From the NCBI RefSeq assembly GCF_000003815.2, contig NC_049990.1, positions 18,855,248-18,919,247 on the forward strand: 64,000 nucleotides of DNA. Reading direction: 5' to 3'. Under the pieces are notes generated by a model. That model did not search any database, was not told the origin of the DNA, and worked only from the letters and a program-made list of their open reading frames with translations. This document shows positions 1 to 64,000 of this stretch, one piece after another. This stretch comes from Branchiostoma floridae (Eukaryota; Chordata; Leptocardii; Amphioxiformes; Branchiostomatidae). Position 1 is the first letter of the stretch; every line of letters begins with the position of its first letter. A program made the position numbers and the translations under genes.

Positions 1-850
1 GGGCACGATGTTCAATATTTCCCATATCTGGAAATATCATGAGTCAGGAATTGTCTTGTTATGTATCCGGACAAATAAGACTTTCCTGCTTTTCAAGATA
101 CGCGCCATTGACGTTTCTTGCCTCCGAATACGTGATATGGTCTACATTCTTTACATATCCAAGGTCCATACATTTCGATAAGGAATACCCGGACAAATTA
201 GGAGTTTGCACGAAGCATGATGTGCATTATTTCTGGGCCATTGTCAGATGACATTTTCAATTCATTATGTGTCAGAATATCATGAGTCATGAAGTGTTTC
301 AGCACATGCCCGGACGGATAGAATTTCCCGTTCTTCCGAATACGTGTCAGGGACGTTTCATGTTTTCGAATTCATACTATTTTCTTTTCTTTCCATTTAC
401 GAGACATATCCGCGACAGATATTCCATGGATTAGTTTTAGGACAGATTCGAAGTTAGCATATTCTGACCGTTGCCGATAAAGGCATTCTATACGTGAATT
501 GTGAATCGGTGATTGTTTTATTGCGCATCTGAACAAATAAGACTGCATTTTTTTTGCCGAAATTTTCGCTCCTTCCGAATTCATATTCCGTTCCATTTAC
601 GACAGATGTCCAAAACAGAAACATTCCAGAGATCAGTTTTCGGACAACATAATGGTTAACAAATTACTTTTCTTGTCATACATGAATCTGAGATTGTTTT
701 GTTGGGTATCCTTAAAAAGGTTTCCTATCTTGTCAAATACACGTCATTAACGTTTTTGCTTCTGTATATGTGTTTTTATTCTACAACGAGTATGCCCGAT
801 GTCAATGTATGTTTACTCTGTAATTTTCTGGTAATTGAAGCTTAGGCTTC
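1..850. repeat. Diverged TCCGG-motif repeat block
   Basis: No convincing gene. Short phrases recur in degenerate form: a TATCCGGACAA-like core, 'atcatgagtca', 'gacgtttcttgcctccgaatacgtg' and 'cattcatgtt'-type stretches spaced roughly 100-250 bases apart. The TCCGGACAA core is the same as in the regular 72-bp minisatellite just downstream and in the repeats near 3.4-3.7 kb and 7.76-7.83 kb, so this looks like an old decayed part of the same repeat field. The short open frames here have no domain signal. Confidence 0.5.
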
Positions 851-960
851 CATATACATGTGCAAATATACTGACATCGACATTTACAATCAAATGACAC
901 AGAAAGCAATCTTTGCGATGGTAACAATTATGAGTCAAGTATTATTGTTTCTTTGCATAT

Positions 961-1475
961 CTGGACAATATCTTGAACAAAGTTCAGTCAAAATACTCCA
1001 CCCCAGCGGTGCAGTTTGGGATAGGTCCATATCCGGACAATGTCATGAATAAAGTTCAGTCAAAACACTCCACCCCAGCGGTGCAGTTTGGGATAGGTCC
1101 ATATCCGGACAATATCTTGAACAAAGTTCAGTCAAAACACTCCACCCCAGCGGTGCAGTTTGGGATAGGTCCATATCCGGACAATATCATGAACAAAGTT
1201 CAGTCAAAACACTCCACACCAGCGGTGCAGTTTGGGATAGGTCCATATCCGGACAATATCTTGAAAAAGTTCAGTCAAAACACTCCACACCAGCGGTGCA
1301 GTTTGGGATAGGTCCATATCCGGACAATATCTTGAAAAAGTTCAGTCAAAACACTCCACACCAGCGGTGCAGTTTGGGATAGGTCCATATCCGGACAATA
1401 TCATGACAAAAAGTCACTCATGATATTGAATTCCAGCGTTGCTGTGTGGGAATGTTCCATATCCGGACAATATCA
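961..1475 (+). repeat. 72-bp minisatellite, seven copies
   Basis: The core tccgg recurs at 1032, 1104, 1176, 1248, 1319, 1390 and 1462, so the period is 72, 72, 72, 71, 71 and 72 bases. Each unit contains 'cagcggtgcagtttggg' and 'tccatatccggacaat'. Copies 1-6 are nearly identical and the last is diverged. Because 72 is a multiple of three, a 112-codon open frame with a 24-residue repeat runs through copies 1-4. It breaks where the unit loses one base, so I read it as a by-product of the minisatellite rather than a protein. Confidence 0.9.
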
Positions 1476-2570
1476 CGAGGCAACTTTACTCGTAAAGCGG
1501 TTATGCAAGCTGTGCAAAGTGCCGAGCAGACCAGTACGTTGGCATGTCAACGGTGCGCCTACTGGGGCAGTCGTTGCAGATAACAGCCTACACCGCGCCA
1601 CAGCGTTTGCTGCTGTGTACAACTTTGAAACTGGTAAGTACATGATGCATTTATTCACAAAAATAATGCACAATGCCATGTGTTTCTGTGAAACAGGCAA
1701 GATGGATGACACTAACTTGCTTGGAACCATCTGGAGGAGTCCTTAGGTAACAAGACTATATTAGGAAGTCACATGACTTGACTAGACCAATAGTAGACCA
1801 GCTGGTGACAGCAGTTAGGTTTGAAACTAGATTTGAATCTCAGTTGCCGCTGCCGCTAGCCGCTACCGGACCAAAAAGTGAGTAGTGTAGCTCTCTAATA
1901 CATAGATTGTATATACATAGCAGTTACCGTTCTTAGTTCCGTATATGTCTGTCAGCAATGTCTGTTATCCCTTCCTAGGCCTAGTGTTTTGTGTATTTAG
2001 TAATTAGTAGTGTGATCTCTTTGTAAAGATTGTTGTATGATAGATCACTTCTCTTTCAGTTGGAACCCCCGCGTGTCATCCCCGGCTTGTTTACAAATTG
2101 CCCGTTCCATAGTTAGTTAAATTCTCATATTATTTTGTGCTGTATGTGCCGTGACGGCTGCTTCTAAACTTTCCTGTCCTGTTGTTCTGGCTGGCTAAAT
2201 CTTTAATAGAACCAAGGAGAAACTGTAATCTCCTCACTAGGACCAATGTGATTGTGTGCATATAAAATTCCATTCGTTCTCTGGGGGTCCTTATCTGTGC
2301 CATCTGTGTGGCCCGCACCCTTTGATGATAGCCGACTCCAGATTCCTGCCTTTGTCCCCGTCTTGCCCTGCTGTGATTTTTATGGCCGTGTTGTTTGAAA
2401 TAATTTTACATGTACCGTTCATGGGTTCGGGGCAGTTACTAGCCGTTTTTTTCCATTCCAGCCGCTGAGCCTCTGTTTCCCAATCGTCTGTCCTGCCATG
2501 CCGACGACCGAGGCCTACCTCCTGGTAACACTTACGACAGTCTGTGACCGGTGCCGTTTAATCCTGCCAG
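1476..2570. other. No assigned gene; possible upstream exons of the ShKT gene
   Basis: No recognised domain. Two splice-like contexts are visible on the plus strand: an open stretch ending at a good donor (ACTG/gtaagt, about 1634), and a strong acceptor with a T-rich tract (tttttttccattccag, ending about 2462) followed by about 60 bases and a possible donor CTG/gtaaca. Either could be an upstream exon of the ShKT-domain gene at 2571, but I could not join them in a frame that gives a recognisable domain. Confidence 0.25.
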
Positions 2571-2789
2571 AACTGTTTCTACTCTGAAGACGGACAGTGC
2601 CTGGACTATGCAATGGAACGGACTTTCCTCGAGACGTGCCGTCGATATTGCGGGGTCTTGCCAGAGCATCTTCCGTCGCCAATGATCGTCCACTACCACG
2701 AAGACGCAGAAGAGGGCGCCCCGGACGATGATTCCACAGTCAACACGATACGGACTTATAGAGGACTTGAAAATGGACTGTCGTACTGA
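2571..2789 (+). CDS. Terminal exon with C-terminal ShKT-like domain (partial gene)
   Basis: An open frame of 72 codons starts directly after an acceptor-like 'aatcctgccag' and ends at TGA. It begins NCFYSEDGQC and continues through a CRRYCG motif, matching the second half of a ShKT (ShK/astacin C-terminal six-cysteine) domain: Cys-x7-Cys-x12-Cys-x3-Cys. The first cysteine would be in an upstream exon, and the usual last cysteine after the CG is absent. The remaining about 45 residues are acidic and unstructured-looking. ShKT domains in invertebrates usually sit at the ends of secreted enzymes or matrix proteins. The rest of the gene is not identified, so no function is assigned. Confidence 0.5.
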   Translation, partial: NCFYSEDGQCLDYAMERTFLETCRRYCGVLPEHLPSPMIVHYHEDAEEGAPDDDSTVNTIRTYRGLENGLSY

Positions 2790-3330
2790 TTTCGTAATGA
2801 CATTTTTATCCTACGAATATTGATTGTATGGTTTATAACGTTAGACTTGTGTCGGATACTGTACATTTGATATTGTACATTTAAACTGACCAGTTTTGTT
2901 ATGATGTTATTGACTTGGGCTTGATATTATTGGATCTGACAGTGAACTGTTTAACTTTGGCTTCATTCGAGCTTCACTTTTTGTGAAGACCAATGAGGTT
3001 GTAGTGAGCTAAAACTTCCTTGGTAAGACTAAGAGACAAATACATATTGATTTGCCCCTTGACGTTAACATGATCTGTTCCTCCACATAATGTATTTGTT
3101 GTGATACTTGTGTCATCTGATTTATACAGGAAAGTCTTTGAAAAGCTTTCACAAAATGTAGCCTTACCGAGTTAGCATTTTCGGGGTTAAAACGGACAGG
3201 AAACGTTAAATATTAGGTATTTAGCATGATCGTAAAGTTACTGGATATTCTGAAATAATGTGTTGTATTGTTCCTATGATGTTTCAGTATATCTTAAGTT
3301 TATGCAACCTTTCCGGGGCGTAATAGCCCC
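2790..3330. other. No feature recognised (possible 3' UTR)
   Basis: AT-rich sequence after the ShKT stop codon. No open frame, obvious repeat or clear polyadenylation hexamer was recognised. The first part could be the 3' UTR of the ShKT exon. Confidence 0.3.
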
Positions 3331-3339
3331 GAACGCGCT

Positions 3340-3715
3340 CAGAAAATATGAAATGTTCGGAACGTGTTTTGTCTCCAAAGAGTCCTAGAACGTTCCATTA
3401 CTTGAAATCCGGATATGCGACATGATTATATGGTCCCATTCTTGACTCCTGAAATTATCCGGATTAATACGAAATATTCGGAACGTGAATTGTATCCAAA
3501 GAGTCCGAACACGTTCCATTACTGGAAATCCGGATATGAGACGTAATTATTTGGTCCCGTTCCGGACTTCTGAAATTGTCCGGATTTATACGAAATATTC
3601 GGAACGTGGTTTGTCTCCAAAGAGTCCGAAAACGTTCCATTACTGGAAATCCGGATATGAGGCAGGAATTAAATGGTCCCGTTCCGGACTCCTGAAATTT
3701 TCCGAAAACGCAGGG
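3340..3715 (+). repeat. 121-bp tandem repeat, three copies
   Basis: The phrase 'cgttccatta' recurs at 3391, 3512 and 3633, and 'ttcggaacgtg' shortly before each, giving a 121-base period. The unit carries 'aaatccggatatg' and 'tggtcccgttc', so it shares the TCCGG motif of the 72-bp minisatellite. The same phrases (gtccggatat, cggtcccgatccgg) reappear at 7764-7830 on the far side of the foldback element, which suggests that the element inserted into this repeat field. Confidence 0.8.
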
Positions 3716-3725
3716 GAGTCATGTC

Positions 3726-3733
3726 AGATTTCG
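3726..3733 (+). repeat. Left 8-bp direct repeat (putative target-site duplication)
   Basis: The octamer AGATTTCG lies immediately outside the left inverted-repeat terminus and recurs at 7754-7761 immediately outside the right terminus. This is the layout expected of a target-site duplication made on insertion of the 4-kb element. Confidence 0.7.
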
Positions 3734-3870
3734 AGACCTGATTATTTATCACATTTATTTAGCACTGAAAAGTATATAAAATAAATGTCGTGATAACTGA
3801 AAAAGATGTGATAAAGGATTTAGGTTTTTATATCACATTAATTCACCAAATAAGTGTTACTACAATCTTC

Positions 3871-5150
3871 TTCTGGAGAATAAATGTGATAGCAACCCCT
3901 TTATCACATTTATTCTCCATAGAGAGAACCAGGATTCTTCTTCTGGAGAATAAATGTGATAGCAACCCCTTTATCACATTTATTCTCCATAGAGAGAACC
4001 AGGATTCTTCTTCTGGAGAATAAATGTGATAGCAACCCCTTTATCACATTTATTCTCCATAGAGAGAACCAGGATTCTTCTTCTGGAGAATAAATGTGAT
4101 AGCAACCCCTTTATCACATTTATTCTCCATAGAGAGAACCAGGATTCTTCTTCTGGAGAATAAATGTGATAGCAACCCCTTTATCACATTTATTCTCCAT
4201 AGAGAGAACCAGGATTCTTCTTCTGGAGAATAAATGTGATAGCAACCCCTTTATCACATTTATTCTCCATAGAGACAACCAGGATTCTTCTTCTGGAGAA
4301 TAAATGTGATAGCAACCCCTTTATCACATTTATTCTCCATAGAGAGAACCAGGATTCTTCTTCTGGAGAATAAATGTGATAGCAACCCCTTTATCACATT
4401 TATTCTCCATAGAGAGAACCAGGATTCTTCTTCTGGAGAATAAATGTGATAGCAACCCCTTTATCACATTTATTCTCCATAGAGAGAACCAGGATTCTTC
4501 TTCTGGAGAATAAATGTGATAGCAACCCCTTTATCACATTTATTCTCCATAGAGAGAACCAGGATTCTTCTTCTGGAGAATAAATGTGATAGCAACCCCT
4601 TTATCACATTTATTCTCCATAGAGAGATCCTGAATTCTCCTTCTGGAGAATAAATGTGATAGCAACCCCTTTATCACATTTATTCTCCATAGAGAGAACC
4701 AGAATTCTTCTTCTGGAGAATGAATGTGATAGCAACCCCTTTATCACATTTATTCTCCATAGAGAGAACCAGAATTCTTCTTCTGGAGGATAAATGTGAT
4801 AGCAACCCCTTTATCACATTTATTCTCCATAGAGAGAACCAGAATTCTTCTTCTGGAGAATAAATGTGATAGCAACCCCTTTATCACATTTATTCTCCAA
4901 AGAGAGAACCAGAATTCTCCTTCTGGAGAATAAATGTGATAGCAACCCCTTTATCACATTTATTCTCCAAAGAGAGAACCCTAATCCTTCTTCTGGAGAA
5001 TAAATGTGATAGTAACCCCTTTATCACATTTATTCTCCATAGAGAGATCCTGAATCCTTCTTCTGGAGAATAAATATGATAGCAACCCTCTTATCACATT
5101 AATTCTCCAAAGACAGAACCAGGATCCTTCTTCTGGAGAATAAATGTGAT
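3871..5150 (+). repeat. Left array of 70-bp hairpin units (about 19 copies)
   Basis: The phrase 'ttctggagaa' recurs every 70 bases from 3871. Inside each unit ggagaataaatgtgata and its exact complement tatcacatttattctcc form a 17-bp stem around a 10-base loop (gcaacccctt), so every unit can fold into a hairpin. The outer copies are almost identical. The last six to eight towards the centre vary more (for example agagatcctgaattc, aatatgat), as expected if homogenisation is weaker at one edge. Confidence 0.9.
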
Positions 5151-5212
5151 AAAGGCCTCTTCGTATCAGTTTGCGGTTAACGTCACTAGCTCGCAGCATG
5201 CAATCGTTTCCG

Positions 5213-6555
5213 GTTTTCGTCGTTGTGCGACGTCTCGATTCGTGATTTGCGCAAATTCCGTTCCGATTTAGAGTCCATTTAAAAAATCAAAGATAAAGAC
5301 GGTTAGATCTCACCATTAACATCATTAACAACGTATGAGCTATGTATCACTTTAAGTCAGGCGTATTGCCTTCGTTAACTAGTGGCATAGTTATGAATGT
5401 CACTGCAAATCGTACTGTTGAGTAGCGCGTGTGAACTAATACAAGTATACCAATAGAAAGTGCATACCGTACTCGCCGAGGTAACCTTGTCAGGATGTTG
5501 CGGAAAGCACGTACGGAGACCAAGGTACGGACACAATGACATGTGTAGTCTTTGCCAGTTAGTGGCAAACACTTATCACATTAATTCTTCAAAGAGAGAA
5601 CCAGGGTTCTTTCTGGAGAATTAATGTGCTAGTCCTGTGTTTCAGGTACAGTACTGCGCAAACCATAACTACATCTCGTCAGGTCTTAAACATCTCTGGA
5701 ATAACAGTCCCGTGTTTCTGTTGAATTTTTGAACACATCATGGATACAGCTCGTCTTGTTGTACACGTTTCTGGAACAACGACTTGCATATCTTGTCAAC
5801 TTCTGCGTACCAACATGTATCGGTATTTTTCTCAGATTTTACCACAAAAAATGATAGGAAAATGCCTATTTACTTCAATTGTTTGAAACGCTCTGGAAGA
5901 CGACTGGTGACAAAGTGCCGTCTGTGAAACGGTGAAACTTCTGAATTCACCTTCCCACGTTTCACGTTCGCTTCCTCTCGCTGTGCATCGTCAGCAAATA
6001 AAATTTCCTTTCAGTTAGAATCTGAAGTTAACTGTGTTCCGACTCTATCGGGTATGTAAATTACCAAAATCTCCGTGGCCTACCCATCTGGATCCAATTC
6101 CATGGATCTGTGGGCCTGATGAGTTCGATGTCTGGATTCCGGGGTCGGTTCAGCTTGGCTAGGTTCGGACATGTTGTAAGAAGTGATTGCTTTCGTCTTT
6201 CGGAAGGGACGTAAGACGGGGTCCCAACCTAAAACAACTACCTTGTCCCTACCTGGCCTGACGAACTCTAAGAGTTCTCTATGACAAAGTCAGATGGCTT
6301 TCCATGCCGATTTATGTTTTTGTTCCATCCCGCGGAGTTGGGGGAGTACCCCGTGACGTCTTTTCCGGTCTCATGTTCGCAAAATAGGGGCGCTTCGTCT
6401 GGACAAACCTCAGCTCTGGAGAAAACTTATACAGTTTCCCCCAAATCAAGGACGTTATATAACCAACAGAAGTGTATGTACGTAACATTCATAAAGTTTC
6501 TCCCCAAATCAAGGACAATATATTACACCCAAATGTAACGTGTGTGGTGTTTAAT
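5213..6555. other. Core of the foldback element, no gene found
   Basis: This is unique sequence between the two inverted arms. Short open frames exist on both strands but none has a domain or codon pattern I recognise. It holds one degenerate 70-bp-type unit at about 5573-5635. It may be the remnant of a coding region or captured host DNA. Confidence 0.5.
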
Positions 6556-6617
6556 TCCGGAAACGATTGCATGCTGCGAGCTAGTGACGTTAACCCCATA
6601 CTGATACGAACAGGCCT

Positions 6618-7625
6618 TTATCACATTTATTCTCCAGAAGGAGAATTCTGGTTCTGTCTTTGGAGAATAAATGTGATAAAGGGGTTGCTATCACATTTAT
6701 TCTCCAGAAGAAGAATTCTGGTTCTCTCTTTGGAGAATAAATGTGATAAGAGGGTTGCTATCACATTTATTCTCCAGAAGAAGAATTCTGGTTCTCTCTT
6801 TGGAGAATAAATGTGATAAGAGGGTTGCTATCACATTTATTCTCCAGAAGAAGAATTCTGGTTCTCTCTTTGGAGAATAAATGTGATAAAGGGGTTGCTA
6901 TCACATTTATTCTCCAGAAGAAGAATTCTGGTTCTCTCTATGGAGAATAAATGTGATAAGAGGGTTGCTATCACATTTATTCTCCAGAAGAAGAATTCTG
7001 GTTCTCTCTTTGGAGAATAAATGTGATAAGAGGGTTGCTATCACATTTATTCTCCAGAAGAAGAATTCTGGTTCTCTCTTTGGAGAATAAATGTGATAAA
7101 GGGGTTGCTATCACATTTATTCTCCAGAAGAAGAATCTTGGTTCTCTCTATGGAGAATAAATGTGATAAAGGGGTTGCTATCACATTTATTCTCCAGAAG
7201 AAAGTTTCAGGATCTCTCTATGGAGAATAAATGTGATAAAGGGGTTGCTATCACATTTATTCTCAAGAAGAAGAATCTTGTTTCTCTCTATGGAGAATAA
7301 ATGTGATAAAGGGGCTGCTATCACATTTATTCTCCAGAAGAAAGTTTCAGGATCTCTATATGGAGAATAAATGTGATAAAGGGGTTGCTATCACATTTAT
7401 TCTCCAGAAGAAGAATCCTGGTTCTCTCTATGGAGAATAAATGTGATAAAGGGGTTGCTATCACATTTATTCTCCAGAAGAAGAATCTTGGTTCTCTCTA
7501 TGGAGAATAAATGTGATAAAGGGGTTGCTATCACATTTATTCTCCAGAAGAAAGTTTCAGGATCTCTCTATGGAGAATAAATGTGATAAAGGGGTTGCTA
7601 TCACATTTATTCTCCAGAAGAAGAA
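6618..7625 (-). repeat. Right array of 70-bp hairpin units (about 14 copies)
   Basis: The phrase 'tggagaataaatgtgata' recurs every 70 bases from 6661 to 7571. It is the same unit as the left array but in the opposite orientation, with loop variants aaggggttgc and agagggttgc and spacer variants (aagaattctgg, aaagtttcagg). The number of units and the variants differ from the left arm, so the two arms have expanded independently. Confidence 0.9.
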
Positions 7626-7753
7626 TGAAAATCCTTGTTGGCGAAAAAATGAGACAAAGGTTTTACTCATCACTATCACATATTTTGTAATTATCAAGCT
7701 TTTCATGAGAAATACTTTTTTGAGCTAAAAGAATGAGATAAATAGCTAACTCT

Positions 7754-7761
7754 AGATTTCG
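7754..7761 (+). repeat. Right 8-bp direct repeat (putative target-site duplication)
   Basis: AGATTTCG, identical to the octamer at 3726-3733, sits immediately outside the right inverted-repeat terminus. It is followed by TCCGG-type repeat sequence like that to the left of the element. Confidence 0.7.
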
Positions 7762-7971
7762 TCCGGATATTGTCCGGATATATCCAGAAACGGTCCCGAT
7801 CCGGATGTATACAAACATAGAAATGTCCGGAAATGACACCCTTTCGCACAGTGACAGGACTACAATGTGTGAAATGTCATTGTGTTGACTGTTTAAAGAT
7901 GGACTCCGTTGTTTTATCCCTACGTTCAACATAACGCTGTGGTTTTGATAATACTTTGACGATTTCAGTAC

Positions 7972-8112
7972 TGACCACATGGCGTTAGACACCATGGTAC
8001 AGAAGAGCAGAGACAAGCAGCACGTGACTCGCTGAACTCGGGTGAAGTTACTTCTGGTCGGACGGGAGAACACAGAGAACCACAGGTGGCCGTCACTGAA
8101 GTCCTTCTTCAC
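7972..8112 (-). CDS. PKD1-like: PKD1-like exon 50: TM2 segment, last exon found
   Basis: Starts in phase 0 with KKDFSDGHLWFSVFSRP and RSNFTRVQRVTC, then the hydrophobic CLSLLFCTMVSN and AMW: the conserved PLAT-to-TM2 segment of polycystin-1 proteins. The 3' border is uncertain. Donors after ...MWS (7972) or 17 bases later (7955, AA/gtatta) are both possible. If not spliced, the frame stays open for about 95 codons into repeat DNA and gives no domain. No further TM, polycystin cation channel or coiled-coil exons were recognised at lower coordinates. Confidence 0.85.
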
Positions 8113-11100
8113 CTGTCACAGCAATTCAAAAAGAAACATTAAAAATTATAAGCAATTTTGAATATGTCAGCACCCATTTGATATTTCCCATATCTGTTTA
8201 TCATATAAAATTCCAGGTAGTGCTGTACACTAGTAAATTTTGTTATGAATCCTGTCATCATCATCCATTCGTCTTCTTCATATTGCTAATTTTTCTGTCA
8301 TAAAGAATGTTCAATAAATTATACAGAGTCCGGAAACGACATAGAGGTAGCATTTGTACACTTGCTTAATAGGTTCTTTCATACTTTTGAGTACGCGTGC
8401 GACGCCGTCTGAATTGAGGGTAATATGTCAAAGTTGATCACGAGGGCTCATGACTTGTTAAAAGTTCCCAATGTGTGCTCAGGTGTGATTTGTTTACATT
8501 GTATGTCTCCAGGGCCTTCATCTTTGACATATTGCCCACGCTTCCTGTCGCCACGCATACGTGCTAGAAAATACGAACTGGCTCATACGTAGAGCCTCGT
8601 GGATGATAGTACGTCAAGAAAAGTCAAAACTAATCTCCAACTTACGGTGGAGAGAAAGAGTTGGTCAAACTGCACCATTTCCTTCTCAGTTGCCACCGGC
8701 AGTGTTCGTTTGATCTGTCCGTCTCCGAGATTCACAGCCAGCCAATCATCGCAGATGAAGTAGGACCTGTAGCAGTTATGAGATTGTACATAAATCGTAT
8801 GTATCGTGTAGTACTGTATAATATTAAGAGCTATTTTCCTTCATTGGAATGATAATACTCACGCAATCGAAATTTTGCCAATGTTAGTGGTTAAAGCGGT
8901 ATCTCACTGGACTGCAGTCTGTTGGCGAAGTTGCTGCGTCCGGAGCTTTGAATGTGTGTTACCCTTGACTTTATAATGAGAATGTCACTAACGTACAGAT
9001 ATGACTTGTAAGGCAACAAAGCACAAAAAACATGCGCTTTTATTGATGAAATACGTTAAGCGTCCAAATCGCTCTTTGACGATGACGTACTGCAGCTTTA
9101 GGATACTAAAGAAGTATACGTTCCATGTTTAATGCGGCAACTAAACAAACATAATTTCATAAAGTCTACCTTTCATTTGTTTGCAGATCTCGCACGTGTA
9201 CTCTGTTCAGGTACCAGGATCCGTCCATGTTCTCCTCCCCGTTGTCGTGCCAGATCTGTAGTGACATCAGGCCACCCAAATCCCTCATCTCACTCATCAG
9301 GAACTGGTTAACACTTCCCCGGCTGAACTCCTGCGACAATAATCCAAATAGATTCAAAAGAAATCGCCAAGCAGGTTATGGTGAGGTCACATTCGTCAAA
9401 AGCCATTGTACGACGTAAATGCCGGCGGATTTTCAAGCAGCCTGTGTCGATGTCAGAACCAATCGCCAACAAGGATATGAGACAGCATGTTTTCAACAAG
9501 ACGGCTGTTTTTTACCGATGCACGACTTCAATCATGTCAGCAACACAGTCGTAAGACTATCCCTCAATTTGCGATCTTAGGAGGGTCGCACGACAACTGC
9601 GACCATACCATACGTAAGGCCGTTTGTAACCAAAACTAAAAGGTGATAGAATACGTTACTATTTTGTCTTTCAACACTTGCTTGGAATTGATTAAAGGGG
9701 CAAACACCGAACGTTTCAATGTTTTTTTTCTAAATCACATCTTTTATATGAAAATGCATGCAAATTATCAAAATACTTCCTTGATTTTATTACGTTGTCT
9801 ACAATGCAAATCAACAATGCCTGTTTAGAATTCAGCAAACAGTGGTCAAAATGTAAAGATATTACAATTCAAAGCAGATAATTTACCTTTCCTTTGCCAG
9901 CCAAACGTCGGGTCCGACTTTTGCCATTATCTCCGTGCAGAATGAAGAAGATATTGGACTTTGTGCCTGCACCCTTCCTCATGCCTGTGTACACCGTAAC
10001 CTCGTAGTGATAGGAGTCTATCAGCCGATTATCCGAGAGAGCTGTGACACTCCACTATAGACGGGAGAATTATACATGAAAAGAGTGAGTGCAGATCTCC
10101 AGAATTTTTTAGATAAAGATCAGTAGCATCTTGCAGATATAAAATGTATTCTACCTTTATCATCATGGAAAAGAAGGGTTTTCCCTATCTTCATTCTATC
10201 GGGTAGGAAAGACACCGACTGATAATCTGACTTACGTTTATTCTGAACTGTTTAATGAAGTTAGGCGGAGTACTACAATGTTGCTGGTGGTGACTTAAGC
10301 TGTCTAAGGCTATAATGTGTGTGCTTGATGATGAGAACTTTGGTGGAGTTTATCAATGCCTGATGATAAGAAAGTAGTGCGGACACTATCAATTTCTATT
10401 CTTATTTGGTATATTATCTACCTATCTACTATTCCATCTAGGTGCTCAGTTAAGAATATACTGTCTTGTTAGTAGCGGATATTAATGACTGATGGTAAGG
10501 AGTTATAGTGCGGAAACCATCACTTTCTATTTTAAGTATGTAATTTATACGTAGCAATAGGTTCTTCACCTTGAGAACGTCCTTTTGATCAGCCCTTCTG
10601 GCCAGGAGTGCCATACCCAGGTAGATGACGACCAGCGCTATGATGGTACACAGGACATACGGGTTCTCCCCGATGTTTTTGTTGAAGACGGTGCGGAAGT
10701 CGATCATGTTCGGTGGAGTGAACAGCTCCGCTCCGAATGACGTCAGATGGGTGCAGAGGCATATTGTAGCCCGGGACGTGGAGTACTCAGAGACCTGCAA
10801 TACAATTATAACGGATACAATGTTTCTTTGACTTCAGCATTATCGTATATGATGAGCAAGATTGTTATTAGTAAGTGTCTTATTGTTTTCTCTGAATGTT
10901 TCCGTACTCCACTAGGGCTGTGACTACAGTATGACCGAGCGATTTGATCCAGAGCTCAATTCATCGAATTTGACAAAAATTGGTAGACTTTGCATGTTTT
11001 GTTGTCTTTGCAGTCAAAGAACAAAAAATATAAAATAAAATTGGTATCTATGGAATTCCTTAAGTGATCTGTGGTTGATCATAGAAGTTTCTGACATTTT

Positions 11101-13092
11101 AGTTTTTGGTAGCTAAAGGAGCTGACAAGTTGCCGTAGATATTACGCTAGAGCAACTTCTTTGAGCTTTTAAGTACTCGCTGCACGTTCTGATTGATCTT
11201 AGGCCACATCGACAGTGCCGTCTATTTGAATGGGCCAAAGCAACACAGGTCAAACAGAAATGGCTTTTCTTAATTACACGTCTTTATGTACGTTTATGAA
11301 TATTTGATTCAGTATATCGTCAGAAAAATTAATGAGAGAAAGGTTTACTTTGCAGCCATCTCCCTTCCATTTGTCCCCTGCCTCGTCCCAATATCTGCAT
11401 CCGAAAAAGATGATCTGAAGTGAGTAGTTGGACGTCATTGGTCCATTGGGGGCATCGCTACCTGGATCTGCAAAATATGCCTTGAATATTAAAAGAAAAA
11501 TTGTCCACAACGCTACTTCAGAGTATTCTTCGCTTAGGCCATGTTGATTTGATTATATGGATGACATCCTCCGAGAACTCCAAAACTGATGCGAGCGAGC
11601 GAATAAAAAAAAAGTTTGGCCCAAAAAAAAGTTGCCTTCAGTATGAAATCAAAGTGGCCAGGAAGGTTGAACATAGGACTAAACACACATAGTATGGTAT
11701 ACCAACAGTTAGGTGTAGGGACCAGTACATCATACGGGTGCAAAACATTTTTTTCTTCTTGGACCAATCCGAAAAAAAACAGACCTGAAAAAAAAACCAG
11801 AGGAACAGGTTTCGCCAATTACAAAATGGACACACTATGTCGGCAGCCATTTGGGGTCTAACCGGGGGGGGGGGGGGACCAATAAGACAACAAGAGCGAA
11901 GTCAAGTAGAGTTTATAGTCAATTGCACCAAGTTTCTACAGTCAAAGGTACAGAGACAGTTAGCCTTTATTACATGGAGATGGGATTTTAAAATGCAGTG
12001 GGAGTCCAATAATACACCAAACAGATTCCTTTGTAGCAAAATTGACCAATTACCATTGTTTTGAGTATTGCCAGTTCTCAAGTTTCCACAGACAATCAGG
12101 TCCAGGTTCATGTCCGGACCTGGAAATGATCCTCTGGACCTGAATTTTCTGTACTGGTACCTCCCCCAACCAACAATAGATTTTTTTCTTTCTGTCCTTT
12201 CACATCTTATTCTTTGACTTTAGATTCATTTTGACATCCTATGGCATTAGTTATCTGTTTTCTGATACTAATTTTTTTTCAATCTACGGAATATTTGTGC
12301 TCATTTTACAGCTGCTTTGCACAATTTATTGTGTGGTCTAAAACTTTTTTTTTTGGAAATGGCCGAAAATTGGTGCGAGCGCGGATGTCATCCATATAAT
12401 CAAATCAACATGGCCTTAAGGAATTACAAATTCGAACCTCTTCTAAATTTGGACCAAGCGAAATCATCAACGATTCCAGATAGTGATGATTGCAACATGA
12501 ACACACTACTCTTTTTCAGTCATTGTTTGTAGACGAAAAGCTTTCTTCCATAAACAATATCATTCAATGTGTAAGTAAATAAAAGAACAAGAAAAAGTTC
12601 GTTTTCTTAGGATCATGTTCTTAGAGCAATATGCTTTTTTTTCTTATAGTGACAGGAGCAGTGTTGGGACTAAAGTTCGCGATAAATTTTCTTGTGACAG
12701 GGATGTTTCTATACAGGATGTATATACAAATAGAGCTTCAAACCTGCAACAACTGTTCCTTAAACATATATGCTATCAATCCAGGAACTGCTTGGTAACT
12801 TACCCATCTCCTGTAGAGCGAGGTACCAGGTACCATTCTGTGTGATCATGTCCTGAGGTACGGTGATGCTGTGACGCAGCTCCTCCAGCTCCTCCTGTGA
12901 GTACTTTCCGCTCTCATCACTCACATCGTGCGGGATGGCTACACTTACATTGTGATCATCAGAAGATGGGTATTCCCCTTCTTTCAAATAGGCAAATGTT
13001 TCAACGTCTGCAATACAAGTGTAGTTATTATAGTACCCTAGAAATTTTCTCAAATTTCTATATGTGTCTGAATATAAAGAGAGAATGTCTGA

Positions 13093-13124
<32 letters not shown>

Positions 13125-16100
13125 ATGTGTGTGTGTGTGCATATATTTTCATTTGTTTGTATTTCACATTGGTAAATATCACAGTAACGAGCTTTTAAGA
13201 TACACTAAAAGGATTAGTACTTCTCGAATCTATATGAGGATATGTAAGTATTAACAGTTTTCTTGTTCTTGGAAAAACACAATGAATTTCAGCCAAGTAT
13301 TCTCCCAAAAGGCATCTGATTTTGTTATTACCTGGATTCGTGGGTCGAATGACGATGTGCATTTCGTAGCCTACATTCGTGACGTCAAAACAATGGTATG
13401 TATAGTCAGTCACTACATCCGTGTAGTCGCCATAGAGGTCCTCCTCCGGAGTTAACGTGGCTGGTTCATACGTCACAGCGATCGGTGCCTGTTAGATATA
13501 AAACTGTATACACTTAATCTTGCATAAGTGGAGTAATAACCCTTTTTATACTTGTGCTCAAGGTTTTCCTTTTTTCCGACAGTAGTGTAGGTTAAGCTCT
13601 AATCTCCTAGCATATCAAACAGGGCAGACGGTATCCTAAGGGCTAAACACTCACTCTCCAAGGAGAAGTTGGTGGGGAAGATTATTATATACCCGTTGAT
13701 GGGGAGTGGAGATAGAAAACGGTCTATATGATAAATGGTCCTCCCCACCAACCTCTGCATAGAGAGTACTAAAACTATCCAATTGGTTACGTGCTTAGAA
13801 CTATGCATACTGTCTGTATAGGCAGATCTGTTGTATCTAAGCTCTGTTATGGGGATCCGGCCCCCCCTCCACTTTCTTGAATGTATTACTGGCCTATGCT
13901 AAATCCGTTTTAAGATTTATGGGAAAGATAAGAAGTGCTGACTACCGTAAAGGTATCATCACCTTGAGGGGGTTTATCTCCATTCGTATTTCTATTGGCT
14001 CTGCTATTCCGTTCACTTCGATTTCATCATTATCTGGTCCTTGTAGCGACAACGACATCACCGGACTGTTGATGTTGTTTGCGCTTTGACCCCAACTGAA
14101 TGGATTATTTCGGGATGAAACCACCTGAAAGCAGATTATTCATTTTCACATACTGTATCAAGGCTAACAAACATGTTGCAATATACATGTATATGGATAC
14201 TAAAATTATATTAGCTTAAACTGCTAGTTCTAACAAGCTTTTTTAATAACAAGTTTCAATTAAGTTGGATGTGAAATTTTTTATTGTTTACCCGTTATAA
14301 AGCAATATTCCAGATAAAGATTAACAGTCAAGAAAACAGAGCTAAAGAAAATAACACCATACCTCAATATTAACGGCATCAGAAGTTCCATGCAGTCCAG
14401 CTACAATCGCAGCTGGCATCTTGAAAAACCCCTCACGAGTGTCCACCGTCTTGTTTGCCAACATGCTAGGTTCGGACTTCTCTAGTGTCATGGACAGTTT
14501 GGGCGAGTCGATAACCACCGGGGGTGAACCAGGGGTTTTCGTTTTCAAAACGAAAGTAGAAACGGCCTTGGCAGCTTTAAACGTTTTCGTTGACACCTGT
14601 TTTGCCTGTAATATTTTGAATAAAGTGTAGATCTGGTGTAACTAAAAGATGGTTTTAGTGTACGTGCCGAATGATACACTTAACTTTAACATAACTCATT
14701 GTAGGGCAAGGCCCACTAATAATGCGTCTCCCATTCAATTATGTAAAAAAATGTAAGAAAATGCTGTCAAAATTCACCTATCTGAGGTTAAGCCAATGAA
14801 AACTTACATTCATAGCGTATTCTGACCTCTGAAGTGTAAATCTAGTGATTTTGAGCAAAATCCTAACGGTGAGCGTCGCTACACCACCAAAACTAACTCC
14901 GATGACCTTTGACCTCCGTTGACAAGAAATAAACACATACAAACTGCACTTACTCTAGGGTGTGCAAGTCATCCTAAACAAGGCAAGTTTTTTTTGTAGC
15001 AAAATGGAATAACCTATACCTGCAGTTGTATTTTTCCAGCTCCAAATGCCAACATTTACCAATTGATTTAATGACAATGCACTCACCACGCATGCCTCTT
15101 ATTGTGACCTATGACATGTACAGATAATTGCCTCACCGCATCAGTAGCCTTCTGTTCTTTCTGCTCTGCTTCATCCTTCGCCCTCTGTTTGTCAGCTTTC
15201 GCTTGGTCCAGTTGATCCGGAGTCATGGCTAAGAGGTCTTCCTCTTGTATGGAGTCTTTGCTTGCCGTTGCCGTCACTGCTTTCGTTTTTTCCACAGTCG
15301 TGTCAGTTGCCTCGATGATATTACTGAGACTTTGTACCATTTCTAGAAAAACAAAATATGACAAATTTCCTCTTCAGCACTTTCAGAGCGAATCTCTTGC
15401 AAATGTGAACAAGCTGCTTACACCACCACTTCTTTCTTACAGTATATATTAAGATTATGTGTCACCAAAAAATGTTATGTGTGACCACAGGATGTCCAAG
15501 GCCAAATATGCTAAAAAAATAAGTCCTGTTGCAGTACCAAGGTTGGGTACCATGAGGCCTCTGACCGTCAGGTTACCAGTACATACCAGTGTATCAAATA
15601 TCATTGCTATTGCTTGAAAGTTTTTGAAGATACATTTTGCATAGTGCCGGCCGGACATGCACCAGGCACACACAGACATGTCTAGTAAAACCATGCTTCT
15701 ATTTTCATGGAGGAGATAAGGGCAGATGTTTAGCAAATTTATTCCAAACAGTAACAAAACACGTACCGCTCGCAGTCGCCTCCAGACTTTCCGGTGGTTG
15801 TTTCGTGACATCCAGGTCCTGTAGTCGTTCCGCCATGTTCTCAACCGCGGACACTGCAGCCACCTGAAAAGTCACATACCAAAACTATGAGATGTGATTC
15901 TTAAAGTCGTGATTGGAATTCACCCTCGCATAGCCTTTTCCAATGCTCCGTTTGATAGTAGGGGATGAATATGGTTGCTCAACGTTTCACTCTTTTCCAA
16001 TGTCTACATAGTTAGATGCTTTGGTGAGGCTTGAATCATCCCATAGACTACATTTTCGGGTAGCTTTTCTTTTCACAAACTATTCGTACCAATTGAAGGT

Positions 16101-19100
16101 ATTTCTTCGAACCATTAGATGTTAGAGTGTAGGAGTGTTCACCTGTGCATCAGGAGAAACCTCCTCCTTGTTCCCCGTGATTGCTTTTACGGTAAGACAG
16201 GATTGCTGGATGGCCTCAACACTGTTGACCAAACTAGCGGTCTGGTATACAGCGTTGACAATATTCTCACGAATCTGAAATACAATGTACCGTTCAAAAT
16301 GACTTTGCTCGTCACAGAGCAGTTACTGTAGTAGATAGTATTCTGTTAAGTTGAAGATGTTAAGGGACACCGCCGCTCTATAATATAGTTTTCGTCAGCA
16401 CCAAAATACATTTTTCAACCACTACATCAATCTGTATTATCTTATTATTGGACAGACAAACAGATAATAAAGAGAATCTTTACATAACTTTGTTTTCTCT
16501 GACGTTTCAATGGCCGTCTGTCACCTTCCTCAGGGCAAATATAATACTGACTGGTTCACTGTATAGGTTTCTCTCTTATAGATTTGGTTCCAAACGTTTT
16601 GAAACAGGGATAGCTTTAACCACAGCACAATGTGAACCAGTCAGAATTGCCCTGAAGAGGGAGAAAGACGGTCATCGAAATGTCGGAGGAAATGAATTCA
16701 CCGTTATGTAACAAGAGTCTCTTTACTCATTGATGTAACAGCCTTGTGACCGACAGAGAATTATGATAACAACGTACCTGCTCCCTCCGTTGCCTTTTCT
16801 CTTCTTGTTGCTTGATTTCGTTCGCGGTATCTTCATCATCAGGTACAAAGTCCTCCTCTATGGGTGCGTCATTCTCATCATTAGTGTCCTCCTGGAGTTG
16901 AATCAACAAAAGGTTTGCAGTAACATTCCTGACTTTATTCTCTTCCGATGATGGTAAACAATCGTTCACACGATAACTTATTATACCGTCAATTTAATAT
17001 CTAAAAGTAGCCCATCGTCGCACCAGAGGAAGCCACAACATAAAATATCAATTAACCTCTGCTTAGAAGGACTGTTTTGATTTCCTTTTTCTGTGTACAA
17101 TTAGGGATTAGCATCAACTGCCTTGTCATATTGTCCAAGGGCAGACAGTTCAGGTCTTAAAGGCCGGTTTAGCAGCATTGCCTTATAGCTTAGTCCGCAC
17201 CCCTTACCTCAGTGAGACCCCAACAGGTGGTTAGAAGGTTTGACAAAGAAGAAGAGGTTAAACGTGTGAAATCAATGAGGCACATGAAAAAGATACCGTA
17301 TTCATCATGGAGGCCACCAGAGTGCCTATCTGTGCCACGCCCTGCTGGTTCTTTGCGAAGATGAGCTGATTGATGTTAGCCGGATCAGTGAGTCCCAGGA
17401 GAACTTCATCCACTTTATCTCCACTCACACCTGGCTCCTCTCGAATCTTCACATCAGATAAAACTAACGTTATTTCACATGATGGGTCGAAAAGGCACAA
17501 AAACGAATCATTTTCTGAGATTGCTCAGTATAACACATTTCATAAACATGAATGCCAAACATGAATAAAGTAACGCCATGATGCATAGAAGTTGTGGTTT
17601 GCTCCCTTAGTCAACTGTGTTTTGATGCTACAGCTGCAATTTGTCTTTCTTCAAGTTTCTCCCCTGTGTTCTCTTCTTCACGAGCTTCCTTAGCTCCCAT
17701 AGTTTCATTTCTGACCTCAACGGTCCCAGTTCCTGTCGATGAGGTCTGCTTTCAGTGCCGAAAGTATCAAAACGTGAATCACTGATTTTTAATATCTAAG
17801 GAATAAAAGAGAGTGGAGAGAGCTGAAGAAAGACTGATTGCAGCTGCAGAACACAGTGGATTACTAAGTAAGAAGAGGATGTCCTTACCGTTATAGTTGT
17901 GGTGACATGTGAGGAATCACCATATTTGTCAGTTATCTGTGCAATGATGTCAACTGTGTAGTTGTGTTTCTGAGGTCCGAGAGGCAGGGTTATGGGATCA
18001 GGACGCGCTTCGGACCCAAAGGTAATGAATGTCCTGTACATTGCATAATGTAAGCACGTGTTACAGCATAAAGATAATGAATGAATGAATGAATGAAGAC
18101 CTTTATTGTACATTTTTGCCCCACTTGGCTAAGTTCAGGTCACACGGTAAGAATCACATAATATATGTAACAATGGAAACAATCATACACATCTATATAT
18201 GTAGTTGTGCGTGTAATCTATTCTAGGATATTCCACTTCCTCTCGCTTCTTGGTAATTGTATAAATGTAGCTAGCTGTATGGTTGGTTAGCGCAGCATGT
18301 ATTGTTACTCAGTCAATTCACGACATTCATGCCCAAGGTTAACGAAAACATCCAAAGGTTGACAACGTAGTGTATCCGACTATCAGAAGGTAGGAGATAT
18401 TCGAACTGTATATTTGACTTGTACGTTGGCTTTGGCAGCATAGTCAATGGGAAATACAGCAGTTACAAACCGAAACAAATGAATTTATCATATTTCTAGG
18501 ATCACCTTTCGGTGGATCCCCATGATCTGGCCCAGAATTTGTAGGTAAGCCCATATCCTGTTGCTTCGTCTGGGTTTGCTGTCGTCACATCGTCTCCCTC
18601 ATCTATCCACCCAATACATGACATCTGGAAGTCTGTTGTAAGTGCAAAACCTAGGAAAAGACGTGGATGTATGATAGAATAACACTGGACATCAGAACTT
18701 GATATCAGGATCATGTAATACGTGTATCTCGTGTAAGACATGTATCTTTGTTATACTTTGTTACTTCTTCTATCATGAAGATCAATGAAAATGTTGCCAG
18801 GAGGCCTATTTGAGTTTCTTATGAACATAAAGACTCAAACAAATATAGCAGTTGGGATTAGGTAGTAGACCGATCCTGACTTTCAGCCCATCACAATTAG
18901 CGGCTCAACCAATGAGAAGAGTGCAGGGTCAATGAGAGAATGGCTGGATGTCCGTCAAATACTTAGGTTTTCATTTTGAATTCTACATTTTGAAGTTGAG
19001 CGAGACTATTGAATGAGTCGGTCCCTTAGCGCCAATACATTTCTCTAGAAGTAATGATGGTAGTAGACATTCGACATGTAAGATTTCTACGTACCCAATG

Positions 19101-22100
19101 TCAGAGAAATAACAGTACTAACTGCGATCGCAACTTAATCACAAACGTTACATTTGACACATCGTAGGTACGATTTCTTACCATCTGATGGCTGCACCGT
19201 ACAGTTACCTCCGGTAGGAGGCGTGTTTGTCACAAACTGGAAGTCAAAGATTCCCGGTGAGCGGCCATGTTGTCTGCCTGTCACACGTATCTGGTACATT
19301 GATCCGAATCGCAGGGAGTTCTTCTTCACCACCAGTATCGAAGATCTTGCCAAATTTGCTGTTGAAAAATGGTACTTCAGTTTACAAAAGACAGAAAAGC
19401 TGAACTAATAAATCAGAAGGACGCCGAATCTTTGTACTTATACGAGTAGTGGTACTTTCACATGATTTGCACGTTTTTTTACATTCCATTTATCATTTGG
19501 TTTTAATTTTTGTTTATGTGCTAAACAAATAAAATCGAATCAAAATCTGCTCTCGAACGAGATCTCCTCAGTACAGTGTCACTGACGAAAGATAGAGGAT
19601 TCTACCTGAAACGTCTAACCGTTTCCAAATCATATCCAGTTGCTCGACTAATCGCTACGTGGCATACCTTATTACCTGGATGTCTAACCTTCGTCGACAC
19701 AAGTCATGATATGTTAAACATTTTTAAGTGTACTGTAAGTTTTTCAAATATCACCAATGAGCAAACAATAGTACATACTTATAGTTGCGTTTTGTTTCCA
19801 AGCTGGAATTAGTTGGTAGTGAGAACCATTGTAAATTGCCAGTTCCCAGTCCAAAGAGACGTCACCGGTTGTACATGATGTGCACTCCGCTGTAACAGTC
19901 ATGTCACTTCCAGGGCTGGTCTTCAACCTGCAATTCTCCACACATCTGGAAATAGGATTAGATAGATCAATGGTCACAACGTAAGAAGACCCAAAGGCAC
20001 ATAAAGACTACGGGTTACATGTATAATTGTTAGATGTTGCTCACGGAAGAGATGTTCTATCTTCCACTGTTAGTGACAGATAAAACAGACACTATGTACA
20101 GTATTTACAGGTTTATTGTATCGGGGAAACTGCCCTCACTTTTGTGACAAGCACATTAAACAGTGGACCATGGCTACGCATCTGGTCCTAAGAACTTCGT
20201 CCCTTTCCGGTAGCGTGCATGTCGGGTGGGCGACCAAGCTGGAGTCGAACTCACGGCTTCTAGTTCTAGAGGCTGAGCCGCTGACCACTGGACTACGCTG
20301 AACTGAACGCTACCTACGCACTCTCAGTTACAAGTGAGACATACATTATACACAACACAACTTGATGCCTCACCTTATATCAATATCGTGCGGTTCACCT
20401 TCTGCTATGGTCACAGACTGGTCGAAGAAGGAGCATCTGGTATCTTTCCGCGCCTCTACCCTGAACACATACACAGAATGGACCTGCAAAAGAAAGACAA
20501 TGTCGACGTAGTTACCACGTAAATGAATAAGTGTGCACACATTTGCATGTATTTGCATAAGTGTACAATTTTGTCTGGTCGACGATAATATGCTACTGAC
20601 GCAATATCAAACAGCGTTTTATTGCAGAAAAAAATGATTTAAAGAGTGTCATCGGAAAGAATCACCAAGATATGCATCACAATAGCGGAGCACACGTCAA
20701 GAAGCACAGGTGTCTTAGATAACAAAGGAAACTCTCAAGACTACCAGTAGTAATTTTTGGTACTTGGACGACAACATTACCTGGAGACTGCGTGTGTCTT
20801 GCAGTACAACTGTGCCGTCGCTGTGATTCCTCAACAACTGGCCCTCTCCAAAGCAACCGGCACCACGCAAAGCGGATGAGACGCTGGTGCATGCTTTCGG
20901 AAAAGCGTCTTCGGCTTTGCGACAAAACCAGGTGAAGGAGATGCCTTAAACATAAGACAAAATGATGTTCGTTATAAAACGACAACGACCGTTCCTCAAG
21001 TATTACTTGAGAGAGGACTGATCCCAAATATCTTGCCTCATAGTCATGCTACGGTTGTGAATACAGAAATCTGACCAAAGCTCATAGAAGAACATAAATG
21101 TGTCCATGCGTTCCTCATAACTATGGAGTAACGTTCATGCGTCGTGAACACTTTATGATATTATGATAGCAATTAATGGAAAATGTCGACAGTGTAAAGT
21201 TACGAAATTTGCTGGCGCTGATACCTGTGGAACTATGTGGATCATCAGGGTCGAATGACAGATGAGTGGCGTTCAAGACGAGCGGTCGTCCATACCCAGC
21301 TGGTCGGGCCACACCACCCTTAATTCCCGCTATCAAGTCGGACTTCACCACCTCGATGAAAACAAAGTCACTACTTTCCACAGATGTCATATTCGGCATG
21401 GACACGATCAGCTCAATTCTGTAGAGTCCATATTGAAACACCAGTGGGTCCAGATCTACATCAGCCGTTTTCAATGTTTGTATCATTTCCGATGGATAAG
21501 GTTCAAACTCTGGCACAATGCTTCTGTTGGAAAAGTCTACAGCCTGATACGCTCTCCATGTCATGTTAGCAAACGTTTCAGCTTTACATTTGAGTTTAAC
21601 ATTTGCACTAACACGGATCCGACTACTTCTTGTCTCTATCCGAGGTGAGGTCATGAACCTTCCAATGCCGAGTACTCTTACAAACGGTCTCTCACATGGC
21701 CAACCTATTCGTGCCTTTGTTTCTAACTGCTGTACAGAAATGTCGTTGAAGGCAAATACAGTGACGGTGAATATTTCATCTATGCCGTAACTGTAATTGT
21801 GAACGAGGGTGTCGGTCTCGTGTATTGTTATGGTTGTGTCTCCAGCAAAGTTACCCATATCAAGACATTTCTCCGATCCATAGACTGTCCTCTGGGTATT
21901 GTCTCCCATGTCGAAAATAATACACGGGTCTGTACCAAACTGGGTTATCTTCAAAATGAATGATACGGTGGAGCTTTTATTGATAACAGGTCCTGTGTTG
22001 AACAGAGATTCCAAGATGATCGCCTTGCGTACTGCAACAGCAAGATGAGCGGTTGTATTTGCCACAGGGTTGTCAGCTGCAAGAGTGACGTTATAGTTAC

Positions 22101-25100
22101 CAACAGTATTGTATTCATGTTCAACTTGACTGTCGCTTGTTACAACCAGAGCAGTACTGTCCCCGAAATCCCATGTAAACGTAACGTTACTGGCAGCCTT
22201 GTGGGTGGCTTGGAGACTAACAGGTTGGGACATGTTGTGATATGAGACAGCAGAAGCCGGGTGAAGCTGTTTTATCAAGTCTGGGTCAACGCTGTACAAC
22301 GGAAAGATGGTAAGATCTTCAATGATTCCAAACACGTATGCTTTGGTTGAGAGCTCGACACGACTCACAAGGTTAGATATAGTGAGATGGGACGTATAGA
22401 CGCCATCTGTGGAATATACATGCTCGTACGTTGTGACGGTATCCAGGCTTGTAGTGATGATGTCTGTCTCCGTGTCCCCAAAGTCCCAAGACAGAGTCGG
22501 ATCAGTAGGAACATTCGTGCTTTCTCCTATCTCAAGCTTGAACGTAACGACGCCAGGAGGAGTTGCAAAAATACCAGCAGAGCTCAGTGTGACATCGGCT
22601 ACTGGGTATTGCACGGTGACGAAGTGATTTTCGCTGTATGCATGAAACTCATTAAACACCATTACAAGGACGGTGTAGAGTCCTGGTGATTTGTAACTAA
22701 ATGAGAATTGAACAGCACCGTTCGGTCGGTCCTTGCTTGTGTATGTGTTGTTTTTATCACCAATGCCGTAGTGAACTTGGAAGGTTAAGTATGAGCCAGT
22801 CTCCACGGTTGTGTTGACTGTGAAGTTTGTACCAACAGGAACAGCAGTGTTGCTGATTGAAGACCTGAATCCACTGATTCGTTCAACGATGTTCACTCTT
22901 GCAGTGAAATTTTTCTCGCTGATAATATTATAGCAATGCACTTGTACAAGGATGGTTCCAGTCACGTTATAGTGATGGGTAACAGAGATGGTATTGCTGT
23001 TGGCAATGTCGTATTCCGTTTTAACCATATCAGTCCCATCACCGAAGTACCAGTGAACCGACAAGTTTGTCGGAGACGCTACATCATCTGGCCAAGTTAG
23101 CTGATATAGCGATACCCCGGGAGGGTAAAGAATGGACGTCTGATACAGTAGCGTGACGTTTCGTATCGGATGTTGAACAACGACAGGTTCAGTTAAGTGG
23201 CTTGTCACCTCGTTTAGCTTGTTATACGCATTTACACTAACGACGTATAATCCGTCGTCATTGTACGAGTGGGTTACAACTGAGGGGAACTGAAGATTGT
23301 AAGGTGCTTCCTGGACAATCATTGTCTGATTTCCATCACCGAACATAACTGTGTAGACGATATGGGACCCGGCAGTCGTGCTAATTGTAAAATTTACACT
23401 CTGTCCCACTTGGATCTCTGTTTTGTTAGTAGCAATGACAACACCAGCTATCCTTTCCTGAATTTCGATCTGCTTTTTCACTGTGGCGGAGCTGACAAGG
23501 TTCATACATGTCAGAGACACGACCAAAGTGCCTAAGGATTCTCGCGCATATTTGTGATGTTGTTTACGGCTTCCGTTGACAGTCACAGCGTCTACCTTTT
23601 CTTGAAGAGAGACGCCATCGCCAAAGTCCCAGATATACATGGCGTCCGTCGGCAGAGAGCCGTTCAGATCGACACGAAATTCAGCATCACCTGGCGGGAA
23701 CACGAGTATTGCAGGCGCGACCAGCACAATATCAGGAACAGGCATTTGTACAACAATTGTTTCGGGTAATACAAAGTCCTCTTGACTGATCTCGTTGAAT
23801 GCCACGACGGTGATGGTAAAGTTCCCAGCGGTAGCGTACGCATGTTCAACGGCAAAGATTTTCTCGAGGGCCCCTGTGTTACTTTGAGAGATGGAAGTTT
23901 CATTGCCATCTCCGAAGTCAATACTCATCGTTACTCCAGATCCATGCTCAATAGTGATCTCAATCTCAGCGGCCTCCTCTACAGAGATGTTCTGTTTGGT
24001 AACTGTTACAACTAAACCCGATATAACTTCTTCGAAGACGACCAGTACGTCGAATCGTTCCGAATCAATTATGTTCTCACACGTGATGGTCGATAAGTAA
24101 TTAGATGTTGGAGATGTTGGCGTGTAAAGGTGTTCTTCGCGATCTTCAAGCCCAGAGGAAAGATTAGAAGCTTTTCGAGCCAAGACGATACCATCACCAA
24201 AGTTAAAGAGTACACTGAGGTTAGAAGGAGGAGCTGTGCCTCTTTCAACACTAAGAGTGATCTCAGCAATGCCAGGCGGCAATGGCACAGGGTTGTTGAC
24301 GGTTACAGTAAGATTGACGATGGGATGTTGCACGAGAAGCTTATCAGCAAGGCTGTAATTCAGCATGCTCACGTCGTTCTCCACACTGATATCTACTTGA
24401 AAGGATCCAGATGTCTTGTAAGTGTGAACAATCTGGAAGGACTCTTCGGAAGCAAACATCCGTGGGGAGCTGGCGATATCTGTAAAGCCATCACCATAGC
24501 TCACCGTGAAAGTAGCATGTGAGCCGGTGACTACTGTCATAACAAAAAGCACGTCTGCTCCGACAGCGACTTCATTGCCAGGTAGTATCGTAACGGACAA
24601 GCCCGAAAGTTCCTCCTGTACTTCAACTTCGCGTTCCAGTCTTCCATAGCTGACAAGATTGTATGCCTCTATCGTAGCATCTATACGCCCTACGTCGTCC
24701 CTTCTAATGGGAAAGGTGCCACGGTGTGGGTATCCGCTAGACAGACTCGCGGAGTAGGCTGAGGACGTGTAGCCATTGCTAAGAGACACATTTACATAAA
24801 CGTCTGTAGGAATGTCGTCGGAGTATTTGAAGACCAACCTGAATGGATGCTCGGCAGAACCTTGCGATGGCAGTGCAGCTACGCTGTCAGTTTCGAGAAG
24901 CAGTTCGTTCAAAGGTTTCTGCACCACAATGCCAGGTTCGGAGGTCTTCCACTGCAATGGCCCGGTAACGTTGTTGGTCAACACAACGCGTACTATGTAC
25001 TTTCCCGGTTGTTTGTAGATGTGTGTCCAATTGAAACTCGTGACAGGGCCGTCTCGGTACTCCTTGTCGTTTTCTCCGTCCCCATAGAAGATGTTGAACA

Positions 25101-28100
25101 CAACCATATTAGCGGCTGAAAGGGTAACCGTTCCGTTCACTTCATCATAGACTGCAATCGGTTCTAGAGAAAGAGTTACCTTCAAGTCCGTTATCTTTGT
25201 CTGAATGGCAAATTTTCTCGTGAAGTTGACTTCACTCACGTGGTTTTTGCAAGCCACCCTTGTAGTGTGTATGCCCAGTAAGGAACCAAATGTATAGCTC
25301 CAATAATGAAAGCTGTTGAAAAATGATAGTTGATCGGCCACAGGGGACAGTAGGGTGTCCTCCAGGTAGTAATGACATGAAGCATCTGTTGGTGCGGGGA
25401 CATCTTTAGCCAGTCTGAAGGTATAAAGAAGTTCCCCTGGAGGTGCAGAGATGAAATCCGCAGTAAGCAACTCAATGCCTCTGATAGGATGCTCGGAAAT
25501 CACTCGATAACTCAAAGATACTTCTTCTGTGCCAAAGTCATTTGTGGCTACCACTCTAACCTGGTATCGACCTGTGTACGTGTATGTGTGATTTAGAGAT
25601 ATGACATCCTTTTCCCACGGTTGTGCACTGCGATTGGCTAAGACAGTAACGTCGCCAAAGTTGACCTCAAAGATGACACCTGATCCGGTGGTGGTTTTGA
25701 CCATGATGTGCAGAGGGTCTTCATTGGTGCGTAGATGGACACTGTTACACTCCAATGTTAGGTTGGTAATAGGAAGCCCCACGCGCAAAGGAGCGGTCCA
25801 GTTGAGATGGCTGACGTCGTTATACACATTTACCGTTACATTGTAGTCCCCACTACGTTTGTAGTAGCGCTGGTATGTCGTAACGGAATCTTCAATGGGG
25901 TCACCTTCTACCTTGTGAACTAAGTCATCACCGAAATGCATGTCAACAAATGCATTATCAGGCAGCTCGTCTCCGATGTTAACTTTAATTGTCACATTAA
26001 TCGGCAGGGATGAATCCGGGGAATCTACAACGTCAACGTCCAAAGAGGAAACTGGGATTTCGCTAATGATGAAAAAGCGGTCTCTCCATCTCTCAAAATT
26101 AGTGGCAACCTCTAGAAGTACCAGGTTGTCCAAAGTGTCATTAAAAATCAGGTGCGTTGTCACATTCCCAGTGTCACCACTCTGTAGAATTGAGAGTTCA
26201 TGATTGATGTACCACATCAGGTCCCAACGATATCCTTCTCCGACATCCATTGTGACGTCTAGAGTCGACCCTCTCTCTATAAACTCTGGATACTGCCCTG
26301 TTTTTATACTTTCAATCTGCCCTCCTATGTCAATGAATGAGTAAGCAACTTCTTTACTCGCCGAGTTTTCTGCAACAAGTTCGACAATATAGGTACCTTG
26401 GTCTGAGTACTGGTCAGAAGTAAGAGTATGCGAGATTCTTCCAGGGATGCTGTCATGTATTGACATATTGCCGTAAAAAGAGACATTGGCACCAAACGAT
26501 AGCATGTACCACACACGCGTCCCATTAAACAACGTGTAGTTGAGTTCTTGGTCGTCTCCAAATACATACAATTTGTCAGTGATGTTGGTGTCAACGACAA
26601 CTGCTTCTTCAACTTTCACAACAGCAAATGCTGTTACATTGCTTTGTTCGTTACTGCAGTAAAGAGAAGCATGATATATTCCAGAATGGTTGTAAGTGCG
26701 GTTTGTCAAAACGTAGGGGTCAGAATAGTTATTTTCTAACCAATCTACTGGATCGAGGTTACATTCGCTTTCGCCGTCTCCAAAATCGAGTGTACAAATC
26801 CCCTTGGCGGAAGGAACCGGGGGATGAATTTCAAACACAGTAAGGTCCTGCACCAGTTTTGGAGAGGCATGAAGCCAAATGTCATCAAAGTAACCAAAAT
26901 CCTCGGTTATATTGACCAGCGCTTCAACAGTCTGCGAGGATACCACATTTCTTGCTCTCACACGGATACGCTGCGTGCCTGTTGTATTAAAGCAAACGTA
27001 ACGTGGAAATGTTACAAATGTGATCGGGTCACCGTTGATCCAAAGTTCATATGTTACATCGTCGCCTTCCTCTACTGTCACGCTGATTTGCACGGTGTCA
27101 TTCACAAAGACAAGCTTTGTTTCTGCGTGCAATATGTCTACATGTAGACCAGATACTGGTTTTATTTGGTCTTGTTCTCGGTATGCAGTTATGTAGTAAA
27201 AAGCACTGCAGTTTCGTGGATCCGATGTTTGGAGTTCTGATACTGTATTACAACGTTCGCCGGAGGAACCACTTACAGACCTCGCACAAAGGCATGTTGA
27301 CTCATTGTGAATGTTGGAATAACGGTACAGTAATCTTCCACAAGCTCGTCTGCACCCTGCAGATGTAAGTTCATCACTGGTAACCTGGATTGCCGTGAAG
27401 CTTGAATCGCTGACACCGTTGATGCACCCAATGATGTATGGGTCTGCAAAAGGATCAATGCAGATGAAGAGCCATGTATTACAAAACAATCATAATAAGA
27501 ACTACAATAGAACTTGAACAGTCTATCAGGAAAAAGCGATGAACTGCATCTTAAGCCGAGAGAGGCATCTTAAGACACCATTGCCGGGTATGATTGCTTT
27601 CAACTTTGGTTCTCCTCACCATGCTGTTATCAATATGCTAACAATTGTAATGGAAATGTACATTCGCGTGGTGTATACTTATAGTTTAAGCAGACCTAAA
27701 GCACAGAGGTCGAGCTTTTCCTACAACAGAAAGAAATTCCAGGAGCCAAGGAAGCTTGCAGGATGCAAAGCACAATGGAAAAGGATGAAGAAAGACTGAA
27801 TGCAGCTATAGGACTTTCCAAAGATGCAGAACCCAGTGACTGCTGCTGCTGTGCGTGTGTTAAATCTACATGAAAGAACAGTCCTTACTTTATGCTTACT
27901 GAAAGAAGAGATAAAACACTTACCTAGATTTCCAAAGAATGCAATCTCGCCTACCGCGGGCGAGATGTCGGATTCTTGAGAGTACGTAGAGCTGAAATGA
28001 ATCTTCCACAGTCTACCTGTAAAAGACGAATATACCACTAACATTAAAGTTACTGCGTCTGAAACTACAAATTTCTAAACTAAGTGAATAAGACGAAAGT

Positions 28101-31100
28101 TAATATATTTCCTTTCACAAAATCACATTCGTTATGACTCTTCTTCTCTTTAAAGCTACAGGCACTTTGTATTTTTCTGTTTTCTACTCCACTCTACTCT
28201 ACTCTACTCTACTCTACTCTACTCTACTCTACTCTACTCTACTCTACTCTACTCTACTCTACTCTACTCCACTCTACTCTACTCTACTCTACTCCACTCT
28301 TCTCTACTAAGTTTAGGCTCGAAAAGGCTCTTACCCGTGACATTGAAGCCAGTAAATATCTGCACTTCTGTATTATTCAAAGCTGTAAAAGTAGCAACTT
28401 CCATCCACCCACATGCCTCAGTCAAGGCGGCTGTCATCACTGTAAAAGTCTTCACTTGGCGGTTATGTTGATTTGAGGCGCTTTGAATGGCCAACTTTGA
28501 AACTGTGTAATAATCCTGCAAAATTGAAGTAAAAAATCTGTTTGTTTTCTTCAAATATATATTGATCTCCGGTAGCGGTGATGATGATAGGATATGTACA
28601 CAGCATATAAGTTAAGTGTTTTAATGCATATATATGACTAATATATGAATAGAAATATATAGCCTGAGTTGTCCAGCAAATAAACTTATAGGAACAAAAA
28701 AGTATACTGTATTTGGATCTGAAGAGAAACTGCTTTCAGTGTCTACTGTTTTCAGTAGATTCTTGAATTGCTTGTTACCAGTATTTCTGATCGTTCTAAG
28801 AAAAACATTGATAGTGTTTTTATCGTACTTCTTGACTTGTGTGAGACTCATACTATGTAAACGATGTAAATTGTGCCTCTGTTATATACTTTGTCTAACC
28901 CGTGCATCTTCCCTCATGACCACAAACAAACAAAGAAACAAACAAACAAACAAACATACTAGCATGTATTACCTGTAGATCGTACACGATGTAATACTCG
29001 GTGAGACCTATTGCCCACCACGGTCTTTCAAGACTATTGTCAATGGTGACCCTGGCGGAACGGCGAATATCAGAATTTGGGTCCTCCTCGGCAACAGAGA
29101 GGGTACTCTGCGGGATCCATTCACCAGGCATAGCTAAAATAACAATCAATGATCATTTGCTGTGATATAAGAATAACCAAAAGAGTCGACCAGTAGAACA
29201 GTAGTCGAATTATCGTATTAAAGAATTGCTTTCAGGATGTACATCACACCAACCCTTGATTGAATAACATAGCTAAAGTAACAATCAATAATAAACTGCT
29301 ATGATTTAGAGTAACCAACCAAGAGAGTCTACCAGTAGTCAAGTTATGGTAAAAACGAATTGCTATAAAAAGCACATCATGTCAATCCTTAGTAAAATAA
29401 CCTAAAACTGCAACAACATCAAAATCAAACCTAATATCTATGTACCTTTGAATTTAGTTATTGCTGTTTTTCGTTGAAGAGGTTCATCAATCACGTATGC
29501 AAACAGTTACAACAATTTTCATCAATCAATGACTGTTTTTGAAAAGGTACAGTACATACCTCCCAAATTTTCGATGTCTACCAGTACATCATCTTCAGGG
29601 GAATGACCTAATCTCAGTTCTCGCGAGAGAACACGAGACTAGGTCATGCGTAAGGTGGCCATCCACATTCAGCTAGAGGCTGCGTAGTTGAACCGGACAG
29701 AGGGTTGGGAGCTGCCCAAGTGCTACCTACCCCTTCTCCGCAAGGAGGCGGGGGGAGGGGGCAGATGATCCACGCAAGCCTGACCTAGTCTAGCGTTGTC
29801 TCACGAGACATGAGACTAGGTCCTTCCCCTGAAGATGATGTACTGGTAGACATCGAAAATTTGGGAGGTATGTACTGTACATTTTCAAAAACAGTCATTG
29901 ATGGATGAAAATTGTTGTAACAGTTATTGCTGTTTGATTTTAACATGTACTGTACTAGTATATGCAAAATTAACACAATTCGGTGGCACAGGCTCTACAA
30001 ATTGTGCATTGCTATTTGCATGGTTTCACCCAGGTTTCACAAAAATGGAATTTAAATTGAAATTTGGCAAGATCCTACAAATAACTTTTACACGATCGAA
30101 GCATTTCCGTTTTGATGAAGTAAAATAACGTTTTGATGAAGTAAATAAATGTGAAAATTTACCTTGTTGTAGATTTTCAAGGTCGCGAAGCCCTTCCCAG
30201 AAGTAGATGGACTTTATCTTGACTTCAGCAGGTGTGCCGGTGGATATAAGCCCCCTGCCGATGTAAAACGTGCTGTAGATGTCTTCAGCGGACTCAATAC
30301 CAGGCCAGTCCCACCCTTTGGAACAAAAAAACATGAAGTAAAGCATTAATAGTGATGGGTTAAAAATTGCACTAGTATAAAAGCAATATTTTAGAAACTT
30401 AACAATGAAGCTAAGTTAAAGTGAATCCTGCAGAATTCATCTTGTACCAGGAAAAGACATTCTAAAATCTTTACCTCGAGAATATCTTAAATGCCATATA
30501 CGATTGATAACAACGTATTTGTATTTTCCTCACTTATTTTTATGCTTTTACCTTTCAGAATATAGCTTACACTATAAAACATTTGTGTCTTAGATTAATA
30601 GATGTGTAACCCCTATATGTGAAAAGGAATTGGACGTTACTCGTTCAACTTTGTGATATTCAACATTACATTTTGAGCCACTGTTCATAAACGCCAAAGC
30701 GTATTTACTGGTATTCATGTGCTACGCAGTGTTACAGACTACGTCAGATATCCAGATCGAATGGCCTCGTTTCAGTCTCAACAACAGGAATTGAATTTCC
30801 TGTTATTTAAGCAAATTAGGCCCTTATTTGCAAAATTCGCATAAAAATTTGAACATGCATTTCATTGTTCTCTGTCAAAGCTACCAGCATACCGACTATT
30901 ATGGAAATCTGTCGTTCATGTGTTCAATTATTCTCCTTGGAACTTTTTAACAACAATGTCACACATCAGTAGGCCCAAAGTCAACCTTGACCTTCGTGTC
31001 AACTAGACCTACACGCATACCAAATATTATCGTAATCAATCGGAAAGTTATGACCATAAATATCTGCAAAAACACACCAAAAACTATACCTCAATATTTC

Positions 31101-34100
31101 GTGGAGGTAATAACAGAAAGATATCTAGATGTATTGAAGCGACTAACCTGTCTGGTCCCTCAAGGTGTGTATACCATCAACGGACAGGAACAGTCCACCC
31201 TCCGGGTACCACTTCAGCGCGATATGGGCCCATTCCTGGTACAGGTTGAACCTAACCTTCCACATTCTGGAGCCGTTGTTTAGACCTACCTGCAATTCAA
31301 CGATAGAAAACAGTCAAATGTTACTTTGTATGCAATTATAATGAAACAAAACTGTTGCTATCACTGACCATGAGAGGGATGGAATGACCAGAATGGGTTT
31401 GTTTGTTTGAACCTTTATTTATTCATGAGAAGCTCAAATCAGCTTGAAGTCCGCTTCTCATTGATCATGAGGTGATGAAGAAGGTAAGGGTTAGATAAAA
31501 TATAACAGAGATACAGATTATATCGAGTCCTATTAAATCCATATACATAATAACATATATAGTGGAGCAAAAGCCTTGTCCGTTCCTTTTGGTCATTTAC
31601 TTAGAGTCTCTTTAATCTAAATTCTAAGATACTAAGATTAATTATAAGTAATTGAATGTACATACAGTATACAGAATATGGTTCTATACCTACAATACTA
31701 TTGCGGGGGTTGACTTCTTTAAAACCAGTTGAAAATAAAAAATCCAATATTTTCGAAAAAAAAAGATTCTATGGTAGGTTGGTTTGATGATCTCAGTAGA
31801 GAGAGTATCATATACCTGGATCCCTGGCTTTTATCGATTTAAAGATAAGGATGGTTTTACGATCCCAGACACCTTATCGACTTAACTAGTTCGCTAACAG
31901 ATATACTCTGGATGCCTTAAGTTGTCAATGGATTGGAGGTACATGTGTTGTTCTCGATTAACTCATTAATGACATGTTGGATGAAGCGAAGGAGTCTTAC
32001 CTCGTAAAGGTTTTTAATATATCCAAAGTAAAATCCTGCAGACATTTCACTCTCCCCTCCTGTAGAGAGAATGTACTGGTCCGTCAGCAGTCCGCTGTGT
32101 TTGAAGGAGAACGCCAGAGTAAAGCCGTATTCACACAGTCGCGGATCCGACAGGCACTGGTTTGGGTAGTCACCAAGCTTCTCACTTCCATAAGGTTCTG
32201 GTGCTTTGGTAAATTGAATGAGGCATATCAAATGTGTCAATGTCTATATAGATTGTATGATTGCTTCCGCAAAAAAACGTAGTCAGTTAATGTCTTTGCT
32301 TGCTTGTTTCTGTATCCGTAGTTATGTGAATATTCCAGAGTAGTCTATACATGTATATTGTCCAATCAGTGTGATTAGATACATGGGGAGTTGGAAGAGT
32401 CGTTTGGGTCGTGTTCATTTGCCCTTGTTTTGATGGGACGGACATGGACATTTCATTACCATTTTTGTGTGGAAAATTACAGTTCGTTTTTGCTTCAAAA
32501 TGAAATATTTGGCTAGTCTAAATTTCTCTGGAGGGACAGAAAGCCGTGCATATGCTCACCAAGGTTTCTGTCGTAGATGACGGATTTTCCATCTTTGTTA
32601 GTATCATTACAGGTTCTGATCTTCGGGTGGCACCGCTTGTTGTCAAAGAAAATGAAGGCAACACAGTCGGGATGGCTCGTGCACCTCTCAGCACACTCCT
32701 CTAGGATGATGCCGTCTCCATATATGGACGAGATGTCGTTCCCATAACAGTCCCCGGGACGGACGGAGTAACCACGAACGGTGGGAAGTTGAAGATCTTG
32801 AATTCATGCAAGAAAAAAAGTAGAATCAAAGGCGCCGTCGGAAAATTTGACTTTTGATTTGAGATCTAATAGGAGATACACCACCACGTTGTATTCTATA
32901 CATGCATCACAGGTGAGTCTATTTGTATCGAATGGAATTTTAACGTTGCTAGATTTATGGGGACTGAGATAAGATGTCTTTGGTGACTCTTGTTGGTATA
33001 GAAACAACCCACAGTTAGTGACGGTTCGTGATACGAAGTTATCAAGGAGTAACAAGACGTTTGTACTTAAGGTAATCTAACTCGTACGCACTGGTAGAGT
33101 TGCAGCCTAGTATCTCTGCTCTCATGCCGATGTAATTATGCCAGGACTGAGCCACTAGACGAACATAACGAGCTTCAACAGGATTGTCCAGTAGATTGGT
33201 TACAGGGGTGTTCTTGTCAATGTTGCCTGGAAAGACCTGAAAGGGATTGGGGGAATTTGATTCAGATTATATCCTCTACTCTGTGTCTCAAATATGATGT
33301 ATTCAGCTAGCCAAAACAAACATTGACCAAACAGGATCGGAATCATTATACATTTTATAAAAAAAACAACGACGGAAGTATCAATGACGAGTTAAACACA
33401 AACACTCCTTTAAAAGAAATAAAGAACCAAATATGCCAGCACTGGAAACTGTGTGAAAAGAGAAGCACAAAGTTTGGGTGGGACCCAAACTTAAAATCTC
33501 ATCTTACTCAATCTGTAAGGTGTTGGAAGGTAGGGAGCCAGATATCATCTGCATGTACTAATATTAAAACCATGAAATACCAATCACTTTCCTCTGTAGA
33601 AGTTGCTTCGCAAAACGTCTAAATTTCACTGATATTTTTTCGTGATATTTGTGAAGAAGAATACGAGCATGGGCAGTATATATTTAAGATACCTTTTCTG
33701 AGCCATCGCCATCTGCATAGGTCATCAAAGTAGTAACATCTGTACCGTACTGTAGTTTGTACGAGGTCACCCATTGGTCTTGATGAACATTATAGCGACC
33801 TTGAATGATGGTGCCCGTGATGATCTTAACTTCTCCTAAGTCCACCTAAAAGGCAATAATTGTTTTTCGTTCACACTGCACAAGGAATGGAAGGAGATCG
33901 TAATACTTTATACATAAATATGGATAACAGACTGTTTGTTTGTTTGTTTGTTGAAATGACATATATTCTTCCTGGAGTCAATGATACAAAACTACAGGAA
34001 ATAGAAATAACAAAGAAGTCAAACATACGTCTGAATCAAGTATTACATTAAAAAACCATCAAAGTAAACGAAAATCTGATATCAAAACAGTGAACCGAAA

Positions 34101-37100
34101 GATGATTAGGAGGGTAATATCAACCATGAGAACTGTAGAAATGAGAAAGGTCGACATTTGCTTGAGAGCAAATACAGCATATTTTAGCCATCTCCCTCCC
34201 CATGCAACAATCACCCATTTGCAAAAATTGAACACTTCTGCTTAAAATGACTTCTAACTACTAGTCACACTAATGAGCGAAAATTAATCTTACAAAGTCG
34301 TCCTGAGCAAGAATGAACTCTTACAGTGTATCCATGTAAAAAGGTAAAATAGACCAGTCCAAAATCCGCTAAAAATGGGTTTTGAATCATAACCGCCCAA
34401 AACTGAATTTGAAAAAAAAAACTCCGTGCAAAAATTCCTGTGATACTCCTATGTATAGTGGAGCAGTAAAAAAAAGACTTCCACGAAAATAGGACTTGAC
34501 ATAATCACCAAACTCCAGAAATGAATTTAAAAAATACCCCCCTCCGTGCAAGAATATACTCTTCCAACACACCCCATGTAAAATTGCAAATAGACCAGTC
34601 CAGAAATACTCCCACTGAACACACGGCCTTTTGTATAAGAAACCCAGTCCAAAATTGAATTTTAAAAAAGTCCCCCGTGCATGAATGGACACTTCTAGAA
34701 AACACCAGGCTCGCTGATTGACTGTCAAATCCTCCCCGGGATAGTGATTCAGACTAGACCAGGCCTGCCATGCGAGAGAAGTCCTCATGTTGGGTCAACG
34801 ACCTTGAGGTCTTTGACCCCTCCTTCTGACCATTGGAAAATGACAAAAAAATACCCCAATAAATAATTTGAAGTCTTTAATGGCACGAATTATACATGGG
34901 TCATTTCAATAAATATCCAGTGCACCCCTTTACCAAAATGTAGGTCAGTTGGTCGTAAAGCCAGGGTACAGGAGCCAAAAGTGTCTCTTTTTGGTAAAAA
35001 ATTGGCCCAAAAATCGCAAAATAAAGCATTTTGTTGTACTGTATGCGAATAGTATTATTGAATCCATGTGTGCATATGTCCAGGGTACTCCAATACCAAA
35101 TTCCATGTCATTTGGTTGAAACACCATGGTGCAGGAGCCAGAAATTTCCTTTTTTTGGTAAAAATAACTGGCACAAAATCATAAAACTAAGCATTTTGTT
35201 GTACTCTATACCACAAGTGTTATTGAATCTATATGGGCATGTCATCAAGGCACCTCTGTGCCAAATTTCAGGTCATTCGGCTGTAATACCATGGTCCAGG
35301 GGGCCAAAATATACAGTTTTGGTCTAAACATAACCAAAAAAACAAACAATAAAATCCTTTTAGAGGCAGATTATGAAAAAAATGAAAAAGAGTCCGAAGG
35401 TATGGGCCCACTCCACCCTTGTACCATATTTCAGGTCATTCGGTCCAGGAACGACGGAGATGAATCAATTTGAAGATTTGACAGGAGAAAGAAGATGAAA
35501 GAAGAAGAAACATTAAGAATACAATATATTTCACCATACCTGTGATATGGCTGAAATATACATATACCGGTTCGATTGATGGAGTTAGTCATGAGGACTT
35601 TAGCAGAAAATGCGCCAACTGGTAGCTAGAACGCCCCTGTCTAATGTATCCAATTCAGTACCAACCTGTAACCACTCTCCGATGTTTCTGACATGGGTTA
35701 GCCATGACGTTGTACTGTTTAAACGTCCGAGGTGTGGAGCGAAATATGGTTGACTGTCATAGAAAGAGGACGCCATGATGCTGCCGTCGGGTATAGCACC
35801 AGATTCCATCCCAAGTGGTCCAGGTGGATTACTACAGACTGGAACGATGGTGTCACCTATCCGAGGATGAGCCCGGTATATTTATCACATTATTTTAGTT
35901 CCAAAAAGTGTTTCTGTCGAAAAACGTGTTAACTACGTTCACTTGTGATAAGGATTGACACAATTATATCACATTATTTAACAAGTAGATACAATTTAAT
36001 CCATTACCATTCTTACTAGTAAAATAATGTGATACTGGGGTGCTATCACATTATTTCGCTAATAGAGACCATCTTAACAATCTCTTACTAGTAAAATAAT
36101 TATTTCACTAATAGAGACCATCTATACATCTCTTACTAGTAAAATAATGTGTTAGTGGGGTGCTATCACATTATTTCACTAATTGTTCGGAAATTATTGA
36201 AAAACGATGTTATTGAGTGGAATGCTTTAATGTTTACCGGACAATACATAGACAGTAACTCATGAGAGCTAGAGGTAAGATTTACAATACCACGCACGCA
36301 GTGCTTCCCAAAGATAAATTTTTGGAAAATGAAATCACTTTTGATATAGATATATACCCTCAGAAAGTGTGTTGTTGGTTGACTTACCATTTGGTTCAGT
36401 TGATTCACCTAAGTTCAAATTATCACTTTCAGTGACAAGTTCCCATTGCTTTTCCTGCAATGACTCCGTCATGTGTTCTGAAAGGTAATAAAGACCTCAG
36501 ATGAAATTACAAAATATATCTCATATCCCTTTAGATAATCCCTTGTGGACAATAGCACCTAAACATCTCTGTAATATTTATACGATAAACGATAAATTTA
36601 TTTTAAAAAGGGATAGATTTTGTTGCAAGCTGGTGTCATAAACAACTCACCAAGCATCGTACTTGCTGTCATTACAGCCTCCTCTAACCACAGGCTTCGA
36701 ATAGAGTAGATGGGTCCGTTAGCTGGTGTCTCGGATTGCCATGTTTGGGCGACGCTTTCAAGAAAACTGCCGTCATCCACAGTATCACCCACCCCGACGA
36801 ACGCTTCATTTACATACAGCCGCAGTTCCCCTGTAGTAGACTGAAGAACTAAGAATGCTGGTTTGTTGAATTCCAACAGGACGTCAACCGTGGTAGCGTT
36901 GTTCTCGTGAAAAAGTGCTGCCGACAAGAGAGGCTCCTCCCAGTGGCTGTTTGATACAAACACAGCCACGCTTCCGGACTGGAACCAGTTAGTAGTGATA
37001 ACAGGTGTGTATCCACTGGTACCTCTGTACACAGTTATCCAAAACCCTACAGAAAGACTACTACACGGAGAAGAACTGACATTACAGGAATAGAAGGCAT

Positions 37101-40100
37101 TTGTAAGGTCTATGTGAGCTCCTCGTTGATGTACGTAAAGAGAGTCATTTTGGACGGAGTAGGCACTGTTCATTGCAGGTGTTATGACGTCAATATCAGA
37201 CATATACTTCATTTCAGCTTTGGGGCCTAGGGTCCCACAGAAAGAGCAGTACCATGGTGTCATTGATGCAAAAGAAGATCCTGCAAAATGAAAAATAACA
37301 ATACTATTACAATTAGTCAATACAACATGATTTTATTTTGCAAATAGCACGACTATGTTTCGATATTACTCTATTATACGGTGTATCATGTAATAAAACA
37401 GCTCAACAAGTCTTGTGTACGATATGTCAAAGTTTATGAAGGTTCCTTAAAATAAACGATTGTTAGCCAACTCATATAATCTAACACAACCCAATTAAAC
37501 AAGAAAGAAAGACAACTTACCGTAAAGTTGTGAAATCTCATCCATCGGAAGCATCCGTTCAATCCAACGGAACTCGTCGAGAACAACATCGGCTGGATAT
37601 GATGGGACATCTCCCGCAAAACGCATTCCAATGGCCACCTTAGGACAAAACAATGAGCATATGCATATGGCTCAATCAAGATGCGGTAATACGTAATGAC
37701 AAATTCAAGCTACTGAAAAGGCATCTGTACACACGTTATAATCTACAATGACGATGATGATGATGATTGGTTTATTGAAAGGGAAGATATCTGGCAGCCC
37801 AATGGCTGAATTATGTATCATCTTACAGAAATGACACTTAATTGTGTACTTTTCACTCCCAGTGAAGGAAGTTGTGTCTATTAAAGTGTATCGATTGCAA
37901 GATCATAAGATGTGGTACATATAAAGGGAGACATTGAAATGACTTGTTCAGATGTCAGCTAAATGCTTACTGTGGTATGTTTGCAACATTTTAGCGTTAA
38001 GGAACAAGCAATATCATCATTTTCCAAAATCATATCCTGTTTCTTGAGTAGCTGCTTTTTGGCATATCTTATTACCTGGATGTCTAATCTTCATCGACGT
38101 AATGTCATCATTGAATCTTTCCAAAGTCAGCGACTGTTATATACATATTGTTATATACATCATTAGCAAAGACTTACCTTTCGTGCTGCATCATCTGTTC
38201 TGGTGACATTTCGTACAGAAGGTGAAGAATCCACTTCGTAAAGTTTTCCGTCTAGGTACACGGACAGTGTGAGTTCCAGAGGATGCCACGTGAACGCAAC
38301 GTGAGTCCAGCGACGCCTAAATGGAGGGAACGGCACCTGAAGGAGATATAGTTTCAACAGTTAGTGATCCACCAAGGCACTTTTACTGATGATGGATATC
38401 TTGCAGTGATAGTGTGTGTGGTAAATATTGCAGTGTTAGTGTGTATGGTAAATATTGCAGTTTTAGTATGTGTAGTTAACATTGCAACCCTAGTGTATAT
38501 TGCAAATATTGCAGTTTTGGTGTATTTGTTAGATACTGCAGTTTTTGTGTACATGGTAAATATCACAGTGTTAGTGTATATGGTAAATATTGCAGTGTTA
38601 GTGTATTTGGTAGGATAGAAAAGTTGGGTTATAGTATGCTTGAACTTGATTTGGAATTTACAATAAAGGGAACGACATGGTACATGGCATGATGATTTGA
38701 ACATACGAAAGACATACAAACGATGAGAAAATTCATTTAAGTATAAAAGTACATGTCATATAACAAATGATGAGAAAATACATTTAAGTATAAAAGTACA
38801 TGTCATAAAATGACGCTACACAATAAGCATGTTTTCATACCTTGCTGATAACTTCCCTTGTTGATGAAATAACTACAAAGTTTTTGTCAAGTGGGTCGTA
38901 ATATACACCGACGCCCCACGCATTGTGATGGTCGCCATGGAAATCTATGACGTATGCCCTGTCTGTCTCCGGGACGGACGTGACGAACATCCAGAACGAA
39001 ATGGTGAAACCCTCCGAGCAGTAGGAGATGTCTCTCATGCACCTGGAGTGGAAGATGAGTAGTCTACGAGTGATCAACGTTATGAAATGAGCATTGGCAA
39101 GACCACTTCTGTCTCCAATGAACAAGCCAAACGAAAATGTTATGTCATCTTTTACACTTACGTACCTACCTCACTGCCTTTGTGCTCAGGTATACTACAA
39201 GTAATTGTTCTGAATTCGGCAATAACAATTATGTACTCCTAAATACATTGGCTCATTGGTCTATGAAGACAATGGTAGATACCTAGGTAGCAGATGTTTC
39301 CAGATTGTCAAAGGTCCTGCGCTACAGTCCATCGCTTTCCCAAAAAGTCCATCCACTGATGCAATGTTGGAATCTTCCATCGAGAAATACAGCTCTGCAC
39401 CTAGAGGAAAGAACGGAAGTCAATTTAGTTATCATTGTTATAATGAGACTGAATATTGTTAACTATCATTAGAGAATTTCATGAATTCTGAAGCACAACC
39501 TTAGAGATAAAGGTACTAGTAAATGTCAAATGGATGGATACTGACGTTACAATCGGTAAATGTCAGATACTTGGAGCATTGATATTTATGGACGTTGCCC
39601 ATATGTACATACCCCAAAGGGAATCAGCAGTTGTCATAAGACTTTCTGTCACGTCGGACTCCTCCAACCACCATCCAGAGAAACTCACGCTTCCAGATGT
39701 TGTATCATTGACGTCACCTGTCCATGGCCCAAGGTACAATGTTGTGGCCCTCACTTCGGTGATGTTAAGGTATAGATTTGACGTCATTGAGGTGTTCAGC
39801 GACCTCACTTTTTCATTATTTAGATAAGCCTCTAACTTGTAATCCTCCGTAACTCTCATCTGTAAAAAAAACAAGGACAATGTGGTTAAAATATGTCTTG
39901 CTAATGAAGTTAGATATAATTTCTAAATGTTCACAAATATGGTGATGACCCTTGCGGCGTCAGAGAATAACGTTGTATTTTGTCATTGTCAAACGTTTAA
40001 ACGTATGTCATTCATGTCAGGATACAATAGCTTTGCGTACAATCTTAGTCAGTGATAGGCCGAAGTTATTGCTTTCGTGTACTGTTATACCTGTGCGAAT

Positions 40101-43100
40101 GTCCATATTCCTGGAGAAGAAGTAAAGTTGATGGAGTACTCTCCAATGTCCCATGTACATGTTACTGTCCCTGGGTCACACGTGAGTTGCAGAACAGCTG
40201 TTTCGTTGGTATGTGCCACTCCCAGGATCCTACGTTCAGTATCTCCTTCATACATGAACCTAAAATGAAACAAGAAGCACCATTCAAAACAAAGACTATG
40301 AAGACAACATTCAGGATCTTTTCCCCATAGCTTTGTGTATAGCCACTCGCACAAACAACTGTACTTTTAAGCTCGCCCAGTAGCATTGTGTGTGATCGTG
40401 ATTAATAAACACTGCTTGCTTTATGGATCTGGTCATTAACGTGATTATACTTTATCATTAGACCCACCCTATAGTATTGTGTGCGAGAAAAAATAAAACA
40501 AGTTTAAGATTCATCGTATCAACATACGCAGTCAATATCTATCCTAGGCTCTAATTGGCTACTGGCAGACGAAGAAAGAAAAAGAATGCACCGGGAAAAC
40601 ATAATCATATCTATATTCGAAAAAGTAGACGACGTTTAACATGTCGTGGATACTTCCGCTGGGTGTCATTGGCTTATCTGTCGAATCCTAGAAACGTTGG
40701 GACATGACATACAAACGAGAAAAATGTAATTGAATGGTCGTAAAAATAAAGATTTACCTCAGGGACATCGTCATTTCTTGGAAGCAGGTCATATCTGCCA
40801 GACACTCCATGGAGAATGACCCGCAGTGCAGAAAAGACCCCGCCGTCAGATGTACATAATTACGATAGTCGCTGGTCTCAATCCTGGCATCACCGACGAT
40901 TGCACACGGCGGATTGCCGTCAATGATAGATGACGTTTCCTGGAAGGTTGTCATGGGGATGGCATACTTCCGGGATATCCTTCCTGGTAAATGAACAAAA
41001 AGAAGAACTACATTGCGCGACGTCATTGTTGGAACAGGTACAATGTATGGCAACTTCTACATACATGATAATTAAACCACATGTATTGCTAATATGTATA
41101 GATTTTAACCAAATCTAATTTTGCATAACAGTATAGGAAATCTAGTCAGCTTAATGCATGCTAATACTCTAGAACATTATGTTGATAACAGTACGCTACT
41201 TAATCAGGTATGGCATTATCTCGTCGCATTTGCAAGGAGTTGTATATACATTGTAGGTGTATAAAAAAAACATATCAAACGTTGCGATTAATCTGAAAGT
41301 CTATTGTCTTACACTGAACTATCCAACTACAGCTATATGAAGACCCAAAAATGAAAGATAGTGTTTGAATAGCATGTGATCCATCATTCTTTACACTTTA
41401 ACAAGAATGTTAGTATTTCTTTCCTATCTTGATTTCCGTACCTTGATTGAGACGAAATACCGACAGAGCTGTTTCACCTCCACAGATCTGATCACTGTTT
41501 CCCGGACATAGGAAGTCACAGGAGGAGTTTACGTTGGAACTCCCTGGTATGGAAAAGTACTCTGTAGAGCCACAGTGGCAGTCGGTGCCATTCCCTAGAG
41601 CTGTAAGTAGAAAAAGGCTTGTGTCTTAATGTACATGTATCAATGGAAAGGTACTGCGTTAACAAATCGAAGCTCATGGACAACGGTTCACAACCACATT
41701 TGAACTGCTAAGGTATACAATTTCGTCGATTAAACTTAGATAAAATCTTCTGTTTTATCTACACCAAAAAGTGAGACGACACTTAAGACAGTGGTGACAT
41801 AGAATACAAAGTAATATACCTGCGAAGTGGTGACCCTCATCAGTACAATAAGACAAGCATATTTCCACGTTCATGTCGGCGTAGGTGATGGCACTCTGTG
41901 AAATGATCTCTGTCGGACCTGTCTTGTAGCAGCCCATGTATCTGTTCTTGCCAACTAATTGAGAATATATGAATACATTAAGATCAACATATGGCCGTTA
42001 ACTGGAGGAAAAGCTTTAGTATAGTTGCAAGCAATCATAAGCCTCGTAATGTATGGTTGAAGAGGTACTTACCATAGAGATGTTGAATGTCTTCTTGGAA
42101 AAACACTTCGTCCAAAGAAAAGCTCGCACCAGGATCTAGTTGATTGTTGTCCCGCCCGACATACAATCCAGAATACATATCATGCTGCAGATACCCTAGT
42201 GGAGTTCTTTCAGCTGAGTTGACAACCAGGCGACTATTTAGGTACAAGCGGAAGATACTATTTCCTGGTTCCCACACCAGCGCAACATGTAGCCATCGAT
42301 TTACCAATACTGGAAATCTAATGGAAAACAATTCCTTTGAGTTGGACACTTCTGCTATGCCCTCTTTTGTTGTTGAATTGTACTTGAGTGCAAACCCTCT
42401 GGTCGTGATGAGGTCACCGGAGTTGGAGATGATTGTCTGTGTCCCACTCCCGCCGATGTCAACTTTCATCCAGACAGCAAGGGTGAAGCCTACGGCACAG
42501 TTAGTGGAGCTTCCCAGGCAGTCATGTGGAAAGTCTCCCACATGAAGGTAACCTACAGTGCCTAGAAGAGAAAATGAGATATATTGTTTGAAAAACTTTC
42601 CCCTGCTGAGTCATCATGTCATAGATTCAGGTGTCATTCTAGAGAATATAGTTAAAGAGGAAAATCTTTGCAGAACAATTTCATCTGTGTTGGTAACGTT
42701 AGGTGACATTACGAAAAAAAAATTACCTAACCAACACTTGACATTTAGTTTTTGACTGACTCCATCTGCCGACATGGTCGGACAAGTCTGACTGCAGTTG
42801 GTTAAGTAAGTTTTATTTTTTCATAATAATGATAATAAGAAGAGGGAGAATGTGCTACAAATTAGGAAGATTTCGTGTACATCACACCTGACTTCGTGTC
42901 AATTTTCACAGCATTCCCAATAACTCCACTGGTGAGAGATACAGTGCCGTTCACCGCAGCATCTATTTCTCCTCGAATACGGCCATCCTCCAAAACCTGC
43001 ATGGGCATCCGGTACCTTTTATGTCGAGAATGGGATCCTGCAAGAAGGAAAGTAGAATGATTGATTACCCACCGTTCCCCTACACGATATTTACTGAAAG

Positions 43101-46100
43101 CATCATTTAGAAACATACTGAAACATGTTCATGGCATGTGTACAGATTTAGGATGTAGTAGAAAATCTCATTTAACACACATGTAAACAGATGAGTGAAT
43201 GTAAAGAAAGGACGAAACTCCAGCTAGTTTTTTTATATTTGCCATAACTAATGCTCGAATAGATACGGCAAGTTTTAAACCTGGGGACTTACCATACAAT
43301 TCCAATGCCTCTGATGGCTGGAGTACCTTCTCGGTGAAGAAGAAATTGTCCAGCAGCAGCTTTCCACTGTTGCAAGCACCATCATCCCGTCCCCTTGTCC
43401 CGATGTGCAGCATAGTGTCGTTGTATCCAACGCTATTTACAGGTCTCCAAATCTGTGTCACTGGGACATTACTCGGTACACCATTCACGAACACTTTCAA
43501 CTCGTTAAGCCAGGAAAATTGAATGCTTGACCAGACACTATTGGCCAGTTGGACTGTGGTTGATTGTTCATGAGTGTCGTTTGATTGAACAGAGATTGTA
43601 TACCGATTATGCAAAGCCTCGTAAGCTATAAAAAAGCCTGGCGTCTCTCCTTCACCACCATTTGAGAGAAGGGTAAGTGTTTCATTGACGTTGGAGATTC
43701 TATAAGTTTTCACCCAAATACTGACAGTAAACCCGAACACACAGTATATCGGACTGCCTAAGCACTGTCCTGGAAATGGTCCAGCAAAAAGGCTATTCTC
43801 CCTATCAACTACAAGAGCATAGCCGACCAGGCCATGTTCTAATATCATGCGGTTGATTGGCTGGAGAAAGACTGCTTCTTGGTTGTCAGCAATACTGCCA
43901 CTGTATGTGAGGTCCATTGAAAAGTTGTACTGCCTGACTGACGCCCCAATAGCTGGAGAAAACAAGAAGGAAATGTCAATAATGGGAACATTCACAAATA
44001 CACAAGTACAACCAGGCAAAAACAGCGATGGAATCAAACGTGACCGTGGTAAAATTAACTGCCTTTCGTCAGTAACTCTGACTTAGTGGGTTCTACAAGA
44101 AACGTCCAACCGTTTCGAATACCATGTCCAGTAGCTTGAGTAACTGCCATCTAGCAGATCTTATTATCTGGATGTCTAAGCTTCACCAAAGTACGTAGAC
44201 ATAATCTCAGACTGATAGACAAGAGAACATTCATGACATCATTTGAGCAAAACAGTATGTGTTTAGCGGAAAATGTGGCAGCTATAACTTGTCGATTAGT
44301 GAGCAACCGAAAGTAGAACCGGTTATGGAATTATATCTTATAAAAAAGAATCCCAAATAACATACCGTAAAGAATCTTTATTTCCTCCGTAGTTAGCTGT
44401 CTGTCATTGAAGCGGATCTCGTCAATGGTGAACTGTGATTGACTCTCTCCGTCCAATGTTTTCCCGAGGACCAGTTCCGAGAAACACTCGGAACTGTTTC
44501 CTGTGGCTTCAGCCACCCCAGATGTCGCTAAAAGAGAAAAAAATACTTTATAAGAAGCTTATTTTACCTAATGATTTGTGTAGGTAATAATCGGTACAGG
44601 TATCAATGTTCTGAAGCAAATATATGTAATACTGTGGCTATGCATCAGTAAATGCCATATTTTGTACCTTGTACAATTTTTACGCCATAAAGTTACATGT
44701 ATGTAATCTTAGACACAATTTGGGATTAATCCTTAGTCAAACGCTTCACAAAAGACACACGGTCTTTTGTAAACTGATGTTTTAAGATACTATAGATTTC
44801 GTAATGCACAAAATTAACAGTTGGTATGTCTACTAGAATCTTCAGACCGTCCCTTCTTTCCCTTTAGTTAAAGTGATGGAGACCCATTGGATACATACAA
44901 TTGCGCTTGATGCCGTTGATGAAAGTCGCTAGGTCTCCTACTTGGCTCCAAGAGAAGGCGAGATGCGTCCATTGTTCTGGGTGTACTTCTAACAATGACT
45001 TCCACATGTTGCCGTCAGCCCTGATAAAAAACTCTGCCGTTGTCTGGCTGTCGGCCTAAAGGAGCGGAATCAAACTTAAAAATCAACCTATCATTTAGGT
45101 TTTGAACAATTGACTTTGTAATGGGTTACGATTTCTTGGTGATACATATTTCATCTAGACACTAGAGTTCCACGACCTCATGACTTCATCATATAATATC
45201 AACCATAACGACTGATTCAAGTATTGAATTCCCACTATTTTTTTAGTATGGCATAATACAATTTTATCATCATTCAAATTAGGTCTACATTTGCTAAATT
45301 GGTGACATATTTCTGACAAATAACACTGTTTGCTAGTTAATTAATTAATTGTCACTAGTGACATTTGTGGCTAGCCGAGCAGCAAGATTTTTGAGGACTT
45401 GTTTGTTTATGGAGTTGAGGACAGTAGTGCGGAGTAATAGTAGATATGTGACAAAACTATGGGTTTTACGCCATTTTCGTCATTGTTTTATGCAATGCAA
45501 TGCATATGAGAGAAACCCATTTGTTACTATGGTGAGTAGATCATTTGCAAACACTAAAAAAATGACAGTGGAGCAAAGCAGTTGCCCTGGGGTACACCAA
45601 ACTGTTTACGCATACTGCCTGTTTCCAAGGTAACTACTATTCGCTTACTAGCTGGTGGTTAGAAACCATTATAGCTTTCTAGTTTGGATGAACAGATGTC
45701 ATGGTTAATGATATCAAAAGCTTCACTAACTAAAGATAACAGCCATCACGGCGCCAGCCAAATCTCCTTTGTCTATCTCCTCCAACTATTTGTCTCACAT
45801 TTGCATGAGTGCACTTACTGGATGGTGTGTGTGTCTTTTTTGCAGAAGGGAACAAGTAACTTAACCGGTTCATCAAGATCCCCCAAGTTATTTTGTCACC
45901 TGTCGACTCTACTTTTACAGATTTAGGTCATTGGTCGACCTAAGATAAGTATTGACCACTCACATTGATTTTCTAAGGGGTTACGACAGAGCACGTCTAC
46001 ACAACTCAGACACAGGTAAATTATGTTTTTAATCCTTCTTCTGCCTAACCATGTAACCAATACAAAAGCGTTGCCAAATGGCACTTCACTAGCTGCAGGA

Positions 46101-49100
46101 AGAATTCCAGGCATACCTTTATGCTTGTTTCAAGGCCCCGCCTGGTTCATGTGAAGCCATTAGGGCAGTCTTTAGTATGTGATCATATCAAGTGATCTGT
46201 TTTGCCTTAACTACGATTCACGCAAAAATGCCCATACTACTGAGTCCAATCCAACCACCAAAACAACGGTGCTCTTCTGGAAAGTGGGTAGAATGGGGTA
46301 CAGTATGGTTTTATACAGCTGGCCCCACACCAGTAGTATACTAGTACCAAACTAGAAGTTATTTCGGAATATTCCTTACTCGTTGGTTACCCACTCCAAA
46401 AAAATTACCATAAAGTCGACTGATTAGACTTCATTCTCCAATATGTAAGTTTGATAAAGGAGGTTAGAATTGGGTTTGATTATTATTCTACATGTTTGTC
46501 TGCTGCCTGAGGGGCGACCATGTTTGTATCGCAATCACTAAACTAGTTAGTCCACATTTTTGGTGACGCCCCAGGGACGAAGCCTGTCCGAGGCAAACTA
46601 CATGTACTAGTATACAAACTCACCGATGCATTTCGAAAGAGTGTAGAGAAATGTGTTTTTTTTTGGGGGGGGGGCAGAATATTTGAGTATCCTTCAAGCT
46701 CTGTTTCTTGCAACCTGAGCAAATACCAGCTTTGCTCATATCATTATGCAAATCTATATCTGTTTTCTTGTCGTAAATGTATCCTACCAAAGCAGCCAAA
46801 TGACAGAATAGTAGGTTAACGTTTATAGTTGACTCTAGGTCGGACATAGCATTGCTACAACCGCATACAGATTGGGTAGATATATTCAAGCTATGCCTGT
46901 CATTTCTGATCCCCCACTACAATTATGAATTAGCTTGGAAATTTAGAATAACTTTATCATAATTTCCAATCAGGTTTTGAAGTTTTCCAAGCGACGCCTA
47001 CCACTCCTACAACTATGCCGGACATGAAACGGTCGCTGACAATTGATGAGGTGCCAGACGTGCACAAGGAGCCGTATGTTCTTACGGGATACAGGCCCCC
47101 GCAGCAGCCATGGCGTTTTTACCTGATGAGTATCTTCTCCCAGCACAACGAAACCGTGAACGTCTGGACCCACCTTCTGCCATGTTTCTACGTGCTGTGG
47201 CTGCTGAAGACATACTCTGGTGAGAACTATACAAAATATTTTACATTATTTTGCTGTGAATTTAGAAGATCTATACTTCGAGAAACTGAGAATCAGAAAG
47301 TAATCACTGTCAAATGTAGGGAACAGAAACGTGTATACAGCTTATTCTGTCATTATAAGCTAGTGGAAAGTCTATTTTTTATGTATTGAATGTTTAGGAA
47401 CAAGCTTATAATGATCTTGAGGTGAACACAATAGAAATGATCTTTATGCTTTGGTGCATGGGGAAGACAATAAGGCTCCAGCAAAACGTGGCCACATTGT
47501 TCATGAGGATGTCTTTATTTGGAGTGGCTAGTCCACATTTGACTGTACTTTAAAACAGTATACGTATACCGTTCCAGAAATAAACAGGGGATATTGTGTG
47601 CAATTTGTGTTTACGTGGGCAATGATACACACAATACCGTTTTTTGTTGTTATGTTTCAGACGAGGTAAGCTTCGCAAGTGACGTATCTTCAACGCTTCT
47701 GCTTCTCTTCGGCACCAGCGTCTTCACTTCACAGTTCCTGAGCGCATGCGCCCATCTCCTACACTCTCGCTCTGTAGCTGCGTATTACGTCACCTTTATC
47801 TTTGACTATCTGGGAATCGCCTACCACTCATACACCAGCGGGACCGTGCAATACTTCCTCAGCAGCGAAGCTTCGTTTTTCCACGCCGTGCATCCGTGGT
47901 ATCCGTGGGCATGTGTGTTATTCAGTTGTTGCTACTTTGCTGTCAATGCGTACTCACACGTTAGGTACCGGAGATGTCATTCGGAAAGAGCTATGATTCA
48001 AGTTGTCTCCTTCGGTATGACGTATCTGTGGACAGTTTCACCAGTGATACACCGCATTTACTCTGATGTCTACAACGGAACAGCGGACGACGTCACATTG
48101 ATGCATGTCAACCATATCCTCCTGGTCGCCATAGCAGGCTTCTTCCACGGGTCAGGGGTGCCACAGAAGTTTTTCCCTGGAATGTGTGACGTCATTGGTC
48201 ACGGCCATCAGATATTTCACGTAGCAAGTTCAACATCAATAACACTCCAGCTAAAAGCATCGTTCGCAGATCTGCAGAACCGCCGCCATCTTGATTTGGC
48301 TCGAATTCGTCCTACCGACATGTCAATCACAGCTTACCTTGTTGTGTTATTTACTTCATATGGTTACATCACTGTCATATTTGTGCGCAAAGCTTTGTCA
48401 AAGGCAAATTATAGTTAATATATATATATATTTATTTGTGGATTACTATAGATTGGTATCTTGTTTGTCTTTTGGAGGGATGTTTTGTTGTTTTGTCTTA
48501 TTGTCCACTAATGTAGTCAACGTCTGATTGTGGCAAAAAAAAAAACGGCAAATGCGGTCAAATGAGATTTCAGTGCGCATTTATCTATTTGATTATCCTA
48601 TCACAAAACTTTTAAGTATACCTATTTCCGATACCATTAAAGGCATTTATATTTTACGGTGTACTTTTCCGTGGTTGCATATATGCAATTTTATTTTATT
48701 CCTACTAATTTTGTTATGCAATTGGATTTTATTATTTCATTAGTTGTTTAGTTAGTCCGTTTGTCTTTTTCTTAATCATTCATTTTTGTTTATTCTATGA
48801 ACTTAATTGAAGTGTTATAATTTGGCAAAGGGAGGTCCCTATTCAAGCACGAGCGGCAGGCCTCTCTGGCACTTTTATATTACATCTAAATTTCTTCGTT
48901 ATATATTTATTATGTCTTAAGTGCAGAAGATAAAACAGAAAAGTAAACAAACATTAATAAGATACATATACTCAGTGTCAAAAATGATTAAACTTGCCTA
49001 TAACAATCAGAACAAGGTTCTATGGACAGTATTTTTTTCAAACTTGTACCTAAATGAACGCTACTATCATCATTGGATATGCTAAAAATGTGATCCTTTG

Positions 49101-52100
49101 ACGCTTTGATTGAAATCATTTAGATCATTTGGAAAAATGAAAAATAATACTAGACCAAAGCAGCTGCCCTGGGTACACAGTACTTGGTTTCTCTGTTTAC
49201 AAATACTGCTGGTTTCCTGTTTCCAATCTGACTAATATTCTGTGAATAGCTGATGGTTTAATAGAAACCATAGTTTTGTAGTTTGGCTCAACAGATGCCA
49301 TGGCTAATGATATCAAATGCTTCATCTAGCATATCGGCGCAAACCATTCCTTTTGTCTACCTCCGCAAAATAGTTGTCTGACATTTGTCTGAGTGCAGTT
49401 CCTGTGGAGTGCGAGTTTTTGGAAAAGGTATAATAATCAACTAAACCGGTTCATCAAGATTCCTCAAGTTATTTTGTCCACCCGGGTTTTGTAAAACGTT
49501 CATTGGTCGACCGATGATAATCATTGATCACACTGGCTATTCCGAGGAGTTACTACGACACAGCGCGTCTACACAACACGGTCACAGGTAAAGTAATATG
49601 TTTTAATCCTTCCTCTGCCTAACTATGTAACCAATACTAATGCGGTGTTAGGGAGAATTACAGGCATGGTCTTGTGCTTGTTTAAAAGCCGGGCGGGGGG
49701 GGGGGGGGGTCTCTTTCATGGGAAGCCATTAGGGCACTCATTAGTTTGTGATCATATCAAGTGATCTGTTTTGCCTTCACTACGATCCACACAAAAAGTA
49801 CCAATACTTCTTAGTCCGATCCGATCCCCAAAACAAGAGACGTTCTGCCGAAGAGTGGGTAGAATGAAGTACAATGCGCGTTTATACATCAGGCACCAAA
49901 CCAGGAGTTATTTAGGAATATTCCTTATTCGTAGGTTATCCTCTCCAAGGAAATTATCATTACGACGATTGATCGGGACTTTATTCTGCAATATGGAAGT
50001 TTGATAAAGTTGGTTAGAGTTTGGCTTGATTATTATTTTACTTGTTTGTCTGCTGCCTGAGGGGCGACCATGTTTGTATCGCAATCACTAAACTAGTTAG
50101 TCCACATTTTTGGTGACGCCCCAGTGACGAAGCCTGTCCGAGGCAAAATACTAGTATACAAACCAACCGATGCATTGCGAAAGAGTGTAGAGAAATGTTC
50201 TTTGTTGTATTAGAGTAGAGTATTATTGAAGCTCTGTTTCTGGCAACCTTAGCAAAAACTAGTTTTGCTCGTATCATTATGCAAATCTATATCTGTTTTT
50301 TATCGTAGATATATCCTAAAAAAACAAATGACGGAAATCTAGTAGTGGGTTAACGTTTATTGTTGACTCTCGGTCGGACACAGCATTGCTACAATCGCAT
50401 ACAGATTGGGTAGATATATTCAAGCTATGCCTGTCATTTCTGATCCCCCACTACAATTATGCATCAGCTTGGAAATTTAGAATAACAATCATAATTTCCA
50501 ATCAGGTTTGAAGTTTTCCAAACGACGCCTACCACTCTTACAACTATGTCTGGCATGAAACGGTCGATGACAATTGATGAGGTGCCAGACGTCCACAAGG
50601 AGCCGTATGTTCTTACGGGATACAGGCACCCGCAGCAGTCATGGCGTTTTTACCTGATGAGTATCTTCTCCCAGCACAACGAAACCATGAACGTCTGGAC
50701 TCATCTTATCCCATGTTTCTACGTGCTGTGGCTGCTAAAGACATACTCTGGTAAGAACTATACAAAATATTTTACATTATTTTGCTGTGAATTTAGATCT
50801 ATACTCTGCGATACTGAGAATCGGAAAGTAGTCACTATAAAACGTAGGGTACAGAAACGTGTATACAGCTTATTCTGTCATTATAAGCTAGTGGAAAGTC
50901 TATTCTTTATGTATTGAATGTTTGGAAACAAGCTTATAATGAACTTAATTGAGGTGAACACAATAGAAATGATCTTTATACTTTGGTGCATGGGGAAGAC
51001 AATAAGGGTCCAGCAAAACGTGGCCACATTGTTCATGAGGATGTCTTTATTTGGAGTGGCTAGTCCACATTTGACTGTACTTTAAAACAGTATACGTATA
51101 CCGTTCCAGAAATAAACAGGGGATATTGTGTGCAATTTGTGTTTACGTGGGCAATGATACACACAATACCGTTTTTTGTTGTTATGTTTCAGACGAGGTA
51201 AGCTTCGCAAGTGACGTATCTTCAACGCTTCTGCTTCTCTTCGGCACCAGCGTCTTCACTTCACAGTTCCTGAGCGCATGCGCCCATCTCCTACACTCTC
51301 GCTCTGTAGCTGCGTATTACGTCACCTTTATCTTTGACTATCTAGGAATCGCCTACCACTCATACACCAGCGGGACCGTGCAATACTTCCTCAGCAGCGA
51401 AGTTTCGTTTTTCCACGCCGTGCATCCGTGGTATCCGTGGGCATGTGTGTTATTCAGTTGTTGCTACTTTGCTGTCAATGCGTACTCACACGTTAGGTAC
51501 CGGAGATGCCATTCGGAAAGAGCTATGATTCAAGTTGTCTCCTTCGGTATGACGTATCTGTGGACAGTTTCACCAGTGATACACCGCATTTACTCTGATG
51601 TCTACAACGGAACAGCGGATGACGTCACATGGATGCATGTCAACCATATCCTCCTGGTCGCCATAGCAGGCTTCTTCCACGGGTCAGGGGTGCCACAGAA
51701 GTTTTTCCCTGGAATGTGTGACGTCATTGGTCACGGCCATCAGATATTTCACGTAGCAAGTTCAACATCAATAACACTCCAGCTAAAAGCATCGTTCGCA
51801 GATCTGCAGAACCGCCGCCATCTTGATTTGGCTCGAATTCGTCCTACCGACATGTCAATCACAGCTTACCTTGTTGTGTTATTTACTTCATATGGTTACA
51901 TCACTGTCATATTTGTGCGCAAAGCTTTGTCAAAGGCAAATTATAGTTAATATATGTATATATTTTCATTTGTGGATTAATATAGATTGGCATCTTGTTT
52001 GTCTTTTGGGGGGGGGGGTGTTTTGTTGTTTTGTCTTATTGTCCATTAATGTAGTCAACGTCTGATTGTGGCAAAAAAACAACAACGGCAAATGCGGTCA

Positions 52101-55100
52101 AATGAGATTTCAGTGCGCATTCATCTATTTGATTATCCTAACACAAAATTTTTAAGTATACCTATTTGCGATACCATTAAAGGCATTTATATTTTACGGC
52201 GTACTTTTCCGTGGTTGCATATATGCAATTTTATTTTATTCCTACTAATTTTGTTATGCAATTGGATTTTATTATTTCATTAGTTGTTTAGTTAGTCCGT
52301 TTGTCTTTTTCTTAATCATTCATTTTTGTTTATTCTATGAACTTAATTGAAGTGTTATAATTTGGCAAAGGGAGGTCCCTATTCAAGCACGACCGGCAGG
52401 CCTCTCTGGCACTTTTATATTACATCTAAATTTCTTCGTTATATATTTATTATGTCTTAAGTGCAGAAGATAAAACAGAAAAGTAAACAAACATTAATAA
52501 GATACACATACTCAGTGTCAAAAATGATTAAACTTGCCTATAACAATCAGAACAAGGTTCTATGTACAGCATTTTTTTAAAACTTGTACCTAAATGAACG
52601 CTACTATCATCATTGGATATGCTAAAATGTGATCCTTTGACGCTTTGATTGAAATCATTTAGATCATTTGGAAAAATGAAAAATAATACTAAACCAAAAC
52701 AGCTGCCCTGGGCACACAGCACTTGGTTTCTCTGTTTACAAATACTGCTTGTTTCCTGTTTCCAATCTGACTAATATTCTGTGAATAGCTGATGGTTTGA
52801 TAGAAACCATAGTTTTGTAGTTTGGCTCAACAGATGCCATGGCTAATGATATCAAATGCTTCATCTAGCATATTGGCGCAAACCATTCCTTTTGTCTACC
52901 TCCGCAAAATAGTTGTCTGACATTTGTCTGAGTGCAGTTCCTGTGGAGTGTGATTTTTTGGAAAAGGTATAATAATCAACTAAACCGGTTCATCAAGATT
53001 CCTCAAGTCATTTTGTCCACCCGGGTTTTATAGAACGTTCATTGGTCTACCGATGATGAGTATTGATCAGTCCGGCTATTCCAAGGGATTACGACGAAGA
53101 ACCTCTACACAACTCAGGCACAGGTAAGGTAATATGTTTTTAATCCTAAATCGTCCTAACCATGTAGCCAACAATGTAGCGGGGAGAATATTAATGATTC
53201 TTTTAAGCTTTTTAAAAGCTCCCGTCTGTTTCATGGGAAGCCATTAGGGCCCTCATTAGTTTGTGATCATAACAAGTGATCTGTTTTGACTTCGGCTAAA
53301 AAAAGTACCCAATGCCACTGACATTATTATAAGTATCCCCTATTGAGTCGGTGTTCTGTTGAAGAGTGGGTAGACTAAGAGTGAGGTACAGTGTGCTTTT
53401 ATTATACAGCTGGTCCCAAACCAGGAATTATTTCGGAATATTCCTTATTTGTAGTTTATCCTTTCCAAGGAAAGTACTATTCGCTAAACCGTAAGGGTGG
53501 GTTAAGGACTGAGCTTTCTTGTGCTTGGAATAATGTATTGAAGTAATTGATGGTTTTATATATGCACATAATTAACGTTATATATTTCATATTTTTTTTA
53601 TTGTATAATTCCTTGTAAGTTACTTTTGTATTATAGAACCTTTGTCAGTTACCTTTTTGTTTATTTAGAACATTATTTAGAACACCTCAATAGTTACCTG
53701 TGTTGTTTATTTCAGAACACCATAGCCGTTACCTGTTTTGTTTATTTAGAACATAAGAATTATTCCTTGTTCCGAAAAAAAATTGTACAACTTCATTTTC
53801 TGATGAAGAACGGTGGACACCGTTCGAAACGTCTATCAAAATTCAACAATTATCCAGAAGTATAGATTGACTCTTCTTCAATTTTTATATTAAAAGTCGA
53901 CTGATCGGGACTACTTTCTACAATATGGAAGTTTGATGAAGGAGGTTATATCGACTTTAGATCATTATTCTTCATATTTGTCTGCTCCGAGGTGACATGA
54001 GAGCGACTATATTTGCATCACAATCACCAAACTGGTTAATCCACATTTTTGGCGATGCCTCAGGGACGGGGCCTGTCAGAGGCAAAATATTCTAACAAAG
54101 CAACCGATGCATTTCCAAAGAGAGTAGAAAAGGGCTTATTTTTGAGAGGAGTCACAATATTAGAGCAGACTAAGCAGAGTATTCTTGAAGTTTTTTGTTT
54201 CTTGCAAGCTCTTTGATAATGACTAGTTAGCAAAGACCAAATTTGCTCATATCTACTTTGATGTTGTAGATGTATCCTTTAATCGTGCTTACAGGATACA
54301 TCTTTATAGAAGGTTTACAGAATACAGAATAGATAAACATATGTACTTGAAGTAAACCTGCCCTTTCTGATCCTCACATTTCAATTATGTATCAGTTTGA
54401 AAATTTACAATGACAATTTTTAACAGGCTTGAAGCTTGCCAAGCGACGCTTACCACTCCAACAACTATGCCGGACATGAAAAGGTCACTGACAATTGATG
54501 AGGTGCCAGACGTGCACAAGGAACCGTATGTTCTTACGGGATACAGGCCCCCGCAGCAGCCATGGCGTTTTTACCTGATGAGTATCTTCTCCAAAAACAA
54601 CGAAACCATGAACGTCTGGACTCACCTTATCCCATGTTTCTACGTACTGTGGTTGCTGAAGACATACTCTGGTGAGAACTATACAAAATATCTTACATTA
54701 TTTGCCATGTGTTTAAAAGATCTATACTTTGGAATACTGAAAATCGGACAATAGTTTCTATCAAATGAACTACAGCTTGACCTGTCATTATTAGCTACCA
54801 AAAAGTCACCTGGCTATTCTTTATGCAGCGAAGGTATTGAAAACAAGCTTAGTTTAAAGTGAAATTGAGGACCTAATGAACATCATCATAGTATATAGGG
54901 AAAAACAATAGAAATGGTATTTATATTTTTGTCGACGGGAGAGTGTCCGGTAAAATGTTGCTATATTGTTCATGAGGAGGTCTTTATTTGGTGAGGCTGC
55001 TAGTCCACATTTAACCTTACTTTAAACACGGCACGCACCATTCCAGAAATACACAGGGCTAGGGGACATTGTCCTACAATGTTTGTTTACGTGGACAATG

Positions 55101-58100
55101 ATACATATAAGACCGCTTGTTGTTGTTTTATGTTTCAGACGAGGCAGGCTTCACAACAAGTGACCCATCTTCAATGCTTCTGCTTCTCTTTGGAACAAGC
55201 AACTTCGCCTTCCATCTCTTTAGCGCATTTGCCCATCTTCTACACTCTCGCTCTGTAGCTGTATATTACGTCATCTTCATCTTCGACTATCTGGGAATCG
55301 CCTTCCACGCTTTCACCAGCGGGACCGTGCAATACTTCCTCAGCAGCGAGACTTCGTTCTTCCACGCCGTGCATCCGTGGTATCCATGGGCATGTGTTCT
55401 ATTCACTTGTTGCTACTTTGCAGCCAATGTGTACTCGCACGTAAGTTACAGGAGATGTCATTCGGAAAGGGCCCTTACGCAAGTAGTGTCTTTCAGTACG
55501 ACGTATCTGTGGATCACTTTACCAGTAATACACCGCATTTACTCTGATGTCCACAACGGAAACGTGGATGAAGTCACATGGATGCATGTCAATCATATCC
55601 TGCTGATGATCATAGCAGGCTTTTTCTTTGGGTCAGAAATGCCACAGAGGTTGTTCCCTGGAGGATGTGACGTCATTGGTCACGGCCATCAGATATTCCA
55701 CGTGATGATCACGGCATCGGTCATGGTTCAACTAGAAGCATCGTTCGCAGATTTGCAGAACCGCCGCCATCTTGATTTGGTTCGAATTCGTCCTACCGAC
55801 ATGTCAATCACAGCTTACCTTGTTGTGTTGCTTACTTCATATGGTTACATCACTGCCATATTTGTGCGCAAAGCTTTGTCAAAGGCAAATCATATTTAGT
55901 ATGATTATTTTTTTTCGTTTCTCGATTAATTGAGATGGGCATTGAGGTAATATTTTGTTTTTCGTTTTGCTTGATTGCACACTAATGTAGTCCACTTCTG
56001 AATGTGGCCCAAAATGGCAAATGCTGTCAATATAGCTGTAGGTTTCAGTGGGTATCTATCTACGTAGTTATCATACCACAAAATTACGAACGGAATAGAA
56101 GATAAGCTATCTTTTGCCTCCTGATTTGTTTTCTTTCCTTGTTTTATTTCTTTTTCATGTTTACCTATTTCTGTCAACATTCAAAGAATTCATATAATGC
56201 ACTTATGCATAGTAACTTTGGATTTAAGCAATTTGATATTCTTTCATTGTTGTTACATTTGTTATGTAATTTGATTGCATTATTCATTAGTTGTTTAGTT
56301 ATAGTCCGTTTATCTTCTTTATTCTATCATTCATTCATAATTTCTTTTGTTTAATTGATTTGATTGAATTGTCATAGAAAGTCGTAGAAAAGAATTTTAC
56401 AAAAAGTTTTTGGTGTGTTCCCATCATTGTTTACGTTTTACAAATGTTAAGTACAAGTTGATTTGTTGTCACCCACTTCTTGAGGGTGTTATGCCATCTT
56501 CGTACATAATTATCATACCATTCTTTGTCATTGTGGTGGGCAGATCATTTGCAAAAATGGAAAATAATAGTGGGCCAAGGCAGCTGTGTTGGGGTACACC
56601 GCATTTGGTTTCTCTGTAAGAAGAAAAATTACCATTCCAAATACTGCTTGTTTCCTGTTTTCAAGCTAGCTACATGTACTTTTCACTTAAAAACTGATGG
56701 TTAGAAACCATTATCTTTGTAGGTTGGTTCAACAGATGTCATGGTTAATGATATCAAATGCTTCACTAATTATAAGATCTACATGTAGCATAACGTAACG
56801 GCGCCAATCAGATTCCCTTGTCTTTCTCCCCCGGCCGCTGTCTGACATTTGTTCGAGTGCGCTCGCTGAGGAGTGTGATTTTTGGGGAAGGTAACAAGTA
56901 ACTTAACCGGTTCAGCAAAATGCCTCAAGTCATTTTGTCACCTGCCTGCCCTACTTTTAACGAACGTTCATAGGTCAACCCATGATTAGCATTGGCCACT
57001 CTAGCTATTCCAAGGGGTTACTGCGCACGTCTACACAACTCGGACACAGGTATTAAAGGTAGTATGTTTTCAATCCTTTCCCTGCCTAATCATACAATAA
57101 ATACAAATGAGGTGCCAAATGGCTACTTTGCTGGCCGCAGGGGGAATTTTAGGCATACTCTTATGCTTGTTTTTAGGCCCCGCCCGAATCATCTGAAGCC
57201 ATTAGGGCACTCCTTAGTTTGTGATCATATCAACTGATCTGTTTTTCCTTGATTACGGTTCACAAAAAAGTACTCATACTACTGAATCCAATCGGACCCC
57301 CAAACAAGAGGTTTACAACGGTGTTCTTTTGAAGAATGGGTAGAGTAAGGTTCAGTGTGCTTTTACCAAACCAGTAGTACCAAACCGGAATATTCCTTAT
57401 TCGTAGGTTACCCTCTCCAAGGAAATTATTATAAAGTCGACTGATCGGGACCTCATTCTCCAATACGTAAGTTTGATAAAGGAGGTTAGAGTTTAGTTTG
57501 ATCATTATTCTACATGTTTGCCTGCTGCCTGAGGGGCGACCATGTTTGCATCGCAATGACTAAACTGGTTAGTCCAGATTTTTGGTGACGCCCCAGGGAC
57601 GGAGCCCGTCCGAGGCAAATACACAAACCAATTTATTACCAACCAACCGATGCATTTCCAAAGAGTGTAGAGAAAGGCTTAATTTTGGGAAACAATATTA
57701 GAGCAGAGTATCACCGAAGCATGTTTCTTGAAACCTGAGCAAATACCAGCTTTCCTCATATTATTATCAAAGAGTTTATCAATTTTGTACATCAAACATG
57801 GTAGAAGACGTGCACTTCATTGTTGATTGTGCTTTGTATGTCAATGATAGAAAGACTCTGTTTAGTTACTTAGGAAGTAGATTCCCTCACTTTAGACACA
57901 TGAGTAGCACTGACAATTTTATATTCCTCATGCATTTAACAAACAGACCATAGCTAAACCCATATAGTCCTGCATTTTCACGATCACCAAGAAGCGAGAA
58001 GAAGCCGAACTTCTGTGTTAGACTAGATCTGTGATACTATTATGTATACACATATATGTTTTGTCTTGTTGTGACCTGTACTTAGCTCGGTTGGGCAAAA

Positions 58101-61100
58101 ATGTACAATAAAGGTCTTCGAATCATAATACAAATCTCTATCTGTTTTCTTCTCGTAGATGTATCCTACGAAAGTAGCCAAAGGTTAACGTTTATAGTTG
58201 ACTATAGGTTGGACACCGCATTGCTATAATCGCATACAGATTGGATAAATATACTTAAAAAATGTTTGCCATTTCTGACACCCCCCCCCCACCACTACAA
58301 TGATGTATCAGTTTGGAAATTTAAAATAACAATCTTGATTTCCTGTCAGGCTTGAAGTTTTCCAAGCGACGCTTACCACTCTTACAACTATGCCGGACAT
58401 GAAACGGTCGCTGACAATTGACGAAGTGCCAGACGTGCACAAGGAGCAAATCTATATCTGTTTTATTGTCGTAGAATGTATCCTACAAAAGCTACCAAAT
58501 GACGGAATAGTAGATTAACGTTAATCGTTGACTCTAGGTCGGACACGGCATTGCTTTCATCGCATACAGATTGGGTAGATATACATTTTGTATTTAAAAT
58601 ATGCTTGCGGCTTCTGATCCCCCCACAACAAAGATGTATCAGTTTGGAAATTTAAATGACAGTCTCCTAACTACAATATATTTCCTAACAGGCTTGCAGT
58701 TTTCCAAGCGACGCTTACAACTCTTACTACTATGCCGTATATGAAACGGTCGCTGACAATTGATGAAGTGCCAGACGTGCACAAGGAGCCGTATGTTCTT
58801 ACGGGGTACAGGCCCCCACAGCAGCCATGGCGTTTTTACCTGATGAGTACCTTCTCCCAGCACAACGAAACCATGAACGTCTGGACTCACCTTATCCCAT
58901 CTTTCTACGTACTGTGGCTGCTGAAGATATACTCTGGTGAGAACTATACACAATATTTTATATCATTTAGGATTTAGAAGGTTTAATACTTCGGGAAACC
59001 GAGAATCAGGAAGTAATCACTGTCAAATGTAGGGAAATTACAAGTTAACCCTGTCATTACAAGCTACTGGGAAGTTCCCTGGCTATTTTGTATGCTTTGA
59101 CGGTATTGTGAAGGGACTTCAAGAAATATAATCACAGTAAACAGGTGAACACAATAGAAATATTAATACTTTGGTCAATAGGAAAGATAAGTAGTATCCA
59201 GCAAAATTTTGCCACATTTTTCATGAGGTGGTGGCTGTTAGTCCACATTTGACTGTACTTTTAAAAAATATTACGTATACCATTATAGAAATACACAAGG
59301 GACAAGGTGTGTTAACGTGGGCAATGATGCATGTAAGACCGGTTGTTGTTGCTCTTATTTTTCAGAAGACGTAAGCTTCGCAAGTGACGCTTCCTCAATG
59401 CTTCTGCTTCTTTTCGGAACCAGTGCCTTCACTTCACAGTTCCTGAGCGCATGCGCCCATCTCCTACACTCTCGCTCTGTAGCTGCGTATTACGTCACCT
59501 TCATTTTTGACTTTCTGGGAATCGCCTTCCACGTTTTCACCAGCGGGACCGTGCAGTACTTCCTCAGTAGCGAGGCTTCGTTCTTCCACGCCGTGTATCC
59601 GTGGTTTCCGTGGGCATGTGTTATATTCAGTTGTTGCTACTTTGCGGCCACTGCGTACTCGCACGTTAGGTACACGAGATGTCATTCAGAAAGAGTCATG
59701 ACGCAAGTAGTGTCCTTCAGTATCATATATCTGTGGGTCACTTCACCAGTGATACACCGCATTTACTCGGACATCTACAACGGAACCGTGGATGACGTCA
59801 CGTGGATGCATGTAAATCATATCTTGTTGATCGCCATAGCAGGCTTCTTCCACGGGTCAGGGATGCCACAGAAGCTTTTCCCCGGCGTGTGTGACGTCAT
59901 TGGTCACGGCCATCAGATATTTCATGTAGTAATGTCGACTTCGGTCATATTCCAGCTAAAAGCATCGTTCGCAGATCTGCAGAACCGCCGCCATCTTGAT
60001 TTGGTTCGAATTCGTCCTACCGACTGGTCAATCACAGCTTACCTTGTTGTTTTGTTTACCAGTTATGGCTACACCACTGCCATATTTGTGCACAAAGCTT
60101 TGTCAAAGGTACATAATAACTAACGTAATTTTTGTCCTTTCTAGATTAATTCAGATGGGCATGTTTTTTTGTCTTCTGAGGTGATATTTTGTTTTGTTGG
60201 ATTGCCCACTATGTAGTCAATGTCTGATTGTGGCAAAACAACGGCAAATGTGGTGAAATTAGGTTTCAGTGGTTATTTATCTACAATATATCATACCACA
60301 AAATTCGGAACAGAATACAAGAGAAGAGAAGTTAAATACTTTCTCCTGGTCTAATTTGTTTCCCTTCTTTCATTTCTGTTCTATGTTTACCTATTTGAGT
60401 TCAAGGCATTCATATTATACTGTTTGTTTGTTTGTTTTTTTGTGTACTTTTGCGTAGTAACTTTGGATTTAGGTAATTCGATTTGCTTTCATTATTAGAA
60501 TTTTATTCTAATATTTTAAAAGCTATTATGTAATTGGTTGTGTTATTGCATTGAGTTAGTCCGTTTGCCTTCTTTGTTTTATTATTCATTCATAATTTCT
60601 CTTGTTTGATTGAATTGTTATAATTTGACCAAGGCAGACCTTTATATAACCACAAGCTTCGGGCCTCCCTTGCACTGGCACTGTCATATTTCATTTATAT
60701 GTCTTTATTGTGTTTTTAGTATGTTTTTAAGTGTGAATAAAACAAACCAACAAGAATAAATCAAAACTACAAAGTGTCTATTTCCCCCCAATAAAGATTA
60801 CCGAAACTTGCGCATGGCAATCAGGAGGTTCTATATACGGTATTTGTCATAAACTTGTATATAATTGAACGCTACTATTATAATGTCATATGACAAATGT
60901 TATCCTTTGACACTTTGACAGAAATACATTGTATTCCTATGCAAAAAAAACAACTTTATAACAATCAATTGAAGTCCTTCTTGCTCAGGTTCACTTGCAG
61001 TCGACTAAATGGGTATCTCATTGGACTACGTTATGTTATGCAAATTAGATCATGATTTGCATGATTACCATCTAATTATATAAACCATCCGTTAAATACA

Positions 61101-61831
61101 TACCAGAAGTCGATCTCTCTACCCCTTCTTGAGTTTTTTTCTCTTTCAAAGTCAGAAACTGAACCGGCTCCTGCAGTTCCAAAAAGCTACGAACTGAAAC
61201 CTCCACCACTTACTCTCTGCACCAAGAACTACCTGTCAAGAATCCGAGATATCAAAACTGGAAACTCCGCTTCAGCACCGTAAGAAGTTTCTAAGGGGCC
61301 CAAGATCTAATTATTTGAAGGTGTCATAAAGATCTGCCCACATATCAAATATCAATACGCTCCATCCAGGCCTTCTAGAGCCATGCTGTCCACCCACATG
61401 AATACATAGTACACATGTAAACGCTACCGAAAGCACAACCTTCTTTGCAAAGGTAATTAAGTTGTGACTGGTCACGGGGCTAATCTGTGCAATGTTTTTT
61501 TTTTCAAATTTCGTAAAAGAAACGTTGTATCCTTACACAATGACACACATTATTGAACGTTTCAAAGCGTTTGATGCTTATGGTAATGATGGCATGGGTC
61601 ATGGCATGTACCTTGTGTCTGCTTGCTGTAAAAATGTTGGCAGCTTGTTTCAAAATAAGTACTATTTATCGCTTCTTACCTGTAACGCGATTCCGCATGA
61701 CACATTGGAAACTGCTCCCGAGTCTAGATACACTCCCCGTAGTGGTGACGTAAACCGTATCCAGAACGCCAGGGTGAAGGCGACACTGAAATCAGCGTTG
61801 ACGTCTCTCAGGTTTGTTCGCGAGGAACAGT
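7972..61831 (-). CDS. PKD1-like: Polycystin-1-like receptor gene, 50 exons placed, both ends missing
   Basis: A giant spliced gene read right to left. Exons in order: 61831-61680, 45055-44899, 44527-44366, 43952-43293, 43037-42888, 42561-42073, 41954-41820, 41600-41442, 40983-40758, 40259-40091, 39859-39613, 39400-39283, 39042-38841, 38336-38178, 37638-37521, 37280-36651, 36477-36388, 35838-35666, 33845-33693, 33236-33092, 32796-32560, 32203-32001, 31289-31148, 30315-30163, 29133-28973, 28515-28335, 28016-27924, 27443-21225, 20944-20781, 20483-20374, 19945-19779, 19358-19182, 18650-18506, 18033-17889, 17745-17632, 17446-17297, 16891-16778, 16274-16143, 15863-15767, 15342-15137, 14605-14363, 14124-13963, 13488-13332, 13007-12804, 11467-11349, 10794-10570, 10054-9887, 9330-9170, 8766-8646, 8112-7972. 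All have GT/AG borders and every junction keeps frame. WSC-PKD-REJ-GPS-PLAT order identifies the polycystin-1 family (cell-surface and ciliary mechanosensory or ligand-sensing receptors). The LamG/F5-8C/PAN front is unlike vertebrate PKD1, which starts with LRRs. The start codon and most of the 11-TM region are not seen. Confidence 0.85.
8646..10054 (-). CDS. PKD1-like: PKD1-like exons 47-49: PLAT domain
   Basis: Exon 10054-9887 encodes YHYEVTVYTGMRKGAGTKS and VFF-type strand IFFILHGDNGKSRTRRL. Exon 9330-9170 encodes FSRGSVNQFLMSE and SLQIWHDNGEE with WYLNRVHVRDLQT. Exon 8766-8646 encodes YFICDDWLAVNLGDGQIKR and TLPVA. This is a complete cytoplasmic PLAT/LH2 beta-sandwich (lipid or partner binding) with the canonical 'TG...GAGT.S' and 'F.C..WLA...GDG...R' blocks, and it sits directly after TM1 as in all polycystin-1 proteins. 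Confidence 0.95.
10570..11467 (-). CDS. PKD1-like: PKD1-like exons 45-46: GPS autoproteolysis motif and TM1
   Basis: Exon 11467-11349 ends with CRYWDEAGDKWKGDGC. Exon 10794-10570 continues with ATICLCTHLTSF. Together they give the four-cysteine, two-tryptophan GPS motif with an intact HL/T cleavage site, so autoproteolysis is expected. A hydrophobic segment, YVLCTIIALVVIYLGMALLA, about 30 residues further on is TM1, followed by the basic ARRADQKD stretch. The intron inside the GPS (10795-11348) has no recognised feature. Confidence 0.95.
11534..12426. mobile_element. Non-autonomous TIR element in the intron before the GPS exon
   Basis: Sequence from 11534 (cttaggccatgttgatttga, continuing to ggatgacatcc) recurs inverted at about 12385-12426, where it ends catggccttaag. 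The match covers about 36 bases with one indel. Further in, gcgagcg and poly-A/poly-T stretches also mirror each other. The 0.9-kb interior has no gene, contains a G12 run near 11867, and looks like a MITE-sized DNA transposon. No unambiguous target-site duplication was found. Confidence 0.7.
12804..17745 (-). CDS. PKD1-like: PKD1-like exons 35-44: helical and GAIN-like region before the GPS
   Basis: Ten mainly phase-0 exons. Exons at 17446-17297 (LVASMMNT), 16274-16143 (NIVNAVYQTASLVNSVEAI) and 15863-15767 (ENMAERLQDL) are amphipathic helices. Exons 35, 37 and 40 are highly charged inserts (EAREEENTGEKLEER; QQEEKRQRREQ; QAKADKQRAKDEAEQKEQ). From 14605 the beta-rich part begins: KLSMTLEKSEPSML, NPFSWGQSANNINSPVMSL (14124-13963), DYTYHCFDVTNVGYEMHI (13488-13332) and GTWYLALQE (13007-12804). 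This matches the GAIN-domain region that wraps the GPS in polycystin-1. The charged inserts are unusual. Exon 35 has an alternative acceptor 30 bases downstream, also in frame. Confidence 0.8.
13640..13770. repeat. Imperfect inverted repeat in intron
   Basis: 'cactctccaaggagaagttg' with gtggggaag near 13651-13680 is mirrored by cctccccaccaacctctgca with tagagagt near 13739-13768. The arms are about 30 bases around a 60-base centre. It may be a small MITE or hairpin element. Confidence 0.5.
16500..16692. repeat. Inverted repeat with CGAAATGTC/GACGTTTC ends
   Basis: The left arm reads gacgtttcaatggccgtctg ... cctcagggcaa ... ctgactggttcac (16500-16562). The right arm reads gtgaaccagtcag ... 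ttgccctgaag ... gacggtcatcgaaatgtc (16630-16688). The two are imperfect complements of each other. The motif 'gacggt..cgaaa.gtc' also occurs at 53815-53836 and, in part, at 19590-19620 and 44098-44120, which suggests a common retroelement-derived end sequence. Confidence 0.6.
17889..20944 (-). CDS. PKD1-like: PKD1-like exons 29-34: main part of the REJ domain
   Basis: Six exons with consistent phases encode GISFTWFCRKAEDAF and GAGCFGEGQLL (20944-20781), VHSVYVFRVEARKDTR (20483-20374), CVENCRLK and ECTSCTTGDVSLDWEL (19945-19779), SLRFGSMYQIRVTG and FVTNTPPTGGNCTVQPSDG (19358-19182), GFALTTDFQMSCIGW and YGLTYKFW (18650-18506), and the phase 2-0 exon with PDPITLPLGPQKHNYTVDII (18033-17889). 'F.VRV.A.KD.R', 'CEENC..S' and 'NT.P.GG.C...P..G' are the REJ (receptor for egg jelly) signatures shared by polycystin-1 and sea urchin suREJ proteins. 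Note the NTPPTGGNC block. Confidence 0.92.
18066..18155 (-). mobile_element. LINE-type 3' tail with (GAAT)n
   Basis: From 18093 the plus strand reads gaagacctttattgtacatt, then tttgcc, then cttggctaagttcaggtcac. The complement of this occurs at 58066-58123. The copy is preceded by a (GAAT)n run (18072-18095), which becomes the 3' microsatellite tail when read on the minus strand. Matching short 3' ends with a simple-repeat tail and no 5' part are typical of truncated non-LTR retrotransposons. Confidence 0.6.
19575..19705 (+). repeat. Dispersed intronic repeat, copy A
   Basis: Contains cctgaaacgtctaaccgttt, catatccagttgctcgacta, and cttattacctggatgtctaa. The same ordered phrases occur at 38020-38110 and 44098-44200, all in introns of the PKD1-like gene, at about 75-85 percent similarity by eye. 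It may be a tail fragment of a retroelement family. Confidence 0.6.
20108..20299 (-). mobile_element. tRNA-derived SINE
   Basis: On the minus strand the head reads tagtccagtgg (plus 20285-20295), a good RNA polymerase III A box. About 45 bases later gttcgactcc (plus 20241-20250) is a good B box, in the spacing of a tRNA. The tRNA-like part is followed by about 120 bases of unrelated body, ending near 20108. It lies in the intron between exons 30 and 31 of the PKD1-like gene. Mismatched arms and the extra body make it a SINE rather than a working tRNA gene. Confidence 0.65.
21225..27443 (-). CDS. PKD1-like: PKD1-like exon 28: second WSC, PKD repeat array and start of REJ
   Basis: A single 6,219-base exon (phase 1-1). 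It opens after the acceptor gatccttttgcag with a WSC domain (YIIGCINGV, GCRRACGRL, CLCARS; to about 27170). About 17-18 PKD (Ig-like) repeats follow with the WDFGDG and GxYxVxVxAxN motifs; clear examples lie at about 26790, 25660, 25090, 24500, 24200, 23910, 23620, 23330, 23050, 22490 and 22170. From about 26060 to 22310 two repeat types alternate about every 290 bases. REJ starts near 21710 (CERPFVRVLGIGRF) and reaches SFDPDDPHSS at the exon end. The array is rich in NxS/T sites. PKD repeats are force-bearing ectodomain modules. Human PKD1 also packs most of its PKD repeats in one large exon (exon 15). Confidence 0.93.
27924..29133 (-). CDS. PKD1-like: PKD1-like exons 25-27: second F5/8C-like domain
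   Basis: Exon 29133-28973 encodes ARVTIDNSLERPWWAIGL and YYIVYDLQ. Exon 28515-28335 encodes VSKLAIQSASNQHN and the FTVMTA strand with EVQIFTGFNVTG. Exon 28016-27924 encodes LWKIHFSST and SPAVGEIAFFGNLG. The segment order fits a galactose-binding-like (F5/8C) fold, but more diverged than the first copy. The intron between exons 26 and 27 contains a CTACT/ACTCT pentanucleotide microsatellite. Confidence 0.8.
28188..28312 (+). repeat. (CTACT)n / (ACTCT)n microsatellite
   Basis: About 24 tandem copies of a pentanucleotide (actct) with a few c variants lie in the intron between exons 26 and 27 of the PKD1-like gene, ending only 23 bases from the donor of exon 26. Pol slippage variation is likely. 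Confidence 0.95.
28916..28962 (+). repeat. (AAAC)n microsatellite
   Basis: Runs of 'aaacaaacaaag' and 'aaacaaacaaacaaacata' sit directly downstream (in gene direction) of exon 25 of the PKD1-like gene. Confidence 0.9.
29499..29926. mobile_element. Long, near-perfect inverted repeat in intron
   Basis: The left arm (about 29499-29615) contains atgactgtttttgaaaaggt, acctcccaaattttcgatgt and ctaccagtacatcatcttca. The right arm (about 29810-29926) is its complement with only a few mismatches. A smaller inner palindrome (cctaatctcagttctcgcga / gtctcacgagacatgagact) and a G-rich centre (ggaggcggggggaggg) lie between. The high arm identity implies a recent event such as a MITE insertion or an inverted duplication. 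It lies between exons 24 and 25. Confidence 0.75.
30163..32203 (-). CDS. PKD1-like: PKD1-like exons 22-24: LamG module 7
   Basis: Exon 32203-32001 encodes LGDYPNQCLSDPRLC and YGFTLAFSFK. Exon 31289-31148 encodes WAHIALKWYPEGGLFLSVDG. Exon 30315-30163 encodes STFYIGRGLI and VKIKSIYFWEGLRDLENL. It belongs to the same 'YPxQCLxxPxxC' subtype as modules 2 and 3. Outer borders are phase 1, internal ones phase 0 and 1. Confidence 0.88.
30316..31147. other. Intron 23-24, nothing recognised
   Basis: AT-rich intron of the PKD1-like gene. No repeat with an obvious partner in the window, and no open frame with domain signal. Confidence 0.5.
32560..32796 (-). CDS. PKD1-like: PKD1-like exon 21: PAN/apple-like domain
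   Basis: A 237-base phase 1-1 exon encodes about 79 residues: RPGDCYGNDI, LEECAERCTSHPDCVAFIF, DNKRCHPKIRTC and VIYDRN. The C-x-x-x-C ... C-x-x-F spacing with a conserved 'C..HPDC.AF' segment fits PAN_4/apple-like modules used for protein or carbohydrate binding. The domain is not part of vertebrate PKD1. Confidence 0.8.
33092..35838 (-). CDS. PKD1-like: PKD1-like exons 18-20: first F5/8C (discoidin)-like domain
   Basis: Exon 35838-35666 encodes LGMESGAIPDGSIMASSFYD and ends WLTHVRNIGEWLQ. Exon 33845-33693 encodes VDLGEVKIITGTIIQGR and VTSYKLQYGTD. Exon 33236-33092 encodes VFPGNIDKNTPVTNLL, ARYVRLVAQSWHN and MRAEILGC. These are all the signature segments of coagulation factor 5/8 C-terminal (discoidin) domains, which bind cell-surface carbohydrates, lipids or matrix. 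The 1.8-kb intron before exon 19 holds two families of tandem repeats. Confidence 0.92.
34370..34730. repeat. Degenerate tandem repeat in intron 18-19, first family
   Basis: Phrases of the type 'agaccagtccaaaat', 'ccaaaactgaatttgaaaaa', 'ctccgtgcaaaaat' and 'tagaccagtccagaaat' recur about every 100-130 bases (about 34351, 34386, 34428, 34590, 34648), with strong divergence between copies. No coding potential is supported, although minus-strand frames are open by chance. Confidence 0.55.
34860..35475 (+). repeat. Tandem repeat of about 165 bp in intron 18-19
   Basis: The segment 'ccaaa..tcaggtcattcgg' with a following 'accatggtgcaggagccaaa' recurs at about 34932, 35093, 35260 and 35423, a period of 161-167 bases. 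Between copies lies 'aagcattttgttgtactgta' with 'gttattgaat'. Four diverged units; noncoding. Confidence 0.75.
35877..36190. mobile_element. Small relative of the foldback-element repeat
   Basis: The start reads tatttatcacattattttag, almost the same as the terminal block of the 4-kb foldback element, and is followed by a similar spacer. Three units then carry 'tactagtaaaataatgtgat' and 'tatcacattatttc' arms around a 'ctggggtgc' loop (about 36020-36180). This has the same design, a stem ending in ATGTGATA with a GGGGTGC-type loop, but a different outer stem. Only the left end is clear. It abuts exon 17 of the PKD1-like gene. Confidence 0.6.
36388..36477 (-). CDS. PKD1-like: PKD1-like exon 17: acidic linker
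   Basis: A 90-base phase 1-1 exon encodes about 30 residues rich in Glu, Asn and Ser (EHMTESLQEKQWELVTES and on), with no domain. It links LamG 6 to the first discoidin-like domain. Being symmetrical and short it could be alternatively skipped, but the sequence alone does not show this. Confidence 0.7.
36651..37280 (-). CDS. PKD1-like: PKD1-like exon 16: LamG-like module 6 in one exon
   Basis: The 630-base exon starts and ends in phase 1 and encodes about 210 residues: SLYVHQRGAHIDLTNAFY, SLSVGFWITVYRG, AFLVLQSTTGELRLYVNEAF, and the closing SIRSLWLEEAV. The order of strands fits a LamG/ConA-like jellyroll, although cysteine positions differ from module 2. It is the second single-exon module of this type. 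Confidence 0.75.
37521..39400 (-). CDS. PKD1-like: PKD1-like exons 12-15: LamG module 5
   Basis: Four exons: ELYFSMEDSNIAS opening strand (39400-39283); CSEGFTISFWMFVTS with GVGVYYDP (39042-38841); RWTHVAFTWHPLELTLSVYL and DGKLYEV (38336-38178); and VVLDEFRWIERM with ISQLYG (37638-37521). It is the clearest LamG-like module of the gene. Outer borders are phase 1. The intron before exon 14 contains a 24-27-base tandem repeat, and the one before exon 15 a dispersed repeat. Confidence 0.88.
38020..38115 (+). repeat. Dispersed intronic repeat, copy B
   Basis: Contains aaaatcatatcctgtttctt and gagtagctg, then cttattacctggatgtctaa and cttcatcgacg. These are the same phrases in the same order as at 19625-19700 and 44120-44190. 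Confidence 0.6.
38400..38620 (+). repeat. Degenerate 24-27-bp tandem repeat
   Basis: The phrase 'ggtaaatattgcagtgttag' with 'tgtgta' recurs about every 24-27 bases in an intron of the PKD1-like gene (between exons 13 and 14). It creates open frames on both strands with a repetitive hydrophobic product, which I do not consider coding. Confidence 0.8.
38718..38812 (+). repeat. Direct duplication of about 45 bp
   Basis: 'gatgagaaaattcatttaag' followed by tataaaagtacatgtcata occurs twice in tandem, at about 38722 and 38768, with one mismatch in the quoted part. Confidence 0.85.
39613..40983 (-). CDS. PKD1-like: PKD1-like exons 9-11: LamG module 4
   Basis: Exon 40983-40758 holds NYVHLTAGSFLHC and MECLADMTC. 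Exon 40259-40091 holds AVLQLTCDPGTVTC and WDIGEYSINF. Exon 39859-39613 holds EDYKLEAYLNNEKV, TLYLGPWTGD and WWLEESDVTESL. Together they make a LamG-like module that is more diverged than the others, with extra cysteines and no WTHVA-type strand. The module is bounded by phase 1; the internal junctions are phase 2 and 0. Confidence 0.75.
41442..41954 (-). CDS. PKD1-like: PKD1-like exons 7-8: first WSC domain
   Basis: Exon 41954-41820 begins YMGCYKTGP and includes NVEICLSYC and HHFAG. Exon 41600-41442 continues with GTDCHCGS, SSCDFLCPGN and QICGG, then ALSVF. This is the complete eight-cysteine WSC (cell wall integrity and stress response component) fold, a putative carbohydrate-binding domain that is also found once in human PKD1. 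Both ends are phase 1. Confidence 0.9.
42073..43037 (-). CDS. PKD1-like: PKD1-like exons 5-6: LamG module 3
   Basis: Exon 43037-42888 carries the opening strand (VNGTVSLTSGVIGNAVKI). Exon 42561-42073 carries FPHDCLGSSTNC, GFTLAVWMKVDIGGSG, WLHVALVWEPG, the YVGRDNN turn and the LDEVFFQEDIQHLYG ending. Both outer borders are phase 1, as is the internal one. The intron between them has no recognised feature. Confidence 0.85.
43293..43952 (-). CDS. PKD1-like: PKD1-like exon 4: LamG module 2 in a single exon
   Basis: This 660-base exon starts and ends in phase 1 and encodes one complete LamG/pentraxin-like module of about 220 residues. It contains FPGQCLGSPIYC, GFTVSIWVK, a WSSIQFSW strand, YNDTMLHIGTRGRDDGAC, and the closing LDNFFFTEKV and ALELYG. 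Several NxS/T glycosylation sites are present. The FPGQCLG..C motif marks the same subtype as modules 3 and 7. A phase-1/phase-1 single-exon module is ideal for exon shuffling. Confidence 0.85.
44095..44215 (+). repeat. Dispersed intronic repeat, copy C
   Basis: Contains aagaaacgtccaaccgtttc and atgtccagtagcttgagtaa, then cttattatctggatgtctaa. It is the third copy of the family seen at 19575 and 38020. Confidence 0.6.
44366..45055 (-). CDS. PKD1-like: PKD1-like exons 2-3: rest of LamG module 1
   Basis: Exon 45055-44899 encodes EFFIRADGNMWKSLLE and then WTHLAFSW, the hallmark of the middle strands of LamG-like modules, ending in phase 1. Exon 44527-44366 completes the module with TIDEIRFNDRQL and ILYG, the 'IDDI.F....L...LYG' ending also seen in modules 2, 3 and 5. 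The 44528-44898 intron has no recognised feature. Confidence 0.8.
45480..45740 (-). pseudogene. Decayed non-LTR reverse transcriptase fragment, PAQR unit 1
   Basis: Read on the minus strand in broken frames: EAFDIINHDI (compare KAFDTINHD of non-LTR reverse transcriptases) and then FGVPQGN, the conserved GVPQGS region. Stops and frameshifts are frequent. Related fragments sit at the same relative place in the other three PAQR units. Confidence 0.65.
46000..46015 (+). other. Candidate 5' UTR exon end, PAQR unit 1
   Basis: 'tctacacaactcagacacag' followed by gtaaat is conserved before each of the four PAQR genes (donor after 46015, 49587, 53123 and 57049), about 1.0-1.7 kb upstream of the coding start, while the coding exon itself begins after an acceptor. 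This suggests a noncoding first exon. The 5' border is unknown. Confidence 0.45.
47015..48418 (+). CDS. Membrane progestin receptor-type PAQR protein, copy 1
   Basis: Two coding exons: 47015-47219 (after acceptor ttccaatcag, which ends at 46973) and 47661-48418, phase 1, 320 residues. The N terminus has EPYVLTGYRPP, WRFYLMSIFSQHNE and NVWTHLLP, very close to the PAQR7/PAQR8 (mPR alpha/beta) pattern. SACAHLLHS gives the SxxxH motif, IFDYLGIAYHSYTSG the conserved Asp, and GHGHQIFHV the HxxxH motif: the three metal-site elements of the PAQR/CREST family. Seven or eight hydrophobic segments are visible. The length matches vertebrate mPRs (about 330-350). It is inferred to be a plasma-membrane steroid receptor. 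Unlike the other three copies it has Leu instead of Trp in VTLMHVNH. It is nested in an intron of the opposite-strand PKD1-like gene. Confidence 0.9.
49010..49335 (-). pseudogene. Decayed reverse transcriptase fragment, PAQR unit 2
   Basis: The minus strand gives DEAFDIISHGIC, followed after stops by a degenerate 'PQGSCFG'-like block near 49150-49180. It is the same remnant as at 45480 and lies in the same position relative to the downstream PAQR gene. Confidence 0.55.
49571..49587 (+). other. Candidate 5' UTR exon end, PAQR unit 2
   Basis: 'tctacacaacacggtcacag' precedes a donor gtaaag. It is equivalent to the block at 46015 in unit 1 and lies 959 bases before the coding start. Confidence 0.4.
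50546..51950 (+). CDS. Membrane progestin receptor-type PAQR protein, copy 2
   Basis: Exons 50546-50750 and 51193-51950, 320 residues. The second exon differs from copy 1 at only two residues (Ala/Val in SSEVSFF, Leu/Trp in TWMHVNH). The first exon differs at about seven of 68 (for example SG for PD at the start, GYRHPQQS for GYRPPQQP). All family motifs are intact (HNETMNVWTHL, SACAH, GHGHQIFH). It is inferred to be a functional recent duplicate of copy 1. Confidence 0.9.
52528..52870 (-). pseudogene. Decayed reverse transcriptase fragment, PAQR unit 3
   Basis: On the minus strand a partly open frame reads AQGSCFGLVLFFIFPNDLND, a worn version of the 'PQGS.LGPLLF.I..NDL' block of non-LTR reverse transcriptases. 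The upstream EAFDII block lies near 52840-52860. Confidence 0.65.
53107..53123 (+). other. Candidate 5' UTR exon end, PAQR unit 3
   Basis: 'tctacacaactcaggcacag' precedes the good donor gtaagg, 1,344 bases before the coding start. The larger gap than in units 1-2 is explained by the insertion at about 53500-53890. Confidence 0.45.
53500..53890 (+). mobile_element. Retroelement-like insertion with GAAACGTC end, unit 3 only
   Basis: Contains three degenerate repeats of gttacct..tgtttatttagaac (53640-53760) and then ctgatgaagaacggtggaca, ccgttcgaaacgtctatc. A 'TGATGAAG...hairpin...CGAAACGT' end is known from retroelements of the Penelope-like kind. I recognise it by pattern only. The block is missing from the matching place in PAQR units 1 and 2. 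Confidence 0.5.
54467..55899 (+). CDS. Membrane progestin receptor-type PAQR protein, copy 3
   Basis: Exons 54467-54671 and 55139-55899, 321 residues. The start is the ATG equivalent to the other copies; an in-frame ATG at 54410 lies before the putative acceptor (aacag, ends 54426), so it is not used. It is the most diverged copy: FSKNNETMN replaces FSQHNETMN, SDEAGFTTSD carries one extra residue, and SAFAHLLHS and GSEMPQRLFPGGCD differ. SxxxH, FDYLGI and GHGHQIFH are intact. The ligand may therefore differ from copies 1, 2 and 4. Confidence 0.9.
56450..56795 (-). pseudogene. Reverse transcriptase fragment, best preserved, PAQR unit 4
   Basis: The minus strand reads, without a stop, CGVPQHSCLGPLLFSIFAND followed by LPTTMTKNG and IMYEDGI. 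This is the GVPQGS...LGPLLF..F.NDLP region leading to a worn YADD box (here YEDG). Further upstream in gene sense is EAFDIINHDIC. It is a clear non-LTR retrotransposon reverse transcriptase remnant. Confidence 0.75.
57033..57049 (+). other. Candidate 5' UTR exon end, PAQR unit 4
   Basis: 'tctacacaactcggacacag' precedes a weaker donor, gtatta. It is homologous to the blocks ahead of the other three genes. Confidence 0.35.
57771..58128 (+). mobile_element. Retroelement 3' fragment inserted in PAQR unit 4
   Basis: In units 1 and 2 'catatcattatgcaaatcta' is continuous. In unit 4 about 358 bases intervene between attattat and acaaatct. The insert ends gggcaaaaatgtacaataaa ggtcttcgaatcataat, which matches (inverted) the sequence at 18093-18150 and contains an AATAAA hexamer. 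It is a 5'-truncated non-LTR element copy younger than the unit duplication. Confidence 0.65.
58391..58446 (+). pseudogene. Truncated ghost copy of PAQR first coding exon
   Basis: Starts MPDMKRSLTIDEVPDVHKE exactly like the working first exons, preceded by the same acceptor region (ends 58349), and then breaks off at cacaaggag, where the sequence jumps back to 'caaatctatatctg'. The full exon follows at 58732. It is the result of a tandem duplication of about 317 bases (58130-58446 and 58447 onward). Confidence 0.9.
58732..60123 (+). CDS. Membrane progestin receptor-type PAQR protein, copy 4
   Basis: Exons 58732-58936 and 59366-60123, 320 residues. It has MPYMKRSL at the start, EPYVLTGYRPP, FSQHNETMNVWTHLIP, SACAHLLHS, IFDFLGIAFH (Phe for Tyr after Asp) and GHGHQIFHV. 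The second exon starts G/AA GAC, so residue 69 is Glu where copies 1-3 have Asp. All core residues are present. Preceded by the ghost exon at 58391, which lies in the 5' intron and could compete for splicing. Confidence 0.9.
60736..60741 (+). promoter_or_regulatory. Polyadenylation signal of PAQR copy 4
   Basis: AATAAA about 610 bases after the stop codon. The aligned place in copies 1 and 2 reads agataaaac (48927 and 52467 regions), lacking the canonical hexamer, so these copies must use another site. Confidence 0.5.
61152..61279 (+). other. Orphan exon-like segment
   Basis: A strong polypyrimidine acceptor (gagtttttttctctttcaaag) is followed by 128 bases open in one frame (SETEPAPAVPKSYELKPPP, then TLCTKNYLSRIRDIKTG) and a strong donor CACC/gtaagaag. 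If not spliced, a stop follows at once. No domain is recognised. It could be an exon of an unknown plus-strand gene, an alternative PAQR exon, or a remnant of a retroelement. Confidence 0.3.
61680..61831 (-). CDS. PKD1-like: PKD1-like exon 1 (first found): N-terminal half of LamG module 1
   Basis: A phase-1 acceptor (accatcaacag) and phase-0 donor (TTACAG/gtaagaag) bound 152 coding bases. The product contains FSVAFTLAFWIRFTS, the conserved strand of LamG/concanavalin-like modules (compare GFTLAVWMK and GFTISFWMF in later modules of this gene), followed by YLDSGAVSNVSCGIALQ. The next exon, 16.6 kb away, begins in the matching phase and supplies the following strands, so I join them across the PAQR cluster. 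Earlier exons including the signal peptide must lie at higher coordinates or outside the window. Confidence 0.7.
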
Positions 61832-64000
61832 CTGTTGATGGTAAGAGCCAGAAACAGAATATGATACATTTTGACATTTACGAATGGTGGTTGTCTGCGC
61901 TTCCACACTAATCCATTAACGTGACATAAATGACATATGGTTTGGCAACAGTATGTTACAAAGAATCATTACCTGCTTTTACATACCAAAAACCCAGTAT
62001 ATGTAGGGTGTTTATTTTACTCGCACACAATACAACTAGAAAGGCCGACATTTGCTTAAGAGCAAATACAGCATATTTCAGCCATACCCCTTCCCACGCA
62101 ACATTGGACTGTTCCAAATCACCCCTGCGCAAAAATGGAACATCATATTAACAGTACATTATCCCCCAAAGTGGACTGGTATTGTGAATTGATTCCAGGT
62201 AAAAACAGAGCTTGCTTCTATTTTTCAGAAAATGACAATAATCACACCTTCCATTCAGAAAATTTTCATCATGACTGAAAATTGTTGAATGACTTCATGT
62301 AATGTCATTAACAATTTTCAGTACGATAACTAGGTGTAAGTTTAAAAAAGTATAAGCTCCTTGTGATGTGGGTACATTTATTATTGCAGTGAACTTTTTT
62401 TATTCAAGTAGGGCATACGATTTAATAATTATCAAGCAGGTGCAGGTACTGTAGGAGCGTTTGTTTTCTTCAAGCTGTAAAACTGTTAAACTGTTTTACT
62501 TTGTATGCAATCAGCCATCGAGCCTATTCTTATTTTAGTTTAACAACTTCCTGCCAGACCCGGAAGATACGATTGAACCTTGTTGGAGGATTTATTTTCG
62601 TCTGTCTGGTCAGTCTGTTCATACCCTGGCGCTGAGAGTGTTTTATTGGGCTGAAACTCTGGCAGTTTAAAGTTACTTACAATTTAAATGTTCAAAGTTT
62701 ATGTCAAACAACAACAGCACTAGCAAATGTGGCCACTATAGACAGGTGGTCACTATAGAGAAAATGCTGATCTATTGACTAGGAGCCATACGTTACACAT
62801 GATTTCAGTACACTGATCATTAATCATATAAACATTGCACAGGTAAGCCAATTGTTTAGATGTACAATTAAGTTCAAATAATTCTGAAGAGAAATATTGA
62901 TGAGAAAATAATCATTCTCGCCACTGTCTAACTTATAATTACGTATCAAAACTAAACGCAGATTTTCTAACTAACGCACCTTTCGCCGACTTCATCAAAG
63001 GACCGCCGGCTATCAATCAAACACGGCTGTTGATTAGACTTAGAGTTTCAAACAGTCATGTGCTGTGTGCCAGTTGACAGCGAACTTCATGCTACGTGAT
63101 GTTTTACATTGCTTGGACCTTCTTTCCTACAGCGGTGCTTCTACAAAATATTTAGACTGTAACACTGAGTCCCACATGTTTTATAGAATAGAATTTGACG
63201 CAGAACAGCGTTTTTGCTGGGTATATTTCTTGAAAAATGTCCGTGGGAATATCAGCGAGGCGGCGACGTAGGGATATCAGACCGTCAACAAAAGTCGCAC
63301 GGCGGCTAACGGCACAGCGAAGATACTAGCGCTGTAAATAAGCGCTTCAACTAAGGATGACAACCCGTACAATATTTTTGTATACTGTTGAGCTAAGTAA
63401 AGTTTGTTGTTTATGAGGTTTTAGTTGTCTTTGAAGCTTTGACCCGAAATATTCTAAAGTCAAACTGCTGAAGAGAAGTAACTGACTGCTACGATTATCG
63501 TAGATATGGCCCTAAAAAAAACTGATAAAAGAAGCCTTCTCAATAGTCTAAAATGCAAGACCTTCCGGGGGAGCTTCGCCCACCTGGGTCCCCCCCACAG
63601 TGGCCCTGCCCCTGAACCCCGCCAGGGACATTCGGCGGCCCCCGGACCCCTGTCCGACGCTTTGAAAAAATCCTGGCGAGAAGTCTGTACGGCCTGAGTC
63701 TTCAAGTTAACGTATTGTGTGGTCCCGCTTATGAATATTAATTAGCCTTCGCTTTCCTCTTCGCTGATTGGCTGAACCATTAATTGAATTAACTCTTCCT
63801 GCCGGCTAGACGCAGGTGCAGATGTCGGCTCTGTGGGGTGAACGTCCGAAAGGTCATGGCATGGAGAACGAAAGAAAACCAATTTCCCCTAAAAAAGTGC
63901 TGTAATTAAGCCTTTTACAGTACTTTATGCCAAAAATTTTACTTGGATCATTTTACCAACTATCTTATGCCTATCTATACCAAATGTTACTCATACCAGG
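61832..64000. other. Upstream intergenic or intronic region, no gene assigned
   Basis: The missing 5' exons of the PKD1-like gene could be here but none is convincing. A minus-strand open segment at about 62545-62655 (KTLSAPGYEQTDQTDENKSS) has a possible acceptor but only weak donors. 62035-62105 repeats the sequence at 34150-34215 (gacatttgcttgagagcaaa, tacagcatattt). 63540-63680 is a GC-rich block (ggggagcttcgcccacctgg, ccccgccagggacattcggc) of repeat-like appearance. Confidence 0.4.

What the first reader, a model, noticed from the sequence alone, without database searches (positions are those of the whole stretch)
3734..7753. A complete foldback-type element with hairpin-forming tandem repeats as inverted termini
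The sequence shows two inverted arrays of a 70-bp unit (about 19 and 14 copies). Inner arms continue the inversion, outer ends match as inverted repeats, and AGATTTCG is exactly duplicated at both borders. Each 70-bp unit is itself a 17-bp-stem hairpin, so the structure is self-complementary at two scales. Tandem arrays as terminal inverted repeats are known for foldback elements. That this is a mobile element and that 8 bp is its target-site duplication is inference.
Basis: partly seen in the sequence, partly recalled or inferred. Interest (0 to 1): 0.8.

Follow-up and report, generated by a model that had tools for sequence, protein, structure and literature searches.

The report
Foldback transposon with hairpin-array ends
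A piece of jumping DNA in an animal genome, probably a lancelet, has two long mirror-image ends built from dozens of copies of a small DNA hairpin; relatives at other places carry the same ends, and a few of them appear to be very large or to carry a host-type gene.

Summary
Window 3734-7753 is a 4,020-bp foldback element: unlike outer ends, inverted arrays of a 70-bp hairpin (18 and 14 full units), 62-bp inner arms, and a centre whose ten longest frames match no protein family. In the window's own genome (513 Mb, 431 contigs) the ends recur. Of 22 end pairs examined, 16 have an exact, abutting 8-bp direct repeat, all different. The window flanks joined with one AGATTTCG match 40 of 40 scored copies of a dispersed host repeat at 98-100% (nine at 100%), so the empty site exists. 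In four copies with a complete centre the centres differ by 0.6-1.2%, yet arrays range from 7 to 21 units. Half-sites (TATCACATTWATT/AATWAATGTGATA) lie at +13, +67 and +97 in both ends and form each unit's stem, which varies far less than loop and spacer; arrays of transposase-binding sites are the likely reading. One 9.2-kb relative holds C-type-lectin reading frames, and three end pairs 24.9-34.9 kb apart have perfect 8-bp repeats. The transposase was not found. A new foldback family; its palindromic unit and possible giant relatives make it a variant.

The parts
3726..3733 (+). left target-site duplication AGATTTCG
   Evidence: one copy at paralogous empty sites
3734..3865 (+). left outer end (tip AGACCTGATTATTTATCACATT)
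3747..3759 (-). half-site TATCACATTTATT, offset +13, exact match to the array motif
3801..3813 (+). half-site AAAAGATGTGATA, offset +67
3831..3843 (-). half-site TATCACATTAATT, offset +97
3866..5151 (+). left array, 18 full 70-bp hairpin units; of the outermost 10, nine are identical and one has a single change
5152..5213 (+). left inner arm
   Evidence: 59 of 62 identical to the right inner arm
5214..6556 (+). centre; no protein family above cut-off in its ten longest reading frames; 99% copies elsewhere in the genome
5573..5632 (+). isolated degenerate hairpin unit in the centre
6557..6618 (-). right inner arm
6619..7626 (-). right array, 14 full 70-bp hairpin units
7644..7656 (+). right-end half-site, offset +97
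7674..7686 (-). right-end half-site, offset +67
7728..7740 (+). right-end half-site, offset +13
7627..7753 (-). right outer end (tip AGAGTTAGCTATTTATCTCATT, read inwards)
7754..7761 (+). right target-site duplication AGATTTCG
3345..3704 (+). host: 121-bp tandem repeats of the dispersed repeat family into which the element inserted

Best explanation
It is a non-autonomous cut-and-paste-type DNA transposon of the foldback kind that inserted, recently, into a copy of another dispersed repeat and duplicated 8 bp of target. Shown: the tips, the 8-bp duplication, the empty site, other copies with the same tips, and low divergence between copies. Inferred: a transposase supplied in trans makes cuts staggered by 8 bp and recognises the tip plus inverted half-sites (TATCACATTWATT / AATWAATGTGATA) at about +13, +67 and +97. 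Each 70-bp unit is a close inverted pair of these half-sites, so the arrays multiply binding sites, as shown experimentally for repeats of Galileo. Array length changes quickly by unequal exchange or slippage, probably helped by the hairpins, and the two arms exchange sequence by gene conversion.
For: 16 of 22 end pairs examined have an exact abutting 8-bp direct repeat, all 16 different. The joined window flanks with one AGATTTCG match 40 of 40 scored places (of 73 candidates) at 98-100% over query 1-225 or more; nine are 100% identical across the junction, and some of the others have small length differences. Four copies with a complete centre differ there by 0.60-1.19% but have 18/14, 10/13, 11/21 and 8/7 units, left/right, counted with at most 4 mismatches per half. 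Left ends match the window's left end and right ends its right end at 96-100% in the window's subfamily, while left and right are 69% alike. Half-sites at +13(-), +67(+) and +97(-) lie at the same offset and strand in both ends: 3 shared against at most 1 in 5,000 shuffles. In the 32 full window units stems carry 5 variant cells of 1,088 and loops plus spacers 71 of 1,152. Over 258 units in 15 loci one of 17 stem positions has switched A-T to T-A on both sides in 64 units. The innermost units of both arms share diagnostic changes; mean differences are 4.1 between arms, 4.9 within the right arm and 2.9 within the left.
Against: No transposase was found: of 27 MULE-domain and 12 KDZ-domain matches in the genome, those on a contig with a listed end lie 529 kb or more from it, and the P-superfamily and hAT searches did not complete. 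Binding by a transposase is inferred. Six of the 22 end pairs lack a clean abutting 8-bp repeat: three match at 7 of 8 (one of them in poly-T, uninformative), one has an 8-bp repeat displaced by 3 bp, one has none, one lacks its left tip. Of 11 loci fetched for the unit, 5 lack one or both ends. Gene conversion between arms rests on shared variants only, and the left arm is more uniform than the comparison between arms. The shuffle for shared offsets destroys the homology of the two ends, so it shows conservation of the arrangement, not independent origin.
Confidence: 0.93

Rival explanations
1. The hairpin units are not binding sites but a by-product: palindromic units extrude cruciforms or snap back during replication, which makes them expand; only the outer ends matter for movement.
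For: Units fold with z -7.2 to -8.2; one stem position shows the same change on both sides in 64 of 258 units; arrays vary from 7 to 21 units between copies with about 99% alike centres. Copies with one or two units in all also have clean duplications (C274 268 bp, L015 392 bp, L012 463 bp).
Against: The half-site sits at fixed offsets in both outer ends, which themselves do not fold better than shuffles. In the units, each position of the ATGTGATA part keeps its usual pair in 246-258 of 258 units, though the units were chosen by similarity.
Confidence: 0.3
2. The mobilising enzyme is a Mutator-like (Phantom/Muta-type) transposase.
For: 8-bp duplications lie in the 8-11 bp range of MULEs (PMC6446971, passages); Muta1 of Aedes has 8 or 9 bp duplications and subterminal tandem repeats and is classed as a foldback element (PMC5225508, passages); 27 MULE-domain places exist in this genome.
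Against: The nearest of those 27 places to a listed end is 529 kb away.
Confidence: 0.4
3. The enzyme is of the P/THAP superfamily (Galileo-like), hAT or KDZ/Zisupton.
For: Galileo has foldback-like ends, a THAP footprint at +63 to +80 and further sites in its tandem repeats (PMC3688188, sections 2.6 and 3); here a conserved half-site lies at +67. The 8-bp duplication of P is stated in PMC4168063 (passage); 8 bp for hAT and Zisupton is recalled.
Against: 12 KDZ matches, the nearest to a listed end 972 kb away; searches for P and hAT domains did not complete; the AGA tips are not those I recall for P or hAT.
Confidence: 0.35
4. Assembly or cloning artefact, or a local foldback duplication rather than an insertion.
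For: Long inverted arrays are hard to assemble; several relatives contain or border runs of N.
Against: The arms differ by about 5% and the ends by 31%; the same structure with other flanks and its own 8-bp repeat recurs; the empty site exists.
Confidence: 0.01

Closest known systems
Tetris (foldback transposon, Drosophila virilis; PMC4079207, abstract and two sections seen)
   Same: Long inverted ends with outer flanking domain, tandem-repeat domain and inner domain; middle without apparent coding capacity; 8-9 bp duplications in the three complete copies; repeat number varies; a short relative (DAIBAM).
   Different: Unit about 220 bp, three or four copies in the allele described, not described as a hairpin in the sections read; different host.
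Galileo (P superfamily, Drosophila; PMC3688188 sections 2.6 and 3, PMC3573991 and PMC4168063 passages)
   Same: Foldback-like inverted ends with tandem repeats that carry extra transposase-binding sites; first site near +70; exchange between copies.
   Different: 7-bp duplications in most copies; repeats of about 140-210 bp in the passages read; transposase known; no sequence comparison was made here.
Muta1 (MULE of Aedes aegypti; PMC5225508, passages)
   Same: 8 or 9 bp duplications, subterminal tandem repeats, classed as foldback type, many non-autonomous derivatives with variable centres.
   Different: 12-bp direct repeats, 145-bp ends, encodes its own transposase.
Tm1 (Mutator/foldback family of root-knot nematodes; PMC3169594, passages)
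   Same: Composite inverted ends with variable numbers of a tandem motif; asymmetric tips; a gene lies in one member.
   Different: About 14-bp motif, 9-bp duplications; a Phantom-like transposase is known.

Membership tests
Foldback-type transposon (structural class) | Long inverted ends made of tandem repeats | tested here: met
Foldback-type transposon (structural class) | Multiple dispersed copies with coinciding tips | tested here: met
Foldback-type transposon (structural class) | Target-site duplication of fixed length | tested here: met
   8 bp exact and abutting in 16 of 22 pairs; empty sites
Foldback-type transposon (structural class) | Observed mobility | not testable with these tools
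   only indirect: 0.6-1.2% divergence between four copies
Mutator (MULE) superfamily | 8-11 bp duplication | tested here: met
   range from PMC6446971 (passage)
Mutator (MULE) superfamily | Related element encoding a MULE transposase | tested here: inconclusive
   27 MULE places, nearest 529 kb from a listed end; parts of some relatives read N
P superfamily (Galileo-like) | Related element encoding a THAP/P transposase | not tested
   search for PF21787 not answered
P superfamily (Galileo-like) | Transposase footprint near +70 and in the repeats | not testable with these tools
   only an analogous half-site at +67
hAT superfamily | hAT transposase in a related element | not tested
   PF05699 not answered
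KDZ/Zisupton | KDZ transposase in a related element | tested here: inconclusive
   12 matches, nearest 972 kb from a listed end

The most novel reading that the evidence does not exclude
One set of hairpin-array ends mobilises DNA from 0.27 kb to about 35 kb in a chordate: small deletion forms, 4-kb foldbacks, a 9.2-kb element carrying a C-type-lectin gene, and giant elements of 25-35 kb. The arrays would be what makes such long transposons mobile (many binding sites offsetting length), and the family would disperse host immune-type genes.
Probability: 0.35. Interest if true: 0.75.

Novelty: new variant of a known kind. Interest (0 to 1): 0.5.

Why it matters
Why foldback transposons carry long repeated ends is unsettled; PMC3688188 says the functionality of such long repeats remains uncertain. 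Here one genome holds relatives with 1 or 2 units in all up to 21 in one arm, lengths from 0.27 kb to perhaps 35 kb and clean insertion sites, so binding-site number, element length and mobility can be compared directly. The palindromic unit makes binding-site multiplication and hairpin-driven expansion testable alternatives. A gene-carrying member and insertion into a near-identical repeat family also make it a clean case of recent genome change in what is probably a lancelet.

Tried and rejected
Assembly artefact or local foldback duplication: rejected. Chance 8-bp match: rejected by 16 of 22 and by the empty sites. Coding capacity of the centre: the ten longest stop-to-stop frames (55-88 aa) of the 25 of at least 40 aa printed were scanned with Pfam; two weak matches below cut-off, E 0.15 and 0.071. 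Rfam at gathering scores: no match in the window. Exact unit core in viral and prokaryote collections: 0 and 0. Transposase by association: no MULE or KDZ match near listed ends. Frames in relatives: 10 of L020 (lectin and coiled-coil types) and 8 from L021, L022, L043, L044, L045 (one match, below cut-off); a 142-aa frame in the interior of L014 was not scanned. Right flank against the 121-bp unit by alignment: a 14-bp match, not above shuffles; the genome search settled it instead. The Phantom paper (doi 10.1534/genetics.110.116673) is not held. Papers: the rows listed by searches showed no title or abstract start describing this family; that is not proof that none exists, and Repbase was not available. 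Single ends listed without a partner were not followed.
Full report
WHAT IS THERE. Window 3734-7753 (4,020 bp) is bounded by AGATTTCG at 3726-3733 and 7754-7761, exactly 8 bp. Inside lie a left outer end (3734-3865), an array of 18 full 70-bp units (TRF: 3866-5151, 18.4 copies), a 62-bp inner arm (5152-5213), a centre (5214-6556), the inverted inner arm (6557-6618, 59 of 62 identical), an inverted array of 14 full units (6619-7626) and a right outer end (7627-7753). The two outer ends are homologous but only 69% alike (85 identical of 123 ungapped columns; alignment score 62, shuffle maximum 37 of 1,000). The arrays begin and end in the same register in both arms.

THE UNIT. Each unit is an inverted pair GGAGAATAAATGTGATA - 10 nt - TATCACATTTATTCTCC followed by a 26-nt spacer. 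Three 70-mers fold with z of -7.2 to -8.2, 0 of 200 shuffles as stable; the lone unit in the centre has z -4.0, and the outer ends are not special (z -1.5, +1.0). Among the 32 full window units the stems have 5 variant cells of 1,088 and loops plus spacers 71 of 1,152; 5 of 34 stem columns vary against 17 of 36 others (Fisher p = 0.0045). These units are related by duplication, so the p-value overstates independence. Over 258 units of 15 loci, chosen by at most 4 mismatches per half and 3 in the loop, one stem position is A-T in 158, T-A in 64 and unpaired in 36 units; the other 16 positions show no such switch.

HALF-SITES IN THE ENDS. The 13-mer core with up to 3 mismatches occurs 4 times in the left end and 3 times in the right end (shuffle means 0.35 and 0.16; at least as many in 2 of 5,000 shuffles each). 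Three sites share offset and strand: +13(-), +67(+), +97(-). The rest of the 64-kb window has 50 such sites outside the element. Alignment of 13 left and 10 right ends shows conserved blocks over these sites across two subfamilies.

OTHER COPIES. The genome search was first answered: G000 has 513,431,437 bases in 431 contigs. The exact unit core occurs 135 times (reversed control 0). The left end gives 40 matches (40 of 76 candidates scored) and the right end 37 (36 of 36 candidates scored). Eleven loci were fetched around listed unit hits (L009-L019): 6 have both ends, 3 the left end only, 1 the right end only, 1 neither. With the window that makes 7 copies with both ends; all 7 have an exact 8-bp repeat. 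Fifteen further pairs were formed from the two listings and examined; 9 are exact: L020 (GCATACGG), C274 (268 bp, CAATCACT), C12:13509374-13512598, C1:23473762-23481155, C2:13254298-13255059, C13:18260223-18261415, and three pairs at C16:7301992-7336868 (34.9 kb, TATGTACT), C1:30531115-30563033 (31.9 kb, GGCTTGCA) and C1:2371678-2396601 (24.9 kb, ATTTTCAG). Coordinates are those of the matches; in the second subfamily the right tip lies up to 6 bases further out. The other 6 of the 15: 7 of 8 bases at C8 and at L021 (its second right end; its first right end gives none), 7 of 8 in poly-T at L022, an 8-bp repeat displaced by 3 bp at C12:19204595-19207036, none at C13:7896139-7900935, left tip missing at C9. 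Total: 16 of 22 exact and abutting, 16 different sequences.

EMPTY SITE. The window flanks joined with a single AGATTTCG (3601-3733 plus 7762-7860, 232 nt) match 40 of 40 scored places (73 candidates) over query positions 1 to 225 or more at 98-100%; the junction is at position 133. Nine of the 40 are 100% identical and therefore without any break; a few others differ by one to three bases in length. The element therefore entered one member of a high-copy repeat family whose tandem 121-bp repeats precede it.

AGE AND DYNAMICS. The centres of the window copy, L011, L013 and L019 differ by 0.60-1.19% (six pairs); L013 lacks a detected right end. Their arrays have 18/14, 10/13, 8/7 and 11/21 units, left/right. 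A fifth copy with a 99% alike centre, C13:7898394-7899875, was not fetched whole. If the animal is a lancelet, 0.6-1.2% is below the 3.2-4.2% heterozygosity given in the abstract of PMC12500494 (search listing), so movement was recent. The innermost unit has shared changes in both arms and the outermost ten left units are almost identical: old inverted arms, recent local amplification. The centre contains a stretch (about 5782-6000) that also matches 18 listed places at 80-85% where no other part of the query is listed.

CARGO AND GIANTS. L020 is a 9,230-bp element with the same ends and GCATACGG at both sides. Between its arms lie reading frames with a C-type lectin domain (E 3.7e-22) and coiled-coil-type matches. 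They resemble a large gene family mostly on contig C10: best 83% over the 423-base lectin part and up to 92% over the roughly 325-base coiled-coil part, short pieces up to 97% (40 of 459 candidates scored). No closer parent was listed, so capture is inferred. L020 also holds a 222-base run of N. The three 24.9-34.9 kb pairs were found by pairing ends and by their 8-bp repeats; I read only part of one of them, and much of that part read N. That each is one contiguous element is therefore inferred from the repeats.

HOST CONTEXT. Minus-strand frames give Laminin_G_3 at about 42 kb (a second at 44 kb below cut-off), PKD and REJ at 27-21 kb, REJ at 18 kb, a GPS match below cut-off at 10.5 kb, and two PLAT pieces at 10-9 kb, one just above and one below cut-off: a polycystin-1-like gene. 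The element lies beyond the PLAT pieces, in an intron or downstream. Four similar segments on the plus strand hold HlyIII/PAQR-type frames; three of the four frames were scanned and matched. Genome size and gene content suggest the lancelet Branchiostoma floridae; its assembly size is recalled, its 19 chromosomes come from a passage of PMC12373286, and contigs C1-C19 seen here reach about 10 Mb or more. The species is not proven.

HOW IT WORKS. Shown: insertion with 8-bp duplication, fixed tips, repeated and recent spread. Inferred: an enzyme in trans, binding of tip and half-sites, arrays as extra binding sites, growth by unequal exchange. The model for the arrays is Galileo, where the THAP domain protects +63 to +80 and binds sites in two of the tandem repeats (PMC3688188, sections 2.6 and 3). 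That copies with one or two units in all have clean duplications shows that long arrays are not indispensable.

COMPARISON. It works like Tetris, Galileo, Muta1 and Tm1 (sections or passages) and meets the tested features of the structural class. Superfamily membership is open: 8 bp fits MULE and P; the MULE and KDZ matches nearest to listed ends are 529 and 972 kb away; P and hAT were not tested. A repeated unit that is itself a palindrome of half-sites was not met in the passages read. I call it a new variant of a known kind; it may prove an ordinary new member.

Noticed in passing
L020 (G000:C4:30675400-30685300), 119-9348: 9.2-kb relative with the same ends and an 8-bp repeat holds C-type-lectin and coiled-coil-type reading frames that resemble a large host gene family.
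   Followed up: partly
G000:C16:7301992-7336868, C1:30531115-30563033, C1:2371678-2396601: Three end pairs 25-35 kb apart, each flanked by a perfect, different 8-bp repeat: possible giant elements.
   Followed up: partly
window 3345-3725 and 7762-7860: Flanks belong to a high-copy repeat family with 121-bp tandem repeats; 40 scored copies at 98-100%.
   Followed up: partly
window 956-1474: Seven copies of a 72-bp tandem repeat containing ATATCCGGACAATATC, a 16-mer also present inverted in the right flank (7766-7781).
   Followed up: no
window about 9169-44037, minus strand: Polycystin-1-like gene (LamG, PKD, REJ, weak GPS, PLAT).
   Followed up: partly
window about 45600-60400: Tandem HlyIII/PAQR-like copies in segments about 77-91% alike.
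   Followed up: no
window about 5782-6000: Part of the centre also matches 18 listed genome places at 80-85% where no other part of the query is listed: a repeat caught inside or shared.
   Followed up: no
L012 4124-4321; L021 with L042: L012's right end carries an internal tandem duplication; at C171 two right ends follow one left end, about 1 kb apart.
   Followed up: no
G000, e.g. C12:3268277, C4:9116976, C2:22753007: Places that match only the first 81-102 bases of the left end at 77-82%: an older or sister family sharing the tip.
   Followed up: no
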